A stretch of 64,000 nucleotides of DNA from Phycisphaerales bacterium (GTDB lineage Bacteria > Planctomycetota > Phycisphaerae > Phycisphaerales > UBA1924), in contig JADLCM010000039.1 in assembly GCA_020847175.1 (NCBI GenBank), positions 1 through 64,000 of the forward strand, read 5' to 3'. A program made the translations under genes and the position numbers. Below the pieces are notes generated by a model. The model searched no databases. It was not told the DNA's origin and was given only the letters and a program-made list of their open reading frames with translations. Positions 1-64,000 of this stretch are shown one piece after another (within the stretch, counting starts at the first letter, position 1; every line of letters starts with the position of its first letter).

Positions 1-266
1 CCATCTGGATGCTCACCCTGCGCATCTGGCGCTACGTCGGGCTGAGTTCCTGCATCGCGGCGATCGCGCTGCCCATGCTCGCCGCGGGGGTCTTTGAAGT
101 CGCCGGCTCCTGGCGCGCCGCGTGGCCTTATCTGACCGTGACCGCCCTGATCGCCGTCATCGTCACGTACAAACACCGGGGCAACCTTCGGCGTGCCTTC
201 GCCGGAACCGAACGGCGGTTCGGTGAACGGGAGAAGCCGCCGGCCGACGCTGATGACGTGGCTTGA
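1..266 (+). CDS. plsY: Glycerol-3-phosphate acyltransferase PlsY, C-terminal end (partial)
   Basis: This is the last 88 codons of a gene that begins before the window; the reading frame is open from base 3. The segment shows two hydrophobic stretches followed by KHRGNLRRAFAGTERRFGE, which matches the usual PlsY ending (a basic HR.N..R...GTE motif after the last membrane helix). PlsY transfers an acyl group from acyl-phosphate to glycerol-3-phosphate in the inner membrane, the first step of phospholipid synthesis. The catalytic loops lie in the missing part, so the call rests on the C-terminal signature. A short inverted repeat (GGTGAC/GTCACC, 285-309) follows but lacks a T run, so it is not called a terminator. 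Confidence 0.72.
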   Translation, partial: IWMLTLRIWRYVGLSSCIAAIALPMLAAGVFEVAGSWRAAWPYLTVTALIAVIVTYKHRGNLRRAFAGTERRFGEREKPPADADDVA

Positions 267-438
267 ATCGCGCGGAGCCCCGTGGGTGACGCCTCGGGTC
301 GGTGTCACCTCGTGGTTCCAACTGCGATTCCCGGTGCCCGTGGCACCCCGCGTCTCTTGATCTCGCCCTCATGGGGCCGCAGCCGCGCATCCGCTGCCCG
401 CAGGGCATGTTGCATGCGCAGTCCGCAACGCCCGCCTC

Positions 439-855
439 TCAGGGGGGAGTGGGGGCCGCGTCAGCCGGTACGCCCGCAGGCGCCAGCGGGCTGTACGCCC
501 CGCTGCCCTCCGCGTCGAACTCCAACTCACGCACGAACACCTCGATCGGATGTTCGCGGGCCACGCTCGTAGCGATGCGCTGCTCCACCACGACCTGAGG
601 ATAAATGAACCGGGGATTCGGGCGCCGAATCGTCGCGAAGACCCGCTCGCCCCCGGGAGTCTCGGTGGTGCGGTCGATGACCACGCCCCAACCTGGGCTG
701 GGTGCCGTGAACACGAGGTGATGCACCTTCGGCTGCGAGTCGACACGCAGACCCGGTCCCTGATACGGGGTGGATGCATCGATGCTGGGGCCGGAAGCGC
801 ACCCGACCAGCAATGCTGCCGGTACCAGCGCGTGGATGAACCGGGGAAAACGCAT
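439..855 (-). CDS. Small putative lipoprotein, unknown function
   Basis: The protein has 138 residues. It begins MRFPRFIHALVPAALLVGCA, a short basic, hydrophobic signal peptide ending in a lipobox (LVGC), so it is predicted to be exported and lipidated. The mature part has no domain I recognise. It contains PGWGVVIDRTTETPGGERVF and alternating hydrophobic patterns that suggest beta structure. The ATG at 855 is chosen because it starts the signal peptide; an in-frame extension to 1212 would run antisense through the spoIID-like gene. It is divergent from that gene with 46 bases between them, so they may share a promoter region. Confidence 0.6.
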   Translation of the reverse strand: MRFPRFIHALVPAALLVGCASGPSIDASTPYQGPGLRVDSQPKVHHLVFTAPSPGWGVVIDRTTETPGGERVFATIRRPNPRFIYPQVVVEQRIATSVAREHPIEVFVRELEFDAEGSGAYSPLAPAGVPADAAPTPP

Positions 856-901
856 AAGCAGAGTCTCCAGGCGGATCGCCGCGAGTATGGTAACCCCTCC
901 C

Positions 902-2275
902 ATGACCGTGTGGCTTCGGCCCATGCCCCCGCTCACATTGATTCCCGGAGCGCTCGCAACGCTCACGGCAACGGGCGGCGCTGCGCTCGCCCTCGTGCTG
1001 CTCGCCGGCGGACCGGTGCCCGCATCGCTGACCCCACCTCCTCCGGCAGTTGATTCCGCTGCCGGGAGAGTCGTTCGGGTGAGAGTGATCCGGCGGGCTG
1101 CGGAGATCACGCTGGACGATCCCGGAGTTTGGGTCACCGTCGGCGCCGAAGGTGCCGCACAGGTCCTCCACGGGGTGCGGGCGATGCGAGCCGAAGGTGA
1201 GTTCCTTGTCATTGCGGGTGAACGGGGCGAACTCGCACACGCCGCCTCGGTGGAACTCTCCCACCCCGCAGGCGTGCGGGCGGACGGGCGGGTGCTCCCC
1301 GCGCGCCTGCGCGTCCGCGTCTCCGATCAGCGGCTTGAGGCGATCGCCGAGCTGCCCATCGAGCAGTATGTCGCCGGCGTGGTGAGCGCCGAGATGTTCG
1401 CCCACTGGCCCGCCTCGGCCCTGCAGGCCCAGAGCATCGTGGCTCGCTCGTATGCGATCCACGAGTGCGCCCGGGCAGGCGCGCGCGCCTGGCACCTCGA
1501 CGGCTCCACATCCCACCAATCCTTCACGTCGGGCCCGACTGAAGCGGCCCTGGCCGCCGCCGATCAAACTCGGGGCCTGGTGCTCCTGTACCACGGCGAA
1601 CTGCTGCGAACGTACTACTCCAGCGTGTGCGGCGGACGCGCGGCGTCGGCCGCCGACCAGTGGGGCGCAACCCGCGAAACCGCGTTCAATGATGCGCCCC
1701 CGCTTCGCGCCTGTGAGCGCCGCTGCCCCTGCGATGACGCCCCGAGGCATCGTTGGCGAGCGACGATGATGGCGACTGAGCTTCGCGACCGGCTGCGGAC
1801 GTATGGGGCGCAGAATGGGCTGCAACTCGCCGCAATCGGTACGCCCCGCACGTGTCATGTCATCGATCGCAACGAGGTCGGTCGTCCGATGCGATACCGC
1901 CTGACGGATGATGTCGGGCAGACGTTCGAACTGCGAGCCGAACCCATGCGCCTCGCGTGCAACGCGGAGCCGCGCGAGGTGGACGGTCCGGGTGCCTTCC
2001 CAGGATCGCCCGCCGCGCCCTTGCCCCCCTTTACACCGCGGTCGCGCCCAGGCCCGGCGAGCGATCCTGACGCCGATCCGTCGCTCGCGACAGTCTGGAG
2101 CAACGACTTTGAAATGCGTATCTCCCGCGGTGAAGTGACCATCGAGGGAAGAGGCTTCGGGCATGGTGTCGGGCTGTGCCAATACGGAGCCAAGGCGCTG
2201 GCGGACGACGGATGGACGGCGACTCGGATTGTCGAGCACTATTACCCCGGGGCCGTGGTGGCGCCGGCGCCCTGA
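902..2275 (+). CDS. SpoIID/LytB-domain protein (putative peptidoglycan lytic transglycosylase)
   Basis: The protein has 457 residues with an N-terminal membrane or signal segment (about residues 10-35). The SpoIID core is recognisable from IEQYVAGVVSAEM, where the Glu of SAEM matches the catalytic Glu of SpoIID, through LQAQSIVARSYAI and TYYSSVCGGR. It ends in the family's C-terminal signature GRGFGHGVGLCQYGAKALA...IVEHYYPGA. Family members cleave glycan strands lacking stem peptides; non-sporulating bacteria carry LytB-like relatives used in cell-wall remodelling. Four or more Cys around residues 255-285 and a Pro-rich insert before the C-terminal motif are unusual. ATG 902 is preferred to ATG 923 because it gives a better signal sequence; either is possible. 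Confidence 0.85.
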   Translation: MTVWLRPMPPLTLIPGALATLTATGGAALALVLLAGGPVPASLTPPPPAVDSAAGRVVRVRVIRRAAEITLDDPGVWVTVGAEGAAQVLHGVRAMRAEGEFLVIAGERGELAHAASVELSHPAGVRADGRVLPARLRVRVSDQRLEAIAELPIEQYVAGVVSAEMFAHWPASALQAQSIVARSYAIHECARAGARAWHLDGSTSHQSFTSGPTEAALAAADQTRGLVLLYHGELLRTYYSSVCGGRAASAADQWGATRETAFNDAPPLRACERRCPCDDAPRHRWRATMMATELRDRLRTYGAQNGLQLAAIGTPRTCHVIDRNEVGRPMRYRLTDDVGQTFELRAEPMRLACNAEPREVDGPGAFPGSPAAPLPPFTPRSRPGPASDPDADPSLATVWSNDFEMRISRGEVTIEGRGFGHGVGLCQYGAKALADDGWTATRIVEHYYPGAVVAPAP

Positions 2276-2689
2276 CGGACCGTTGAACAACCCGTCCGCA
2301 GCGGCAACCACCAATCTCCGGCCCGGGCTCGCGGCCTCAGCCCGTGACGATCGGATCGGTTCGCGGGCTGTCCACCGGGTCAGCAGTTCGCGTATCCCCA
2401 CGAGGTCGAGCGTCGCCAACCTGATGGCGGCCGCCTGCCCCGGTCTCCCTCGCCTCCTCCGCCGTCGGCCCGCCGGGTGCCCGCAGTCCGCGTGCTCGGA
2501 CGCGCGACTGCGGCTCCCCTTCGCACCTCCGCACACACCCCGCGACTCACCCGCCCATCCCTCGCCTGACGGCCTCCCGTGCCTCCGCCGCCGTCGATCC
2601 ACATGAAGAAGGGCCGCACTGCCCGCCCCGTGGCTTGCGCCAATACCATCAACACGCACCCCGACAGCAACCGCAAAGCAAGGATTCCC
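2276..2689. other. Gene-free stretch with one palindromic repeat
   Basis: The 414 bases between the SpoIID-like gene and the next lipoprotein gene hold no frame with protein-like composition on either strand. The only structured element seen is the 41-base palindromic repeat at 2475-2515. The base composition is C-rich on this strand. No T-tract terminator or recognisable promoter was found, although the promoter of the following gene must lie in or before its last part. Confidence 0.5.
2475..2515 (-). repeat. 41-base palindromic dispersed repeat, copy 1
   Basis: Read on the minus strand, this copy is identical to 24274-24314 except for one base in the loop. The element is an imperfect palindrome: arms beginning GCAGTC and ending GACTGC, extended by GCGCGT/ACGCG, around a six-base centre (CCGAGC here, CAGAGC in the other copy). 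Both copies sit in gene-free gaps, as REP-like elements or tethered palindromes do. The family is not named because no database could be searched. Confidence 0.75.
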
Positions 2690-3391
2690 ATGGCCTCACC
2701 CCGCAGCCTTGTGACCCCCTTCGGCCGAATCCGCTTCACGAACCCGTGCCGCACCGCAGTGGGTTCATTGGTGCTCGGCCTGCTCACGCTCCTCCTCGGT
2801 GCCTGCGGCGAGGGTTCACCCGGCGGGCCCGGCGTGGACGCACTCGCCGCCGCGTTCAAGAACGGCTCCATCATCAACGCCATGACCGAGGGCGAACGCC
2901 TCGCCTTCTCGTCGATGGGCGGCAGGGGCTTCCGGCCGCGCGGGCGCTACGTCTTTGAAGGCACCGGCGGCGTGCAATACCGCATCGTCCGCTCCGAATG
3001 GGTCGAACTCGACGCCACCGAACTCAAAGAAAAAGCCGTCGTCCGCGATGAAGTCCTCAAGCGCGTCACCGACGGCGAGATCACCGGCGTCGCCATCATC
3101 ACGCTCGAACGTCTCCCCGGCAAGAAGTTCCTCGAAGCACACGCCTCCGAACTCGTCATGGGCGGCGCCGTCAACGGCGTGCAGGTCGCCTACACCCTCG
3201 TGCGCAGCGGCAAGAACAAGTGGAACATCGCCAACGAGGAGACGCGCGGCGTCGCCCGCGGCCTCTTCAACGCCTATGACGGGCACAAAGACCTCAAGGC
3301 CGACGTGTCGCGCACCGAACTCGCCAAACGCCTCGTGACCACCGCGCCCAAGGCCCCCGCGGAGCCCGCCCCCGCCCCCCAGGGCGGATGA
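2690..3391 (+). CDS. Putative lipoprotein, unknown function
   Basis: The protein has 233 residues with a long signal peptide ending in the lipobox LLLGAC at about residue 39. The mature domain is charged and well ordered in composition. It includes RGRYVFEGTGGVQYRIVRSEWVEL cut by no breaks, TGVAIITLERLPGKKFLE, and a Lys/Ala/Pro-rich tail. I do not recognise a named family. The ATG at 2690 is chosen because GCAAGGATTCCC provides a Shine-Dalgarno-like AAGGA just upstream and because the signal peptide starts there. It lies 34 bases before ispE on the same strand and may be co-transcribed with it. Confidence 0.65.
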   Translation: MASPRSLVTPFGRIRFTNPCRTAVGSLVLGLLTLLLGACGEGSPGGPGVDALAAAFKNGSIINAMTEGERLAFSSMGGRGFRPRGRYVFEGTGGVQYRIVRSEWVELDATELKEKAVVRDEVLKRVTDGEITGVAIITLERLPGKKFLEAHASELVMGGAVNGVQVAYTLVRSGKNKWNIANEETRGVARGLFNAYDGHKDLKADVSRTELAKRLVTTAPKAPAEPAPAPQGG

Positions 3392-3425
3392 GTCGCGCAC
3401 ACCGCGCCTCGCTCTACCATCCGGC

Positions 3426-4328
3426 ATGGCCCACCCCGTGCGGCGTTCCGCGCACGCCAAGCTCAATCTCGCCCTGCGCGTCTGGCCCGCCGAATCTGCC
3501 ACGAGCGCACGCCCTGGGTGGCATCGCATCCTCTCCTGGACCGCCTGCATCGGCCTCTGCGACGACCTCGAACTGGAACCGGGCGGCGCAGCCCTCGTGC
3601 TCAACCGCACCTGGAGCGTCGACGCCCCCCTCCCCGGTCCCATCGACTGGCCCGTCGAGCAGGACCTCGTCATCCGCGCGGTGCGGGCGCTCGAATCGCA
3701 CCTCGGGCGGGCCCTCCCCTGCCGCGTAAACCTCACCAAGCGCATCCCCGCCGGGGCAGGGCTCGGGGGCGGGTCCAGCGACGCCGCGGCCGCACTCCTC
3801 GCCTGCTCCGACGCCTTCGGTCTCGGCCTCTCAGCGCAGGAACTGCGCGAACTCGGCTCGCGCCTCGGCAGCGATGTGCCTTTCTTCATCGATGACGCCG
3901 CGCCCGCCCGGCCGGCCCTCGTCAGCCACTTCGGCGACGCCCTCGAGCGGGTCGCGCCTCTGGCAGGCGACGTGACGCTCTTCATGCCCGGCGTGGCGTG
4001 CTCAACCCCCGAGGTCTACCGCGCCTTTGACGCCGCCCCCCACGGCCCGCCTCACCCCGACGAGATCCGGCGACTCCAGCACGCGGCTCGGCTCGGGCAA
4101 CCGGACGACTCGGTGCTCGTGAACGACCTCGCCGACGCCGCCTGCCGCATCGCCCCCCAGGTCGGCGAAGCCTGGCGCTGCGCCTCCCGCCTCCTCACCC
4201 CGCGGCACCTGCGGATGAGCGGCAGCGGCAGCACGCTCTGGCTCCCGGGCAGGCTCGACCCCGCGGACGAGAACCGGCTGCGCGAGGCACTCGGGCTAGG
4301 CGCGGTCGTGCACACTCACTTCACCTGA
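3426..4328 (+). CDS. ispE: 4-diphosphocytidyl-2-C-methyl-D-erythritol kinase
   Basis: IspE phosphorylates the 2-hydroxyl of CDP-ME with ATP in the cytosolic non-mevalonate isoprenoid pathway. The 300-residue length is typical. The GHMP-kinase fold is evident from AKLNLALRV (residues 11-19), the Gly-rich ATP loop PAGAGLGGGSSDA (about 108-120), LGSDVPFF (147-154) and the C-terminal MSGSGSTLW motif. All key segments are present and the gene looks intact. It precedes the flagellar cluster by 131 bases on the same strand, with no functional link to it. Confidence 0.95.
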   Translation: MAHPVRRSAHAKLNLALRVWPAESATSARPGWHRILSWTACIGLCDDLELEPGGAALVLNRTWSVDAPLPGPIDWPVEQDLVIRAVRALESHLGRALPCRVNLTKRIPAGAGLGGGSSDAAAALLACSDAFGLGLSAQELRELGSRLGSDVPFFIDDAAPARPALVSHFGDALERVAPLAGDVTLFMPGVACSTPEVYRAFDAAPHGPPHPDEIRRLQHAARLGQPDDSVLVNDLADAACRIAPQVGEAWRCASRLLTPRHLRMSGSGSTLWLPGRLDPADENRLREALGLGAVVHTHFT

Positions 4329-4459
4329 GCGCAGGTTCTGCGCGGGCAAAGTCAAAACTGCGTTCCACGCCCGGCGCGTGCCGATGGTGATGCGTCGAGC
4401 CGGGTTCCTGCGCACGCGGAGCGTGTCGTCCGGCTCGGGTCCCAGCGCGCGAGGCATGG

Positions 4460-5089
4460 ATGCCCGACGAAACGCCTGAACCGGTGAAGCCGACGAACCA
4501 GGCCGACGACTCGGCGGAAAAGATCGCCGAAGACGCACTGCGCGCCGCCGAACAGGCCGCCGGGGCCCTCAAAGCAGAAGCCGCAGCGCCCCCCGATGAA
4601 GCCGCAACCGCCGCGCTGCTGGCCGCCACCAAGGCCGCCATCGCAACGACCAAGAGCGCCGCTGCCAAGCCCGCCGCCGCTCCCGCGCCCGCTGCACCCA
4701 CGCCGCCCAAGGCAGCACCTCCGACGCAGGCATCCGCGACCAGCCCCGCGCCGACCCAGCCGACCGCCCAGGCCCTTCCTCTCGATCTCCCGACCTTCTC
4801 CCAGTCCAAGCGCATCGCCAAGCCCGAAGGCATCGGCATGCTCTCCGATGTCAACCTCGATGTGAAGATCGAACTCGGGCGCACCCGCATGTTCGTCGAA
4901 GATGTCCTTCGCCTCGGCGAAGGTTCCGTGGTCGAACTCGACCAGCTCGCGGGCGACCCCGTCGATGTCTTCGTCAACGAACGCCTCGTCGCCCGAGGCG
5001 AGGTGCTCGTGCTCAACGAGAACTTCTGCGTCCGCATCCACGAAATCGTGGACCTCACCTCAGCCGAGGTTCGCGGCAAGTCGGCGTGA
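4460..5089 (+). CDS. fliN: Flagellar motor switch protein FliN with a long Ala/Pro linker
   Basis: The protein has 209 residues, against about 100-140 in many FliN proteins. Residues 1-100 are Ala/Pro/Lys-rich and probably disordered. The C-terminal SpoA domain (about 123-205) carries the FliN signature: [22 protein letters not shown], followed by [25 protein letters not shown] and [15 protein letters not shown]. FliN builds the C-ring at the cytoplasmic base of the flagellum, interacts with FliM and the export ATPase complex, and helps set rotation direction. It heads a seven-gene string that continues with the export gate. FliM is not in the window. Confidence 0.93.
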
Positions 5090-5120
5090 GCAGGAGGCTC
5101 GCGCTCCCGGAGGATACTGC

Positions 5121-5987
5121 GTGCCGAGGCGGAGCCTCAGCCTGTGGATGTGCGTGGCGGCGGGCGCAATGCTCGCCGCGCGCGCCCCCGCGCAGGATGC
5201 CTTCGTCGGACCCCTCCCCCCCGACGTGCGCACGCCCGCCGACGTGCCTCCCCCCGCGCCCCTCGACGCGGGCCGCGCGCCCGGGCAGCCCGCCGCGCCG
5301 GCGCACGCCCCCGGCGCTCGTGAGAAGTCGCAGGGCCTCGGGCCCACCGCCCCCGGCGCGCGCCCCGAGGGCGCCCGCACCCCCGGGCCCGGCTCGATGT
5401 TCGACTCCATCGCGCGCACCGGCGCTGCTCTCGCCGGCGTGCTCGCGCTCGCCTTCGGCGCCCGGTGGGTCGCCAAGCGCGTGCCCCGCCTCGGAGGGGG
5501 GCTCGGCGGCTCGCTCGGCGCTGCGGGCAGGGCGCCCTCCGGCGTGCTCTCCGTGCTCGGCAGGTACCCCACCGGCGGCGGGCAGCAACTCGTCCTCCTC
5601 CGCCTCGACCGCCGCGTACTCCTGCTCTCCCAGGCCGCCGGACGCGGGCGCGGCGCCGGCCCCGCCTTCCGCACGCTCGCCGAACTCACCGACCCCGAAG
5701 AGGTCGCCGCGGTCATCGAACGCACCGAGGATGAAGGCCAGGCCTCCCTCAAGGCGCGCTTCCAGGGCTTCCTGCACCGCTTCGCAACCCCCGACGATTA
5801 CGCCGCCAACGCCGACTTCCCCTCCTCGCGCCAGGTCGTCTACGGCGAAGACGGCGACCGCGCCGAACTCCTTGACGATCGCGCACCAGCCCCCGACTTC
5901 GACGACGACCCCCGGGGCATGGATGCGCTCTCCGAGCGCCTGGCCCGATACCGCGCCGGGCGGGGAGGCGCGACATGGAGCGCCTGA
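5121..5987 (+). CDS. fliO: Flagellar biosynthetic protein FliO
   Basis: The protein has 288 residues. The start is GTG 5121, set by a strong CCGGAGGA seven bases upstream and by the signal-like N-terminus MPRRSLSLWMCVAAGAM. A Pro/Ala-rich region (25-95) precedes one membrane helix (SIARTGAALAGVLALAFGAR). After it comes a FliO-type cytoplasmic domain with APSGVLSVLGRYPTGGGQQLVLLRLDRRVLLLS split around the usual G-Q-L-V-L-L pattern. FliO helps FliP assemble into the export gate. Its end overlaps fliP by 13 bases, so translation is probably coupled. The acidic C-terminal tail is unusually long. Confidence 0.85.
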   Translation: MPRRSLSLWMCVAAGAMLAARAPAQDAFVGPLPPDVRTPADVPPPAPLDAGRAPGQPAAPAHAPGAREKSQGLGPTAPGARPEGARTPGPGSMFDSIARTGAALAGVLALAFGARWVAKRVPRLGGGLGGSLGAAGRAPSGVLSVLGRYPTGGGQQLVLLRLDRRVLLLSQAAGRGRGAGPAFRTLAELTDPEEVAAVIERTEDEGQASLKARFQGFLHRFATPDDYAANADFPSSRQVVYGEDGDRAELLDDRAPAPDFDDDPRGMDALSERLARYRAGRGGATWSA

Positions 5988-6958
5988 CACGCCCGCTCAT
6001 CGCGCTCGCCCTGGGGCTCGCGTGCTTCGCCGCCGCGCCCGCCCCCGCCCAGGAGGTCATGGGCCCGCCCGCCCCCGAGGCCGCCGGCTCCCTGCTGGAC
6101 GCCCAGGCCGCACGCGCGCTCGCCGACGCCGTGGACCGCACCGCGGATGGCCTCAACCCCCTGACCGTGCTCGATGCCGCGGGCCGGGCTCTCCCCGGCG
6201 CCGAGGCGGGCTCCTCGGGCCTCAGCGCCGCCATGACCATCATGGTCCTGCTCACCGTCATCGCCCTCGCGCCCTCCATCATGCTGATGACCACCTGCTT
6301 CGTGCGGGTGCTCGTGGTGCTCGGGCTCCTCAAGCAGGCCATCGGCACCCAGAACCTGCCCCCCACCCAGGTCACGACCGCGCTGGCCCTCTTTCTCACG
6401 CTCCTTGTCATGGGCCCGACCTGGCAACGCGTGTGGGACGAGGCCGTCGTGCCCCAGCAGCGCGGCGAAGTCGCCTCGACCGACGAACTCTGGGCACGGG
6501 CCAAGCAGCCCCTCCGCGATTTCATGTTCGACCAGATCGAGGCCACCGGCAACTGGTCAAGCCTCTACATGGTGCTCAACTACCGCGGCATCGACACCGG
6601 CAACCCCGCCGCCCTCTCGCGGGCCGACGTGGACATGACCAGCCTGATCCCCGCGTTCATGCTGAGCGAACTCAAGACCGCCTTCCTCATGGGCTTCCGC
6701 CTCTACCTGCCCTTCCTCGTCATCGACATGGTCATCGCCAGCCTGCTCATCTCCATGAGCATGATGATGCTCCCGCCCGTGCTCATCAGCCTGCCCTTCA
6801 AACTGCTTCTCTTCGTGCTCGTGGACGGCTGGCAACTCGTGGTCGGCAGCCTCATGCTCAGTTTCAGGCAGGGGGGGCCGCAGTCCGCAATGGCCCTGCC
6901 CGCCCCGGGCGACCTGTTCGCGCTCGGTGATCCGCTGCTCCGCGTGCTGGGGGCCTAG
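5975..6958 (+). CDS. fliP: Flagellar export gate protein FliP
   Basis: The protein has 327 residues, longer than the usual 245-260 because of an N-terminal extension of about 80 residues after a cleavable signal peptide. The core is unmistakable: LAPSIMLMTTCFVRVLVVLGLLKQAI split by the expected Phe-x-Arg, then TQNLPPTQVTTALALFLTLLVMGP, SLIPAFMLSELKTAF and a C-terminal pair of membrane helices with MVIASLLISMSMMMLPP. FliP forms the five-fold core of the FliPQR export channel in the inner membrane. It overlaps fliO and is followed by fliQ after 13 bases. Confidence 0.96.
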   Translation: MERLTRPLIALALGLACFAAAPAPAQEVMGPPAPEAAGSLLDAQAARALADAVDRTADGLNPLTVLDAAGRALPGAEAGSSGLSAAMTIMVLLTVIALAPSIMLMTTCFVRVLVVLGLLKQAIGTQNLPPTQVTTALALFLTLLVMGPTWQRVWDEAVVPQQRGEVASTDELWARAKQPLRDFMFDQIEATGNWSSLYMVLNYRGIDTGNPAALSRADVDMTSLIPAFMLSELKTAFLMGFRLYLPFLVIDMVIASLLISMSMMMLPPVLISLPFKLLLFVLVDGWQLVVGSLMLSFRQGGPQSAMALPAPGDLFALGDPLLRVLGA

Positions 6959-6971
6959 AGAGGAGGCGCCG

Positions 6972-7235
6972 ATGCCGGCGTACGACGACTCATCGGTGAT
7001 GCTGGTCCGCGAGATGCTCCTGATCGTCCTCAAGATCGGTGCGCCCATCCTCGTCGCCGGCATGGCCGTCGGGCTTCTCATCAGCATCGTGCAGTCCGTC
7101 ACCAGCATCCAGGACCAGACCCTCACCATCGTGCCCAAGCTCACCGTCATGGTCATCGCCGCGGCGCTCCTCATCCCGTGGATCATCCAGCGCCTCATCG
7201 ACTACGCCGCCGCCATGCTCACCTTCAGCCAGTAA
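6972..7235 (+). CDS. fliQ: Flagellar export gate protein FliQ
   Basis: The protein has 87 residues, the normal FliQ size, and two membrane helices. Motifs include VREMLLIVLKIGAPILVAG, GLLISIVQSVTSIQDQTL and PKLTVMVIAAALLIPWI, the family's conserved core. The start is ATG 6972, preceded by AGAGGAGG at a good distance. FliQ wraps around the FliP/FliR core in four copies in known export gates. It sits between fliP and fliR in the standard order. Confidence 0.96.
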   Translation: MPAYDDSSVMLVREMLLIVLKIGAPILVAGMAVGLLISIVQSVTSIQDQTLTIVPKLTVMVIAAALLIPWIIQRLIDYAAAMLTFSQ

Positions 7236-7309
7236 CCCCCGCCCCCGGCCCGCCCCGGCGCCGGGCACACGCCGCGACCGCCGCACGCACGCGAACCCAA
7301 GGAGACCGG

Positions 7310-8101
7310 TTGGGCTCGATCGAGATCATCCTGGCGCAGGTCGTGCCCTACCTGCTCGTCGCCTTCCGCCTCGCGGGGCTCATGATCTTCGCGCCCGTTG
7401 TCAGTTCCATGTCCATCCCCCCCTGGCCCAAGGCGATCTTCATCGCCATGGCCGCCGCGGCCCTCTACCCGATGGTCCCCCACGGGTGGAGTTCCGCCGC
7501 CGCCCCCACGGTCTTCTCCTTGCTGCCCGTCGTCCTCAGCGAGATGCTCGCCGGGGCCGTCATGGGGCTTGTCGCCGCACTTCCTCTCCTCTTCCTCCAG
7601 AGCGCCGGCTTCATCATCGGGCACCAGATGGGCCTCAACCTGGTCGCCTCCTACAGCCCCGACGAGGCGACGAGCGACGCCATCGGCCAGCTCCTCCTCG
7701 GCATCGGCACCTCGGGGTTCATCGTGGTCGGGGGGCTCGAGGCCCTCTTCCTCGGGCTCGCCGGCACCTTCGAGCGTGTGCCCGCGGGCTCCCTCGGGCT
7801 GGCCGATGTGCCCCTGGACGGCTTCATCGCCGCCGTGACCGCCGGCACCGAACTCGCGCTCCGCCTCGCGATGCCCGTCGTCGGCACCCTGCTCATCCTG
7901 CTCCTCGTGCTCGGCGTGCTCTCGCGCGTCGTCCCGCAGCTCAACCTCATGACCATCGGCTTCACCTTCAAGGTACTCGCCGGGCTCGCCATGCTCGCCT
8001 GGTCCATCTTCGCGGTCTCCGAGGTCGCCGGGGACGAGATCACCGCGGCACTCGTGCAAGCCCTCTCCTACGCCCGGTCGCTCGGCGCGGAGGGCCCTTG
8101 A
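7310..8101 (+). CDS. fliR: Flagellar export gate protein FliR
   Basis: The protein has 263 residues and about six membrane helices. A TTG start at 7310 is chosen because AAGGAG lies five bases upstream and the family's N-terminus begins just after it (LAQVVPYLLVAFRLAGLMIFAPV). Further FliR features are PPWPKAIFIAMAAAAL, the glycine-rich helix ending GHQMGLNLVASYSPD, and a C-terminal segment with VPQLNLMTIGFTFKVLAGL. FliR completes the FliPQR complex and templates the flagellar rod base. The stop codon lies one base before flhB. Confidence 0.95.
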   Translation: MGSIEIILAQVVPYLLVAFRLAGLMIFAPVVSSMSIPPWPKAIFIAMAAAALYPMVPHGWSSAAAPTVFSLLPVVLSEMLAGAVMGLVAALPLLFLQSAGFIIGHQMGLNLVASYSPDEATSDAIGQLLLGIGTSGFIVVGGLEALFLGLAGTFERVPAGSLGLADVPLDGFIAAVTAGTELALRLAMPVVGTLLILLLVLGVLSRVVPQLNLMTIGFTFKVLAGLAMLAWSIFAVSEVAGDEITAALVQALSYARSLGAEGP

Positions 8102-8102
8102 C

Positions 8103-9173
8103 ATGGCCGAAGATATGGGCGAACGCACCGAGAAACCGACCCCCAAGAAACGCTCCGAAGCCCGGTCGCGCGGGCAGGTCGCCAAGAGCCAGGAACTCTC
8201 CACCGTCGCGCTCCTCGGCACCGGCACGCTCCTCGTCGTCACCCTCGGCGCGGGCATGATGGAAACCTTCGCCGGCACGCTCCGGCACGGGCTGGAGACG
8301 CTCCGGCGCGCCGAGTACGCCGAGGCCGGCGAGTCGGCGCGGCACACCGTCGATGCCCTTCGCACCACCGGCCTCACCGTCCTCCCCTTCTTCGTCGGGC
8401 TGGCCGTGGTCGCCTACCTCTCCCAACTCGGCCAGGTCGGGTGGCTCTTCACGACCAAGCCCCTCAAGCCCAAGTGGAGCAAGCTCAACCCCGCCGCCGG
8501 CCTCAAGCGCATCTTCGGCGCCCGCAATGCCGTCAAGTCGGCAGGCCACATGGCCCAGATGGTCGTCGCCGCCGCGGTCGCCGCGGGAGTCATCGGCGCC
8601 CGGCTTCCCCGGCTCATGAGCCTCTCCCGGCTTTCGGCAAGCGCCGGGCTTCTTGTTGCCGGCCAGGTCGCCCTCGAAATCCTGCTCTGGCTGCTCGCCG
8701 TGCTCGTGGTGCTCGCCGCCGCGGATTTCATCCTCCAGCGCTGGCAGCACACCCGCGACCTCAAGATGACCAAGCAGGAAATCAAGGACGAACGCCGCAG
8801 CATGGAGGGCGACCCCCTCGTCAAGAAGAAGCGCCTCCAGATGGCCTACCAGATCGCCATGCAGCGCGTCGGGGCCGCGGTGCCCAGGGCCGATGTCGTC
8901 GTCACCAACCCCACCCACTTCGCCGTCGCCCTCCGCTACGACCCCGAGCGCATGCGCTCGCCCCGGGTCGTCGCCAAGGGCGCCGACGTGCTGGCCCTCC
9001 GCATCCGCCAGGTCGCCGCACTCCACGCCGTGCCCATCGTCGAGCGCCCCGCCCTCGCGCGCGGCCTCTACTGGGGCGTCGATGTGGGACGCGAGATCCC
9101 ACCGGAGTTCTTCGAGGCCGTGGCCGAAATCCTCGCCTACGTCTACCGCACCGCGCGCACCGCCGCCGCATGA
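8103..9173 (+). CDS. flhB: Flagellar export switch protein FlhB
   Basis: The protein has 356 residues, with the classical N-terminal MGERTEKPTPKKRSEARSRG, four membrane helices and a cytoplasmic domain. The autocleavage motif NPTH is at residues 269-272, followed by FAVALRYDPERM and later VVAKGADVLALRIRQ. FlhB self-cleaves between Asn and Pro to switch export from rod/hook to filament substrates. Everything needed for cleavage is present. It starts one base after fliR and is separated from flhA by 150 bases holding a short tandem repeat. Confidence 0.97.
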   Translation: MAEDMGERTEKPTPKKRSEARSRGQVAKSQELSTVALLGTGTLLVVTLGAGMMETFAGTLRHGLETLRRAEYAEAGESARHTVDALRTTGLTVLPFFVGLAVVAYLSQLGQVGWLFTTKPLKPKWSKLNPAAGLKRIFGARNAVKSAGHMAQMVVAAAVAAGVIGARLPRLMSLSRLSASAGLLVAGQVALEILLWLLAVLVVLAAADFILQRWQHTRDLKMTKQEIKDERRSMEGDPLVKKKRLQMAYQIAMQRVGAAVPRADVVVTNPTHFAVALRYDPERMRSPRVVAKGADVLALRIRQVAALHAVPIVERPALARGLYWGVDVGREIPPEFFEAVAEILAYVYRTARTAAA

Positions 9174-9214
9174 TCCCGAGCATTGATCGATGACGCCGAC
9201 ACACGCCACGGAGC

Positions 9215-9246
9215 AGAAGTGCCAGAGTGCAGGGGTGCGGAAGTGC
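9215..9246. repeat. Short tandem repeat, four 8-base units
   Basis: Four consecutive 8-base units of the form R/C-purine-rich-GTGC (AGAAGTGC, CAGAGTGC, AGGGGTGC, GGAAGTGC) lie in the 150-base gap between flhB and flhA; a fifth, degenerate unit follows. Together they form a purine-rich GTGC tract upstream of flhA. No function can be assigned. Confidence 0.5.
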
Positions 9247-9323
9247 GGGACTGTGACTCGCGGAGCGCCGCCTCGCCCTGCCCCACCGCCCCCTCCCCCC
9301 TCCTCCCGGAGTGACCCGACCCC

Positions 9324-11459
9324 GTGTCCACGCTGAAGCCCATCTCCGAACCCGGCCTGCCCAGGTGGCTGGATGCGCTCCGCCGCCACCGCGGCATGAT
9401 CGCCCCCGCCGGCTTCGCCGTGCTCATGATCGTCCTGCTCGTGCCCCTCCCCCCCGTTGCGATGGATCTCCTGATCTGCGTGAACATCGCCATCGCCATG
9501 CTCGTGCTGCTCACCACCATGACGATGAGCCGCCCGCTCGACTTCAGCATCTTCCCCTCGCTCCTCCTCGCCACCACACTGCTCCGCCTCGTCCTCAACG
9601 TCGCCTCCACCCGCCTCATCCTCACCGCCGAGGCCGCCACCCCGCAGGAGGCCTCCGGCGTCGCCGGGCACGTCATCAGCGCCTTCGGAGAGTTCGTCGC
9701 CGGCGACTCCCTCTTCGTCGGCATCGTCATCTTCCTCATCATGATCATCGTGAACTTCATGGTGGTCACCAAGGGCGCCGGGCGCATCAGCGAGGTCGCC
9801 GCCCGCTTCACGCTCGACGCCATGCCCGGCAAGCAGATGGCCATCGACAGCGACCTCTCCGCCGGCATCATCGACGAAAAAGAGGCCCGGGCACGGCGCG
9901 AAGAAATCTCGCGCGAGGCCGATTTCTTCGGGGCCATGGACGGCGCCAGCAAGTTCGTGCGGGGCGACGCCGTCGCCGGCATCATCATCACGCTCATCAA
10001 CATCGCCGGCGGCTTCGCCGTCGGCGTCATCGACCGCGGCTGGCCCGCCGGCCAGACCGCCGAGGTCTTCACCAAGCTCACCATCGGCGACGGCCTCGTC
10101 GCGCAGGTGCCCTCCCTCATCATCTCCATCGCCTCCGCCCTCATCGTCACCCGCTCCAGCAGCAAGGCCGAACTCGGCGACGAAATGGCCGACCAGCTCA
10201 CCGCCCGGCCCAAGGGCCTCGCCATCGCCGGCGCCCTCCTCGGCGCCCTCTCCCTCACCCCCCTGCCCACCCTTCCCCTGCTCACCACTGCGCTCGGCCT
10301 CGGCGGCCTCGCCTTCGCGATGGGGCGCGCGACGAAGCGCCGCGCCGCCCAGGAAGCCGCCGCCCCGGCACCCGCCGCCCCCGAAGCCCCCATCGAAACC
10401 CTCCTCAAGGTGGACCTGCTGGAACTCGAGATAGGCTTCGGGCTCGTCGGCCTCGTCGACAAGGCCTCCGGCGGCGACCTCCTCGACCGCATCTCCGCCG
10501 TCCGGCGCCAGCTCGCCTCCGAGATCGGCATGGTCATGCCCCCCGTGCGCATCCGCGACAATGTCCAGCTCGGGGCCGAGGAATACCGCCTCCGCATCCG
10601 CGGCAACATCGTCGCCACCGGCGCCGCCCGCCCGCAGAAACTCCTCGCCATGGACTCCGGCGTCTCCAGCGGACGCCTCGAAGGCGAGGCGACCCGCGAA
10701 CCCGCCTTCGGGCTCGCCGCCTGGTGGATCGAGCCCCACCAGCGGGCCCGCGCCGAAGCGATGAACTACACCGTCGTCGAGCCCACCGCGGTCGTCACCA
10801 CCCACCTGAGCGAAGTCGTCCGCGCCCACGCCGAAGAACTCCTCACCCGCGATGAAGTCGCCAACCTGATCGAGGGCCTCAAGCAGCGCGCCCCCAAACT
10901 GGTCGAAGAAGTCATCCCCGCCGTCGTCAAGCCCGGTGAACTCCAGAAGATCCTCCAGGGCCTCCTCCGCGAACGCGTCCCCATCCGCGACATCGAGTCC
11001 GTCGTCGAAACCCTCGCCGAGTGGGCCCCGCGAACCCAGGACCCCGATGTCCTCGTCGAGTACGTCCGCAACGCCCTCCGGCGCGCCATCTGCCAGCAGT
11101 ACGCCCAGCCCGCCGAAGGCGCCACCCTCCGCCTCGCCTGCATCACCCTCGACCCCGCGCTCGAAGACCTCGTCAGTTCCTACATCGACCGCGGCGCAGG
11201 CGGCACCACCTTCACCATGCCCGCTCGCATCATCGAGCAGGTCGCCGGACAGATCTCCAGAGCCATCGAAAAACTCACCGCCCGGGGCATGCCTCCCGTC
11301 GTGGTCGCCTCACCCCCGGTGCGCGCAGTCATCCGCCAGATGCTCGCCGAGCGCGTGCGCGGCGTCGCGGTGCTCGGCTACAACGAAGTCGCCCAGGGCG
11401 TCGAGGTCGAGGCCGTCGCCCTCGCCCAGCCCCCCGCGGGTGCCGCCGCCGCAGCCTGA
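9324..11459 (+). CDS. flhA: Flagellar export gate protein FlhA
   Basis: The protein has 711 residues with a GTG start. The N-terminal half holds about eight membrane helices, with MSRPLDFSIFPSLLLATTLL and LVLNVASTRLIL early on. The FHIPEP-family signature RISEVAARFTLDAMPGKQM falls at about residues 153-171. The C-terminal half is the cytoplasmic domain that forms the nonameric docking ring, with GMVMPPVRIRDN, LTRDEVANLIEGLKQRAPKL and the C-terminal VRQMLAERV-like helix. FlhA channels substrates and couples the proton gradient to export. It ends the flagellar string; the next gene (pyk) is convergent with an 11-base gap. Confidence 0.97.
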   Translation: MSTLKPISEPGLPRWLDALRRHRGMIAPAGFAVLMIVLLVPLPPVAMDLLICVNIAIAMLVLLTTMTMSRPLDFSIFPSLLLATTLLRLVLNVASTRLILTAEAATPQEASGVAGHVISAFGEFVAGDSLFVGIVIFLIMIIVNFMVVTKGAGRISEVAARFTLDAMPGKQMAIDSDLSAGIIDEKEARARREEISREADFFGAMDGASKFVRGDAVAGIIITLINIAGGFAVGVIDRGWPAGQTAEVFTKLTIGDGLVAQVPSLIISIASALIVTRSSSKAELGDEMADQLTARPKGLAIAGALLGALSLTPLPTLPLLTTALGLGGLAFAMGRATKRRAAQEAAAPAPAAPEAPIETLLKVDLLELEIGFGLVGLVDKASGGDLLDRISAVRRQLASEIGMVMPPVRIRDNVQLGAEEYRLRIRGNIVATGAARPQKLLAMDSGVSSGRLEGEATREPAFGLAAWWIEPHQRARAEAMNYTVVEPTAVVTTHLSEVVRAHAEELLTRDEVANLIEGLKQRAPKLVEEVIPAVVKPGELQKILQGLLRERVPIRDIESVVETLAEWAPRTQDPDVLVEYVRNALRRAICQQYAQPAEGATLRLACITLDPALEDLVSSYIDRGAGGTTFTMPARIIEQVAGQISRAIEKLTARGMPPVVVASPPVRAVIRQMLAERVRGVAVLGYNEVAQGVEVEAVALAQPPAGAAAAA

Positions 11460-11470
11460 CCCGCCCCGCG

Positions 11471-13009
11471 TCACTGCCCCTGGAAGCCCGTCTCGCTCTC
11501 TCCAACCTGGTGAATGGCGAGCGTGTTCGTGCGCTTCGCCTGCCCCAGCGGCCGCCCCGCCAGGATCACGATCCAGTCGTCGTGCCCCGCGAACTGCATC
11601 TCCAGCAGCAGCCCATCCACCGTCCGGTTCCAGTCGCTCAGCCTGCCCGATACCGGCGGCTCCATCAGCACCGGCGCCACCCCCCGGTACAGCGCCATGC
11701 GCCGCAGCGCACGCGGGTTCGACGTGCACGCGAGGATGGGCACGTGAAAGTCCTGCTGGCTCAGGTACCGCGCCGTCCCCCCCGACTGGCTCCAGCACGC
11801 GATCGCGCGCGCCCCGAGGTCATCCGCCGCCTGCCGCGCGCCGCCCGCCAGCGCCGCCGTAGGGCGATGGTTCATCGGCGTCCGCGTAGGCGGGCGCGAG
11901 GCCGGGTGCAGCTCGGCGATGCTCTGCTCCGCCACCGCGACGATCCTCCGCATCGTCTGCACCGTCAGCTCCGGGTACTTCCCCACCGCCGTCTCACCCG
12001 AGAGCATCACCGCGTCCGTGCCGTCGAAGATCGCGTTGGCGACGTCGCTCGCCTCCGCCCGCGTGGGCGACGCGTTCGTAATCATCGTTTCGAGCATCTG
12101 CGTCGCCACGATGCACGGCTTCCCGTGACGGTGGCACGCATCCAGAATCCGCTTCTGCGCCACGGGCACCGCCGCGATCTCCATCTCCACGCCCAGGTCG
12201 CCCCGCGCCACCATGATCCCGTCCGCCGCTTCCACGATGCTCTCGATGTTCGCCATCGCCTGCGGCTTCTCGATCTTCGCGATGATCGGCAGCACCACGC
12301 CCCGGCCCTCCGCCACGCTCGGGTCCGCCGGACGCATCGACCAGATCCAGTCCTGCAATTCCCGGATCTCCTGCGCCGTCCGCACGAACGACAGCGCCAG
12401 GTAGTCCATCCCCTGCTCCACTGCCCAGCGCACCGCCTCCCGGTCCCGGTCCGTGATCGCCGGCGCGCTCACGTCGCTCTCCGGAAGGTTGATCCCCTTC
12501 CCCGACGTCACCAGCCCCGCCACCGTGACGCGGCACCGCAACTCCTCCGGCGCGCACTCGATCGCCAGCATCCGGATCGCCCCGTCATTGATGAGCACCC
12601 GCTGCCCCGCCCTCACATCCCGCAGCAGGTCGGGGTACGTCGACGGCAGCACCGCCACGCGCTGGCCTTCGCGCGCCTCCACCCGTCCCTCCGTCACATC
12701 CGTCCGGAAGCACAAGTCCATGCCTTGCTCAAGCTCGATCCCCGCCCCCGGCACCCGCCCCACGCGGATCTTCGGCCCCGGCAGGTCGCCCAGGCACGCG
12801 ACCGCACGCCCCAGCCGCGCCGTCTCCTCGCGCACCGTTCGCAGCCGTCGGAGATGCTCCTCCCACGACCCGTGCGAAAAATTGAACCGGAACACGCTCA
12901 CGCCCGCCAGGATCAGCCTCCGCACCATCTCCGGCGATTCACTCGCCGGCCCGATGGTCGCGACAACCTTGGTGAGCGTTCGAGGCGACGTGTCCGGCGT
13001 GCGGGGCAT
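11471..13009 (-). CDS. pyk: Pyruvate kinase
   Basis: The protein has 512 residues and converts phosphoenolpyruvate plus ADP to pyruvate plus ATP. It opens TLTKVVATIGPASESPEMV and contains VFRFNFSHGSWEEH, GDLPGPKIRVG and the pyruvate kinase signature IIAKIEKPQAMANIESI with its catalytic Lys. It also contains DGIMVARGDLGVE, VATQMLETMI and DAVMLSGETAVGKYP. The C-terminal allosteric domain is present. ATG 13009 is chosen because GAGAAGG lies upstream and the family's N-terminus begins here; a longer start at 13081 would add 24 unconserved residues. It is convergent with flhA. Confidence 0.95.
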   Translation of the reverse strand: MPRTPDTSPRTLTKVVATIGPASESPEMVRRLILAGVSVFRFNFSHGSWEEHLRRLRTVREETARLGRAVACLGDLPGPKIRVGRVPGAGIELEQGMDLCFRTDVTEGRVEAREGQRVAVLPSTYPDLLRDVRAGQRVLINDGAIRMLAIECAPEELRCRVTVAGLVTSGKGINLPESDVSAPAITDRDREAVRWAVEQGMDYLALSFVRTAQEIRELQDWIWSMRPADPSVAEGRGVVLPIIAKIEKPQAMANIESIVEAADGIMVARGDLGVEMEIAAVPVAQKRILDACHRHGKPCIVATQMLETMITNASPTRAEASDVANAIFDGTDAVMLSGETAVGKYPELTVQTMRRIVAVAEQSIAELHPASRPPTRTPMNHRPTAALAGGARQAADDLGARAIACWSQSGGTARYLSQQDFHVPILACTSNPRALRRMALYRGVAPVLMEPPVSGRLSDWNRTVDGLLLEMQFAGHDDWIVILAGRPLGQAKRTNTLAIHQVGESETGFQGQ

Positions 13010-13077
13010 GGAACCGACCTTCTCAGTGGCACCGGCCGGGCGTCTCACGCCGGGCCGGCGCAGGGTGTGGGCGCTGT

Positions 13078-15033
13078 TCATGACCGGGAATATCGGGCAG
13101 AGGACAGAAACTCTTGGGCCAGCCGTACGACCTCCGCATAGTTCTCACGCATCAGCGCCGCGTAGACAATCTGCAGGCGCGCCCCGAGCGCGGCGTTCCG
13201 CCACGTCTCTCGCACCGCCCGATAATTCTCGGCGTTGAAGTCCAGGAATGCGCCCGCGGGTACGCCCTCAGCATCACCGAACAGCCGCTCGTAATGCCGC
13301 CGCACCCCCGCGCCGTCCGGGAGCGCATACAGCAGCCGCTCCGCCTCCTCCCGCGCCGCCCCGCTGAAGCCCGCCTCCGCCGCGCGGTGATACACGGCCC
13401 ATGCCCGCCGAAGCTCATCCGCCGTGTCGATCCCGAACGCTCCCATCATCGGGCGGATCGCCGAACGCCACCCCCGCGGCTCCTGCGCCGACGCGAACGC
13501 GAACGGGTCCACCTGGTCGATCAGGTGATCCCGATACTCCACGATGAACGCCCGGCGCACCGGCATGCGCCGGAGTTCGTGGTTCCGCGGCCCCATCCGG
13601 GAGCTCTCCTCATCCTTCAGATCAATCCGGGGGTTCGCCGCGCCCGCCGCCCGGCTCTGCGCCGGAAACTGCCACAGCGCCTGCCCTTCGTCGCTCATCA
13701 CGAACCGGATGAACCTCGTGGCCAGTTCATCATCTCGCCCCCCGCGCAGCAGCGAGATCGGGTCCGGATCGATGAAGACCTTTCCCGCCGGGTCGATGTA
13801 GCCCACCCGCGCCGTTGCCGGGGTCTCGCCGGGGCGCATCATCGCCTGCGCCTGGCTGCGACCGTAGAAATCAATCGCAAGCCCCATCGCCGCCTCGCCG
13901 TGCGCCACGTCCAGGGGCGGCTTGGTGCTCATGTCCGTCACGTACCGCGCATTCGCGCACATCCCGCGCAGAATCCGCCAGCCCTCGTCCCAGCCCTCGT
14001 TGTTCAGAATCGACTCGAACGTCGTCTCGATCGACCCGCTCATCCGCGGGTCCGCCAGTGCCACCCACCCCGCCAGCCGCGGGTCCGTCATGTCCCGAAA
14101 CGAGTCCGGCTCGTCAATCTCCAACTCCTCCAGCACCCGCCGGTTGAAGACAATCCCGAACCCAGACAGCGCAGTCCCCAGCCAGAACTGCTCCGGGTGA
14201 TACAGCGGCCCGGCCCCGATCCGGTTGGGCGAAATGTACAGGTCCGGCACCACCTTGCCTTCCTCGTCAAACACCGGCTGGCGATACCACCCGTCCAGCG
14301 TCGCCTGGTCAAACCCCGCCGGCTTCGACATCGTGAGCGGCAGCGGGCGGGCGCACGCGCCGAGGTCAACCTCCGCCGAGACCTCCGCCGCCGGGTCCGT
14401 CCTCCACGCATCCATCGCATCCTTCGGCCTCACCGCGCCCGGCGGCACGTTCAGCACGATCTCCCCGCCCTCCAGCATCACCCGCATCGAGATCGGCGCA
14501 GGCGAATCGAGCGAGGCCGCCCGAAACCGCCCCGCGTCGCGCACCCGCAGGCGCGCCCGCTCGCGCCCGAACCCCTTGAGCGGCACCGTCAGACCCGCCT
14601 CCTCCGGGTTCGCCAGAATCCCGTGGTCGTATGACCCCCCTCCGAACATCAGGTCGTACGTGAGATCACCCGGTTGGATCAGCGCCGCCAGCGACAGGTC
14701 CGGGTCGAGCAGAATGTCATCCCTCGCGCGCCGCGCTTCCGCAAGCCGACGCGACCCCGCCGCCGCGTACTGCGCCTTCAGCAGTTTCAGAATGTCGCTC
14801 GTCCCCCCGGGCTGCCGGAAGTCCACCCACGCCGGCTCACCGAACTCCCGCTCATGCCACGCCGCGAACGCCAGCGCGAACTCCTCCTGGATCTGCGGCA
14901 CGTGCGGCGTGATCACCACCAGCGTCCGCACCCCGCGCCGCGGTCGCTGGTCGCTCGACGCCCCGCGCAGCAGAAACGGCACGCCCAGCACCAGCGCAAA
15001 CGCAATCGCAATCAGCACTCGCGACCCGCGCAT
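13078..15033 (-). CDS. Large ABC-type extracellular solute-binding protein
   Basis: The protein has 651 residues with an N-terminal signal anchor (VLIAIAFALVLGVPFLLRG). The body resembles iron/sulfate-type bacterial solute-binding proteins: a start LVVITPHVPQIQEEFALAF, then ILANPEEAGLTVPLKGFG-like and GPLYHPEQFWLGTALSGFG segments. ARVGYIDPAGKVFIDPDPISLL and FVMSDEGQALWQFPAQSR are typical of the second lobe. A C-terminal extension of about 150 residues is unassigned. No permease or ATPase is adjacent, so the substrate is unknown. It precedes pyk on the same strand with 68 bases between them, which may be coincidental. Confidence 0.75.
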   Translation of the reverse strand: MRGSRVLIAIAFALVLGVPFLLRGASSDQRPRRGVRTLVVITPHVPQIQEEFALAFAAWHEREFGEPAWVDFRQPGGTSDILKLLKAQYAAAGSRRLAEARRARDDILLDPDLSLAALIQPGDLTYDLMFGGGSYDHGILANPEEAGLTVPLKGFGRERARLRVRDAGRFRAASLDSPAPISMRVMLEGGEIVLNVPPGAVRPKDAMDAWRTDPAAEVSAEVDLGACARPLPLTMSKPAGFDQATLDGWYRQPVFDEEGKVVPDLYISPNRIGAGPLYHPEQFWLGTALSGFGIVFNRRVLEELEIDEPDSFRDMTDPRLAGWVALADPRMSGSIETTFESILNNEGWDEGWRILRGMCANARYVTDMSTKPPLDVAHGEAAMGLAIDFYGRSQAQAMMRPGETPATARVGYIDPAGKVFIDPDPISLLRGGRDDELATRFIRFVMSDEGQALWQFPAQSRAAGAANPRIDLKDEESSRMGPRNHELRRMPVRRAFIVEYRDHLIDQVDPFAFASAQEPRGWRSAIRPMMGAFGIDTADELRRAWAVYHRAAEAGFSGAAREEAERLLYALPDGAGVRRHYERLFGDAEGVPAGAFLDFNAENYRAVRETWRNAALGARLQIVYAALMRENYAEVVRLAQEFLSSARYSRS

Positions 15034-15250
15034 CCCGCGACTGTAGGAGAGAGGCCGCCCCTCGCGCCCGCCCGGAGTTCCCCCTCACCGCCCGATCGCC
15101 GGGCCCGCCGCGTGCTTCCCCGCCGTCCCTCTCGCGCCAGGCGTGAGAAATCGCCGCGCATCCACCCTCCGCGCGCGCAGCTTCGCGGTCATGCGCCCCC
15201 CTGCATCATCCCCGCGCCCGCCCGCGCCGGGCCCTTCGCTACCATCGAAC

Positions 15251-16138
15251 ATGGGCAGCCCCCGCCCCGGGCGCTACGCGATGCTCCGCTCCGGCCTGCG
15301 CCGCTACCCGCGCGAGTTGGCGCGTTCGCTGCTCGGCGCCGAGAACACTTCTTCCGTCGCGCCGCCTCTCGACCCCGAGATGGCCCGCCGCGAGTTCGCT
15401 GCGGTCTGGCTGGGGCACGCGACCGTCCTCCTCCGCATCGCCGGGCTCTGGGTCATCACCGACCCCGTCCTCGGCGGACGCATCGGCATCCGCATGGGGC
15501 GCACCGTCCTCGGGCTCGGACGCCAGCCCGGCGCATCCGAGGTGGCCGCCCTCCCCCCGGTTGATCTCGTCCTCGTCACCCATGCCCACTTCGACCACCT
15601 CGACCGCCCCTCCCTCACCACGCTCGCCGACGGACGCGCCATGGTCATCACCGCGCGCCGCACCCGCCGCCTCATCCCCAGGGGCTTCGCAGGCACCTTC
15701 GAGCTCGACTGGGGCGCAGCCTGGGAGAAGCGCGGCATCCGGATCACCGCCATCCGCCCCGAGCACTGGGGCGCTCGCTCCGCCTTCGACCGGCGCCGCG
15801 GATACAACAGTTACCTCATCGAGGGCGCCGGACGCCGCGCCCTCATCACCGGCGACACCGCCTTCACCCGCGCCTTCGACGACCTCGGCCAGATCGACCT
15901 CGCCGTCTTCGGCATCGGCGCCTACGAACCCTGGGAGCACATGCACGCCACCCCCGAGCAGGCATGGAGCATGTTCGTCGCCAGCGGCGCCCGCGCCCTC
16001 ATGCCCGTCCACCACTCCACCTTCCCGCTCTCCGATGAACACCCCGGAGAGCCCATGCAGCGCCTGCTCGACGCGGCGGGCGATGAGGCCCATCGCATTG
16101 TCGGACGACGTCAAGGCGAGCTATGGGTAGGGGGTTGA
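15251..16138 (+). CDS. MBL-fold metal-dependent hydrolase (UlaG/NAPE-PLD-like)
   Basis: The protein has 295 residues. The metal-binding motif HAHFDHLD is at 111-118 (H-x-H-x-D-H). Other family landmarks are AVWLGHATVLLRIAGLWVITD near the N-terminus (split by the usual glycine), IRPEHWGARSAFD, GYNSYLIEG, ITGDTAFTRAF and MPVHHSTFPLSDEH. This arrangement matches the branch of metallo-beta-lactamase-fold proteins related to NAPE-hydrolysing phospholipase D and UlaG. The substrate is unknown, and there is no signal peptide. ATG 15251 is preferred; upstream in-frame ATGs add low-complexity sequence. Its 3' end overlaps the convergent MauE-like gene by 28 bases. Confidence 0.82.
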   Translation: MGSPRPGRYAMLRSGLRRYPRELARSLLGAENTSSVAPPLDPEMARREFAAVWLGHATVLLRIAGLWVITDPVLGGRIGIRMGRTVLGLGRQPGASEVAALPPVDLVLVTHAHFDHLDRPSLTTLADGRAMVITARRTRRLIPRGFAGTFELDWGAAWEKRGIRITAIRPEHWGARSAFDRRRGYNSYLIEGAGRRALITGDTAFTRAFDDLGQIDLAVFGIGAYEPWEHMHATPEQAWSMFVASGARALMPVHHSTFPLSDEHPGEPMQRLLDAAGDEAHRIVGRRQGELWVGG

Positions 16139-16614
16139 GGCACCGACCGAGATGCGGGCACCCGAGTACCGCGAGAGCCAATCCACCCGAGCACGCCAAT
16201 CACAACCGCAGCACCACAGTTTCGACCCGCAAGCATGGCCCAACCGCCCGGGGTTACGAGCCGCCCGAACCCGCAGCCGCAGTCCGTGGGGGCGGCGGGG
16301 GATGCCGCGGCGACACTCACAAGGTACCCGCCGGTACCGAGCATCCAAGCCTCCAGCGCAATGGATGCAAGCCAGGCGCCGCGCATTCCGGCAAGGTAGA
16401 CGAGGGCGATCACGGCAACGATCGACTCTACAACGGCAGTGGCCCACGCCGTCGGGCGTACGAGGTCGGTGGGAAGGACGCCGTGCGCCGATAAGGCCCG
16501 CGTGAACTCTTGAATCGTCGCCACTTTGTGGAGGGCCATGACAAGAAGCAAGAACGCCGCGACCGCAAGCACGACGCGGGCGCCGCCGCTGGCGCGGCGG
16601 GCAAGTGGGGTCAT
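16111..16614 (-). CDS. MauE/DoxX-like integral membrane protein
   Basis: The protein has 167 residues and about four membrane helices. LHKVATIQEFTRALSAHGVL followed by helices with LIALVYLAG and ALEAWMLGTGGYLVS patterns resembles the MauE domain, found in methylamine-utilisation and other membrane redox-partner proteins. A CGCG motif (PTDCGCGFGR) sits before the last helix, as in several MauE-like proteins that face thiol chemistry. It is the last gene of a four-gene coupled cassette: its ATG overlaps the preceding stop (16611-16614). Assignment is by pattern, not a search. Confidence 0.6.
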   Translation of the reverse strand: MTPLARRASGGARVVLAVAAFLLLVMALHKVATIQEFTRALSAHGVLPTDLVRPTAWATAVVESIVAVIALVYLAGMRGAWLASIALEAWMLGTGGYLVSVAAASPAAPTDCGCGFGRLVTPGGWAMLAGRNCGAAVVIGVLGWIGSRGTRVPASRSVPQPPTHSSP

Positions 16615-17528
16615 GCTCCAGCCCCACGCCGCAGGAAGGCGATGACGCCAATGACCACAGCCGCCGAGCCAGCACCGATGAGGGGCCAGCGCCATGCACT
16701 GGACTTGCCCATGGTCTTTCGAACGGCCTCGGCGTACTCAGGATCGGGCTTCGAGGGCTCAAGACCCGCGGCGGCGTGGATCGCTTCGGACTGCTCGCGT
16801 GACCAGAGCGATGGGATGAAGGGGTTCTTCTTGACGAAAGTGAGAAGGTACTTCTCAGTAAAGGCGCCCTCCGGAGCCTGCTCCGCGACCAGCAAGTGGT
16901 CGATCACGTACATCGGGGCAAAAAGCTCCGGCGCGGGCACCATCGCATCCTCCGGATACAAGGGGTCATAGCGCAGATCTAGTTCGTAATCGCCACCCGT
17001 GATCTCCCGTGGGACTCCCTTGGTGTCAAATCGCACGCTGATGCTGCTGGGTGGGAGGTAGGGGGGCGAGCCCGGATCTTGCGCGGTCGCGAGCCATCCG
17101 CCGCCTTCTAATGCCTCGACTGTCAATCCCGTCGGAGTATGAAGGACGGCGCCGACTGCGGCGGCGGGAATTCGCCGGGCCATCAAAAAGAGGCCATACG
17201 CCCTGTGTGTAATCTCGTGTCGCTCTACATCGTCGCTGAGGTAGTATCCAGGTTCAATCGCGGCATCCCACACGGAAGACCCGACTCTCACTTGGACAAA
17301 CTCACTATCAATCATCGCCTCGTTGGCCGTACAGCCGTCGAAGAACCACGCTTGGCCGCCCATGAGTTTCTTTCCCGGGAACCCGGCGAGAACCTCGTAG
17401 TACGAGGTTGCCGCCCGGGTGTGCGCGACCACGGCGCGAAGGTCATCAATGGGCTCGCCCCATGACATTCCAGCAACCCCTGCGAGCATCACCGCCATGA
17501 AGTTCGGGAAGCGTGCGTCACGGCTCAT
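16611..17528 (-). CDS. Secreted protein with C-terminal membrane anchor, unknown function
   Basis: The protein has about 305 residues. It has a signal-like N-terminus (FPNFMAVMLAGVAGMSWGEP) and a large extracytoplasmic domain. It ends with one hydrophobic segment followed by RRGAGA (WRWPLIGAGSAAVVIGVIAF). The layout (signal, globular body, helix, short basic tail) recalls surface proteins handled by sortase- or exosortase-like systems, but no sorting motif was recognised. The start could be ATG 17528 or ATG 17540; an AGAGG lies 12 bases before 17528 and touches 17540, so 17528 is given. It overlaps both neighbours. Base composition is lower in GC than flanking genes. Confidence 0.6.
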   Translation of the reverse strand: MSRDARFPNFMAVMLAGVAGMSWGEPIDDLRAVVAHTRAATSYYEVLAGFPGKKLMGGQAWFFDGCTANEAMIDSEFVQVRVGSSVWDAAIEPGYYLSDDVERHEITHRAYGLFLMARRIPAAAVGAVLHTPTGLTVEALEGGGWLATAQDPGSPPYLPPSSISVRFDTKGVPREITGGDYELDLRYDPLYPEDAMVPAPELFAPMYVIDHLLVAEQAPEGAFTEKYLLTFVKKNPFIPSLWSREQSEAIHAAAGLEPSKPDPEYAEAVRKTMGKSSAWRWPLIGAGSAAVVIGVIAFLRRGAGA

Positions 17529-17970
17529 TCGGTTGCTCATCCTCTGGGGTCCAGCACACATCGCCGCCGCAGAGAGGGGCATACATCCAGACCACTCCGG
17601 GCGGACTTGGGACTTGGTCTTTGTGTCGGTAGCAGCAGTTGCCGTTCGGCAGCGTGCAGCCGCCAATGCGTCGGTAAGAGGGGTTGTACCAATCGCACGG
17701 CGCCTGCACAAAGCTGGGATCAGGCCCGCCACCCGACGTAAATGTGTAACATCGGTGCTCAACCGGCTCAGTGCCGATCTCCGTAACGCCGGTCTGACCC
17801 GGTTGCGCGGCCGCGCACGGCTGCTCGCACCGTGTCATCGGTCCATCGGGCGAGCAGGTTCCTTCGCAGGTTGAATAGAGTGGAAAGTAGCATGTGCCAG
17901 TCGCAATCAACGCCGCTCCACCGACGAGCAACCCGAGAGCTCTGGCACGACGACCTACGACCCCTTTCAT
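17518..17970 (-). CDS. Small cysteine-rich secreted protein, unknown function
   Basis: The protein has 150 residues with a basic, hydrophobic N-terminus (RARALGLLVGGAALIATG) consistent with a signal peptide. The mature part has twelve cysteines, including paired positions (GNCCYRH, CEGTC), suggesting a disulfide-stabilised extracytoplasmic fold. The residue before the first Cys is Thr, so a standard lipobox is not met. Its ATG overlaps the stop of the pilin-like gene (ATGA) and its end overlaps the next gene by 11 bases. It therefore belongs to the same coupled cassette. No family is recognised. Confidence 0.6.
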   Translation of the reverse strand: MKGVVGRRARALGLLVGGAALIATGTCYFPLYSTCEGTCSPDGPMTRCEQPCAAAQPGQTGVTEIGTEPVEHRCYTFTSGGGPDPSFVQAPCDWYNPSYRRIGGCTLPNGNCCYRHKDQVPSPPGVVWMYAPLCGGDVCWTPEDEQPNEP

Positions 17971-18653
17971 CGATCGACTCCTCGTACCCCGTACCAGGTG
18001 GTAATGACCGGCTGTCCGGCATGCGTATGTGGCCTGAGCGGCGCGATCATCTTGCAGTCTTGGTGAGCCATGACCTCGGCGCTCCCGTCGGCAAACAGGA
18101 CGGGGGCCGGGATTCTCTCAGGCATGCAGCACCAGAGAACCGGGCGATTCGTCTGCGCAAAGCCGGGGCGATAGGTAAAGAGAAGCCCCTTGGACGACGG
18201 GAATGACACGTCCGCTTGCCTGATGAGCCGTGTCGGTCGCTCTGACAGCAACTTGGGGTATTCCTCGCGATCCGGCACATAGTAGCTGGGGTCGCACGTC
18301 ATCGAGACTGACATTGCGAAGGCGACATCCATCCCGCGAGACTTCGACTGCGGGTCGATCTCATGCAGGCTCTTGACGTATCCGTGCCGCAACAGGGGCG
18401 CGAACCAAAACCGCGAACTCTGAAACTGCCGCGCGCTGGCGAGCGGGTATACATCGGCCCGATCAGCAGCGAAGACGGCGATCAGCCCGCCGCACTGTTG
18501 AATCTGCTGGAGTTGAACCGTGTCTTGGGCCTGCTTTCGGGCCGCCCCGAGGGTTGGCATCATAAGCCCGGCGAAGACTGCGATCAGACCCATCACAATG
18601 ATGAGTTCGATGAGAGTAAACGCGCGACGCTTGGATTGCACCCGCAGCAACAT
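17967..18653 (-). CDS. Type IV pilin-like protein with prepilin leader and LFADG ending
   Basis: The protein has 228 residues. A prepilin leader is clear: a short basic segment, RRA/FTLIELIIVMGLIAVFAG, with the cleavage site after Ala and Glu at +5. The C-terminal part contains APVLFADGSAEVM, like the DG-containing ending of planctomycete DUF1559-type pilin-like proteins. Such proteins are processed by prepilin peptidase and may be exported through a T2SS or pilus machine. ATG 18653 is chosen because it gives a standard leader. An in-frame TTG at 18683 would translate through the adjacent poly-G run. It leads a coupled cassette of four genes. Confidence 0.78.
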   Translation of the reverse strand: MLLRVQSKRRAFTLIELIIVMGLIAVFAGLMMPTLGAARKQAQDTVQLQQIQQCGGLIAVFAADRADVYPLASARQFQSSRFWFAPLLRHGYVKSLHEIDPQSKSRGMDVAFAMSVSMTCDPSYYVPDREEYPKLLSERPTRLIRQADVSFPSSKGLLFTYRPGFAQTNRPVLWCCMPERIPAPVLFADGSAEVMAHQDCKMIAPLRPHTHAGQPVITTWYGVRGVDR

Positions 18654-18668
18654 TGCTTCAAGATACCG

Positions 18669-18681
18669 CCCCCCCCCCCCC
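18669..18681. repeat. Homopolymer of 13 C (poly-G on the coding strand)
   Basis: A run of thirteen C ends 28 bases before the ATG of the pilin-like gene as read on the minus strand, and its proximal edge is 15 bases from that start codon. Runs of this length are prone to slippage. Placed between promoter and start, it could vary transcription or ribosome access. It could also contain a sequencing length error. Confidence 0.7.
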
Positions 18682-18759
18682 AAACGTCAAGTGAAAAACG
18701 GGACAGCATCTCGTTCTGTCATAGCGCGGTCTGGCCCGCTCTGCGCGCACTTCCCCGAA

Positions 18760-19059
18760 TCAGGTGGCTTCATCCCTCCCCGCCTCCCGCATCACCTCGG
18801 GGTCGCGCGTGTCAGTCTGCTTGTACGTCAGGCGAGCCTCGGCATAGCGCTGGGGCGAGACCTTGAGGTCGGGTTCCTCGCCGCGCCGGTGCTGCGCGTG
18901 CAGATGCGTGAGAAAGGGCACACACCAGCGGCACCCCGTCCCCGCGCTCAGGCACTCGCTGATCAGGCTCGCCACGGGCGGGTCTTCAACCTTCAAGAAC
19001 GTGCGGATCTTCCGCAGCGAAACGCGGAAACAGAGGCAGACATGATCGTCCGGGTCCAT
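18760..19059 (-). CDS. BFD-like [2Fe-2S]-binding protein
   Basis: The protein has 99 residues. Cys8-x-Cys10 and Cys43-x-x-Cys46, spaced by 32 residues within CLSAGTGCRWCVPF, match the bacterioferritin-associated ferredoxin (BFD-like) cluster pattern. The N-terminus is VCLCFRVSLRKI. A charged C-terminal tail of about 45 residues follows. BFD-like domains bind a [2Fe-2S] cluster and pass electrons or act in iron handling. The gene lies 42 bases downstream of nadA on the same strand, so both are probably transcribed together; NadA itself needs an Fe-S cluster. Confidence 0.82.
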   Translation of the reverse strand: MDPDDHVCLCFRVSLRKIRTFLKVEDPPVASLISECLSAGTGCRWCVPFLTHLHAQHRRGEEPDLKVSPQRYAEARLTYKQTDTRDPEVMREAGRDEAT

Positions 19060-19101
19060 GATCGCAGTGTACGGGCGGCGCCCCCGGGGTGGTCGCGCCC
19101 C

Positions 19102-20331
19102 TCAGTCGGCGGGCACGGCCTTGGGCGCGAGCCGCAGCATCCGGTCCAGCGCCAGCAGGGCCGAGGCCCGCACCTCGGGGTGAACGCGGATCACGTTCAC
19201 CGCCTTGCCCGGCTTGCCGCTCGGCTCCCCGGTTCGGATGCTCACGCCCGCGAGTTGGTCGAGCACCCACAGCAGGTGCGACTGGTCGATGCGGTACATC
19301 GTGGTGCACAGGCACTGGCAGTCGCTCAGGATGCGCACATGCACCCCCCGCCCCGACGCCTCCTGCGCCACGCGGTTGACGAGGTGCACCTCGGTGCCCA
19401 CCGCCCAGCGCGAGCCCGGAGCGCTGGCCCGGATCGTCTGCAGGATGAACTCGGTGCTCCCCGAGAGGTCCGCCTGGTCCACCACCTCCTTGCAGCACTC
19501 GGGGTGCACCAGGATGCGCGTCGTCGTCCCCTCGCGCTCGTCCCGCTCGCGCACCTGCGCGCAGTGCTCGGGCCGAAAGAGCTTGTGGACCGAGCAGTGA
19601 CCCGCCCACAGCACGACGCGCGACCGCGCCAGCGCCTCCGCCGATGCGCCCCCGAACTCCTGCCCCTGGCGCGCCAGGCGCGGGTCATACAGGCAGGTTT
19701 CGGTCGCCACGTCCACGCCGCTCTTGTGCGCCGTGTTGCGCCCAAGGTGCTGGTCGGGCAGAAAGAGCACCTTGATCTCCTCGCCCGGCCTCGGGTCGTC
19801 TCCGCCCGCGAGCGCCCACGCGAAGACCCGGTCGGCGTTGCTGCTCGTGCAGCACGCGCCGCCCCGCGACCCGACAAACGCCTTGATCGCCGCCGACGAG
19901 TTCACGTACGTCACCGGGATGATCCGCCCGCGCCACCCCCGGGCCGCGAGTTCGCCGTGCATCCGCTCCCACGCCTCCTCCGTGTCGTCCAGCGCCGCCA
20001 TGTCGGCCATCGAGCATCCCGCCGAGAGGTCCGGCAGGATCACCTCCACCGACTCGGGCGTGAGCATGTCCGCGCTCTCGGCCATGAAGTGAACGCCGCA
20101 GAACACGATCCACCGCACGTCCCGCTCGCGGCAGGCGCCCGCGGCGATCTGCGACAACTTCAGCGAGTCCCCCGTCACGTCCGCGTGCGCGATGACATCG
20201 TCAGTCTGGTAATGGTGCCCGAGGATCAGCAGCGACTCGCCCAGGACCGCGCGCCGGGCCGCGATCTGGGCCGCCTTCTCCGCCTCGGACATCAGCGAAT
20301 ACCGCTCCGGAAGCGATGGCTGCCACAACAT
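19102..20331 (-). CDS. nadA: Quinolinate synthase A
   Basis: NadA condenses iminoaspartate with dihydroxyacetone phosphate to quinolinate in NAD synthesis and carries a [4Fe-4S] cluster. The protein has 409 residues. It shows ILGHHYQTDDVIAHADVTGD near the N-terminus, CGVHFMAESADML, LSAGCSMADM (Cys106), WAGHCSVH (Cys246), HPECC, and a C-terminal C-x-C-x-C cluster at 338-342 before TTMYRI. These supply the three cluster ligands and the substrate loops. It is divergent from the ABC importer genes (117-base gap) and followed by the BFD-like gene. No nadB or nadC is in the window. Confidence 0.95.
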   Translation of the reverse strand: MLWQPSLPERYSLMSEAEKAAQIAARRAVLGESLLILGHHYQTDDVIAHADVTGDSLKLSQIAAGACRERDVRWIVFCGVHFMAESADMLTPESVEVILPDLSAGCSMADMAALDDTEEAWERMHGELAARGWRGRIIPVTYVNSSAAIKAFVGSRGGACCTSSNADRVFAWALAGGDDPRPGEEIKVLFLPDQHLGRNTAHKSGVDVATETCLYDPRLARQGQEFGGASAEALARSRVVLWAGHCSVHKLFRPEHCAQVRERDEREGTTTRILVHPECCKEVVDQADLSGSTEFILQTIRASAPGSRWAVGTEVHLVNRVAQEASGRGVHVRILSDCQCLCTTMYRIDQSHLLWVLDQLAGVSIRTGEPSGKPGKAVNVIRVHPEVRASALLALDRMLRLAPKAVPAD

Positions 20332-20448
20332 GCCCGATCATAGAGTCCCCGGCCCCGACGTCTCGCACCCTTCATTCGCCCCCGATGCGAGTTTCTCGCC
20401 AACAGACCCCCATTTCGTCCGCCTTTCCCGCGCTGGTATCCTCCCCCC

Positions 20449-21837
20449 ATGCGAGCGGCGGAGTGGACGCGGCGCGGCATGCTCGGCGCCCTGGGCGCTG
20501 GAGCCCTCGGCTTCGCCGCCCTTCACCGGCCGCGCCGCGACCCGCGCGAACGCGGACGCATCGTGCTGGACTACTGGGAAAAATGGACCGGGCACGAGGC
20601 CCGCGCCATGGAACGGGTGGTGGAGCGCTACAACGCGAGCCAGACCCGCGTCTTCGTGCGATTCCTCAGCACCAGCGCGATCGAACAGAAGACCCTCGTC
20701 GCCATCGCCGGCGGCTCCCCGCCGGACGTGGTCGGCCTCTGGGATGACCGCCTCCCCGCCTTCATCCGTGCCGGCGCGCTCATCCCGCTCACCGACCTTG
20801 ACCGCGCCCACGGGGCCGCCGCGGCGCGCGTCGCCGCGGAGATCACGGGTGAGGAAGGCCCGCGCCCGGAGCGGGCGCGCTACGAGCCCGGGGTCTGGGC
20901 GCTCGTCGAGCAGGACGGGGTGCTCGCGGGGCTGCCCAACACCTGCTCATCGCTCGCGCTCTATTTCAGCCGCGCCGCCTGCCGCGAGGCGGGCATCGAC
21001 GACTCCACCCCCGCCCGCACGATCGATGAACTCGACGAGGTGAGCGCCCGTCTCACGCGCCGGTCGCCCTCTGCGCACATCGAGCGCGCGGGCTTCATCC
21101 ATATCGAGCCGGGCTGGTGGCCCTGGGTCTGGGGTTCGTTCTTCGGGGGGCAGGTCTGCGACGGGGGCCGCGCCACGGTCGATTCACCCGAGAACCGCGG
21201 CGCCTTCGCGTGGGTGCGCCGGACCGCCGAGACGTACGGCCTTGACGCCGTACGGCGCTTCCAGAGCGGGCTGGGCGGCTACTCGTCGGTGCGCCAGCCG
21301 CTGCTCTCCGGGCAGGTCGCCATGAGCCTTCACGGCCCGTTCGTGGCGAACGTCTTCCGCGAGTTCGGCCCGGAGTTCGACTACGGGGCCGCGCCCTTCC
21401 CCGTCGCACGCGGCATGGAGGATGACGCCAACCCTGTGACCATGCTGGAGTGCGATGTGCTCTGCGTGCCGCGCGGATGCCGGCGCCCGCGCGAGGCGTA
21501 CGAGTTCATCCTTTTCACGCAGACGCGCTGGGCCGCCGAGACGCTCAGCCGCGCCCACGCCAAGCCCCTGGTGCTCGCCGGGGCGAGCGAGACCTTCCTG
21601 GGCGCCCACCCGAACCGGCACGTGCGCCTGCACCAGCGGATGCTGTCGAGTGCGCGGGCCTTCTCCAAGCCGCGCTCCCGCGCGTGGAGCGCCATCGAAG
21701 GCGAGTTCAACGTGCGGTTCGGCGGGCTGTGGCGCCTCGAAGAGACGGCGGAGTCGTTCGCATCCAAGATGCAGACCCGCGTGCAGGCCCACCTTGACGA
21801 AGCGGCCCGGCGCGATGCGCGGCGGGGGCACTCATGA
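20449..21837 (+). CDS. Sugar ABC transporter substrate-binding protein, Tat-type signal
   Basis: The protein has 462 residues. The N-terminus WTRRGMLGALGAGALGFAAL resembles a twin-arginine signal (TRRGML plus hydrophobic core). The mature part has the carbohydrate-binding class 1 layout: WEKWTGHEARAMERVVERYN, SPPDVVGLWDDRLPAFIRAG, GVLAGLPNTCSSLALYFS and AYEFILFTQTRWAAETLSRAHAKPL (in two stretches). It probably captures a sugar or sugar derivative in the periplasm and delivers it to the two permeases that follow, whose gene starts four bases before this one ends. No ATP-binding subunit is present nearby; such importers often share a common ATPase encoded elsewhere. Confidence 0.88.
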   Translation: MRAAEWTRRGMLGALGAGALGFAALHRPRRDPRERGRIVLDYWEKWTGHEARAMERVVERYNASQTRVFVRFLSTSAIEQKTLVAIAGGSPPDVVGLWDDRLPAFIRAGALIPLTDLDRAHGAAAARVAAEITGEEGPRPERARYEPGVWALVEQDGVLAGLPNTCSSLALYFSRAACREAGIDDSTPARTIDELDEVSARLTRRSPSAHIERAGFIHIEPGWWPWVWGSFFGGQVCDGGRATVDSPENRGAFAWVRRTAETYGLDAVRRFQSGLGGYSSVRQPLLSGQVAMSLHGPFVANVFREFGPEFDYGAAPFPVARGMEDDANPVTMLECDVLCVPRGCRRPREAYEFILFTQTRWAAETLSRAHAKPLVLAGASETFLGAHPNRHVRLHQRMLSSARAFSKPRSRAWSAIEGEFNVRFGGLWRLEETAESFASKMQTRVQAHLDEAARRDARRGHS

Positions 21838-22739
21838 CCGCGCCCCGGCACGGCACGCGCGCGACCGGCGTCGGGCTCGCGTTCTGCGCGCCCTGGCTGC
21901 TCGGGTTCGTGCTCTTCATCGCGGGGCCCGCGATCACGAGCCTCTGGGCGAGCTTCACCGATGCGTCGATGGTCGAGCCCGCCCGCCAGGTGGGCGGGGC
22001 GAACTACGCGAGGCTGATCTCCGACACCCTGTTCTGGCGCACGCTGGCGCAGACCACCGCGTACGCCCTCGTGCTGTCGGGCCTGGGCACGGGCGGCGCC
22101 CTCGCGCTCGCCCTGCTGCTGCGCAGGCGCCCGCGGGGGGCCGGGGTTGCACGCTTGCTCATCCTCCTCCCGGCCGCGGTGCCCACCGCCGCGTGCGGCG
22201 TGCTGTGGATCTGGCTGCTGAGCGCCGACTACGGCCCGGTGAACTCCCTGCTCTCGCGGTTCGGTGTGCGCGGGCCCGGCTGGCTGGTGTCCCCAGCGTG
22301 GGTGCCGGTCTCGCTGGTGCTCGTGGGGCTGTGGACCATCGGCCCCTCGGTCATCATCCTCGAAGCCGCGCTCGGTCGCGTGCCGCGATCGCTGGAAGAA
22401 GCGGCGTCACTCGACGGGGCGGGGCGGACCGCGAGGGTGTGGCGCATCGTGGTGCCCGCGATCGCGCCGGTGCTGCTCTTTGTGCTGGTCATGGCGATGA
22501 TCGTCGGGTTCCAGGCCTTCGCCGTGCCGTTCGTGCTGCTGGGCGCGGAGGGCGGTCCGGAACGATCGGGCCTGCTGCTTGCGGGGTACATCTACCAGAC
22601 CGCGTTCGCGCGGCTCGACCTCGGCTACGCGAGCGCGATCGCGTGGGTGCAGCTGCTGGTGGTGCTGGCGCTGAGCCTGGTGCTGTGCAGATTGTCCCGT
22701 CGCACGGCCTTCGGGGCTGACCCGGAGGGCGCGCCGTGA
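21834..22739 (+). CDS. Sugar ABC transporter permease, MalF/UgpA-like
   Basis: The protein has 301 residues and six membrane helices. The start overlaps the binding-protein stop (ATGA). The EAA loop that docks the ATPase is clear: LEEAASLDGAGRTARVW, followed by RIVVPAIAPVLLFVLV. The opening FCAPWLLGFVLFIAGPAITSL is typical of the MalF/UgpA branch of carbohydrate permeases. It forms a heterodimer with the next gene product in the inner membrane. Confidence 0.92.
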   Translation: MTAPRHGTRATGVGLAFCAPWLLGFVLFIAGPAITSLWASFTDASMVEPARQVGGANYARLISDTLFWRTLAQTTAYALVLSGLGTGGALALALLLRRRPRGAGVARLLILLPAAVPTAACGVLWIWLLSADYGPVNSLLSRFGVRGPGWLVSPAWVPVSLVLVGLWTIGPSVIILEAALGRVPRSLEEAASLDGAGRTARVWRIVVPAIAPVLLFVLVMAMIVGFQAFAVPFVLLGAEGGPERSGLLLAGYIYQTAFARLDLGYASAIAWVQLLVVLALSLVLCRLSRRTAFGADPEGAP

Positions 22740-23599
22740 GCCGCCTGGCCCGAACGCTCTTGCTCTGGCTCATCGCGGGGGCCTTCGCGCTGCCCCTGGC
22801 GTGGATGGTGCTCGGCTCGCTCGCCGGCACCGAGAGCCTCGCGAGCGCGACGCCCCGCCTCCTGCCGCGCTCGCCCGGGAGCGCGCTCGAGCAGGCGGCC
22901 CGCAACTACGTGGGCGAGGTCGGGCCAGGAGGCGAAACGATCACGCGCGGCGTGTGGACCGACCCCGTGGTCGACTTTCCGACCAGCCTGCGGAACACCC
23001 TCGTCATCGTGATGCTCGGCACCGCGGGCATGGTCGCCTCGTGCGCCCTCGGCGCATACGGGCTGGCCCGCGTGCGCTGGCGGGGCCGGCGCGCGGTGCT
23101 GCTGCTCATGCTGCTCACCATGCTCCTGCCCTTCCCCGTGGTCATGGGCCCGCTGTACATCCTCTTCCGCGAACTGGGGTGGATCGGCACGCTGCGCCCG
23201 CTGTGGGTTCCGGCGTGGCTCGGGGCGGGGTTCGGCACGCTGCTCGTGCGCCAGTACATGCTCACGCTACCCCGCGAACTCGACGACGCGGCCCGGCTGG
23301 ACGGGTGCTCGCACTGGGGGGTCTTCGTGCGGGTGATCCTGCCGCTGTGCGCGCCCGCGCTGGCGGCGGTGGCGGCGCTGCATGTGCTGGCGACATGGAA
23401 CGACTTTCTCGGCCCCCTTATCTTCCTCCAGCGCCGCGAGCAGTTCACGCTCGCGCTCGGGCTCCATGCGTACCAGACCCAGGCGGGGCAGGTGCCGTGG
23501 AACCTGCTGATGGCGGCGTGCGTGATGGTCGTGGCCCCGATGGCGCTGCTCTTTGCCCTCATGCCGCGCGCCTGGGGGGCCGCGCAGGCCGCGGAATGA
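22736..23599 (+). CDS. Sugar ABC transporter permease, MalG/UgpE-like
   Basis: The protein has 287 residues and six membrane helices, with a GTG start overlapping the previous stop. The EAA-type loop is LDDAARLDGCSHWGVFVRVI, followed by LPLCAPALAAVAAL. Other landmarks are FALPLAWMVLGSLAG, SLRNTLVIVMLGTAG and WNDFLGPLIFLQRREQFTL, the usual MalG-branch W-N-D-F motif. A 40-residue periplasmic loop after the first helix is longer than usual. It ends the importer operon. Confidence 0.92.
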   Translation: MSRLARTLLLWLIAGAFALPLAWMVLGSLAGTESLASATPRLLPRSPGSALEQAARNYVGEVGPGGETITRGVWTDPVVDFPTSLRNTLVIVMLGTAGMVASCALGAYGLARVRWRGRRAVLLLMLLTMLLPFPVVMGPLYILFRELGWIGTLRPLWVPAWLGAGFGTLLVRQYMLTLPRELDDAARLDGCSHWGVFVRVILPLCAPALAAVAALHVLATWNDFLGPLIFLQRREQFTLALGLHAYQTQAGQVPWNLLMAACVMVVAPMALLFALMPRAWGAAQAAE

Positions 23600-23716
23600 G
23601 GGTGACCGGGGGCGGGTCCCGCCGGAGGGCTTTCAGAGGCGGCTCCGATAACCGGGGCCGGAATGCGTTCAAGGCGCCCCGGTCAACGAGCGCGTGGCCC
23701 TGACCGATAAGAGAGC

Positions 23717-24043
23717 ATGGACCTCGGCGGCACTCATGGCGACCGGCGACGGTGGACGCGAGTCAAGGCCAGCCTGCCCTGCAAGGCGAGGTTGGCCGGC
23801 GAGGTGCGGTTTGCACCCGGAGTTTCGCACGATCTCTCCGGGGGCGGAGCGTGCATCGAGGTGCGGTCGCAGCGCCCGGTCGGCGCAGGAGAGCGGCTCG
23901 AGGTGTTGCTGGCGCGGGCGGGGAGCGCCCTGATCGAGGCGAAGGACGCCCGAGCGGCGCGCATCGTCCGCGTTGAACGCCTGAGCGATGCGACCTGGCG
24001 AATCGCGGTCGCCTACGAGAGGGCGGCGGCACTGGCCGCGTGA
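23717..24043 (+). CDS. PilZ-domain protein (putative c-di-GMP receptor)
   Basis: The protein has 108 residues, essentially one PilZ domain. The c-di-GMP-binding pattern is present: an Arg-rich RRRWTRVKASLP (R-x-x-x-R) followed about 25 residues later by the second motif HDLSGGGACIEV (D/N-x-S-x-x-G). The rest, RLEVLLARAG and a final WRIAVAYER, fits the beta-barrel end. PilZ proteins bind cyclic di-GMP and modulate motility, secretion or polysaccharide synthesis. It is 117 bases after the ABC importer and may be independent. Its target is unknown. Confidence 0.8.
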   Translation: MDLGGTHGDRRRWTRVKASLPCKARLAGEVRFAPGVSHDLSGGGACIEVRSQRPVGAGERLEVLLARAGSALIEAKDARAARIVRVERLSDATWRIAVAYERAAALAA

Positions 24044-24360
24044 CGACATCACGCGACGACCGCGGACCTGTCGGTGAACTTCGCGCTGGGTCTGTCGAGT
24101 GGACCGGCGGTGTGTGCGAGCGCGCGGGGGGTGCTCCACTTGTGGCGTCGATGATGCGGCGCCAACTTGGAGGATGATCCAGCCTGCCCGATGGTGCCGA
24201 TCGCACCGGAGGAAGCGCGAACGGTGGCAGGTGTGACGCCTGCGCCGACACGGTGTCACCCACTGGGTCGAAGAGCCGCAGTCGCGCGTCAGAGCACGCG
24301 GACTGCGGGCACCCGAGCCCGGCGCAAGGTACCGGCCGGGGCGGCACGGGTCACGTCGGG
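24044..24360. other. Gene-free stretch with palindromic repeat copy 2
   Basis: The 317 bases between the PilZ gene and the convergent futalosine hydrolase gene show no protein-like frame. They contain the second copy of the 41-base palindrome (24274-24314). Just before it is a GTGACGCCT...GGTGTCACC arrangement that also occurs after plsY (285-309). No T-tract terminator was recognised. Confidence 0.5.
24274..24314 (+). repeat. 41-base palindromic dispersed repeat, copy 2
   Basis: Read on the plus strand, this is the same element as 2475-2515 read on the minus strand, differing by one base in the loop (A for C). The near-perfect conservation contrasts with the unrelated flanks, and the palindromic arms (GCAGTC.../...GACTGC) are intact in both copies. 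It lies in the gap at the 3' ends of two convergent genes, where a folded transcript end would be expected. Confidence 0.75.
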
Positions 24361-25065
24361 TCAGTCACCGTGCGGGTCGCTCAGCGATTGAGCCACGTCG
24401 GCGCACAATCGCCCCAGCCGCTCGAGCGCTTCGGAGAGCATCCAGCGCTGGCGACCCCGATCTCCGGCGGTGTTGGAGATGACGCGGCACTCGATGAACG
24501 GCGACCCGAGACGTGCGCACACTGCCGCGACCGCCGCCCCTTCCATCGCCTCCGCGACCGCCCCCGTTCGAGCGCTCAGTGCCGCCGCCCGGGCGTCTGT
24601 GCCCGAGCAGGTGGAGACGGTGCAGATGGCCTCGAAGTGTGTCGCCCGCGGTCGAAGGGCTTTGGCCATCCCCGGATCAGGGGCCCATGCGGAGCGGGAT
24701 TGCGCGGGAGAATCGCCGAACCCGAGCGACGCAATGTCCTGGAACCCCTGGTCAGTCTCGACACCCAGGTCGCCGAAGATCGATTCTCGACCGAGAACCA
24801 CGTCCAGGAGATTGAGCCTGGTCCCGGGCAGTGCGCCGGCGATGCCGAGGTTCACCACCCGTACCCCCGGGTTCCGGGTGAGATATCGGGCGACGGCGCC
24901 CGCGGCCTGGGCGGGCCCGACGCCGGTTTCGAGCACGTCAACCCCGCGTCTCGCTTCCAGGGTTTCCCAAGGGGATGGTCGGTCCGCGTTGATGGGGGCA
25001 CCCAGGCTTCTCAGGCAGGCGAGGACCTCTTTCCGGGCGGCCAGGGCCACGAGCAGATGGGGCAT
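24361..25065 (-). CDS. mqnB: Futalosine hydrolase-like nucleosidase
   Basis: The protein has 234 residues, typical for MqnB. The phosphorylase/nucleosidase fold is indicated by VLETGVGPAQAAGAVARYL, VVNLGIAGALPGTRLN, DLGVETDQGF and the C-terminal substrate motif EAMEGAAVAAVCARLG followed by RVISNTAGDR. MqnB removes the base from futalosine in the alternative menaquinone pathway. The close relative 5'-methylthioadenosine nucleosidase cannot be fully excluded without alignment. ATG 25065 is chosen because LLVALAARKE begins the first beta strand; upstream starts add unconserved sequence. It is divergent from the HlyD-type gene. Confidence 0.75.
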   Translation of the reverse strand: MPHLLVALAARKEVLACLRSLGAPINADRPSPWETLEARRGVDVLETGVGPAQAAGAVARYLTRNPGVRVVNLGIAGALPGTRLNLLDVVLGRESIFGDLGVETDQGFQDIASLGFGDSPAQSRSAWAPDPGMAKALRPRATHFEAICTVSTCSGTDARAAALSARTGAVAEAMEGAAVAAVCARLGSPFIECRVISNTAGDRGRQRWMLSEALERLGRLCADVAQSLSDPHGD

Positions 25066-25400
25066 GGTGGAGCGTAGTGAGGCGAGCGTGCGCCACGCCC
25101 GCCGGCCCAACATTGGGGTGATGAGTTTCGGCATGTCCGGCCCGGGCGCAGGCGCGGGCAGGTCGGCGCCTTTGGAAATTGAATCCGCTTCGCGGGAAGA
25201 ACTTTCGCGGGTTTGGGCGGTATGAGGAATGAGCCGCCCGTGCGCGGCGTTGAGCGTAGATCGGGGCCTCGCCGGGGCAGAGGCGAGGACGGAACCACCA
25301 GGGCGTCCTGCGTCTCGGATAGCCTTGAGCGGACCAAGCTGAGAGGTCATGTCGCGGGCTGGGGGCGATGGACGACCGACGGAACACGCGGAGGTGGACA
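25066..25400. other. Divergent intergenic region
   Basis: The 335 bases between mqnB (-) and the HlyD-type gene (+) carry the promoters for both. The part around 25170-25230 is noticeably richer in A/T than its surroundings, which fits a promoter. No -35/-10 pair was convincing. No small gene is supported; the in-frame upstream extension of mqnB through here has no conserved character. Confidence 0.4.
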
Positions 25401-27230
25401 ATGGGCGGTTCAAGCAGCGCGCGGCGCGGCAGGGTGAACATGAAACTGGTTGCCGGCGTCTCCGCCGCGCTGCTGGTGGTGGGCGCGGGGACGATCTGGG
25501 CCGCGTCCAACCCCGCGGGCCGGAGCGTGCGGGTGAAGGAGAACGAGCGGGCCGAGGCGTCGGTCATCAACTTTGATGTGCTGGCGTCGGCCTCGGGCGA
25601 GCTGGTGGCCAAGAACCAGGTGGAACTTACCAACCCCTTGTCGCGCCAGACGACGATCACGTTTCTCGAACCCGAGGGCAAGACGGTCAACAAGGGCGAT
25701 GTGATCCTGCGGCTGAACGTTGAGGAACTCCAGAACCAGCTTCGGCAGGAGGAACTGGACGTGATCGCGGCCCGCAACGCGCTCGACCAGGCGCGGAGCG
25801 CGGTGCGCATTCAGGAGAGCGAGAACGCGAGCAAGCAGCAGGATGCCTCGCTCAAGGTCGAGCTTGCGAAGCTCGCATTGCAGCGCTGGCGCGAGGGCGA
25901 AGTGGCCCAGCAGCGCGAGAAGAACCGCATCGCGGTGGAGCGTTCAGAGCGCGATCTGTCGCGCCTGCGTGAGAAGGTCGCGCGCTCGGAGGAACTCTTC
26001 GCCAAGCAGTTTCTCAGCAAGGATGAACTGGAGCAGGACCGCATCGCGCTGGCGCAGGCCGAGGCGGACGTGGTGATCGCGAAGCTCGACCAGAGTATCT
26101 ACGAGACGTTCAAGTACCCGGAAGAGGAGAAGACGAAGCTCAGCGACGTGAGCCGCGCCGAAGCCGAGCTCGATCGCGTGATCGAGCAGAACGCCATCAG
26201 CATCCGCGACAAGCAGGCGGATGTCGAGGCGCGCGAGAAGCAGCTGGCCGTCCGCGAGGAGAACAAGGCAAAACTGGAGAAGGAGATCGCGGCGGGCGAG
26301 GTCAAGGCCGAGCCCAGCGGCGGGCTGATCGTCTACGCGACGTCGCTCCAGAACTCGCGCGGCATGTGGGGGGGCGACGGGCCGTTGGCCGTCGGGCGAA
26401 GCGTCTACCCGGGCGAGCAGCTCGTGCTCCTTCCCGACACTTCGGAGATGGTCGCCTCGGTGCGCGTGCACGAGAGCCTCGCCGGGCGCGTGCGCAAGGG
26501 GCAGCAGGCCACGATCACGGTGGAGGCCGTGGGGCGCACGTTCAACGGCGTGGTCGAGAGCGTCGGCATCCTAGCCGAGAGCGGCGGGTGGCGCGACCCC
26601 AACCGGCGCGAATACACCGTGCGCATCACGCTCTCCCCGGGGCAGGAGGGGCTCCAGGGCCTCAAGCCCTCGATGCGCTGCGATGCCCGCGTGGTGCTCG
26701 ACGCCGTGCGCGACGTGGTCGCGGTGCCCGTGCAGGCGGTCTATGCCGAGGGGCAGGTCCAGTTTGTGTACGTGATCGACGGCGGGAAGCTGCGGCGCGT
26801 GCCCGTGGCTGTCGGGCGGCGAAGCGACACCTTCGCCGAGGTCGCCCGCGGGCTCAGCGCGGGCCAGTCCGTGCTGCTGCGAGCCCCCGAGCCCGGCGAA
26901 GTGACCGCTTCGGAGTGGACCGAAGAGGCCCTCGCTGCCGCTGGCTACACACGTGACGAACAGGGCCAGCCCGTGCTCGCGATGCCGGGGCCCGGCGGGA
27001 TGGGGCGGGGCATGCGCAGGGGGAAGATGCCCGAGGGCATGAAACTCCCGGACGGCATGAAGATGCCGGAGGGGATGAACGCCGCCCCGCCCGGTGGTGG
27101 CGTGGACGACGCCAAGCAGCCCGACGACGGCGGCGCGCAAGGCGATGGCGGTGCGGTCGGCGGGGGCCAGCACGACGCGCCGCAGAGCCCGGCGCCTCAG
27201 AGCCCCGCGCCGGCGCCGGGTCGGCCCTGA
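25401..27230 (+). CDS. HlyD/RND-type periplasmic adaptor with long coiled-coil hairpin
   Basis: The protein has 609 residues. The start is ATG 25401, with GGAGG six bases upstream. An N-terminal helix (KLVAGVSAALLVVGAGTIWA) anchors it in the inner membrane. Lipoyl-like halves flank a very long, Glu/Gln/Lys-rich alpha hairpin (about residues 90-290). A beta-barrel region follows, with VASVRVHESLAGRVRKGQ and QEGLQGLKPSMRCDARVVLD, and then the membrane-proximal domain (VVAVPVQAVYAEGQVQFVYV). Such adaptors join an inner-membrane pump to an outer-membrane channel; no pump is adjacent in the window. The C-terminal tail is Met/Gly-rich with repeated PEGMK-like units and is unusual. Confidence 0.82.
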   Translation: MGGSSSARRGRVNMKLVAGVSAALLVVGAGTIWAASNPAGRSVRVKENERAEASVINFDVLASASGELVAKNQVELTNPLSRQTTITFLEPEGKTVNKGDVILRLNVEELQNQLRQEELDVIAARNALDQARSAVRIQESENASKQQDASLKVELAKLALQRWREGEVAQQREKNRIAVERSERDLSRLREKVARSEELFAKQFLSKDELEQDRIALAQAEADVVIAKLDQSIYETFKYPEEEKTKLSDVSRAEAELDRVIEQNAISIRDKQADVEAREKQLAVREENKAKLEKEIAAGEVKAEPSGGLIVYATSLQNSRGMWGGDGPLAVGRSVYPGEQLVLLPDTSEMVASVRVHESLAGRVRKGQQATITVEAVGRTFNGVVESVGILAESGGWRDPNRREYTVRITLSPGQEGLQGLKPSMRCDARVVLDAVRDVVAVPVQAVYAEGQVQFVYVIDGGKLRRVPVAVGRRSDTFAEVARGLSAGQSVLLRAPEPGEVTASEWTEEALAAAGYTRDEQGQPVLAMPGPGGMGRGMRRGKMPEGMKLPDGMKMPEGMNAAPPGGGVDDAKQPDDGGAQGDGGAVGGGQHDAPQSPAPQSPAPAPGRP

Positions 27231-27245
27231 GCGCACCGGGACTGT

Positions 27246-28358
27246 CTACGCGGGTTCGAACGAGTTGATCCGGTCGATCAGCCTGCGCACCAGGCCGAAG
27301 TTCCGGCGGGTGTGAGTGAACGCGAGGCGCGGCAGGTCCGGGTGGTCGTCCTCCACTTCGTACGGCCCGCGCTGCACAATGGCGCCGCTCTTGACGAGCG
27401 CCTTGAACTCTTCGCCGAGCCGGGCGACATCCGATTCACGCAGGGGTTTGCGGAGGCGGATGACCAGGTCATCGCGCACGTATCGCGATGAGTGGTAGAT
27501 GCAGTAGAAGCGTGCGATGTGCTCCGCGGCGTCGCGGGCGTCCTTGGCCTTGTAGTAGAGGTTGACGTCCTCGGGACTGATAAACTTCTTCTCGATCAGA
27601 GCGTCCTGGCTGAACCGGAGCCAGCGCTCCCAGTAGTCGCCGCCCTCGCCCTCGACAAGCACGATGGGCAGCATCGAAGCCTTGCCGGTCTGGATGAGCG
27701 TGAGCGTCTCGTAGGCTTCGTCCAGCGTGCCGAAGCCGCCGGGGAAGAGGGCCACCGCGTCGCACTGGCTCAGGAACATCAGTTTTCGCGTGAAGAAGTA
27801 GCGGAAGTGGATGAGTTTTTCGTCCCCCTTGATCACCGCGTTGGCCGTGGTCTCAAAGGGAAGGCGGATCGCGACGCCGAAGCTCGCGGCGCGTCCCGGC
27901 CCCTCGTGCCCGGCCTTCATGATGCCGTCGCCGGCGCCGGTGATGCACATCCAGTTCATCTCGGCCATGAGGCGTCCGAACTGCACCGCCGCGGCGTAGT
28001 CGGGGTGCTCCGGGGGCGTGCGCGCGGAGCCGAAGATCGTCACCTTCATCGGCTGCGGATACTGCGCGAAGACGCGGTAGGCGTAGCGCAGTTCCTTGAC
28101 CGCGGCGGTGATGAGCTTGAGCTCACCCGTCTCGCGCCCGTCCGGGATGAGCTTGAGCCCGGCCGTGAGCAGCTCGCGGACCAGCCGCCCGCGCGCATCG
28201 TCGGGGTCGCCCCCGACCTCGCGGATCAGCGCCCCGAGGCGCTGCGCCATCTCCGGGCTGTCCGCCCGGCGCTGGGCCGGGGCCTCCGGGGGCGCGGCGC
28301 TTTCATCGCGCGGCGTGGTGAGATTCACCGGGTCAAGTTCCTGCCTGTGCGGGTTCAC
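27246..28358 (-). CDS. LOG-family (lysine-decarboxylase-like) nucleotide-binding protein
   Basis: The protein has 370 residues. The LOG hallmark PGGFGTLDEAYE falls at 206-217, and the partner motif ITGAGDGIMKAGHEG at about 139-153 corresponds to the family's G-G-x-x-G-x-M. LOG enzymes release the base from nucleoside 5'-monophosphates (known for cytokinin activation); bacterial longer forms often have unclear roles. The protein is longer than the 180-200-residue core LOGs, with extensions at both ends. Its ATG overlaps the stop of the upstream AsmA-like gene, so it is probably coupled to it. Confidence 0.85.
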   Translation of the reverse strand: MNPHRQELDPVNLTTPRDESAAPPEAPAQRRADSPEMAQRLGALIREVGGDPDDARGRLVRELLTAGLKLIPDGRETGELKLITAAVKELRYAYRVFAQYPQPMKVTIFGSARTPPEHPDYAAAVQFGRLMAEMNWMCITGAGDGIMKAGHEGPGRAASFGVAIRLPFETTANAVIKGDEKLIHFRYFFTRKLMFLSQCDAVALFPGGFGTLDEAYETLTLIQTGKASMLPIVLVEGEGGDYWERWLRFSQDALIEKKFISPEDVNLYYKAKDARDAAEHIARFYCIYHSSRYVRDDLVIRLRKPLRESDVARLGEEFKALVKSGAIVQRGPYEVEDDHPDLPRLAFTHTRRNFGLVRRLIDRINSFEPA

Positions 28359-31300
28359 GGGGGTGTCCCTTCCGTGGGTGAGGCCTCGGTCAGTCTGCGG
28401 ACGCGTTCTCCGGCGCGCCGCACGCGGTCGCGGTTCTCCCGGCTCCGGGCTTCGATGCGGGCCAGATGCCGGGCTTGCGGGCTCGCCGGGCCGGAGAAGA
28501 GTCTATCCAGGAACGCCCGGGTGCCCGGGAGGGCGTCGGTGCTCACGCGCTGTCTGCCAAGGGGCCCCGTGACGCGCGCCGTCACCAGCCCGCGCCGCAG
28601 CGACTCGACCACGCGGCTGACGATCGGGATCGGGCGCAGCGCGCGGGAGTTGAACCACAGGTCGAGTTCTCGCTCCGGGAGCGTCATCGTGCCGTAGCCG
28701 AAGATCTCCACCGAGTCGGCGAACGCGCTGAGTTCGTCGAAAGTCACCACCGGGCCATCCACATAGAAACTCGCGAGGGCAAGGTCGATCGTGCCGCGTG
28801 TGGGGAGTTGCAGGTTGCCCACCTTGAGCAGGGGGAGCACGAGGGGCATGTCGAGCACGCGCCCTTCGCCCACCAGCAGCCGGCCCCGGCCGCGCCTGGA
28901 GCCCGCGTCGCCGAGGGTGCCCGTCAGGCTCAGTTCGCCCGAGATCCGCCCGGTGAGGGCATCGGCGCGTTCCAGCGCCGCGATGTCGGCCTCAGAAGGT
29001 TCGCTCGGCGCGGCGGAGGCCGGCTCCGGCGCGTCCTCGCCCGTGTCTGCACCGTTGGGCTCCTGCGCGGCGGGCTGCGCTTCGAGATCGCGCAGCACCG
29101 GCCCGAACCGCAGGCCCGCGAACTTCACGTCGGCCTCGTAGCGGTCGTCGTCGAAGAGTCGAGCCTCTCCGCTGATCCGTCCCGCGTGTGAGTCGGCCTC
29201 GAAGGCGGCGTTCGTGCCGCCGTCGTTCCGCACGATGCGGGCGCGGGTGCGGTCGAGCGTGACCCCCGCCGCCCGGGCGTGGGTGAGTTCCAGCCGCACC
29301 TCCGGCGGCGTGCCGGGCTCGACGACGAAGGCCGCGAGCCCCTCGGCCTGGGCCACCTCGATGCCCACGTCGAAGCGGGCCTCCGCGAACCGCGCCACTC
29401 CCCGGGCCCGGGTCTGCTCGCCCGCGTCGGTCCAGGAGAGTTCCAGCGCGGGCAGGTCGAGGCGCACACCTGAAGCGTGAAGGTTCACCGAGGCGAGGGC
29501 CGCATCAACGCTCTGCGGCAGAAGCGCCCGCAGATCGGGGGAGAGCGCGTCGGCTTCAACTTCAAGGGCTGCCTGCACGCGGGCCGGCTGCTCGTTGAGC
29601 CACGCGCTGCCGCCGGCGTCCAGTCGCCATTCGCCGCCGGGGCTCTGTCCATGCACCGTGAAGGCGAGGGGTTCACCCGGGGCGTAATCGATCCCGCCGC
29701 GCATCGCCGTGAGCGCGACATCGACGCCTCGGCGTGCCAGCGTGACCCACGAGGGCCGGAGCGATGCGCTGCGCACCTCCCAGCCTCCTTGCCCGCCCGG
29801 TGCGACGACCAGCGACCCCGACGCCTCCCCCCTCAGGCTGAGTTCGCCGAGGGTCGCCGCGGTCTCATCGCCGGCGCTGAGGCGGGCGATATCAATCCAC
29901 GCCGGGTGGGCGAGGTCGATCTCGCGGGCCTGGGCGCTGATCCCCGCATCCTCACCCCGGAGTGCACCGTCGAGCGAGATCCACGCCGCGGGTCGCCCAT
30001 CCACGATGAGGCGCCCGGCGAGAGACTGGACCTCGAGCGTGCCCTCCGCGAGGCGCAGTTGCCCCTGCGGGGCCTCAAGTGCGACGCGCCCGAAGTCCGA
30101 GTCGATCGAGAGGGAGTCGCGGGGGGCGAGCACCACGTCGGCGCGGGCGGCGGGTTCGGCCAGCGTGACCAGCGCCCTCACGTCGGCATGGCCGCGCGGG
30201 TCGATGTCGCTTCGCAGACTCTCAACCTCGTGCGCGGCCTCCGGGGCCACGGGGCGGAGCAGGTCTTCGATTGCGAGCGCGAGGTCGAGGTTGGTGATCG
30301 TCGCATCAACCGATGTCGCTTCGTCGGCGAAGGAGAACGTCGCCGCGAAGGTGCTCAGGAGGGGCGAAAGCCGGTCGGAGGGGGGCGACTCGACCTCGGG
30401 CGCGCCGGCAGGAGGGTCGATGCGTCCCGCGATGTCGGCCTGCATGGTCGCGAGATCAAGGCCCCCTGCGAAGGCGAGCGAGGGTGAACCCGGTCCCGGG
30501 GCGGCTGCGAGTCCCTGCCCCTCGACCATGCCGCTGAGCCTGATCGACTCATCATCGCCCACGCTGACATAGATCTCAGGGTCGGCGCGCCCCGAGAGTC
30601 CGAGTTCGCGGGCGATGCGAGTCCATTCCGCGGGCTCATGGTCGGTGGCGGTCGCCGCGGCGTGGATCAGGAGGTCGTCCACGGGGAAGTCGTGCCCGAT
30701 GACGTGGAGGGCGACCTCGCTGGATGCATCGAGATCGGCGAGCGCGCCGACGGAGGCTTCCCCCCCGTGCAGCCCGAAGAACGAGCCCCGCAGCACCTCG
30801 GCGCTCCGGGGGTCGATGCGGAGGACGACATCGCGGGCGAGCACGGGGTAGGGGAACCGCTCGGGGAGGAGATCAGCCTCGGGCACGCGCACGCCGACAA
30901 GGTAATCCCAGATCGAATCGCCCCCGAGTTCGCGCGTGACATACACGTCCACGTCACAGGTGCCCCCGGGCACGTATGCGCCGGGCCCATCGGCCGGGAG
31001 CAGGCCCGCGTCCGCCAGCTCGCGGAGGCGGGCGTCGCTGAAGAGCGCATCGTAGAGGCGCGCCCGCCCGCGGAGCCCGGCGCGCAGGGTGTCGTCGAGC
31101 GGAACATCCTCCACCCGCACGTGAAGGTCGACCCGCCCATCATCGACCGGAGGGGCGATCTCGCCGGAGGCGAAGAGGCGGGCTCCCGACGGGGCGATGC
31201 CCTCGATCGACTCGACGAGCACCACAGAGTTGTCGAAGCGGAAGCGCCCCCGCATCGACCGGAACTCATACGGGAAGTTGATGAACGAGGCGACGGCGTC

Positions 31301-32485
31301 CCGTACGTCGATGGTGCCGCTCACGTCCACCGGCCCGGGCCCCCCGTCGGGCCGGTTGCGGCGCTCGACCAGCACGTCGGCGTCGAGGATGCCGGTGGGC
31401 TGCGTGAACGTGCGCAGACGTTCGGCGACGACATCCGGGGCATAGGGCAGCAGCGGCGCTTCGCGGGTGAGGTGGTACCCGCGCGTGCGCAGCGTGCAGG
31501 TGAAGGGGGCATCGGCGGTGGTGCCCTCGTAGCGCAGGTCGGCTTCGTAGGGGAAGTCTTCCAGGCGGCCGGCGAGGCGGGCGGTGACGCCGGTGCCGTC
31601 ATACGCAATCTCGCCCTCCACGCCCCGCATCCGCGCCAGCGGACCCGTGGGGCGCATCGTGCCCTCGAGATCGAAGGGCAGAGAGACATCCACGCCGCGC
31701 AGGATGGTCCGGCCTTCGACGCGTCCGCCCTCGTGGAGCACGAGCACGGTGCGACCGAGTTCGCCGCTCAGGTCGAGCTGGGCGTAGACCCCGCGCACGC
31801 GCGCGGGGATGGCTGTTGCGGGCCAGTCCTGCAGGTCGAGGCCCCGCAGTTCCGCGGTGGCGCCGTCGGGGGTGATCGTGCCCTGAATGTCCAGGGGCGC
31901 CCGTGCGCCCTCGGCCCGCTGCAAGAGCGTGAAGTTGGCCCGGCCCGGTTCGTCGGCCGGGGTGAGGGTGCCGTCCACGGTGAGCGAGGTCAAGGGCTGG
32001 TACGCGGCGCCCCGGTGTTCGCCCACCTCAAGGCGCAGCCCGCGGAGCGTGACCCGCACCCGCGTCGAGGTGGGGGAGTGCTCCAGCGCAAGCACTTCGA
32101 GTGATCCGAGGTTCAGCGCCCCCGAATCCAGGTCCTGGCTCACCCGCACGACGCCGCCGTCGATGGCGAGCTGCGCCACCGGCCCCGCGCTGTCGCGCCG
32201 GAGCGAGACGCGGCAGGTTTCCAGGTGCACCGCCTGGCCCGCCGTGCCCGCAACCCCGGAAGCGGGGAGCAAAAGGCCGAACAGGGTCGCGCTGCCGTCC
32301 AGGTGAATCGCGATGCTTTCGACCCGGGCTCCGGGGCCGAGGGCCTGGCGCACGCGCGGCATGACGATCCAGCGCGCCCCGGGGCCCCGCAGTGTCGCCC
32401 AGGCGCCCCCGGCCATCAGGGCCAGCAGCATCGCACCCCGCCGGATCCACCTGCCGCGCCGGGTGCGGGGCCGGAGCACCCGCAT
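28355..32485 (-). CDS. Large AsmA-like (TamB/YhdP-type) envelope protein
   Basis: The protein has 1376 residues. An Arg-rich N-terminus and one membrane helix (GAMLLALMAGGAWATLRG) are followed by more than a thousand residues of repetitive beta-strand pattern. This is typical of AsmA-type beta-groove proteins that span the periplasm and move lipids. The C-terminal region is the AsmA-like signature: VLPLLKVGNLQLPTRGTIDL, FDELSAFADSVEIFGYGTM and LDLWFNSRALRPIPIV. An Ala/Glu/Pro-rich acidic linker lies around residue 1155. ATG 32485 is chosen at the start of the basic-hydrophobic N-terminus; a GTG about 50 bases upstream is an alternative. It follows lepB and overlaps the LOG gene. Confidence 0.75.
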   Translation of the reverse strand: MRVLRPRTRRGRWIRRGAMLLALMAGGAWATLRGPGARWIVMPRVRQALGPGARVESIAIHLDGSATLFGLLLPASGVAGTAGQAVHLETCRVSLRRDSAGPVAQLAIDGGVVRVSQDLDSGALNLGSLEVLALEHSPTSTRVRVTLRGLRLEVGEHRGAAYQPLTSLTVDGTLTPADEPGRANFTLLQRAEGARAPLDIQGTITPDGATAELRGLDLQDWPATAIPARVRGVYAQLDLSGELGRTVLVLHEGGRVEGRTILRGVDVSLPFDLEGTMRPTGPLARMRGVEGEIAYDGTGVTARLAGRLEDFPYEADLRYEGTTADAPFTCTLRTRGYHLTREAPLLPYAPDVVAERLRTFTQPTGILDADVLVERRNRPDGGPGPVDVSGTIDVRDAVASFINFPYEFRSMRGRFRFDNSVVLVESIEGIAPSGARLFASGEIAPPVDDGRVDLHVRVEDVPLDDTLRAGLRGRARLYDALFSDARLRELADAGLLPADGPGAYVPGGTCDVDVYVTRELGGDSIWDYLVGVRVPEADLLPERFPYPVLARDVVLRIDPRSAEVLRGSFFGLHGGEASVGALADLDASSEVALHVIGHDFPVDDLLIHAAATATDHEPAEWTRIARELGLSGRADPEIYVSVGDDESIRLSGMVEGQGLAAAPGPGSPSLAFAGGLDLATMQADIAGRIDPPAGAPEVESPPSDRLSPLLSTFAATFSFADEATSVDATITNLDLALAIEDLLRPVAPEAAHEVESLRSDIDPRGHADVRALVTLAEPAARADVVLAPRDSLSIDSDFGRVALEAPQGQLRLAEGTLEVQSLAGRLIVDGRPAAWISLDGALRGEDAGISAQAREIDLAHPAWIDIARLSAGDETAATLGELSLRGEASGSLVVAPGGQGGWEVRSASLRPSWVTLARRGVDVALTAMRGGIDYAPGEPLAFTVHGQSPGGEWRLDAGGSAWLNEQPARVQAALEVEADALSPDLRALLPQSVDAALASVNLHASGVRLDLPALELSWTDAGEQTRARGVARFAEARFDVGIEVAQAEGLAAFVVEPGTPPEVRLELTHARAAGVTLDRTRARIVRNDGGTNAAFEADSHAGRISGEARLFDDDRYEADVKFAGLRFGPVLRDLEAQPAAQEPNGADTGEDAPEPASAAPSEPSEADIAALERADALTGRISGELSLTGTLGDAGSRRGRGRLLVGEGRVLDMPLVLPLLKVGNLQLPTRGTIDLALASFYVDGPVVTFDELSAFADSVEIFGYGTMTLPERELDLWFNSRALRPIPIVSRVVESLRRGLVTARVTGPLGRQRVSTDALPGTRAFLDRLFSGPASPQARHLARIEARSRENRDRVRRAGERVRRLTEASPTEGTPP

Positions 32486-32562
32486 GGGCCAGGGTCGCGT
32501 CGCACCGGCGGGTGAAGAGGCACAGGGTTCGGGCACGGGAGAGGGTAGTGGGGGCGGAGTGG

Positions 32563-34209
32563 TCAGGGCAGCCAGCGCATGCGTCCGACATCGAGAATGG
32601 GGACCATGCCGCGCCACTGGAGGGCGGGCAGATAGACGACGAATGCCCGCCCGATGATCATCTCGCGCGGCACCACGCCGGCGCCGGCCGAGGCGAGCCC
32701 GTCGGCGATTGCGGGGTGGGGGGGGCCCCAGCCGCGTCCGTCTTCGCTGTCGGTGCTGTTGTCGCCGCACAGGAAGAACTGGTCGGGCCCGAGGGTGGGG
32801 GAGTTGGAGGGGTGGGTCGCGCGCCCGGCGAGGATGAAGCCGTTGCCGTGTGGCCGGGCGACGGGTCGCCAGAAGATGTCGCGGCTGACGCGAACGCGGA
32901 AGAACTCGGCCTCACCGTCGGCTTCGATCCACGGAAAACCGGGGCTGTAGAGCGCCTTGGGTTCAAGCGAGGCGGGGTGGGCTTCGACTTCTTCCGGGGT
33001 GAGTCCCGTCGTGATCCGGATCCGCTCCAGCGGGCTCCAGTTGTAGCCGCCGTGCTCCGGCCCGCCGGCGACGAGCCTTCCGCCGACAAAGAGCCAGACG
33101 GCCTGATCGACGCGCCAGAGTTCGACCAGCGAGGGAAGACTCAGGGCGAGGGAGCCTGAGAAGGGCTGTTCATCAAGGGTTTGCCAGGCGCCGGAGCTTT
33201 CGGGGCGCATCGCGACTCGGGCGCGCCCGGCGCGCACCTCGCCCATGAACTCGTGCCCGTCGGCGGTGATGCCCAGGCGGACGACTTCACCCGTCGCCCT
33301 GACGTGGGCGCTGAGGGCCAGGTCTCCGACGCCGTACGTGGGGCGGGCAGCCTCCACGAGCATGCGTCCGGGAGTGCGCGGGTCGGGGAAGCGACCCCCC
33401 TCGATCGACACGCCCGGGATCTCGTTGTGGGGGAGGAAGTCGGTGATGGGCCAGGCGGCGGGCTCCCAGCGCACGCGGCTGAGCGCCCCAGTGTGCGTGA
33501 ACGTGCGCCCGGCGGCTGCCCATCCCGCCTCGGGGCGCCACGGATCGACATCCTGCGGAGCGCGGAATGAGGAGTCGAAGACGGGCCACCAGAGGGTGCG
33601 TTGAAGGCGCTCGGGCTTGCGGGCGACGTGCCATCCCTCTCCCGCCCAGCCCTGGACGGGCGTGCTCGGGGTCCGGGTGAAGGCATCGCCCGCCGCGAGG
33701 GCGATCTGTTCTCCGGGCAGGCCGACCAGACGCTTGATGACGTTTTCGTCAGGGTTGCTCTGGCCCGCGAAAACCACCGGGTCGAAGCGCCGGGGTTCGG
33801 CGATGAGGGGCAAATATCGGAGCGCGAAAAGTCGGTCGCCTCCGAGGAGGCGCCGATTGACGTACGAGAGCCCTCTCCCGCCGGTCGGAGAGGGGCCTGA
33901 AAGCGGGGCATGAACCTTGACCGGAGCCTGCGCCGTGCCCTGCGTGGGCAAGGGGCCGCCGGCGCGATTGGGCTGACGGTAGGCGTATGGCCCCAGGGCC
34001 CATGTGAAGCCGCTCTCCGGGTCTTGCAGGCGCAGGTGCGAGCCCAGGAGCGAGGGGGCCATCGAGCCGGTGGGGATGACGAACCCCCGCACCACGAACC
34101 CCATGGCGACGAAAGCCATGGCAAAGGCGATGACGATTGAGGTAAGCCCCTCGCGGGCCAGCGCCTCGGGGCCGGGAGAGGCTGACTTTGCAGGGCGAGA
34201 GGCACTCAT
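32563..34209 (-). CDS. lepB: Signal peptidase I with a large internal insertion
   Basis: The protein has 548 residues, about twice the usual length. An N-terminal membrane helix is followed by the box-B motif VIPTGSMAPSLLG with the nucleophile Ser49. The general-base Lys is in NVIKRLVGLPGEQI (Lys159), and the C-terminal box E is FLCGDNSTDSEDGRGWG. About 300 residues between GLPGEQI (170) and QFFLCGDN (477) form an inserted domain of unknown fold. Parts of it (WRVDQAVWLFVGGRLV) look like a concanavalin-like beta sandwich. The enzyme removes signal peptides from exported proteins at the periplasmic face of the inner membrane. All catalytic motifs are intact. Confidence 0.9.
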   Translation of the reverse strand: MSASRPAKSASPGPEALAREGLTSIVIAFAMAFVAMGFVVRGFVIPTGSMAPSLLGSHLRLQDPESGFTWALGPYAYRQPNRAGGPLPTQGTAQAPVKVHAPLSGPSPTGGRGLSYVNRRLLGGDRLFALRYLPLIAEPRRFDPVVFAGQSNPDENVIKRLVGLPGEQIALAAGDAFTRTPSTPVQGWAGEGWHVARKPERLQRTLWWPVFDSSFRAPQDVDPWRPEAGWAAAGRTFTHTGALSRVRWEPAAWPITDFLPHNEIPGVSIEGGRFPDPRTPGRMLVEAARPTYGVGDLALSAHVRATGEVVRLGITADGHEFMGEVRAGRARVAMRPESSGAWQTLDEQPFSGSLALSLPSLVELWRVDQAVWLFVGGRLVAGGPEHGGYNWSPLERIRITTGLTPEEVEAHPASLEPKALYSPGFPWIEADGEAEFFRVRVSRDIFWRPVARPHGNGFILAGRATHPSNSPTLGPDQFFLCGDNSTDSEDGRGWGPPHPAIADGLASAGAGVVPREMIIGRAFVVYLPALQWRGMVPILDVGRMRWLP

Positions 34210-34240
34210 CGCGGGGCGGCTCCGGGCGAAGACGCGAAGC

Positions 34241-34843
34241 CTAGCACAGCGCGCCCGTGAGCGTCTCCATCACCGACATCGGGGGCGGGTCGTGCACGGG
34301 CCATTCGTGCCCCGCAAGGGGACGGCTCAGCCGGTCAAAGTCGGCGCGCCGGAGGTCGAGCGTGCCCCAGCGCTCGCTGCGGGGCTTCATGGATTCGCGG
34401 AAGTCGCGCACGCGCACCGCCCGGAGCGCGTACCAGCGCCCCCGGTGCTCGATCATCTCGTCAAAGAGCGCGTCGGGGGGGAGTTCGTCGCACCAGTAGA
34501 CGAACACGAAGGCCGCCTCAAAGGCCTCGCCGAAGAGCCCTTCCCACGCGGTGAGCGATTCGACATCTTCGCGCGTCACCCAGCATTCCATGCGCGGCCC
34601 GCGCCGGCGGGCCCCGACCCCCGCGGAACCCAGCCGGCGGCCCTTGACCTCGGTCAGCAGATTTCCGGAGCCCCCGTAGAGCACAAAATCGAAACTCTTG
34701 AGCCGTTCGCCAGTGGAGAGCCGAAGGTCCGCCCCCCGGGGCACGAGAGCCCGGCGGGCCTCGTCGACCGCGACATACGGGATGCGCGCGGCGCGCAGAA
34801 ACGCTTCAAACGCGGCCTCGTAATGATGCCGTCGCTGCGCCAT
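34241..34843 (-). CDS. PD-(D/E)XK nuclease-like conserved protein
   Basis: The protein has 200 residues. The N-terminus HHYEAAFEAFLRAARIPYV is followed by LKSFDFVLYG and LLTEVKGRR. This gives an Asp (about 52) and E-x-K (65-67) separated by one beta strand, the core of PD-(D/E)XK nucleases, with an N-terminal helix bearing Glu as in resolvase-like members. A Trp-rich C-terminal half is unassigned. It could be a DNA-repair nuclease or a catalytically similar protein of unknown role. ATG 34843 begins this fold; upstream in-frame sequence is Arg/Gln-rich and not convincing. It lies just upstream of lepB on the same strand. Confidence 0.6.
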   Translation of the reverse strand: MAQRRHHYEAAFEAFLRAARIPYVAVDEARRALVPRGADLRLSTGERLKSFDFVLYGGSGNLLTEVKGRRLGSAGVGARRRGPRMECWVTREDVESLTAWEGLFGEAFEAAFVFVYWCDELPPDALFDEMIEHRGRWYALRAVRVRDFRESMKPRSERWGTLDLRRADFDRLSRPLAGHEWPVHDPPPMSVMETLTGALC

Positions 34844-34935
34844 GCGCGGAGCATAGCACGAGCGGATTGTCGTGGCACACAGCGCGATCAGGCGAGGTCG
34901 GCGGGACCGGCGTGCGAGAAAGAGGCGCGCCGGGG

Positions 34936-35067
34936 CTACGCCTTGGCGGCGGGCTTGGCCCCCTTGTCGTCGCTCACCCAGACCTTGACCCACTTCTTCT
35001 TCCACTTGCGGCTGCCGCACTTGCGCTTGCCGGTGGGCCACTTGACGAGTTTGCGAACTTCAGGCAC
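34936..35067 (-). CDS. Small basic protein (43 residues), unknown function
   Basis: The frame begins with GTG 35067, preceded by a strong AAGGAG seven bases upstream, and encodes 43 residues. It is highly basic with five Trp/aromatic positions: VRKLVKWPTGKRKCGSRKW, a KKK run, VKVWVSDD and an Ala/Lys tail. Its composition resembles nucleic-acid-binding or small ribosome-associated proteins, but it is not one of the standard ribosomal proteins I know. The good ribosome site, the sharp drop in composition quality outside the frame and its place in a same-strand row support it as real. Confidence 0.6.
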   Translation of the reverse strand: MPEVRKLVKWPTGKRKCGSRKWKKKWVKVWVSDDKGAKPAAKA

Positions 35068-35134
35068 GAGACGGCTCCTTGCCCCGCGGGCGTGGGGCGG
35101 GAGTGTACGGCGGGCCGGGCGCCCCGGGCGAGCC

Positions 35135-35671
35135 TCAACGCCCGCTGAAAGGGAGCGTGAGGGCGGTGTGGACGGGCGCGCCCCCGTCGGCAGGCTCAAA
35201 GCTCGCGTGCATGGTGAGGGCCTTGGGCGGGACAGCCTCGGGGGAGGGCCTGCGGGCGTCGAGGAGGAATCGGTAGGTTGTGAGGCCCCGGATGGTGCGT
35301 ACGCCGAGCCGGGCGGTCTGCTCGGGCACGACCCAGTGCTCGATCGTGGTCTCGGTTTCGTCGGTGACGGTGAAGGTGAAGGAACCCTCAACGGCGACGG
35401 GCTCAATGAACTTCGGGTCGTTCATGGTGAGGTAGGCCTCGACGATGTACTGGTCGGGGAAGCCGTCGGCGTTTCCGTCCGCGGGCGCGCTGGCCATCAG
35501 GGCAAGCTGGTCGGGATGAATGTCGGAGCGGACGGGGAGGGGCTGGGAGATTTCCATCCCCTTGTGGTCGTCATTGACGCACCCCCCGAGCGGGCCGAGC
35601 ACGATGAGGAAGGCGGTGCACGCCCCGGCGCAGTGCCGAGGAGACTTCGAACTCGGTCCTGGGTTACGCAC
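35135..35671 (-). CDS. Putative lipoprotein translationally coupled to the giant secretin
   Basis: The protein has 178 residues. Its start is GTG 35671, five bases after GGAGG and eight bases inside the end of the secretin gene, so translation is probably coupled. The N-terminus CTAFLIVLGPLGGC ends in a lipobox. The mature domain (IHPDQLALMASAPADGNADG, YIVEAYLTMND, VEGSFTFTVTDETETTIEHW) looks like a beta-sandwich. It has no recognised family. Because secretins commonly depend on small lipoproteins (pilotins) for outer-membrane targeting, the position suggests a helper role, but its size and predicted fold differ from known pilotins. Confidence 0.65.
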   Translation of the reverse strand: MRNPGPSSKSPRHCAGACTAFLIVLGPLGGCVNDDHKGMEISQPLPVRSDIHPDQLALMASAPADGNADGFPDQYIVEAYLTMNDPKFIEPVAVEGSFTFTVTDETETTIEHWVVPEQTARLGVRTIRGLTTYRFLLDARRPSPEAVPPKALTMHASFEPADGGAPVHTALTLPFSGR

Positions 35672-38600
35672 CGTCACCTCCTCCGAACCACGAACTGCTC
35701 CGCCTGGGTTCTTCGCCCGAGGTGCCGGGCCCATTCGCCGGGTCGTCAGCCTGGGGCAAGCCGGGGGCCGGCGGACTGCCGGCGCCGGGGGGAGGCGTGC
35801 CCCCGCCGGGCAGCGGGGCGGGCGGGATGCGCACGTCCGGCTGGCTGGGGTCGCCCTCCGGGCCCGGGGCGCCTTCGCGTCCGCGCGGGGGCAGGAGGGG
35901 GCGTTGCCCCTCGGTGGCCTGGCGGAGCATCTCGCGGATGCGGTCCTCGCCGGTCATTTCGTGGATGCGTTCATCGGTGAGTCGCTGCTGGCGGGCGACA
36001 TGCTGGGGCTTGGTGCCGCCGATCACGCGGGGCGTGAGGATGACGAGCAGTTCGGTCTTTACGGTGCGGCTCTCACGGGTGCGGAAGATGGGGCCGATGA
36101 TCGGCGCATCGCCGAAGAAGGGCACCTTGCTGGTGCGTGACTCGTCGGAGGTCTGCAGGAGCCCGCCGATGACGATGGTCTGTCCGTCCTTGACGGTCAC
36201 GGTGGTATCAACCTGGCGCCGGCTGATGATGGGGGCGGTGAAATCCTCCGACACCTGCGTCGTCCGCTGCGTGACGGCGGAGATCTGCGGGCGGATCTCA
36301 AGCCGCACGAACCCGTCGGCGCTGATCGAGGGCGTGACTTCGAGCAGGATGCCCACGTCTTCGCGGATGACGTTGGCCTGGGTGCGCCCGGTGTCGAAGG
36401 TCGTGACGCCGTCGAGGATGGCGATGTTCTCTCCCACCTGGATGAAGGCGTCCTCGTTGTTGTTCACCGTGACCTCGGGTCGGCTGAGCACTTCAAGCCG
36501 GCCCTTGGCCTGGAGCGACCGCATCAGCACCGAGAAGTCGCCCGACGAGACCGAGAGCTGCGGCAGGCCGATGGCGGCGGAGATCGCGGCCCCGGCGGGC
36601 GTGGAGCCGACGATGTAGTCGTCGCCCCCGAACGGACCCACGCGCACGTCCATGCCCCAGCTGTCCTCGCTGTCGAGGGTGACCTCGGCGAGCAGCACCT
36701 GGATGACCACCTGGGGGGGGGCGGAGTCGAGTTCTTCGACGATGGTCTTCACGGCCTCGATGTAGCGGGGCGAGGCGGAGATGACGAGCTTGTTGCTCTT
36801 CTCGTCGCCCACCACGGTCACTTCCTGCTCCAGCTGCCGCGTCAGCGAGCCGAGCTGGTCGTCTCGGAGGGTGCCCCGGACGCGTTCGATCTCCTGGCGG
36901 AAGTAGGACTGAAGCGTCTCTTCGACCTCCTTGGCCTTGGCGTTCTTCAAGTGATAGACGACGCGTTCGCGCTCGGTCGCCTCGATCTGGTCGAGCTGCT
37001 CGACGACGGTTCGCACAAGGGTCAGATACTCCGCGGTGCCCGAGACCAGCAGCGAGTTGGTGCGCGGGTCCACGGTGATCGAGAGTTCCTGGCGCTGGTC
37101 GGGCACCGGGGTGACGGTGGTGCCGCCGAAGGTGTCGCCGGCCGGAGCCCCGGGCTCGTCCTCGGGCGGGCGCGTGGGGAGGAGCACCAGGTCGTTCCCG
37201 CTCTGGCGCAGGTTGAAGAGGTCGCGCAGGAGTTCGGCCATCGCCTCGGCGTCGGCGTTCTTGAGGTTGAAGACGGCGATCTCGCGGTTGCCCGCCGTGG
37301 TCGTGTCGAGGTCGTTGATGATCTCGGTGATCAGCCCCATGAGCTGCGGCGGGGCGGAGATCATCACCGAGTTGGTGCGGAGGTCGGGCGTCAGGCGGAT
37401 GAGGTCGCGGATGGCGCCGTCGATCTCCGCTTCGGCCACCGGCCCGCCCTTCTCATCCTGCAGCGAGTCGGCCAGCGTGTCGCGGAGGAACCGGATGCGC
37501 ACCGCCTGGCGCGCGGCGGGCGAGTTCCGGCTGCCCCCCAGGGGGCGGCCCGCCAGCACCTCTTCGAGGAGGTTGACCACCTCGAGAGCGTTCGCGGTCT
37601 TGAGTTCGATGCGCCGGATCTGCTGCTCGGTCTGGATCACGGGCACGGCGAGCTGCTCGATGAGCCCCCGAACGGCCTCGATGTCGGCGTCGGTGCCGGT
37701 CACGATGATGGCGTTGAGGCGGTCGTTGGCGGTGACGACCACGGCGCCCTGGCCCCGGTTCTGGGTCTCGCGCTGCACGTAGAGCTGGTCGATGGCCTGG
37801 GCGAGTTCCGCCGCCTGCCCGCGCTCCACGGCGATCACTTCGACGCGCTGGGCACTGCCGGCCCCGCCCGCCCCGGCGGTGAGCGACGCGACGAGTTCGC
37901 GGATGATCTCGAAGTTCTCCTCGCTCGCCGCCACGATGAGCGAGCCGGTAGCCGGCTCGGCCTCGACGCTGACGGCGTCGGAGGGGCTTTCGGGCACGCC
38001 GGCGCGTCGCGTCGCGGCGAGGCGCTCGGACATCAGGCGCTGAATCTTGGGGGCGAGGGTGCGTACGTCGGCGTTGGGTGCTGGGAGCACGAAGACATTG
38101 ACGCTCAGGTTCGCCCGTTCGGCATCCAGGCTGGCGAGGAGCGATTCCAGCACCTGGAGGCTGCGGGCGCTGGTCGCGACCACCAGCGCGTTGGTCCGCG
38201 TGTCGGTGGAGATCACCAGCCGGTCCTCGGCCCGCAGGGCCCCGGACTGTTCGCGCTGGGCGAAGACCTCCTGGGCGATGCGGGCGACGCGGTCGGCGGC
38301 GGCGAAGCGCAGGGGGTAGACCCGCACTTCGTTGCCCGCCCCCGCCGCCTCGACATCGAGCATCGAGACGAGTTCGCGGATGACGCGGACGTTGTTGGTC
38401 GAGCCCACGACGATGAGGGAGCCGAGGCTCTCTTCGGGGGTGATCACGAGGCCCGACATCGGCGCGAAGAGGTCGGCCTGCACGCGGGATGCGGGGTCGC
38501 TTGGGTCGCCCCCGGCGAGGAGCATCCGCAGGCGCCCCACCTGTCGCTGGAGCGCCGTGGCCTCGGGCGTGCCCGAGAGCCCCGTCACCAGCACCTCGCG

Positions 38601-41600
38601 AAGCGTGCGCGCCAGGCGCACCGGGTCGGCGTGCTTGACCGGGATGATCGTCGGCTCCACCCAGTTGGTGACTTCGCTCGAGTCCAGGTCCTTGAGGATG
38701 ACTTCGACCAGCGCCACACCCTCCTCGTGCCCGGCGATGACCAGCGTGTTGGTGCGCTCGTCCACGCTGACGGCGATCGCGCCCGACAGGGCGCGCCCGG
38801 TCGTCGTGCTGGGCATGCCCTGGCGGGTGGTGCCGGGCAGGCGGCGCAGGTTGTCGCCCTGGCGGAAGAGATCGTCGATGACGCCCTTGATCCGCGTCGC
38901 GGAGGCGTTCTTCATCGGAAAGATCCGCACCACCACCGCCTCGCCCGAAGGCACGGTGTCGAGCAGCCGGGCGACTTCCTTGAGCGCCCGCACGTTCTCG
39001 GCGGTCGAGGCGATGAAGAGCGAGTTGGTGGCCGGGTCGGGGATGAGCCGCACGGGACGGGAGACATCGATCGAGAGCGGCCCGCCGTCCAGGTCCGGGC
39101 TGGCGATGTTGAGGCGCCGGATGTGCTCGGCCAGGGCCGCGCCGGCCCCGCCCTCGGGGCCCACCGTGGCATCGGTCTTGAGCATCCGCTGCACGGCCTG
39201 CGCGGTGGCCGAGGCGTCGGCAAGCTTCAGGAAGACGACTTCCGCGGCCTGCACGGCATCCAGGGGCTCCGCATCCATCGCCTCGATCAAGCGCCGGATC
39301 GCCTGGGCATCGGCCTTGCCGGCGACCACGGCAACGGCGAGGCGCCCGGGCACTACCGAGAGCTGGACCGGCTCGCTCACGACGCCGGGCCGGTCGCCCT
39401 GCGAGGGGCGGGTAACGCCGAGCGATGTCAGCAGGTCGATGATCGCCTGGGGCGCGTTGTGATGCACGTCGATAAACTCGACCATCTGCCCGGGGCCGGC
39501 ACGCGGACCATCGCCCTCGGGGGGCGCGGAATCGTCCGGGCCGTCGAGGTCGCGCACCAGGCGCTCGACCTGCTCAAAGACCCGTTCGCTCGCGCCGACG
39601 ACCAGGGCGTTGCCGCCGCGCTCGATCTCGACCGTCAGCGTTTCGCCCTGCTGGCGTGCGACGGGCGAGAAGGTGTTGAGCACGATGTCGCGCAGCCGGG
39701 CGGCGGGCATGTTCCGCACGCGGATGACCCGGGGCGAGGCGACGCTCTCCTCCAGTCGTGACTCCAGGGTCTGCGCCAGCGAGAGAATCTGGGTGAACTG
39801 CTCCTCCGGGGCGCGCACGATCACGCTGTTGCTCGCATCATCGCCGTAGATCATCACGGCCCGCAGGCCCTGGCGCCCTTCGCGGGCCGCGAAAGTCTCG
39901 CGGAGGGCCTGGGCGACGGTCGAAGCACGCCCGCGGGAGAGCGGGATCACGCGGGGATCGGGGAGTTTCAGGATGTCGGGCACATCCAGCTGGCGCACCA
40001 CGCTCTCGATCCGTTCCAGGTCCTTGCGCGAGGCGAAGACGATGAGCGCGTTGGTCAACGGCTCGGCGGAGACGCTCGGCGTGTCGTCGTTGCCTCCGAG
40101 GGCGGCGGGCACGACCGGGCGGGGCGTGTCGCGCCCGTTCGGGTTCGGCTGGCCACCCCGGGCCCGCTCGGCCTCGTCGCGGGCACGCTGCTCCTGCAGC
40201 GCCCGCTGGAGGGCGGAGCCGAAGCCCTCGTTGAGGGCCCGGGCCACGCTCTCGGCGTCGGCGTGCGCGAGCGGGATGACGACGAGTTGGCGCGAGGTGT
40301 CGTATTCCGCCGTGTCGAGGCGGGCGAGCAGGGCCTTGATGCCCTCCCATTCGCCCTCGTCGGCGCTGATGACCAGCGAGTTGCTCGACGGGTCGGCGAC
40401 GATGGAGGTGTTGCGCGCCCCGGGGGTCGCGGCCTCGGTCGCGAGCCGCCCGTAGAAGACGCGCAGCGCCTTGGCCGTCGGGTCGGCGGAAGCGAACTGG
40501 AGTTTCACGAACTCGGTGCGGCGTGTAGTCGCCAGGGGCACGTCGAGTTCGCGGATCATCTCCTCGATCTGTGTCAGCTGGTCCGGCGTGGCCGAGATGG
40601 AGAGGGTGTTGTCCGCGCTGGAATAGTCGATGCTCGCCTGCGGCTCGTTGGGCCCGCCCCGGCGCGACCGCATGAGCTGGTTCACCGTCAGCCACACGTC
40701 GTCGGCCATGGCGTGGTTGATCTTCACGCGCTTGAAGACCGCGAGGCTGCGGGGGGGCTCGGTGTCGAGCTTCTTGATCTGCTCGACCACCATCGCGATC
40801 GAGTCGTTCGAGCCGGTCAGGAGCAGCGAGTTGCTGCGTTCCACGGGGGTGATCTGCACCTTGATGGCGCCGGGCAGGGCGGCGCGCAGGCTGGCGGCGA
40901 CGTCCGCGGCGCGGGCCTTGTCGAGGTTGACCGTCAGGAACGCGACGTCGTCCACGCCCGGGGCGCGGTCCACGGCCGCGATGAGCGTCTCCATCTCCGC
41001 CGCCACGGCGCCGGGCATCGAGATGATGAGGCTGCGGGTGCTCTCCTGGGGGGTGACGATGACGCGGTCCGCGGCCCGCGCGAGCGGGAACATGGCCTGG
41101 ATGGTCGCGGCGGCCTCGCGGGGTTCGACGTTCTTGAGGGTGTAGACCTTGATGTCGCGGTCCGGCCCGAGTTCGGGCTGGTCGATCTGCTCGACGAGTG
41201 TGCGCACCACGGCGAGGTCGTCGGGGCGGGCGCTCACGATGAGCACATTGCCGTCGTCGGAGCCGATCACCGAGACATCATCCTCGCGCCGTCCCTCGGC
41301 GCGGGCGCGGTCCTGGAAGAACTGGTTGATGCTCCGGGCCGCGCGGTTGGCCTGGGCGTGGCGCAGGGTGATCGAGGCGATCTCCTGCCCCTGGCGCTGG
41401 GCCGAGGCATCGAGCTGGCGGATGTACGCCTCGGCGTCGTCCACCTTTGCCTTCGGGCCCACGAGCAGAAGCACGCGTCGCTGCCGGTCAATCTCGACCG
41501 CCACGGCGTTGGGGTCCGGGCCCCACCAGTCGCGCCATCCGGGCGACTGCATCGTCTGCACGATCACCCGCTGGATGGCGTTCAGGTCGCCGTGCTCGGC

Positions 41601-44600
41601 CTGCACCGCCCGCACGACGTTCTTCACCTCGTCGCTGGGCTTGGCGTCCATCGCGGCGATCACGCGCTCCATCACGCCCATGATCTCGCCCGAGCCCATC
41701 ATCACGATGCTGTTGGACCCCTCCGCCGCCACGGTGTAGACCTGGCCCGAGCCGGAGTCCTCGCCGTCGTTCCAGTTGCCGCCGAACTGGAAGTTCCAGA
41801 CGACATCGGAGATGGTGTTCTGCACGTCCGTTGCGCGCGCGACCTTGAGGGGCACGACCTTGATGTCGAAACTCTGCGTGCTTGAAGCGCGGTCGAAGTT
41901 GGCGACCATCGCCTCGACCTGCTTGAAGTCTTCGTCGCCCGCCGCCACGATCAGCGTGCCGGAGCGCTTGTCGCCGGCGATGGCGACGCGCGCCCCCCCC
42001 CGACGGTTGGCGCTCGGGTTGGCCTGACCGCGGGCCTGGAAGAACTGGCCCAGCGTTCGCGCCACCACGCTGGCGTCGGCGCGCTCGAGGTGCAGGGTGC
42101 GCACCGGGAGCCCCGCGGCCTCCGCGACGTCAACCTGGGCCACGATCTCGATGATCTGACCCATCTCCTCCGCGGGCGCCTTGACCACCAGCACGTTCGA
42201 GTTGTCGTCCGCCGAGACCTGCACCAGGTCGCGCTTGCCGGGGTCGCGTCCGACGATCACCTCGTCGATGACGCGCTCGATCGTGCTGGGCGACGCCTGC
42301 TGCAGGGTGAAGATCTGGGTGAGCAGGTCGGGCCGGTCGAGTTCGGCATCGGCTTCATTGAGCAGTCGCTTGACTTCCTCGTGCTGAGTCTGCGAGGCCG
42401 TGACGAGGATCGCGTTGGTCCGCGCGTCGGCGACGAAGCGGGCCCGGGGCAGGTCCTCCGAACCCGGCCCCTGGCGCTGGGCGTCAAAGAGCGCACCCAA
42501 GGTCCGCGAGAGGTCGTCGGCCCGCGCGTTGGAGAGCGCATACCGCCGGATCGCGAGCCGTTCAGTGACGGGGCTCTGGTCGATCACGCCCACGAAGGCA
42601 TCGATCAGGCCGAACGCCTCCTCGGGCGCCGAGACGATGATCGCCGTCCCCGACGGGTCGGGAGTGACCGAGACCAGGTTCGGGTCCACGCTCGCGCGTG
42701 CCCCCGGCGCGCCGTCAAGGGTCAGGTCCAACTTGCGCAGGCGCTGCGCCTGGCGCCCCTGCGGCGAGACGCTGACCAGGTCGCGCACGCTCGCGGCCGC
42801 GTTCTCCGCCCGTGCGTTCTCCAGCCGGTAGACCTTCACCGTCAGCGACGTTTCGCGCACGCCCCGGGCCAGCGTGCCCACCAGTTTGCCGACCACTTCA
42901 AAATCGGTGTCGTTCGCCCAGACGATGATCCCCTCGCCTCCCGGCTCGGCGATCACCCCCACCCGCCCGGTGAACCCGCCCGGGTTCTCGGCGGTGGACT
43001 GGCCCACCTGGCGCACCGTCTCACGCACGATCTGCACGATCGAATCGGCGGGCGTGCCCTCGGGCAGGGCCACGATGCGCACCGCGCTCGGCTCGGCGGG
43101 CATCTGTCCCTGCAACTCGTCCACCAGGCGGGCCACCTGCTCGGCGGCCCGGGTCGAGCCGACCACGATCAGGCTGTTGGTCCTGGGGTCCACCGCGATC
43201 GTGATTGCGGGTTCGTCCGCTTCGCCTTCAGCCGGGGCGGCGTCAGCCGTGCCGGGCTGCGCCGGCGCACTTGCCCAGACCGCCGCCGCCGCGCCCGTGC
43301 CCGGAACGCTCAGCCCGGGAAATCGCGCGCCCGCGGGCGACCCCTCCTCTCCATCCGTGACCCGCGACGACGGCCGACCCGCCGGGGGTGGAGATGGAGG
43401 AGGCGGGGGGGCCGTCACCGGCTCGTTCAGCAGTTCTTCGGCCGAGATGATCTCGACGCGCACGCCCCCGCTGCGCTCCAGCAGTTGCTTGAGGGTGCGG
43501 GCCATCGTCTGCGCATCGGCGCGCGAGCGGTCCACGGGCACGAGGCGCATCTCGCGCGCCCCGGCGAGGGTCGCTTCGTCCACGCGCTTGACGAGCGCCT
43601 CGATCTGGGTGAGCTGCTCGGGCGTCGCGCGCACGATGAGGGTGTTGCTCCCGGCGTCCACGCGGATGAACGGGGCCGGGCCCTCGCCCTCGCTGAACAT
43701 CTCGGTCGCAGTCTGGGCCAGCACCGCCGCGTCGGCGTTCTGCACCGGCAGCACCCACAAGGGGCGGGGCAGGTCGCCCTCGCCCTTGGCGTCGAGGCTG
43801 GAGATCATGTCTTCGGCCACGTCCAGCACGCTGGCGGACCCGCTGACGATGACCGCATTGAGGCGCGGCTCGGCCACCACCCGGACCTCAGCCTCGTCGC
43901 CGGTCGTCGCCCGGCGCGACGAGGACCACCACGCCCATTCAGGGTCCTGCTCGCCCTTGCTCAGCAGTTCCTGCACGATCGGGGCGAGGGCCTCGGCCCG
44001 CGCGTGCTTGAGAAAGACCGTGCGCACGCCGGAGCGCACGGCGTCCACCGACTCGTCCATCGAGCGGATCAGTTGCCCGGCCCGTTCCAGCGTGGCGGGG
44101 CTGGCGGCGATGAGCACCGAGTTGCTGCGGGCTTCGGGGGTGACCACGGGCTCGCGCTCGCCGGGCTTCACCCCGGCCCGCAGGCTGATCATCAGCGCCT
44201 GCGCCACCGAGGCCGCCTCGCCCTTCTCGAGCTTGAACACCTGGAGATCAAAGGTCGTGCCCTCGCCCGCTTCCTCGAGCGTCGTCACGAGCGATCGGGC
44301 GAGGGGCATGAGGCCGCTCGGGGCGCTGACAACCAGCCGGTTGCCCGCGGCGTCGGCGTTCACGGTCGGGGCCGCCACGGGCAGGCCCGCCCGCTCGGCG
44401 CGCCGGAGTTCCTCGGGCCAGCGCGAGCGGTCGGCGAGCATGCCTTGCACCATCCCCGCGACCACGCCCGCGGAGGCGTTGCGCAGCGGGATCACCGCGA
44501 GATCGACCTGCGGCAGGCTCGGCGTCCGCTCGTCGAACTCGGCGAGCAGACGCACGCCCTCGGCGACCTGCTCGGTGGTGCCGATGACGACCACGGCCCC

Positions 44601-47600
44601 GCTCCGGGGCTCGGGCACGAACTGGAGCTTCACGCGCGCGGGGGGCAGCGTGCTGTCGGCGATGCGCTGCACCGCCTCGACCAGCGACCGGGCTTCGCCC
44701 CGCGCAGGCGTGAACGTGGCGACCACGCGCCCGGGGTCTTCGGCGGGCTGGTCGAGACGCTCGATGATGGTCCGCGCCAGGTCCAGCGTGCCCTTGGGGG
44801 CTGAAACGATGAGTGCGTTGGTCCGGGCTTCGGCTTCGACGCGAAGGCCGACGCGCTGGGGCCACTGTCCGCGGTTTGCCCGCAGCGTCGCCGCGATCAC
44901 CCGCGGGTCGTTCGCCATCTGGTCATTGAGCAGCCGCTCCACGATCGGGGCGACCTGCGCCGCGTCGGCATTGACCAGCTTGAACGTCTCAGCCGCGGCG
45001 GCGTTCTCGTCCACCGGGCGGGTGTCGAGCTCGCCGAGCAGAGTTTCGACCTTGGCGAGGTCGGCCTCGGCCCCGGCGAGAATCAGGCTGTTGGCGCCCC
45101 CCGCGGAGAGCACGGTCACTTCGCCCCCGCTGGGCAGGTTCATGGTGGGGATGGCGCGGATGATGGTCTGCGACACCTGGTTCGCGTCGGCGTAGGTCAG
45201 GGGCACGACGCGGATCGTCGTCCGCCCGATCTCCGCCGCCTCCACGTCGAGGCTCTTGATGAGCTGCTCGGCGACCTGCTGGGCCTCCTCCGGGCCGGAG
45301 ACGATGAGCGTGTTGCTCGCCTTGTCCGCGGCGACCTCCAGCATCGACTGGATCTCCGCCGCCCGGGCCCCCGAGGCGCCCTCGTTCGCCATCATGCGGT
45401 TGACGAGCAGGTTCTGCAGGAGAGGCTGGAGCCGTTCGGCCCGCGCGTGCTGGAGGGCGTACAGGCGCATGCTGGTCAGGGGCCGGTCCGGCGCCGCGTC
45501 GAGTTCGCTCAGCACCTTCTCGACGGGGGCGAAGATCGCCTCGGGTCCGCTCACCACGATGGTGCGGCTCACGGGCTCGCTCTCGATCGTGACGCCCTGC
45601 TGCCCCGGGTTGCCCAGCGCGCCGCTGGAGGCCAGCTGGCGGAGGGTCTGAAGCACGGCCCCGAGTTCGGCCCGCTCGACGCGGTACGTGCGCAGTTCGG
45701 TGTCCGCCGCGAGCTTGTGCTGGTCCAGGCTTCGCACCAGCTGCTCGAAGCCGACGAGCCGCTTCGCGGGCGCATCGACGATGAGCGAGTTGGTGCCCCG
45801 GTCGGCGCGCACTACCACCTCGCGCGGCTGGCGCAGGTCATACCGGGGCTGGCGCGTGCGCGGGTCGATCGGCACCGGGGGCTCTGGGAACATCTGGTCG
45901 ATCGTCTGGGCGAGTTCTTCGGCCCGGGCGATCTGCAGCGGGAAGATGCGGATCTCGCGCTCCTCGCTGTCGTACTCCTGCGTCTGGTTCAGTTCGTTGA
46001 CCAGGGCCTCGATCTCGGGCAGCACCTCGGGGTGCGCCGAGATGATCAGCGTGTTGGTCGCGGGGTCGGCCTGCACATCCACCGGGCGCTTGGTGCGCTC
46101 CTCGGCGCCGCGCCGGGCGTACGAATCGTTGAGCACCTGGGCGAGGTTCCCGGCGTCCGTGCTGCGCAGCTTGAGCATGCGCAGCGGGGGCCTCTCGCCG
46201 GACTGTTGCGCATCGAGGTTGCGCACCAGCTGCTCGATCAGCGGCATCTGCCCGGGCTGGGCGGCGATCATCACGCTGTTGGTCGCCTCGATGGGCTCGA
46301 AGATCGGCTCGGCCCCGCTCCCGGCCCGGAAGCTCGCGCTCGACTTCACGAGGTCGCGGAGGAAGTCGACCACCGTCGACGCCTGGGCGAAGCGGATCTC
46401 CACCAGCCGCACCTCGCGGGCCGGCCCCGCCTGGCGCTGCAGCTGCTCGATGATCTTCGTGAACCGCTCCAGCCCCGCGGCATCGCCCACCACCTCCAGC
46501 GTGTTGGTGTCGCCGTTGACGGTCACGTCCACCGGCTCCGACCCCGGCAGTTCCGCGGTCTGCGCCTGGTAGATCGCCATGGCCCTGTCGCGCACATCGG
46601 TGGCCTCGGCGTTGGCGATGGGCAGGATGCGCAGTTCGCGGCGCACCGGCACCGCCGCCAGTTCCTGCAGCACCTGCTCCACGCGCTCGAAGGTCGTGGA
46701 GTCGCCCGCGACGATGAGGGTCTGGCTCATCGGCTCGGTCTCGATCATCACGCGCACGGTCTGCTTGCCCGGCTGCGCCGGGGCCGACAGGTTGCCCTGC
46801 GACGAGAGCGCCGTGAGCGTTCGCGCCACGGCGTTCAGGTCCGCCTTCTCGATCCGGTAGGTCCGCAGTTCCGCCGCGGGGGGCAGTTCCACGCGGTCGA
46901 GGCGGCTGGCGAGTTCCTCCAGCGAGGCGATCCGCTCGGTGGGCGCATCAATGATGAGCGAGTTGCTGCTCGGGTCCGCCGAGACATTGACTTCCTTTTC
47001 CTTCTGCAGCCAGGGCATGGGCTGGTTGCGCCGGTCGCGGGGCATCGGGGGCACCGGGTAGAGGCGGTCCATCGCGGCCGCCACGTCCGTCGCCTTCGCA
47101 ACCTTGAGCTGGAAGAGCACCGTGGTGCGCTCGGGGCCCTCTTTCAGTTCCTTGTTCAGCGTCTCGACGAGCTGGCGGATGTCTTCGTAGAAGTCCTGGT
47201 GGGCCGACACGATGAGCGTGTTGGTGTTGGGGTCGGCCTGCACTTCGACGGGGCGCTCCGCCCGGTCCTGCTGCGAGCGCCGGTCGTACCGCTGCTGGAG
47301 CATCCGCGCCACGCCCTCGGCGTCGCTCGTCCGCAGCTGGAGCATGCGCATCGGGGGCAGCTTGGTGAACTCCACCTGGTCCAGCCGGGTCACGAACGTC
47401 TGGATGAGCGCGTGCTGGGCGTCCTCGGCGGTCACCAGCAGGCCGTTGGTCCGCTCGTTGACGCGGATCGTCGGGGCCGGCACCGCGCGCGTGGGGTCGA
47501 TCGGCTCGGCGCTCGAGAGCAGTTCCTGGAGCGGCTTGAGGATGTCCGCCGCCCGCGCGTTGCGCACCTCGACAAACCGCGTCGTCCGCGCCGGGGGCAG

Positions 47601-49673
47601 CATCTGCTGTGCCGTGCTCACCGCCTCGGTGAAATAGCGCATCGCCACCGGCCTGGCCGTGATGAGCAGGCTGCCCGTCGCCGCGTCGGGGGTCACGTCG
47701 AGCGTGCCCAGTTCCGCCGGGTCCATGCCCGCGACCCGCGCGTCGTAGATGACCCGCGCCCGCTGGGCGATGTCCTCGGGCCGCCCCTGCCCCACGCGCA
47801 CCACCCGGAACTCGGTGTCCCCGGGCTTGGCGCGGTCCAGTTCCTTCACAAGTCCTTCGATCACGGCGAACTGGTCTTCCTGGGCGCGCACGACCAGCAG
47901 CTTGAGCTCGTCCAACCCTTCAAAGGTCGGCTGCGGCGCCTTGGACCCGTCCGCCCGCTCCAGCATCGGCCCAGCGAGGCGCGGCAGCACGCCCGCCAAC
48001 TCGCTCGGGCGCCTCACCTGCACGCCGATCGTCCGCGTCTGGATCTGCGCCGGGGTGATCGCCTGCACGCTCCGCAGCACCTGCTCGAACCGCGCGATCG
48101 CCGCCGCGCTGCCCACCAGCGTCAGCGTCCGGTCGGTCTCGCTGTAGGCCGCGCTCAGCTCCGGCTCCTGCTCGGGGCGGGTCTGCGTGAAGAGATCGCG
48201 GGCCCGGGCCACCGCCTCGCTCGCGCCCGGCTCTTCCATGCGCACCAGGCGCACCTGGCGCTCCACCTGCGGGGGCACATCGAGCCCCGTCACGAACCGC
48301 TCGAACTCGTCCACGTCCGCCGGCGGGCCGCTGACCACCAGTCCGCGCCCGTCGAGCGCCGCCGCGAACCGCAGCACCTGCACCTGGCGTGCCGTGAGCA
48401 GCCGCGACGCAAGCTGCTCAATGCTCCCCGGCGTCACGTGCTTGAGCCCGATTACCCGTCCCACGCGCTCGGGGCTGGGCTGGGCATCTTCCGGCCCCGC
48501 GCCCGGGTCAACCTCGCCGAGCAGCGCCGCGCCCTGGGCCAGCAGCCCGGTCGCGCCCACGATCGTCACCTTGCCCACGTCCGCCAGGGGCAGGATCGTC
48601 GGCTTCCGCTCGGGCGGCACCGCCCGGTACAGCCCCTCCAGGTGCGTCGCGGCCTCCGCCGCCGTGATCGAACGCAGCGCGAACGTCATCATCTGCTGCT
48701 CGCCCTGCCCGCTTTCGGGCACGTCCAGCAACTTGATGAGTTCCTCAACCACCTCGATGCGGGCGCGCGGGCCCACGACGATGACGCTGCGCGTCCGCGG
48801 GTCGGGCTGCATCTGCACCCCGCCCACGTCGATCTCTTCAACCACCCGCTGCGTGCCGTTGGAATCCAGGATGATCTGCTTCTGGCGGATGCCGATCAGC
48901 CCCTTGAGGGCCTCCACCACGGCCGCCGGGTCCGCGTGGCTCAGCTTGAAGAGCCGGAACTGCGAGTCCACCGCGCGCTCCGAGTCGATCACGCGCACCA
49001 GGTCGATGATGCGCCTCGCCTGCGCGGCGCTCTCCACGAGCACCAGCATGTTCTGCGCCTGCACCGGCGTGATTGACCCGTGCGGGCCGAGCAGCGGCGC
49101 CAGCTGCTGGGCAATCAGAGTCGCCGCCGCGTTGTTGAGCGGGATCGTCACCGTCACGATCCGGTCGGCGGTCATCTCCGGGGGCACCTGCCCCTCGGCC
49201 ACCGGCGTCGGCTTGCGGAAGGCCTCGTCCAAGCTGGAGAGGTACAGGTACTTCTCCTCGCGCCGGAGTTGCACGTTCAACGGCGCAAGGTTCAGGTTCA
49301 GCACCGAGAGCGCCTCGTCAAACGACATCTCGGCGCCGCTGATGAACGTCATCTGCCCGCCCGGCACCGGAACCTCCCGGATCACCGGCAGCCCGGTCTC
49401 CCGCGAGAAAAAGTCCAGCACCAGGTCGAAGGGTTGGTCCTTGAAGTTGAACCGGATGGGGCGCGGCGTCACGTCCGCCGGGGCCGCCGAAGGGGCCGCT
49501 GCCGGGTTGTCCGGGTTCGCCCCGGGCGCAGGAGCGCCGGCGGGGGCTTCCGGGGCCGTGATCGGGGCCGGCACCTCGGCGCCGCCCCCGGGCTGGAGGC
49601 TCCACGCAGGCGATGCAAGCCCCGCGGCCAGCACCAGCGACCAAGCCCCGTTCCGCGTGTTCTGCCGCTCCAT
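35664..49673 (-). CDS. gspD: Giant type II secretion secretin (GspD) with about 50 N-domain repeats
   Basis: The protein has 4669 residues, against about 650-750 for usual GspD. It has a signal peptide and an Ala/Pro stretch, then an N0 domain at about 71-148 (IRFNFKDQPFDLVLDFFSRE). Roughly fifty tandem secretin-N repeats of 70-110 residues cover about 170-4320. Each has a leading beta strand with an x-A-x-A pattern, then a D-x-R-T-N-S-L-I-V strand and a final helix ending in L-D. A single secretin pore domain lies at about 4321-4551 (VLSRPEVTVNNNEDAFIQVG, VTVKDGQTIVIGGLL, VPFFGDAPIIGPIFR, LVILTPRVIGG). A Pro/Gly-rich tail follows. GGAGA lies eight bases before ATG 49673. A perfect TTGACA sits about 105 bases upstream (49775-49780), without a clear -10. 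It is the outer-membrane channel of the T2SS encoded just upstream. Confidence 0.93.
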   Translation of the reverse strand: MERQNTRNGAWSLVLAAGLASPAWSLQPGGGAEVPAPITAPEAPAGAPAPGANPDNPAAAPSAAPADVTPRPIRFNFKDQPFDLVLDFFSRETGLPVIREVPVPGGQMTFISGAEMSFDEALSVLNLNLAPLNVQLRREEKYLYLSSLDEAFRKPTPVAEGQVPPEMTADRIVTVTIPLNNAAATLIAQQLAPLLGPHGSITPVQAQNMLVLVESAAQARRIIDLVRVIDSERAVDSQFRLFKLSHADPAAVVEALKGLIGIRQKQIILDSNGTQRVVEEIDVGGVQMQPDPRTRSVIVVGPRARIEVVEELIKLLDVPESGQGEQQMMTFALRSITAAEAATHLEGLYRAVPPERKPTILPLADVGKVTIVGATGLLAQGAALLGEVDPGAGPEDAQPSPERVGRVIGLKHVTPGSIEQLASRLLTARQVQVLRFAAALDGRGLVVSGPPADVDEFERFVTGLDVPPQVERQVRLVRMEEPGASEAVARARDLFTQTRPEQEPELSAAYSETDRTLTLVGSAAAIARFEQVLRSVQAITPAQIQTRTIGVQVRRPSELAGVLPRLAGPMLERADGSKAPQPTFEGLDELKLLVVRAQEDQFAVIEGLVKELDRAKPGDTEFRVVRVGQGRPEDIAQRARVIYDARVAGMDPAELGTLDVTPDAATGSLLITARPVAMRYFTEAVSTAQQMLPPARTTRFVEVRNARAADILKPLQELLSSAEPIDPTRAVPAPTIRVNERTNGLLVTAEDAQHALIQTFVTRLDQVEFTKLPPMRMLQLRTSDAEGVARMLQQRYDRRSQQDRAERPVEVQADPNTNTLIVSAHQDFYEDIRQLVETLNKELKEGPERTTVLFQLKVAKATDVAAAMDRLYPVPPMPRDRRNQPMPWLQKEKEVNVSADPSSNSLIIDAPTERIASLEELASRLDRVELPPAAELRTYRIEKADLNAVARTLTALSSQGNLSAPAQPGKQTVRVMIETEPMSQTLIVAGDSTTFERVEQVLQELAAVPVRRELRILPIANAEATDVRDRAMAIYQAQTAELPGSEPVDVTVNGDTNTLEVVGDAAGLERFTKIIEQLQRQAGPAREVRLVEIRFAQASTVVDFLRDLVKSSASFRAGSGAEPIFEPIEATNSVMIAAQPGQMPLIEQLVRNLDAQQSGERPPLRMLKLRSTDAGNLAQVLNDSYARRGAEERTKRPVDVQADPATNTLIISAHPEVLPEIEALVNELNQTQEYDSEEREIRIFPLQIARAEELAQTIDQMFPEPPVPIDPRTRQPRYDLRQPREVVVRADRGTNSLIVDAPAKRLVGFEQLVRSLDQHKLAADTELRTYRVERAELGAVLQTLRQLASSGALGNPGQQGVTIESEPVSRTIVVSGPEAIFAPVEKVLSELDAAPDRPLTSMRLYALQHARAERLQPLLQNLLVNRMMANEGASGARAAEIQSMLEVAADKASNTLIVSGPEEAQQVAEQLIKSLDVEAAEIGRTTIRVVPLTYADANQVSQTIIRAIPTMNLPSGGEVTVLSAGGANSLILAGAEADLAKVETLLGELDTRPVDENAAAAETFKLVNADAAQVAPIVERLLNDQMANDPRVIAATLRANRGQWPQRVGLRVEAEARTNALIVSAPKGTLDLARTIIERLDQPAEDPGRVVATFTPARGEARSLVEAVQRIADSTLPPARVKLQFVPEPRSGAVVVIGTTEQVAEGVRLLAEFDERTPSLPQVDLAVIPLRNASAGVVAGMVQGMLADRSRWPEELRRAERAGLPVAAPTVNADAAGNRLVVSAPSGLMPLARSLVTTLEEAGEGTTFDLQVFKLEKGEAASVAQALMISLRAGVKPGEREPVVTPEARSNSVLIAASPATLERAGQLIRSMDESVDAVRSGVRTVFLKHARAEALAPIVQELLSKGEQDPEWAWWSSSRRATTGDEAEVRVVAEPRLNAVIVSGSASVLDVAEDMISSLDAKGEGDLPRPLWVLPVQNADAAVLAQTATEMFSEGEGPAPFIRVDAGSNTLIVRATPEQLTQIEALVKRVDEATLAGAREMRLVPVDRSRADAQTMARTLKQLLERSGGVRVEIISAEELLNEPVTAPPPPPSPPPAGRPSSRVTDGEEGSPAGARFPGLSVPGTGAAAAVWASAPAQPGTADAAPAEGEADEPAITIAVDPRTNSLIVVGSTRAAEQVARLVDELQGQMPAEPSAVRIVALPEGTPADSIVQIVRETVRQVGQSTAENPGGFTGRVGVIAEPGGEGIIVWANDTDFEVVGKLVGTLARGVRETSLTVKVYRLENARAENAAASVRDLVSVSPQGRQAQRLRKLDLTLDGAPGARASVDPNLVSVTPDPSGTAIIVSAPEEAFGLIDAFVGVIDQSPVTERLAIRRYALSNARADDLSRTLGALFDAQRQGPGSEDLPRARFVADARTNAILVTASQTQHEEVKRLLNEADAELDRPDLLTQIFTLQQASPSTIERVIDEVIVGRDPGKRDLVQVSADDNSNVLVVKAPAEEMGQIIEIVAQVDVAEAAGLPVRTLHLERADASVVARTLGQFFQARGQANPSANRRGGARVAIAGDKRSGTLIVAAGDEDFKQVEAMVANFDRASSTQSFDIKVVPLKVARATDVQNTISDVVWNFQFGGNWNDGEDSGSGQVYTVAAEGSNSIVMMGSGEIMGVMERVIAAMDAKPSDEVKNVVRAVQAEHGDLNAIQRVIVQTMQSPGWRDWWGPDPNAVAVEIDRQRRVLLLVGPKAKVDDAEAYIRQLDASAQRQGQEIASITLRHAQANRAARSINQFFQDRARAEGRREDDVSVIGSDDGNVLIVSARPDDLAVVRTLVEQIDQPELGPDRDIKVYTLKNVEPREAAATIQAMFPLARAADRVIVTPQESTRSLIISMPGAVAAEMETLIAAVDRAPGVDDVAFLTVNLDKARAADVAASLRAALPGAIKVQITPVERSNSLLLTGSNDSIAMVVEQIKKLDTEPPRSLAVFKRVKINHAMADDVWLTVNQLMRSRRGGPNEPQASIDYSSADNTLSISATPDQLTQIEEMIRELDVPLATTRRTEFVKLQFASADPTAKALRVFYGRLATEAATPGARNTSIVADPSSNSLVISADEGEWEGIKALLARLDTAEYDTSRQLVVIPLAHADAESVARALNEGFGSALQRALQEQRARDEAERARGGQPNPNGRDTPRPVVPAALGGNDDTPSVSAEPLTNALIVFASRKDLERIESVVRQLDVPDILKLPDPRVIPLSRGRASTVAQALRETFAAREGRQGLRAVMIYGDDASNSVIVRAPEEQFTQILSLAQTLESRLEESVASPRVIRVRNMPAARLRDIVLNTFSPVARQQGETLTVEIERGGNALVVGASERVFEQVERLVRDLDGPDDSAPPEGDGPRAGPGQMVEFIDVHHNAPQAIIDLLTSLGVTRPSQGDRPGVVSEPVQLSVVPGRLAVAVVAGKADAQAIRRLIEAMDAEPLDAVQAAEVVFLKLADASATAQAVQRMLKTDATVGPEGGAGAALAEHIRRLNIASPDLDGGPLSIDVSRPVRLIPDPATNSLFIASTAENVRALKEVARLLDTVPSGEAVVVRIFPMKNASATRIKGVIDDLFRQGDNLRRLPGTTRQGMPSTTTGRALSGAIAVSVDERTNTLVIAGHEEGVALVEVILKDLDSSEVTNWVEPTIIPVKHADPVRLARTLREVLVTGLSGTPEATALQRQVGRLRMLLAGGDPSDPASRVQADLFAPMSGLVITPEESLGSLIVVGSTNNVRVIRELVSMLDVEAAGAGNEVRVYPLRFAAADRVARIAQEVFAQREQSGALRAEDRLVISTDTRTNALVVATSARSLQVLESLLASLDAERANLSVNVFVLPAPNADVRTLAPKIQRLMSERLAATRRAGVPESPSDAVSVEAEPATGSLIVAASEENFEIIRELVASLTAGAGGAGSAQRVEVIAVERGQAAELAQAIDQLYVQRETQNRGQGAVVVTANDRLNAIIVTGTDADIEAVRGLIEQLAVPVIQTEQQIRRIELKTANALEVVNLLEEVLAGRPLGGSRNSPAARQAVRIRFLRDTLADSLQDEKGGPVAEAEIDGAIRDLIRLTPDLRTNSVMISAPPQLMGLITEIINDLDTTTAGNREIAVFNLKNADAEAMAELLRDLFNLRQSGNDLVLLPTRPPEDEPGAPAGDTFGGTTVTPVPDQRQELSITVDPRTNSLLVSGTAEYLTLVRTVVEQLDQIEATERERVVYHLKNAKAKEVEETLQSYFRQEIERVRGTLRDDQLGSLTRQLEQEVTVVGDEKSNKLVISASPRYIEAVKTIVEELDSAPPQVVIQVLLAEVTLDSEDSWGMDVRVGPFGGDDYIVGSTPAGAAISAAIGLPQLSVSSGDFSVLMRSLQAKGRLEVLSRPEVTVNNNEDAFIQVGENIAILDGVTTFDTGRTQANVIREDVGILLEVTPSISADGFVRLEIRPQISAVTQRTTQVSEDFTAPIISRRQVDTTVTVKDGQTIVIGGLLQTSDESRTSKVPFFGDAPIIGPIFRTRESRTVKTELLVILTPRVIGGTKPQHVARQQRLTDERIHEMTGEDRIREMLRQATEGQRPLLPPRGREGAPGPEGDPSQPDVRIPPAPLPGGGTPPPGAGSPPAPGLPQADDPANGPGTSGEEPRRSSSWFGGGDGA
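45480..47822 (-). repeat. Two-copy five-domain super-repeat inside the giant secretin
   Basis: Residues of about 618-1010 and 1011-1398 correspond domain by domain across five consecutive N repeats. Matching pairs include MRMLQLRTSDAEGVARML with LRMLKLRSTDAGNLAQVL, and RPVEVQADPNTNTLIVSAH with RPVDVQADPATNTLIISAH. Others are SNSLIIDAPTERI with TNSLIVDAPAKRL, and ELRTYRIEKADLNAVARTL with ELRTYRVERAELGAVLQTL. This shows that a block of about 390 residues was duplicated as a unit. Boundaries are approximate, read by eye. Confidence 0.75.
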
Positions 49674-49928
49674 CAGCGATCTCCGATCTCACCGGCGCGG
49701 TCTCCGCCGCGGGTCATGGGAGTCTAACCCCTTTCGCCGCCTCGCATCGCCGGATCAAGTCCTCTTGTTGCGCGTGTCAACACTCGTCCGCATCACGTCA
49801 ACGTCTCATGCACATCCGCCGCACGTTCGCCCGATCTCTCCGTTCACGTTGCCTTCGCCTGCCCCGCGTCTCAGCTGACCCTCTGGTCCCCTGGCTCCTT
49901 GGCCTCTGTCCCTTTCCCTGCACCCTTC

Positions 49929-50915
49929 CTATGCCTGCACGGGCCGTCGCTGCGCCAGGTTTTCGCCCAGCCGCACTTCGCACGAGGCACCCTCCACCTC
50001 GAACACCGCGCGCTCGCCCGACGCTTCAACCAGGCGTGCGCCGAGCACCGTCCCGCCGGGCTGAAGCACCATGGCCGTGTGCGACGATGCGTTGTACAGG
50101 GTCACTTCCACGCGGGCCTCCGCGCCCGTGCCTGTCACCGCGATGCCCGTGATGCGCCAATCGTGATACGCCGGCGCCGGGGGAGGGGGCGGGTCTTGGC
50201 GCGCCACCACCGGCACCACGACCGGAGGAGGCGGCGCCGCCGGAGGCACATACCGAAAGACGTTCTTGCTCACGATTCCGGCCCATACCGGCGCGCTCTC
50301 ATCGTCCGTCGGCGCCAGGGCCCGCACCTCCGCCGACCCATACTCGGGGATGTACAGCACCTCAAACGCCACCCGCAGTTCCAGCAGCGTCCGGTCCTCG
50401 TTCCGGGGCCGGATCGAGAACCCCGTCACCCGCTGCACCCAGGGCTGCCCCTGCACGAGCGCGAGCGTCCGCATGGATTGTCCGAGGTCGCCGAGGCCCC
50501 TCAGTTCGCATCCCACGACACCGAAGTCGCGCTGGGCCCCCATCGGCTTCCGCAGAGAGGTCAACCCCACGCGCCGGGCCCGCGCGTAGGGATTGGCCGG
50601 GTACGTCACCCCGCCGCTCGACACGACCGGCTCCTGGAGGCCCGCCCGCGTGGCAATGCCGTGGATCATCCCGCGCAGCACGTGCTCGGCCTGGTCGGTC
50701 GGCCCGGCCAGCGCCTCCGCCGAACGTGCCCGCAGCTCTTTGCGCACCTGCGGTGCTTCCAGCAGGAGGCGCTCAAACTGCTCGTTGCGGCTCGCGTGGG
50801 CCGCGAGCTTGGACCGCAGCGCTCGGGCCGGGGAGGCATACATCGTCGAATACGCCAGCCACGCGATCACGCCCGCGCCCGCCGCCGCCCCCGCGATGAC
50901 CAGGGCTTTCTTCAT
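49929..50915 (-). CDS. T2SS inner-membrane protein, GspM/PilO-like with GspC/PilP-like C-terminus
   Basis: The protein has 328 residues. It has one N-terminal membrane helix (LVIAGAAAGAGVIAWLAY), a helical then ferredoxin-like region as in GspM/PilO, and a Pro-rich linker (PPAAPPPPVVV). The C-terminal domain is YHDWRITGIAVTGTGAEARV, then YNASSHTAMVLQPGGTVLGA, VVEASGERAVFEVEG-like and RLGENL. This end resembles the GspC homology region or PilP, the part that touches the first secretin domain. No separate gspC is present. It overlaps the GspL-like gene by four bases and is 255 bases upstream of gspD. Confidence 0.6.
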   Translation of the reverse strand: MKKALVIAGAAAGAGVIAWLAYSTMYASPARALRSKLAAHASRNEQFERLLLEAPQVRKELRARSAEALAGPTDQAEHVLRGMIHGIATRAGLQEPVVSSGGVTYPANPYARARRVGLTSLRKPMGAQRDFGVVGCELRGLGDLGQSMRTLALVQGQPWVQRVTGFSIRPRNEDRTLLELRVAFEVLYIPEYGSAEVRALAPTDDESAPVWAGIVSKNVFRYVPPAAPPPPVVVPVVARQDPPPPPAPAYHDWRITGIAVTGTGAEARVEVTLYNASSHTAMVLQPGGTVLGARLVEASGERAVFEVEGASCEVRLGENLAQRRPVQA

Positions 50916-52402
50916 GGCTTGGCCCCCTCGGGGCTCAGGCGCGCCGTGTCAAGGTCGATGCTGAACTGGCGTCCCGCGTCGGGCCCGTCGGCCCGCACCA
51001 CGTACCCGCCCGCCCGGATCAGCCGTTCACGCACCAGGTCCACCATCGCCGGGATGCCCCCCGCGCCGTCGATCGACAGCCGCAGGCGCGGCGGCTGGGC
51101 CCACGTGCCGGTCATCGCGTCACCCCCCTCGCCCGGGACGAACGCCAGCGTCTGGTCGAGCGACCCGCTCACGTTCGACAGCAGCGCCTCGGACGGATCG
51201 GGCAGGTGGGTGCTCAGCCATGCAAGGTGGCTCACCCAGTCAGGCTTGGCACTCTGCCAGGCCTTGAGATGCAACAACCGCCCCTTTTCGAGCAGGAACT
51301 TCACGTACTGCGCCGAGAGCTCCTTCTCGCGCTCTCCCGCCGCCGCCGCCTGCGTGCGGAGGTGCGAAAGCGCCTGCTGCGCCGCGAGCCATCCCGCGCC
51401 CCCCAGCACGATCAGCCCCAGCACGCCGAGCAGAGCGCCCTGGCGCGCCCGGGCGAAGCGGTCCGCCGGTTCGTGCGGGTGAGCAAAGTCGAGCATCTGC
51501 TCGCGCCCCAGCATCGCCAGTCCGGCCAGGCCCGCCAACTCCGAGGCACGCGTCCCGCCGGCGCCCCATTTCGCGATGCGGGCCGGGTCCAGCGCCTCGG
51601 TGGGCGTTTCCAGCGCCGCGGCGGTGCGCTCCGCCGCCTTGACGCACACCTCGTCATTGCCCAGCACCACCACGCGGGCCAGGCGCGCGCCTTCAAGGCT
51701 CAACCTGTGGCTCATCCACGTGCGCTTGGCCTCGACGCCAACCTTCTGCGCGAACCCCTCGATGTCGCCCCCTTCCTCGGGCCGAGGAAGTTCGGCAGTG
51801 CGTGAGAACGACACGCTTCCTTCTTCGACCAGTGTGAACTCCACCGAGCCAGGCCCCAGCCCCATCACGAGCGTCGAGCCCTCTTCACGAGGCACCAGGG
51901 GCCCCGCCCCGAAACTCCGCAGCGTGATGGCGCGGAGCCCGATCCCGCCGCGCTCCGCCGCCAGTTTCAGGAGTTCAACCCGCGCGCCCCCCATCACGCC
52001 CGCCATGACCGCGGGGGGCCCGCCCGCCGAGCCCTCGAAGAACACGTAGTCCACCACGGGGTTTTCCCCCGCGACCGAGCTCTGCCGCAGGGCCTGCAAC
52101 CGCACCATGCCGGGCAGGTCCGGATCATCGCGCGTCATCGTCGCGGGCAGCGGCATCCGCTTCAGCACGGCGTCGCGCCGGGGCAGGGCGATCACCACGC
52201 CCTTGACCGGAATCCGCCCTTCCTCCAGCGCTTGGCGCATCCATCGCCCCAGCGCCTCGGCATCCGCCCCGTCCACGCCCGCGGGGCGCTTGCGCACGGT
52301 CGCACGCGGCACACGCCACCCGGCGCGCCGGGGCGTCACCTCAATCGCGGACAAGAAGTCCCCGTCGAGCTCCAGGATCGCGCGTGTCCGTCCGCCGCTC
52401 AT
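50912..52402 (-). CDS. T2SS GspL / PilM-PilN-like protein
   Basis: The protein has 496 residues. The N-terminal 300 residues follow an actin-like PilM/GspL pattern: AILELDGDFLSAIEV, GVVIALPRRDAVLKRMPLPA, STLVMGLGPGSVEFTLVEEG and VVVLGNDEVC. One membrane helix (GVLGLIVLGGAGWLAAQQAL), a coiled stretch and a ferredoxin-like PilN/GspL periplasmic domain follow. In a T2SS, GspL links the cytoplasmic ATPase to the inner-membrane platform. ATGA overlaps join it to gspK upstream and to the GspM-like gene downstream. Confidence 0.75.
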   Translation of the reverse strand: MSGGRTRAILELDGDFLSAIEVTPRRAGWRVPRATVRKRPAGVDGADAEALGRWMRQALEEGRIPVKGVVIALPRRDAVLKRMPLPATMTRDDPDLPGMVRLQALRQSSVAGENPVVDYVFFEGSAGGPPAVMAGVMGGARVELLKLAAERGGIGLRAITLRSFGAGPLVPREEGSTLVMGLGPGSVEFTLVEEGSVSFSRTAELPRPEEGGDIEGFAQKVGVEAKRTWMSHRLSLEGARLARVVVLGNDEVCVKAAERTAAALETPTEALDPARIAKWGAGGTRASELAGLAGLAMLGREQMLDFAHPHEPADRFARARQGALLGVLGLIVLGGAGWLAAQQALSHLRTQAAAAGEREKELSAQYVKFLLEKGRLLHLKAWQSAKPDWVSHLAWLSTHLPDPSEALLSNVSGSLDQTLAFVPGEGGDAMTGTWAQPPRLRLSIDGAGGIPAMVDLVRERLIRAGGYVVRADGPDAGRQFSIDLDTARLSPEGAKP

Positions 52403-54186
52403 GGCGTCCTCCCCTTGGCCGTCCAGCGCCCGATGCGTCGATCCACCGCCTCCGGCGTCTCCCCCCTCGCTGATTCGCCCGATTCGGGGGCCGCGTCGTC
52501 AACCTCGCCCCCGTCAGGCGCTTCGTCTCCGGCGGTTCGATCCGGGCCGCGCCCGGGCGGGGGTCGATCGAGTCTCGAAGGCTCTTCAAAGCCTCGTCCG
52601 CCTCGGCGCGACCCGCGCAGGCCCTCGCGGTCAATCTCAGAGTCACCTTCCTCGCCTTCGTCCCCAGCGCCGGCCTCGGGAAAGTCGCCGCTCGCGCCGG
52701 CATCCCCGCGATCCGGGGGCGTCGGCGTATCGGCGGGTTCAGCCTCGTCCCTCTCGACGGGCGGCGTCACGCCCAGGCGCGCATCCAGGGCCGCGCGCGT
52801 GCGCCCGATCGTCCGCGCCGCCTCGAGCATTGACACATCGCGCAGATAAGCGAGCCGCGGCCGTTCCGCCGACGCATCGATCACGGCCTCCCAGATGGCG
52901 CGGTCGATCAGTTCGGCCTCCCCCGCCGCGCCGGCCTCACCCTCCGCGTCCAGGGCGGGATCCGCCAGCGTGAAGCCGACCTCGATCCGCACCCGCCACT
53001 GGAGGCTCCGCACGCTCACCCAGTCCGCCGCCTGTTCATACTGCTCCTGCGTCACCGCGCCCTCGGAACCCGGGGGCGCATCGACGATCCAGGTCGGAGT
53101 CAGCGCCTGCTCGCGGGTGATCTGCTCGCGCCGTTCGACGATGCGCCGGGCGGCGTCCATGTCGAGGCCGGGCAGGCAGGCGAGCACCTCGGGCCGGGCG
53201 TTCATCACATCCACGCGCCCTACCCGGTACTGGTCGTCGCTGGTGCAGAACGCATCCAGCACCATGCCCCAGAAGTCCGTCGTCACGCCGAACTTGCGCA
53301 TCTCTTTCACGATGTCGCTGTCCGCCTTGAACGTCACCCCTGAGTTCATCACCCGCTGCACGCCCTGCGCCACGTCGTCGTTCCAGATTCGCGCGATCAC
53401 CCGCCCGAGGTCTTCAGACCACGGCTGGTTCAGGTTCACCCTCAGTTCTCCCCGGTGCTCCTCCAGTTCTCCGAGCCCCGCGATGACGTTCGGATCGAAC
53501 GAGTACACCGTGACCAGGTCGATCAGGGCCGCCGGGGCCAGGTCGAGGGGGGACGTCAACTCGCGCGCCGCGCCGCGCGCGTCGCTCCTCCGAGCGCGCG
53601 ACAGGCCCAGCCCCCGGCTTTCCGCCTCCGGGGCCGCGGGTTCGACGAGCGCGGCCTCGGGCAACTCCTCCGCGGGCCCCGCCGCCCGCGCAGCGCCATA
53701 AAGCAGTTCCGGCGTGACGCCCGGCACCCGCAGCAACTCCTCCGCGCTGGAAAAGGCCCCTCGGGCGCGCTCCTCCACGATCCGCTTCGCCAGCGATTCG
53801 CCCACTCCCGGCAGGCGCGCCAGCATCTCCTCCGTCGCGCGGTTCACGTCGAGCTTGGCGCTCTCCGCGGCGGCAATGCCTTCGTCCTCGTCGTCCAGAT
53901 CAATCAGCCGCACCACGCCCTGCCGCCCCAGGTCATCCTCGAAGAGCGTCCACGACCCGGTGAGGTCAGGTCGCCCTCCCGCGAGAAGCGCATCGCGCTG
54001 GGCCGCGACTTCGCGCATCGCCGCCTGCACCCCGCTCCATGCGAGGGCTCTCGACTGGGCGCGGCGCACTTCGGCGTTGGTCCCGGCACGGTGAGACTGC
54101 ACGCTCAGCAGCGCGCTCGTGCCCAGGGCCGCTCCCATTGCGACCACCACCAGCACCGCCATCAGCACCGAGCCGCGCCGGGTCAC
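52399..54186 (-). CDS. gspK: T2SS minor pseudopilin GspK
   Basis: The protein has 595 residues, longer than the usual 300-350. It begins MTRRGSVLMAVLVVVAMGAA, a prepilin-like leader lacking Glu at +5, as is typical of GspK. A helix-hairpin-helix-like element (LDVNRATEEMLARLPGVGES, AKRIVEERARG) and a second one (VLACLPGLDMDAARRIVERR) match the GspK insertion domains. GspK caps the pseudopilus tip with GspI and GspJ. An acidic Pro/Gly-rich tail of about 130 residues is unusual. It starts with GTG overlapping the gspJ stop. Confidence 0.88.
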   Translation of the reverse strand: MTRRGSVLMAVLVVVAMGAALGTSALLSVQSHRAGTNAEVRRAQSRALAWSGVQAAMREVAAQRDALLAGGRPDLTGSWTLFEDDLGRQGVVRLIDLDDEDEGIAAAESAKLDVNRATEEMLARLPGVGESLAKRIVEERARGAFSSAEELLRVPGVTPELLYGAARAAGPAEELPEAALVEPAAPEAESRGLGLSRARRSDARGAARELTSPLDLAPAALIDLVTVYSFDPNVIAGLGELEEHRGELRVNLNQPWSEDLGRVIARIWNDDVAQGVQRVMNSGVTFKADSDIVKEMRKFGVTTDFWGMVLDAFCTSDDQYRVGRVDVMNARPEVLACLPGLDMDAARRIVERREQITREQALTPTWIVDAPPGSEGAVTQEQYEQAADWVSVRSLQWRVRIEVGFTLADPALDAEGEAGAAGEAELIDRAIWEAVIDASAERPRLAYLRDVSMLEAARTIGRTRAALDARLGVTPPVERDEAEPADTPTPPDRGDAGASGDFPEAGAGDEGEEGDSEIDREGLRGSRRGGRGFEEPSRLDRPPPGRGPDRTAGDEAPDGGEVDDAAPESGESARGETPEAVDRRIGRWTAKGRTP

Positions 54187-55010
54187 GGGGCACCCCCGAT
54201 CGACCCCCTCGGCCCGTCAGGAACCACCATCACCCGCACCCGGTCCGGCTCCCGCGCCGGCGGGGGAGGCAACTCCGGCTCACCCTCCTGCTCCTCGGGC
54301 AGAGAGGCATCCGCGAGCGGTGCCTCGTCCGGACCATCATCCGCGTGCACGGTCATGCGCCGAGGCGCCGGACGGATCGGCGGGGGGGCGTCCGGTTCCG
54401 GCGCGGGCGCGGGTTCAGCCGTGCGCAGCCAGACCGCAACCTCGATCGCGCCGGGCAGGCCGGCCTGCGACGCATCAAAGGTCTCGCGCCAGCCGCGCCC
54501 GTCGTGATACCGGAATCGCACGCGTGCGAACCCCTCGCCCACGACCTCCCACTCCGTATCGGGCTGCGCGCCCAGGGCGTCCCATCGACGGGCGAAGAGC
54601 GTGCCGCTCTTCGCGTCGAACCGGAAGGCGCTGCCCTGCAGGTCCCCCGCGGGGATGCTTCCCGAGCGCAGCGGCGGGGTCACGCCCCGGGCCAGCAGCG
54701 TGATCTCGTCGTTGGTTCCCTTCACGCCGCCTCCGAGCGAGGGCGTTCCGGCGATGCACCCGGCGAGGTCCGATTCCAGGCGCTCAAAGAGCACCTCGCT
54801 CGCGTGAAGCGACGCCCCGCGCTCGCTCAGCGATTCCTTCTGGCGCCGCAGGTCGATGAGAAACGTCCAGAGCACCCCTGACAGGGCCGTGAGCATCGCG
54901 ATGCCGATGATGACCTCGATCAGGGAAAAGGCGGGGAGGCGTGCCATCCGCAGGCCGCGCCCGGGGAAGGGGCATCTCGGCTCGCTGGAGTTGCTCCGTA
55001 GGGCCATCAT
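54183..55010 (-). CDS. gspJ: T2SS minor pseudopilin GspJ
   Basis: The protein has 275 residues. The leader is long, ending GRGLRMARLPA/FSLIEVII, with cleavage after Ala and Glu at +5; the in-frame Met just before ARLPA could also be the start. The globular part (LFERLESDLAGCIAG, FRFDAKSGTLFARRW, VEVAVWLRTAEP-like) fits GspJ. The C-terminal 75 residues are Pro/Glu-rich and probably disordered. ATG 55010 overlaps the gspI stop. GspJ assembles with GspI and GspK at the pseudopilus tip. Confidence 0.78.
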   Translation of the reverse strand: MMALRSNSSEPRCPFPGRGLRMARLPAFSLIEVIIGIAMLTALSGVLWTFLIDLRRQKESLSERGASLHASEVLFERLESDLAGCIAGTPSLGGGVKGTNDEITLLARGVTPPLRSGSIPAGDLQGSAFRFDAKSGTLFARRWDALGAQPDTEWEVVGEGFARVRFRYHDGRGWRETFDASQAGLPGAIEVAVWLRTAEPAPAPEPDAPPPIRPAPRRMTVHADDGPDEAPLADASLPEEQEGEPELPPPPAREPDRVRVMVVPDGPRGSIGGAP

Positions 55011-55567
55011 CGACCGCCCTCCCGCGAGCGTCCGAACCCGCGCCGCTCTTCGCTCCGCGCACCTTCGCGAGCCGCGCGGGCCATGTCGCTCTCTTCGCCT
55101 GCCACGTCGTTTCCGCTCTCGCGGAGCTCGACCAGCTGCACGAGCGTCACAGACGCGAGCTCCACGTCGGGGTTGTCAGCGTCAACCCGCACCGCGCGCA
55201 CCCGCACCGTGGTCAGACCCTCGAACTCGCTGGGCGAGGTCTCGATATCCAGGGCCCAACCGGAGTCCTCCTCCGCGGGCGCGCTGATCGCCGCCTCGCT
55301 CAACTCGTCTTCGTATTCGTCGCCCTCCCAGGCGTCCGGCGACTCGAGCCAGGGCTTCACGGGTCCGTTCAGCGACAGGGGTGTCTCCAGCCCGGCCTCA
55401 ATCCGCGCCAGGGCGCTCCGCGCCAGGTCCAGAGCCCGCGCCTCATCCCGGGCCGCGCTCATCGAGGCCATGCCTTGGCGCATCGACCCGCCGATGGCCA
55501 GCCCGGCCATGATGAAGACCGCCAGGGCCAGCATCGTCTCCAGCAGGATGGCCCCGCGCCGACTCAT
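55007..55567 (-). CDS. gspI: T2SS minor pseudopilin GspI
   Basis: The protein has 186 residues, with a minimal leader MSRRG/AILLETMLALAVFIM, Gly before the cleavage point and Glu at +5. GspI-like features are ARDEARALDLARSALARIEAG, then GWALDIETSP and VRVRAVRVDAD. It nucleates the pseudopilus tip with GspJ and GspK. A charged tail rich in Arg/Glu ends the protein. It overlaps gspH and gspJ by four bases each. Confidence 0.78.
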   Translation of the reverse strand: MSRRGAILLETMLALAVFIMAGLAIGGSMRQGMASMSAARDEARALDLARSALARIEAGLETPLSLNGPVKPWLESPDAWEGDEYEDELSEAAISAPAEEDSGWALDIETSPSEFEGLTTVRVRAVRVDADNPDVELASVTLVQLVELRESGNDVAGEESDMARAAREGARSEERRGFGRSREGGR

Positions 55568-56406
55568 GGGCCCTTCCTCCCGCTCGTTCGTTCGCTCGGT
55601 CGCTTGCCCGCTTCGCGGCGGCTCTCCCGCTCGTCGAGCCCGGTCCCGGGCGGCGCTTCCGGCTCCTCATCTGCCGCGTCGTCAGCCATCTCGGCATCGT
55701 CTTCGGGCTCCGCCCCCGGGCCCGGAGCCGTGACCCCTTCGCTCGTCTCGAGCACCGAAGACCAGGCCCGCACCCCGAGCTCCGCGCGCCGCTCGCCCGG
55801 ACCGAGCAGCACCACCGGGTCGCCCGTGATCGCCGAGCCGTCGGGCATCAGGATGGCCAGCGTCACGTCCGGCGCGGGCACTTCTTCGCCTTCGAGCACG
55901 ACCGCCAGGCCTGCGTCCATCTCCGCCGGCATCTCGCGCCCGGGCTCTCCGGGCAAGTCGCCTTCGGCAGCGAGTTCTGCAAGCAGCACCCGGGCTTCAT
56001 CGCTCGGACGGATCACCCGGTAGTCCCGGGGCAACCTCATATACACGCGCGCGCCCGAGGCGACGCTCAGCGCCTCCTGAATCCGCGCTGCTTCTTCGAG
56101 TTCTGCCGGCGTGAGCACCCGGGCATCCTCGGCGTCCAGCGCGCCTTCCGCGGCAACGGAGAGCGGTCGCGCCTCCAGCACCCATCGCCCGGTCGCCTCC
56201 TCCCGTGCGATGAGTTCAAGGGGCTGCCCGGTGCGCCGGCAGTCCGCCGCGGCGTGTCTGACCCCCGCCCGGAGTTGCGTCAGCGTTTCCTCCCACACAG
56301 TCCCGGGCAGCCGGTGCAGCACCGCGGGCAGCGCAGCGGTCATGAGCGCCAGGATAAGCCCCAGCGCGATCATCACCTCCAGCAGGGTGAACCCGCGGTT
56401 CCGCAT
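55564..56406 (-). CDS. gspH: T2SS minor pseudopilin GspH-like
   Basis: The protein has 280 residues. ATG 56406 is chosen because GGAGG lies four bases upstream; a GTG one codon earlier is too close to it. The leader MRNRG/FTLLEVMIALGLIL is canonical. The pattern EETLTQLRAGVRHAAADCRR is the usual GspH helix. The protein is longer than standard GspH (about 170), with an inserted acidic region and a long disordered tail, so identity as GspH rests on the leader and on the gene order G-H-I-J-K. Confidence 0.72.
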   Translation of the reverse strand: MRNRGFTLLEVMIALGLILALMTAALPAVLHRLPGTVWEETLTQLRAGVRHAAADCRRTGQPLELIAREEATGRWVLEARPLSVAAEGALDAEDARVLTPAELEEAARIQEALSVASGARVYMRLPRDYRVIRPSDEARVLLAELAAEGDLPGEPGREMPAEMDAGLAVVLEGEEVPAPDVTLAILMPDGSAITGDPVVLLGPGERRAELGVRAWSSVLETSEGVTAPGPGAEPEDDAEMADDAADEEPEAPPGTGLDERESRREAGKRPSERTSGRKGP

Positions 56407-56491
56407 CACACCTCCGGCTCACGCCGGCAACGCCAGCCCAGGCCCGGAGGCCCGGGCCTGCCCCGGCGAGCGGCCGAACTTGGACGCACGA

Positions 56492-57004
56492 TCAGTTTCC
56501 GCCGCCGCCGCCGCCGGTGTCCGGAGGCAGCAGGTCTTCGGTCACGCCGCCTTCATCTTCAGAGGTGCCCCCGGGCAGAACGCTCTCGGTGACACTGATG
56601 TCATCGTCCGAACCCTCTTCACCATCAGGCCCGACCGACCACAACTTATAGGACGTGCGGCTCACCTGCTCGTAGCCCCACTCGTGGTCCCAGCGGTCCT
56701 TCTCCAGTGGCTTCTGCATGTAACCCTTCCACTTCGGCTCCTGCTCCGGGTCGTCGAGCTGGGCCTTGTCCCAGAGCACGACCACCCCTTCTTCAGTGGT
56801 CGGCACCCGGTCAAAGTCGGAGTAGAACCAGTTGATGCTGCTCTTGAGCGTGTTCATGTCACTCTGGGCAAGCCCGGTCTTCGCCTCCTCGCGCCGTTGG
56901 AAGAGCGCGATGCCCACCAGGCCGCCCAGGGCCAGGATGATGGCGATGACGATCATCACCTCGAGCAGGGTGAAGGCGCGCGCGCGCCGCGGGAAACTGG
57001 CCAT
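56492..57004 (-). CDS. gspG: T2SS major pseudopilin GspG
   Basis: The protein has 170 residues. ATG 57004 has AAAGGAA seven bases upstream. The leader is MASFPRRARA/FTLLEVMIVIAI, with Ala rather than the usual Gly before the cleavage point. The head carries the GspG signature region: LKSSINWFYSDFDRVPTTEE, KDRWDHEWGYEQV and YKLWSVGPDGEEGSDDDIS with the calcium-loop Asp/Gly pattern. GspG polymerises into the pseudopilus that pushes cargo through the secretin. A Gly-rich tail is extra. Confidence 0.92.
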   Translation of the reverse strand: MASFPRRARAFTLLEVMIVIAIILALGGLVGIALFQRREEAKTGLAQSDMNTLKSSINWFYSDFDRVPTTEEGVVVLWDKAQLDDPEQEPKWKGYMQKPLEKDRWDHEWGYEQVSRTSYKLWSVGPDGEEGSDDDISVTESVLPGGTSEDEGGVTEDLLPPDTGGGGGGN

Positions 57005-57117
57005 GCGTGATTCCTTTCGCAACTCTTTGTCGGGCAATGCTTTGCCGCCAAGTTCCACCGCCCTGGCCGGGCCTCCGCACCACCCTCATCCGTGTCGAAA
57101 CCAACCCTTCGGACTGC

Positions 57118-57140
57118 GCCGGGCCTGACCCCGGCCCGGC
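57118..57140. other. Perfect 8-bp inverted repeat between gspF and gspG
   Basis: GCCGGGCC and GGCCCGGC flank a seven-base loop in the 257-base gap between the gspF stop and the gspG start. In the operon direction the hairpin is not followed by a T run; on the other strand it is followed by ATTTTA. It could act as a weak or partial terminator or as an mRNA-stabilising stem that raises gspG relative to gspF. Confidence 0.45.
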
Positions 57141-57261
57141 ATTTTACCCGGACTGGAACCCTCCGGTTCCTGCCTCCCGAGCACTCCACGCTACCAAACG
57201 TCGCCTGATGACTCAAGCGGCGCGATTCATGCTTTTGACAGACGCGTGACACCGCCGCGAA

Positions 57262-58455
57262 TCAAGTCGCGGCGCTGCTGAGCTTCATCATCGGCAGGAT
57301 GAGCGCAACGGCCACAAGAGCGACCACCCCCGCGATGGTGACCAGCAAAATCGGCTCGACCAGTTTGACCGCGACCCCCAGCATCCGGTCGACGCGGGAA
57401 TCGGTCGTGTCGGCGAGCTGGACGAGCACGTCGTCGAGGTTGTTGGCGGCCTCGGCGACCGCGATGATCTCGACCACGTCATCCGGGAACTGGCCGCTGT
57501 CGCCCAGGGGTTTCGCCAGGGGCTCGCCGGCACGAACGGCGTCCATTGACTTGCTGACGGCGTCTTCGAGCAGCGCGTTGCCGGCGGCGTCGCGGGCAAT
57601 CTCAAGGGATGAGAGCATCGGCACGCCGTTGCTGAGCAGGGTGCCGAGCAGGCGGCAGAAGCGACTGGTTGCGATGGCGCGTTCCAGGGGGCCGACGACG
57701 GGCAGGCGCCCCCGAAACCGGGCGAGCGCGGTCCGGAACCCGGGGGTCTTACTCGCGCGCCAGAGGGTGACGATGCAGACCGAGAGAACGACGAGCGTGA
57801 CCAGCCCGTAATCCCCGACGGCCTTGCTGATGGCGAGCACCAGGCGCGTCGGGCCGGGCAGCCCGCCCGGAATCTGGGCGAAGAGGCCCGCGACCATCGG
57901 CACGAAGAACCGGAAGATGATGAAGAGGAGCAACGACCCGAAGGTGACGAGCACACCCGGGTAGATGAGGTTGCCGAGCACTTTCGATCGAAGTTCGGCC
58001 TGCGAGAGCAGGAGTTGCGCGAGTCGTTCCAGGACCTGTTCAAGGAAGCCGCCCTTTTCGCCTGCGCGGATCATCGCGATGTGCACGCGTCCGAAGACTT
58101 CCGGGCGACGGGACATGGCCTGCGCGAGTTCATCGCCCTGCTCGACGCCCTCCGCGAGTTCAGCGAAGACCCGCGAAAGCCGCGGCTTGGTCTTGCGATT
58201 GCCCAGCAGTTTGAGGGCGCGCAGCAGCGGAACGCCGGACTTCAGAAGGTCCGCGAGTTGCTGGTAGCCGCCTCCGAGGGTGCGGGGCGAGATGCCCGAG
58301 CGCCGGGAGCGGCCGGCTTTCTTGGGAAGGATGGCCAGAGGCGTGAGTTTGCGGGACTCGAGTTCAGCGAGCACGGCCTGCTCGCTGGGGCCGGTGATCT
58401 CGCCTCGAAGTCGCTCTCCCCCCGCACGCAGGGCGGTGTATTCAAAGGAGGGCAT
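57262..58455 (-). CDS. gspF: T2SS inner-membrane platform protein GspF
   Basis: The protein has 397 residues, a normal size, with two GspF domains and three membrane helices. ATG 58455 has GGGAGG six bases upstream and starts the family N-terminus MPSFEYTALRAGGERLRGEI. Landmarks are LADLLKSGVPLLRALKLLGN, MIRAGEKGGFLEQVLERLA, LLGTLLSNGVPMLSSLEIAR, and the C-terminal VEPILLVTIAGVVALVAVAL followed by LPMMKL. GspF is the inner-membrane core that couples the GspE ATPase to pseudopilus growth. It is the first gene of the T2SS string here; no gspE precedes it. Confidence 0.94.
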   Translation of the reverse strand: MPSFEYTALRAGGERLRGEITGPSEQAVLAELESRKLTPLAILPKKAGRSRRSGISPRTLGGGYQQLADLLKSGVPLLRALKLLGNRKTKPRLSRVFAELAEGVEQGDELAQAMSRRPEVFGRVHIAMIRAGEKGGFLEQVLERLAQLLLSQAELRSKVLGNLIYPGVLVTFGSLLLFIIFRFFVPMVAGLFAQIPGGLPGPTRLVLAISKAVGDYGLVTLVVLSVCIVTLWRASKTPGFRTALARFRGRLPVVGPLERAIATSRFCRLLGTLLSNGVPMLSSLEIARDAAGNALLEDAVSKSMDAVRAGEPLAKPLGDSGQFPDDVVEIIAVAEAANNLDDVLVQLADTTDSRVDRMLGVAVKLVEPILLVTIAGVVALVAVALILPMMKLSSAAT

Positions 58456-58596
58456 GCGGGGCCTCCCGAAGCGGGCGTGCGGCACGGGGTTCAGCGGCCC
58501 AGCGGAAGGGCACAACGCGCCCGTCCGTGAGGCCCCGTGTGTCCCGTGGGGGTTGGCGTGCCGGCGGCGGCATGACGTGCGACGTGACCTCCACTC

Positions 58597-59193
58597 TTAC
58601 GATCCGGCGAGGGCCTGATCGATGGCGGCGAGCAGGGCGGGATCGTCCGGCGTCGTGCGGGGGTCGAAGCGCTGAAGCACGCGCCCGTGCCGGTCCACCA
58701 GGTACTTGGTGAAGTTCCACGAGGGCGCGCCGCCGGCGGGCGGGGGGAGGGCCGCGAGTTCTTTGTAGAGCGGGTGCGCCTGGTCGCCGGTGACGGTGAT
58801 CTTCTCGAACATGGGAAAGGTCACGTCATACGTGCCGGAGCAGAACGTGGCAATCTCAGCGTTGGAGAGGGGCTCCTGCCCTCGGAAGTCGTTGGCCGGA
58901 AAGCCGAGCACCACGAATCCCCGGTCTTTCCGCGAGCGATAGAGGGCTTCGAGGCCCGCGTACTGGGGGGTGAGCCCGCACTTGCTCGCGGTGTTCACGA
59001 TCAGGACAACCTGGCCGGCATACGACGCGAGCGATGCGGGCGCTCCGTCGAGCCGGTTCATGTCGTAGGCGAGGATGCCCTCGGGCGTCGCGGCGGACCG
59101 GGGCGCCGCCTCGGTCTTCTTGGCGCAGTCGCACTGGCAGGCGCCGAGGAGGAGCGAGGAACCGAGGAGGACGGCAAGGCTGGGGGTTTTCAT
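58597..59193 (-). CDS. Glutathione peroxidase-family lipoprotein
   Basis: The protein has 198 residues. It begins with a lipoprotein signal (SLAVLLGSSLLLGACQCDC), so this peroxidase is probably attached to a membrane outside the cytoplasm, which is less usual for the family. Catalytic motifs are LIVNTASKCGLTPQYAGLEA, with the peroxidatic Cys at about 72 (Cys, not selenocysteine), LGFPANDFRGQEP and SWNFTKYLVDRHGRV with the Trp/Asn pair. It reduces peroxides, probably with a thioredoxin-like donor. ATG 59193 starts the signal peptide. It is 141 bases upstream of gspF. Confidence 0.9.
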   Translation of the reverse strand: MKTPSLAVLLGSSLLLGACQCDCAKKTEAAPRSAATPEGILAYDMNRLDGAPASLASYAGQVVLIVNTASKCGLTPQYAGLEALYRSRKDRGFVVLGFPANDFRGQEPLSNAEIATFCSGTYDVTFPMFEKITVTGDQAHPLYKELAALPPPAGGAPSWNFTKYLVDRHGRVLQRFDPRTTPDDPALLAAIDQALAGS

Positions 59194-59313
59194 TGGTGGA
59201 GACCTCATTGAGAACGAGGAGCGGGTCACGGGGGAGACAACCGGGGGCGCGGGCATCGGAGCGAGGGGTGGCGGACAGGGCGGAGCGGCGCCGGCGCACG
59301 CCCCTTCGAGAAC

Positions 59314-59670
59314 CTAATTGCGCCAGGAGTATTTCACGTCGTCCGCGGTGCCTTCAACTCCGTCCTGGCCGATGCTCAAGAGTTCTGGCCGCCCTTTGCT
59401 GGTGGCCGGGGGGCGATAGACGAAGGGATGGTCCCAGGGGTCGAGGATGTAGGACCTGGGCATGGTGCCCTCATCGACGAACCCCTGGAGCGAGGCGGGC
59501 CACTTCTCGGTGGTGATGTACTCGTTGTAGAGGAGTGTTGCGATCTGGTCAAAGTTGACGGTGACCTGCGTGTTGCGCACGGTCTTTCGGGTGGACTTGG
59601 CGGCGTCGGTCACTTCGTCGCACGCGAGGAGCGCGAGGCAGGCGAGCACGAGGGCGCATGCGCGGGTCAT
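59314..59670 (-). CDS. Lipoprotein with GspG-like pseudopilin head domain
   Basis: The protein has 118 residues. AGGAGG lies eight bases before ATG 59670. The N-terminus MTRACALVLACLALLAC is a lipoprotein signal, not a prepilin leader. The mature part has an amphipathic region and then the GspG-type head: TEKWPASLQGFVDEG, YILDPWDHPFVYRPP, and ELLSIGQDGVEGTADDVKY with the calcium-loop D-G-x-x-G-T-x-D-D pattern. It is therefore a pseudopilin-like head attached to a lipid anchor. It lies 120 bases upstream of the peroxidase gene. Its role is unknown; interaction with the T2SS pseudopilus or secretin is a guess. Confidence 0.72.
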   Translation of the reverse strand: MTRACALVLACLALLACDEVTDAAKSTRKTVRNTQVTVNFDQIATLLYNEYITTEKWPASLQGFVDEGTMPRSYILDPWDHPFVYRPPATSKGRPELLSIGQDGVEGTADDVKYSWRN

Positions 59671-59725
59671 GGTGCGGTCCTCCTCGATGGCGACACCCCA
59701 TCGTATCAGACGGGTACAGTCTTTC

Positions 59726-60529
59726 ATGCTGGTGCTCCGGCGGGTTTTTCGGCTCAACCTCGGCGCGGGGGTGTGCGCGGACGCGGGCGAGGCCCGGGGC
59801 GGGTTCGCGGGTTCGCCCGTGCTCACGGGCCTCGGGGCGCAGCACGAGTTCGAGATCGCGCTGGCGGGGGCTCCGGATGCGCGGACGGGGTATGTGGCGG
59901 ACATCAAGGACGTGGATGAGGCGGCATCAAGGGCGCTCGCCCCGGTCGTGCGCCGGGCGTGGGCCGGCGGAGCGGGCGATCCGGGGCGGGTGCTCGCGGA
60001 CGTGTGGGCGGGGCTGGCCGAGGCGCTGCCCGCGCGGCTGGCGGGCCTGCGCTGGAACCTCTCGGCGTACCATGCCGTCGAGATGAACGCGCGAGGCCGG
60101 GTGCTGGTCTGCATGAGCTTCGACTTCGCCGCGGCGCACCGGCTGCACAACCCCGCCCTGAGCGACGCCGAGAACGCGCGCCTCTACGGCAAGTGCAACA
60201 ACCCGCGGGGCCACGGGCACAACTACAGGTTCGAGGCTTGTGTCGAGACCCCTGCCGGCGCCGGGCACGCCGGGGGCGATGTGCCCGGGGCGATCGCCCG
60301 CGCGGCGGAGGAGTCTGTGCTCCGGCGCTTCGACCACACGCACCTGAACGAAGACACTTCTGAGTTCTCCGGCGCCGGGGGGCTCAACCCCACGGTGGAG
60401 AACATCGCGATGGTCATCCACGGCCTGCTCGCGCCCGCGGTCGCGCAGGCGGGGCCGGGGCTCGTGCTGCGCCGCGTGCGGGTGTGGGAGACTGATCGCA
60501 CCTCGGCCACCTACCCCGCAGACGAGTGA
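59726..60529 (+). CDS. Two-domain 6-pyruvoyl-tetrahydropterin synthase/QueD-like protein
   Basis: The protein has 267 residues. The C-terminal half (about 127-267) is a complete PTPS/QueD domain. FDFAAAHRLHN supplies the first zinc His (138). GKCNNPRGHGHNYRFE supplies the catalytic Cys (157) and the other two zinc His (163, 165). FDHTHLNED and GLNPTVENIAM are the remaining signatures. The N-terminal half (1-120) has the same length and general T-fold pattern (YVADIKDVDEAASRAL) but no zinc ligands. The enzyme acts on dihydroneopterin triphosphate to make a pterin or the queuosine precursor. ATG 59726 is used because the N-terminal domain starts there. It is divergent from the lipoprotein gene. 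Confidence 0.82.
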   Translation: MLVLRRVFRLNLGAGVCADAGEARGGFAGSPVLTGLGAQHEFEIALAGAPDARTGYVADIKDVDEAASRALAPVVRRAWAGGAGDPGRVLADVWAGLAEALPARLAGLRWNLSAYHAVEMNARGRVLVCMSFDFAAAHRLHNPALSDAENARLYGKCNNPRGHGHNYRFEACVETPAGAGHAGGDVPGAIARAAEESVLRRFDHTHLNEDTSEFSGAGGLNPTVENIAMVIHGLLAPAVAQAGPGLVLRRVRVWETDRTSATYPADE

Positions 60530-60609
60530 ACCGGGCGCGCCGGGATGCGCGCCCCTCTGAGTACGCGGCGATCGGTCTCGCGGGCGTCCGGGCCGAACCG
60601 GCGGGTGTT

Positions 60610-60915
60610 TCAGTCCGGCTGACTCGGCGACCTTTCGGAGCGAGGCGAGGGCGGGGGCACCGGGTCGTACCCCGCCGGGCCCCAGGGGTGGCACCTGCTC
60701 AGGCGGCGCACCGCGAGGAGGCAGCCCCGGCGCACGCCGTGTGTCGCGATGGCCTCGCGCGCGTAGAGGCTGCACGTGGGGAGGAAGCGGCACTGGCGCC
60801 CGATGATCGGCGAGAGGGTGGCGCGGTACGCCGCGATCAGCGCGAGCAGGAGGCGCGAGAAGGCCCGGCTTGCGAGACCGCGCCGGTGCCTGGGGGTGTG
60901 CGGAAGTTCATTCAC
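60610..60915 (-). CDS. yidD: Membrane protein insertion efficiency factor YidD
   Basis: The protein has 101 residues. The YidD core is complete: LLALIAAYRATLSPIIGRQC, RFLPTCSLYAREAIATHG, and GCLLAVRRLSRCHPWGPAGY followed by DPVP, with the conserved Cys residues. YidD is a small membrane-associated protein that assists YidC. GTG 60915 overlaps the end of rnpA by eight bases; a GTG at 60969 is an alternative that would add 18 residues. The C-terminal tail is Pro/Ser-rich. The order rnpA-yidD is the standard one. Confidence 0.9.
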   Translation of the reverse strand: MNELPHTPRHRRGLASRAFSRLLLALIAAYRATLSPIIGRQCRFLPTCSLYAREAIATHGVRRGCLLAVRRLSRCHPWGPAGYDPVPPPSPRSERSPSQPD

Positions 60916-61306
60916 CGGGCGGATTGTTGGGGCGAGGTGTTCCCCGGGCGGCCTTGGTGACGAGTTCACGCAGCCAATCCTGGTACCGGCTGAGCGGGGC
61001 CGGATCGTGGGCCCGGGCGGCGATCACCAGGTCAAGCCCTCCGCCCGGGGCGGGGGCGAGCTCGACGCGGAGCAGGCGAAAACTTTCGCGGAGCATGCGC
61101 TTGAGGGCGTTCCGCCGAACTGCCGGTCCGACTCGTCGCGAGATGCTCAGGCCCAGGCGATGGTGGTCCAGGGAGTTGGGGAGTGCCGTGAGGGTGAGCG
61201 GCCCGGCGGACCGCCGCGTGCCCCCGGCGCGCACGGCCTGGTACTGCCGGTCGAGCGTCAGGCGCAGGGCCCGGGGGAAGGCGAACTTGCGCGGCGCCGG
61301 AGTCAC
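60908..61306 (-). CDS. rnpA: Ribonuclease P protein component
   Basis: The protein has 132 residues with a GTG start. The RNase P signature is LGLSISRRVGPAVRRNALKR followed by MLRESFRLLR, with the basic helix that contacts the catalytic RNA. LTLDRQYQAVRAGG is the usual N-terminal portion. Together with the RNA subunit it matures the 5' ends of tRNAs. It overlaps yidD. The ribosomal protein gene rpmH, usually directly upstream, is absent; a membrane protein gene lies there instead. Confidence 0.93.
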   Translation of the reverse strand: MTPAPRKFAFPRALRLTLDRQYQAVRAGGTRRSAGPLTLTALPNSLDHHRLGLSISRRVGPAVRRNALKRMLRESFRLLRVELAPAPGGGLDLVIAARAHDPAPLSRYQDWLRELVTKAARGTPRPNNPPGE

Positions 61307-61339
61307 CCTGAAGGGTACGAGCGGTTCGCGCCCGGTATG

Positions 61340-61879
61340 TCAGGTCGCGACGGGGGGGAGGTCCGCCGCACGCTCGGTGCGGGGCAGCAGACCGATCATG
61401 ATCGCCAGGATGGCGCCCGCGAGCACCCAGGTTCGGGTGCCGGGGTCCACAATCAGCGCGTGCAGGCGGCTGGTGCTCTTGCGGAGTTCGGGCGGGGTGA
61501 CCGGGGGTGGCTCCAGCGCGGGAAAGACCGAGGCGGGGGGGAGCGAATCGCCGGGAATGAGCGGGGCCCGGTCTTCGGGCAGAAGGTTGAGTTGTGATGC
61601 CGCCAGCGAGCGGAGCAGGGCTGGGTCGCGGGCCTCGAGGGCGCGCGAGAAGGTTTCGTATCGGGTCTGGCGCTCGCGGGCGTGCTCGGCGACAACCTGC
61701 ATGCGCTCGGCCTGCCAGCGAACTTCGGCGAGGCGGTCGTGCTGAGGAATGAGCACCGCCGCCGAGAGCAGCGTGACACCCGGCAGGAGAAAGAGCCAGC
61801 CGGGGTCGAAGAGCGCGCGATGGATGGTCTTGAGCGTGGACACGGGGGGCGGCGGGGTGAGGTCAAAGGTGAACGCCAA
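61340..61879 (-). CDS. Membrane protein with two helices and a coiled segment, unknown function
   Basis: The protein has 179 residues. A first helix (PGWLFLLPGVTLLSAAVLIP) is followed by a charged, probably coiled region (LAEVRWQAERMQVVAEHARE, RYETFSRALEARD). A Pro-rich linker and a second helix near the C-terminus (WVLAGAILAIMIGLLP) come next. No named family is recognised. The start is uncertain: TTG 61879 gives the longest form, GTG 61843 would begin at STLKTIHRALF. No strong ribosome site marks either. It lies 33 bases upstream of rnpA on the same strand and is probably co-transcribed. Confidence 0.5.
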   Translation of the reverse strand: MAFTFDLTPPPPVSTLKTIHRALFDPGWLFLLPGVTLLSAAVLIPQHDRLAEVRWQAERMQVVAEHARERQTRYETFSRALEARDPALLRSLAASQLNLLPEDRAPLIPGDSLPPASVFPALEPPPVTPPELRKSTSRLHALIVDPGTRTWVLAGAILAIMIGLLPRTERAADLPPVAT

Positions 61880-61957
61880 GGCATCGTACCGCCGGGGTCG
61901 GCGGCTTGAATGAGCGGAAGGGACGGCGCGGCGGATGGCGGGGCGAGGGCGGAGCGT

Positions 61958-62896
61958 TCACACGAGGCCCGGCTCTCCGAGTTCGGCAAGCCATGAGGCG
62001 CGGAGCCCGCGGGTGACCGGGCCGGGTTCGCCGGCGCCGATGGTCTTGCTCTCGACGTGCGCCACGGGCAGCACGCCCCAACTGGAGTTGGTGAGGAAGG
62101 CTTCGTCGGCGTCAAGCAGATCGCCGATCGTGAGCATCCGCGTGGTGCAGGGGATGGACTGCTCGCGGGCGAGTTCAAGGACAGCGCGCCGGGTCACGCC
62201 GGGTCGGACGGGGCTCGGCAGGGCCCCGTGGGGTTCATCACCCCGGGCGATGGGGGTGAGGAGTTCGCCGGCACGAATCACAAAGAGGTTGCTGACGCAC
62301 CCGCCCGCAAGGTGATTGGACACCTGGAGCGCGACGGCTTCGGCGGCGCCCTTGGCTGCCGCGCCCTGGAGGGCGGTGAGGCGGCGCCAGTAGTTCAGGG
62401 TCTTGTGCGATTCAAAGGGGTCGAGCGGGTTGAGTCGGAGATCGGAGATGCAGACCCGCACGCCCTTGGCGTACATCTCGTCGGGGTAGGGGGTGGGGGG
62501 CTGAACCACGATCATCAGCGTGGGCTGGTGGGGGGTCGGGCTTGACTGGGGGGCGGGGCGCAGGAGATTGAGGTCCCCCCCCGTCAGGGTGAGGCGGACG
62601 CGGGCGCGGCTCCCGGGTTCGCGCAGGTCGAACCGGCGCAGGCACTCGAAGAGGAGTTCGGCGAGCGGTTCGGCGTTGAACTCGCGGGCCAGGCCGAGCG
62701 ACCGGACCGAGGTTTCGAGCGTGAGCAGATGCTCAGCGAGGCGGTGAATGCGGGGCGGCCCCCCGGGCTCGGCGGGGCCGACCGCGAGCATGGTCTCGAA
62801 GACGCCGATGCCGTGTTGGACGCCGGCGTCAAAGGCGGAGAGCGTCGGCGCGCCGGGATCGTCGTGGAACTTCCCGTTGAGGTAGATGAGGGTCAT
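61958..62896 (-). CDS. Class IV aminotransferase (IlvE/PabC-like)
   Basis: The protein has 312 residues. Fold-type IV PLP enzyme features are LSAFDAGVQHGIGVFETM, with the catalytic Lys in FESHKTLNYWRR (about 165). Also present are VALQVSNHLAGGCVSNLFVI and EAFLTNSSWGVLPVAHV near the phosphate-binding end. The family includes branched-chain aminotransferase, D-amino acid transaminase and aminodeoxychorismate lyase; the sequence alone does not settle which. The ending T-N-S-S-x-G-V-x-P-V resembles PabC/ADCL members. It lies 15 bases downstream of a small gene on the same strand. Confidence 0.87.
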   Translation of the reverse strand: MTLIYLNGKFHDDPGAPTLSAFDAGVQHGIGVFETMLAVGPAEPGGPPRIHRLAEHLLTLETSVRSLGLAREFNAEPLAELLFECLRRFDLREPGSRARVRLTLTGGDLNLLRPAPQSSPTPHQPTLMIVVQPPTPYPDEMYAKGVRVCISDLRLNPLDPFESHKTLNYWRRLTALQGAAAKGAAEAVALQVSNHLAGGCVSNLFVIRAGELLTPIARGDEPHGALPSPVRPGVTRRAVLELAREQSIPCTTRMLTIGDLLDADEAFLTNSSWGVLPVAHVESKTIGAGEPGPVTRGLRASWLAELGEPGLV

Positions 62897-62911
62897 GGTG
62901 CCGGGCGCGCG

Positions 62912-63163
62912 TCAGGAGAGAACTTCGACGAAGGTGTTCTGGTCGAGATTACAGATGCGGCGTTCACCCGAGTCGAGCAGCAGTTCGACGCGCTGGAGCC
63001 AGAGTTTCTTGTCTCGGCTGTGGGCGTACCACGAGCCGGTCTTGCCCGTGCCCGCGGCGACGAGCACGCCCTCGCACGAGGCCGCAATGGACCCGCCGCC
63101 CTTGAGCACCTGCGAGGTGACGCGAACGCGCTTGCCGACCTGCGATTCGATGTCGATGGCCAT
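62912..63163 (-). CDS. Small conserved-looking cytoplasmic protein, unknown function
   Basis: The protein has 83 residues. The frame shows a compact, beta-rich, SH3-like pattern: AIDIESQVGKRVRVTSQVLK, GSIAASCEGVLVAAGTGKTG, then SWYAHSRDKKLWLQRVELLL and LDQNTFVEVL. This looks like a small barrel. No signal peptide is present and no family is recognised. ATG 63163 lies only nine bases after a TATACT, so the mRNA could be almost leaderless. It precedes the aminotransferase gene by 15 bases and is divergent from the next small gene. Confidence 0.6.
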   Translation of the reverse strand: MAIDIESQVGKRVRVTSQVLKGGGSIAASCEGVLVAAGTGKTGSWYAHSRDKKLWLQRVELLLDSGERRICNLDQNTFVEVLS

Positions 63164-63238
63164 ATCGCGCGAAGTATACGCCCGCGGGGGGGAGAGCCGG
63201 TCGCCGGCGCATATGATGAGGCACCTCCGGAGTTTTCT

Positions 63239-63436
63239 GTGGCGCGCAAGGGTTTGATGCGGTCTTTGGGCGAGTTCGTCGGGCACATCGGGCGGGCGAT
63301 CCGCTCCGATCCGGCCCGCGAGAGGTCCGAGGTGCGCCGCGAGACTGAGGACGAGGAGCGCCGGGGCGAAGAGGGCAGGGTCATCCTGCGGCGCACCACG
63401 ATCGAAGAAATGGAAGTGCGAAAGGAGCGCCCATGA
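63239..63436 (+). CDS. Small charged protein (65 residues), unknown function
   Basis: The start GTG 63239 has CCGGAG six bases upstream; ATG 63257 is an alternative giving 59 residues. The sequence MRSLGEFVGHIGRAIRSDP is followed by a long run of Arg and Glu and then GRVILRRTTIEEMEVRK. This pattern suggests a soluble helix-rich protein without signal peptide. The stop overlaps the start of the next lipoprotein gene (ATGA), so the two are coupled. Function is unknown. Confidence 0.6.
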   Translation: MARKGLMRSLGEFVGHIGRAIRSDPARERSEVRRETEDEERRGEEGRVILRRTTIEEMEVRKERP

Positions 63437-64000
63437 GCCTGCGCGGGTTCGCGGCGGCATGCGCGGCGGCGGTATTCGTCGGCCTCGGCGGGTGCGCGGG
63501 TCACGATCGGGGGTGCTGCGTGAACGGACGTGCCGAACGGGCCGGATGCGCCCATGCGTTCTGCGGGGGCGGGACGTGTGCCCCGGCGGACGGGGCAGGC
63601 GCGACGCAGGCGCTGGACGCGGCGCGTGCCGCCTGCAGCGCCCGCCTGGATGATCTGCACCGGCTCGCCGCCGAAGCGAAGTTCGATGAGTACTTCGCCT
63701 GCTACACGCCGGAGGCGACTTTTATGGGCACCGACGCGACCGAGCGCTGGAGCGTCGATGAGTTCAAGGCGTACGCGAGGCCGCACTTTGACGCGGAGAA
63801 AGGGTGGACGTACACGCCGATCGAGGGCCGGAGGTTCATCGAGGTGGCGCCGGGCGGGATGGTCGCGTGGTTCGACGAGGCCCTGCTGAATGCCAAGTTG
63901 GGCGAGTGCCGGGGCACGGGAGTGCTGACGCGGGGCGCGGACGGCGCGTGGCGCATCGCCCACTACAACCTCACCATGCCCGTGCCCAACGGCATCATCG
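63433..64000 (+). CDS. SnoaL/NTF2-like lipoprotein (partial, runs off the window end)
   Basis: The frame begins at ATG 63433 and is open to the window end (189 codons plus one base), so the C-terminus is missing. A signal peptide ends in the lipobox GLGGC. A Cys-rich spacer (GCCVNGRAERAGCAHAFCGG) follows, then a domain with LDDLHRLAAEAKFDEYFACY, TPEATFMGTDATERWSVDEF, ARPHFDAEKGWTYTPIEGRR and WRIAHYNLTMPVPN. These fit SnoaL-like (NTF2-fold) domains, often of the ketosteroid-isomerase-like type. AAAGGAG lies six bases before the ATG. It is coupled to the small gene upstream. Confidence 0.75.
   Translation, partial: MSLRGFAAACAAAVFVGLGGCAGHDRGCCVNGRAERAGCAHAFCGGGTCAPADGAGATQALDAARAACSARLDDLHRLAAEAKFDEYFACYTPEATFMGTDATERWSVDEFKAYARPHFDAEKGWTYTPIEGRRFIEVAPGGMVAWFDEALLNAKLGECRGTGVLTRGADGAWRIAHYNLTMPVPNGII

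Follow-up and report, generated by a model that had tools for sequence, protein, structure and literature searches.

The window analysed here, a stretch of 64,000 nucleotides from a Phycisphaerales bacterium, encodes a type II-like secretin with about tenfold more domains than its ordinary counterparts, and this giant is conserved across a class. Many Phycisphaerae carry roughly 30 to 60 copies of the N-type ring domain in such proteins, compared with about one to six in ordinary relatives. We propose that the N0 domain, the fifty N-type domains and the single pore of this secretin form a stack of about fifty rings, which would provide a conduit of 120-180 nm from the cytoplasmic to the outer membrane (probability about 0.52). 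A search of titles and abstracts in the open PMC library returned no description of secretins with tens of N domains and likewise none of type II secretins from Phycisphaerae.

Domain organization of the giant secretin

The gene and its parts are as follows (residue numbers refer to the translated product).

35664..49673, minus strand: giant secretin gene, 4,669 aa, with signal peptide, N0, 50 N-type domains, secretin pore and Pro-rich tail
49596..49673, minus strand: signal peptide, residues about 1-26, by eye from the translation
49224..49460, minus strand: predicted N0 domain, residues about 72-150
36714..49154, minus strand: array of 50 N-type domains, residues 174-4320 (Pfam Secretin_N and own-repeat HMM)
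43308..43445, minus strand: Pro-rich part of the insert inside domain N25, residues 2077-2122, where the array of some relatives is divided between two genes
45489..47351, minus strand: internal duplication with an offset of five domains, N9-N11 versus N14-N16 (50, 41 and 46% identical)
36021..36515, minus strand: secretin pore domain, residues 4387-4551 (Pfam PF00263 and PDB GspD matches)
35664..35996, minus strand: C-terminal Pro-rich tail, residues about 4560-4669

The frame is open over 4,669 codons and shows a strong coding bias (GC3 0.93), as the sequence-only reading of this DNA had it when it described one uninterrupted frame with a signal peptide (recognized by eye) and one N0 domain (predicted). 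That reading had also counted about fifty N repeats before a single C-terminal pore, and the profile searches it suggested with the Secretin_N and Secretin models bear this out, with many N domains and one pore. Pfam Secretin_N yields 46 significant stretches, and an HMM built from the giant's own repeats, with 20 shuffles and the reversed sequence as controls, yields 51 matches that tile residues 174-4320; because two of these are halves of one domain, the array comprises 50 N-type domains. None of the 20 shuffled giant sequences gave a match to the repeat HMM. The one Secretin domain is recognized with E 2.2e-46 (PF00263; 158 bits, cut-off 27.5), and in the PDB the pore matches the GspD structures 5wq7 and 5wln with E about 1e-38. 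The Pro-rich tail appears to stand in the position of the GspD S-domain. The source genome, an assembly of 70 contigs, encodes four further secretins, whose frames measure 738-1,283 aa.

Gene neighborhood

The giant is the last gene of a gspF-G-H-I-J-K-L-M operon, in agreement with the setting recognized previously, H, I, J, L and M being assigned by weak family matches. The neighboring genes are:

35135..35734, minus strand: small lipoprotein with the lipobox LGGC, candidate pilotin (from sequence)
49929..50915, minus strand: GspM-like protein, 328 aa, with a conserved C-terminal region and a weak GspC match
50912..52402, minus strand: GspL/PilM-like protein, 496 aa, weak (TIGR01175 PilM E 1.7e-4, far under cut-off)
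52399..54186, minus strand: GspK-like protein, 595 aa (T2SSK E 2.3e-8; NF037980 E 7e-8, under its cut-off)
54183..55010, minus strand: GspJ-like protein (T2SSJ E 1.9e-4, under the curated cut-off)
55007..55567, minus strand: GspI-like protein, weak (ComGE E 4.6e-5; gspI E 0.014)
55564..56409, minus strand: GspH-like pseudopilin (N_methyl E 1.3e-6; gspH E 5e-4)
56492..57058, minus strand: GspG major pseudopilin (T2SSG E 4.3e-17)
57262..58515, minus strand: GspF inner-membrane platform protein (T2SSF E 6e-51)

By tblastn, gspF, G, K, L and M follow in this order in 15 of the 19 single-chain loci of array type A (the window's type, see below) for which 10 kb of upstream sequence is available. Of the remaining four, L054 is without F and L036 has only L and M; in L081 no G was hit, and F lies at the edge on the opposite strand. 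In L045, a type A locus with a full flank, no gsp gene was found by tblastn. Since ordinary secretins of other lineages (698-941 aa; L070, L073, L074, L077-L080) likewise sit after gspF and gspG in 7/7 loci and after gspK in 6/7, the giant stands where GspD stands. Among the matches listed for the class draw described below, the array pore and a strong GspM occur together in 16 of the 27 genomes of family f1, with neither in 11 (one weak GspM match), and together in 11 of the 20 genomes of family f2, with neither in 9 (one weak GspM match); these counts were read off two tables, and the GspM profile matches weakly in other families. The giant is accordingly co-inherited with its operon in two families which, together with the hundreds of relatives described below, bears out the earlier impression of a distinct, conserved architecture.

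Downstream of the pore gene, an open reading frame with a lipobox is present in 22/33 array loci versus 3/30 ordinary loci, one of these three (L055) being a truncated giant. This count covers 63 of 80 loci; one of the others had too short a flank, and the remainder did not pass the filter on pore score or reached past the contig end. Relatives of the window lipoprotein are found downstream in other loci (tblastn), and we consider this small lipoprotein a candidate pilotin. No gspE, gspC or gspO was recognized in the operon of the giant, and PF00437 has 13 matches in the source genome, 12 of them over the cut-off. The C-terminal region of the GspM-like proteins is conserved over about 85 aa, where Y, W and G are invariant; 4 of 22 GspM members show a weak GspC match. 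Profile searches of PDB and Pfam with GspM alignments of 22 and 19 rows returned nothing relevant, an HR (GspC) domain in GspM being a weak lead. The GspM-like protein may be the N0 partner.

Further genes were noted in the window. The gene at 59314-60150 encodes another protein that matches T2SSG at its C-terminus (E 2.7e-7), and a glutathione peroxidase-like gene at 58597-59256 is found beside gspF in several relatives too. An ORF of 1,471 aa at 28355-32770 looks AsmA/TamB-like by eye and has no Pfam match at 0.001; if so, it would be an envelope-bridging protein of ordinary length.

Giant secretins in the Phycisphaerae

A length-limited protein search retrieved 667 relatives of the giant at E up to 0.001 from 1,396 scored candidates. 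The best 120 of these 667, picked by words from residues 3900-4600 and by length, so that an intact C-terminal part is favored, measure 2,624-4,897 aa, most of them near 4,600. The number of N-domain hits in this set has a median of 50 (exactly 50 in 47/120, 51 in 23/120, 38-41 in 17/120; range 27-54). In public records, automatic annotation names these relatives 'type II secretion system protein D' or 'secretin N-terminal domain-containing protein'.

The sequence-only reading had suggested looking for the same layout in Phycisphaerae genomes, and it is widespread there, as the gene order in type A loci already indicates. In a draw of 298 Phycisphaerae genomes, at least 77 have a pore match in a frame no shorter than 2,400 aa (frames were counted stop to stop in all genome draws), a number that includes a few pore chains of two-chain systems such as G058 (the contig of L056). 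At least 7 of these genomes are single-contig, and G036 is an eighth single-contig case, from another scan. In a draw of 294 genomes from the phylum, at least 7 have a pore in such a long frame, all from the same class among the matches listed, and among those matches the frames of other classes reach up to 1,491 aa. The largest secretin found (L139; G101:C18:5622-25621) has a frame of 6,169 aa with 63 N-type domain hits. Three genomes of family f6 (G195, G235 and G282) have best pore matches of E 1e-25 to 1e-29, in the range of ordinary secretins. One record titled Cyanobacteria (L037) carries an array of the window's type, and its title is probably wrong; another titled Verrucomicrobiota (L062) carries an array of type C, unlike that of the window.

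Individual identity of the tiers

The arrays of 119 relatives from the best 120, a set that favors intact C-termini, were aligned to the window protein; in 5,485 of the 5,642 aligned pairs (97%), the two domains occupy the same array position and are each other's best match. All 119 relatives retain HMM hits 34-51 (N33-N50), and hits 1-4 are missing in at most three; losses fall within hits 5-33 and take out cassettes of several domains at once, for example 18-21, 7-11 and 7-15. Outside the set of 119, hits 34-35 are absent from L040, and toward the pore a number of the more distant type A arrays carry two additional domains. Among the relatives, mean identity per HMM hit ranges from 32 to 78% and is mostly 45-65%. 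Each tier thus seems, from these alignments, to need its own sequence, unlike a free-running repeat, and homotypic rings would ask for such tier-specific sequence. A recent tandem expansion or repeat slippage is ruled out by the mean identity between tiers within the giant array, which is 21.5%, together with the orthology of the tiers; one older duplication, that with the offset of five, is still visible, and no tandem repeat is detectable in the DNA of the gene.

The two most conserved tiers, with 71 and 78% mean identity (window positions 46887-47120 and 45717-45953; residues 852-929 and 1241-1319), have a Pro-rich loop and both lie within the offset-five duplication; they are possibly a gate or joint.

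Array types

Three array types were distinguished, namely A, the window's; B (L060, L061, L063-L066 and L069); and C (L062 and L067). In the pore tree, from which six long-branch rows (L002, L004, L005, L108, L111 and L084) were left out, types A, B and C (27 rows, 7 rows and both members, respectively) each form one clade (SH-aLRT 99, 97 and 98), and the AU test does not reject a single clade uniting all pores that carry an array (p 0.572); of the alignments, A2 is without L062 and L056, and A3 without L049. Beyond the last tiers near the pore, array type A is hardly colinear with B or C (P0001 versus L061, 7 colinear of 13 reciprocal matches, P 0.078; P0001 versus L069, P 0.0425). Types B and C compare at 13 colinear of 16 reciprocal matches for L061 versus L067 and 8/9 for L061 versus L062, and the two C arrays, L062 and L067, at 14/16. 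These comparisons are compatible both with separate expansions from an ancestor of medium length and with turnover of one old giant array.

Two-chain arrays and the insert in the middle of the array

In three type B loci (L064-L066), in nine loci of families f17 and f19 (L123, L124, L126-L131 and L133) and in two loci of the window's type (L050 and L056), the array is shared between two genes. In the type B and f17/f19 loci, an N-only gene comes first (2,601-3,524 aa counted stop to stop, with 21-33 N domains in complete chains) and the pore gene second (1,511-1,764 aa, 12-15 N domains). Both chains have a hydrophobic N-terminal segment, identified by eye, where the start is present, and basic tails often end the N-only chains. 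Loci with two complete chains have 35-48 tiers in all.

In all 14 of these split loci, from which L125 (same record as L066) and L132 (cut at the 5' side) were left out, an N domain is divided between the chains: its first part closes chain 1, and its second part opens chain 2 after the leader. The half-domain matches are weak, exceeding 10 bits at both ends in 3/14 loci (L050, L056 and L128) and at one end at least in 7/14; the tail of L064 was assigned by eye. For type A, the profiles of the chain-1 end and the chain-2 start adjoin in 6/6 single-chain giants (L047, L051, L054, L134, L135 and L140), with matches of 128-166 and 98-174 bits and 35-66 residues between them. In the other group, the chain-end profiles adjoin in L061, L069, L137, L138 and L142 (117-159 and 98-123 bits, with no other place above 83 bits), leaving a gap of 75-182 residues without an N domain. 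The tail match in L136 is not distinctive (77 bits, 337 residues), and in L062, L067 and L139 the chain-end profiles found no clear place. Because the chain-end profiles adjoin in single-chain giants, the break falls inside one domain, at an insert; because both halves of the split domain are kept in each case, we argue for one continuous end-to-end array.

The insert itself resembles a signal peptide in many of the giants. In L069, L137, L138 and L142, basic residues are followed by a hydrophobic run and A-x-A-Q. An insert of the N25 type is present in all 120 of the best 120 of the 667 relatives, and in 84/120 it contains an uncharged 11-residue stretch with a mean hydropathy of 1.3 or more, against a mean of 18.5 and a maximum of 28 in 200 rounds of shuffling (36/120 fall under the cut-off). 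A small-x-small-Q site just past the hydrophobic stretch is found in 27/120, against 1.4 (maximum 5) in shuffles, and with 111 non-redundant inserts the numbers are 78 versus 17.8 shuffled for the stretch and 24 versus 1.5 for the site. The insert of the window protein scores 1.23, just under the cut-off of 1.3, and has the small-x-small-Q site. Each insert was compared with its own shuffles, which is the valid test; control inserts in other domains are shorter, and this unfair comparison was dropped. A signal-like segment defined as the most hydrophobic window of the array fails, the top window lying in the insert in 1/30 motif-placed proteins, since strands of the domains score higher. The insert may either be the relic of a second signal peptide, single-chain giants having been fused from a two-gene ancestor, or mark a place where the long chain would still be cut; an anchor in the membrane or lumen is a third possibility. 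That the insert sequences vary freely and keep their character favors a present function.

A tentative model and its alternatives

In the proposed stack, each N domain would form its own ring with the same domain of neighboring subunits, as in solved secretins, N0 would face the inner-membrane platform of GspF, L and M, and the lipoprotein would pilot the pore into the outer membrane, with the GspG-K pseudopilus working inside the tube or at its base. The array would likely come from two halves that meet in one split domain, encoded by two genes or by one chain with a signal-like insert in mid-array. Such a long tube could bridge a locally very wide periplasm, as in planctomycetes with an invaginating cytoplasmic membrane, and cargo would reach the surface without release into that wide space.

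At 25 Å per tier the tube would measure about 125-135 nm, and with the GspD copy number of fifteen the assembly would amount to 7.5 MDa. The structures of Thermus thermophilus PilQ (350 Å with six rings; PMC5745081) and pIV (220 Å with two N domains in a composite model; PMC8563730) correspond to about 33 Å per tier, and fifty-one tiers would therefore reach about 180 nm. The earlier statement that a straight stack would far exceed an ordinary periplasm agrees with the 120-180 nm predicted at 25-33 Å per tier. A more daring version, which we regard as doubtful, is that this is the longest known protein ring stack, a 7.5-MDa assembly (15 x 501 kDa) of about fifty individually conserved tiers over 120-180 nm, built from two separately translocated halves sharing one split domain, with a mid-protein signal peptide that, in one-gene forms, re-starts export and is then cut out.

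Planctopirus limnophila belongs to a class other than Phycisphaerae. Its periplasm is described as hugely enlarged, at times, by invagination (PMC5394234), and described Phycisphaerae are reported to lack crateriform structures (PMC7783415, PMC8882080). The literature searched contained no measured periplasm width for a giant-bearing organism. General thickening of the envelope is not the explanation because the same genome encodes four ordinary secretins; a local widening or a different fold is needed.

A different fold is the principal rival, and we consider it improbable although deserving of attention. The array would then form rings only next to N0 and the pore, and its middle would fold back or pack sideways, giving a chamber or skirt in the periplasm in which cargo is held or sorted. 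A straight stack wants an envelope several times the usual width, with secretins of ordinary length in the same genome, and whole middle cassettes are missing in some of the 119 relatives while both ends stay. The predicted geometry of the middle is also unlike that of ring GspD, the model of a middle block matching ring-state GspD chains over about 190 residues and only at an rmsd of 13-15 Å. Structure predictions had been suggested from the sequence alone. The N-terminal model places N-type domains after N0 with a predicted GspD-like geometry, and its fit to PulD is better than its fit to crystals of other N0-N1-N2 pieces (3ezj, 8 Å; XcpQ, 15 Å). How the domains are placed relative to one another is unreliable in the models (pTM 0.37 and 0.33). 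Against a folded-back middle, the middle tiers are mostly as conserved per position as the ends (see the per-hit identities above), and the halves at the break of split loci are complementary, as end-to-end continuity predicts. Of the shapes offered by the sequence-only reading, we therefore favor the long spanning stack, on account of the per-tier orthology, the GspD-like N0-N1-N2 start, the pore and candidate pilotin at the other end and the two-gene cuts inside one domain; fold-back, chamber and filament stay in consideration as less favored shapes.

We think it unlikely that, in place of a tube, a few chains serve as a flexible tether or ruler that connects pore and inner membrane across a distance that varies. 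To our knowledge, N0 is the only secretin N domain with a known inner-membrane role, which suits a tether. So does the often poor order of N domains in solved secretins, as reported in PMC8563730. A tether would nevertheless be expected to drift in length and exchange repeats, and both the number and the identity of the tiers are largely fixed. Just as improbable, in our estimate, is a scaffold on which the N domains bind peptidoglycan, polysaccharide or cargo, secretion being secondary. Planctomycetes are thought to import polysaccharide into the periplasm (PMC8882080), and the basic tails of N-only chains would fit binding; however, a Pfam scan of the giant at E up to 1 brought up no family that binds carbohydrate or peptidoglycan, and the gene lies within a pseudopilin operon. 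That the 14-kb frame is a product of assembly or annotation, as the 70 contigs of the source genome might suggest, is hardly credible and is ruled out by hundreds of relatives from several sources, by several single-contig genomes that carry giants too and by the missing DNA tandem repeat.

For scale, a secretin with two N domains already spans the E. coli periplasm of about 21 nm (PMC8563730). Fifty conserved tiers imply either spots in the envelope that are five or more times wider or N domains that do something besides stacking. The former would make the debate on the planctomycete cell plan testable with one protein marker. The arrays, with 11 and 27-63 tiers in one chain or two, are a natural series for asking what sets the length of a trans-envelope machine, and the joint in the split domain, with the signal-like insert there, suggests a way in which long stacks could be exported and built in parts.

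Comparison with known secretins

GspD consists of N0 and N1-N3, so that the usual three N1-N3 domains compare with fifty in the giant. Otherwise the giant resembles the type II secretins GspD and PulD (6hcg, 5wq7) in its predicted PulD-like N0-N1-N2 geometry, its pore and its gspF-M setting, and it has a candidate pilotin beside it. N-domain number varies among secretins, so three is not strictly defining (PMC8563730). The PilQ of T. thermophilus likewise has an extended stack of rings, N0-N5, which is reported to reach across most of a wide periplasm (PMC5745081). It differs in having six rings over 350 Å versus about fifty in the giant and in being a pilus and DNA-uptake secretin. Type IV pilus PilQ carries AMIN domains before N0, and none was among the Pfam families matching the giant at E up to 1. 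The giant differs from type III secretins in its surroundings, the scanned neighbors including no injectisome genes and having pseudopilins and gspF instead.

Extra N domains, as in the giant, are also present in a secretin from a Gemmataceae MAG (L068; 1,968 aa, 11 N domains), which is of intermediate length and whose array is not colinear, and in two planctomycetal secretins of intermediate length (L082 and L085; about 1,280 aa, 6 N domains). The two-chain array secretins likewise have an array and a pore, with about 35-48 tiers where complete, and differ in that the array is shared between an N-only exported protein and a pore protein. Split arrays with the break inside one domain, together with a signal-like insert at that spot, are new.
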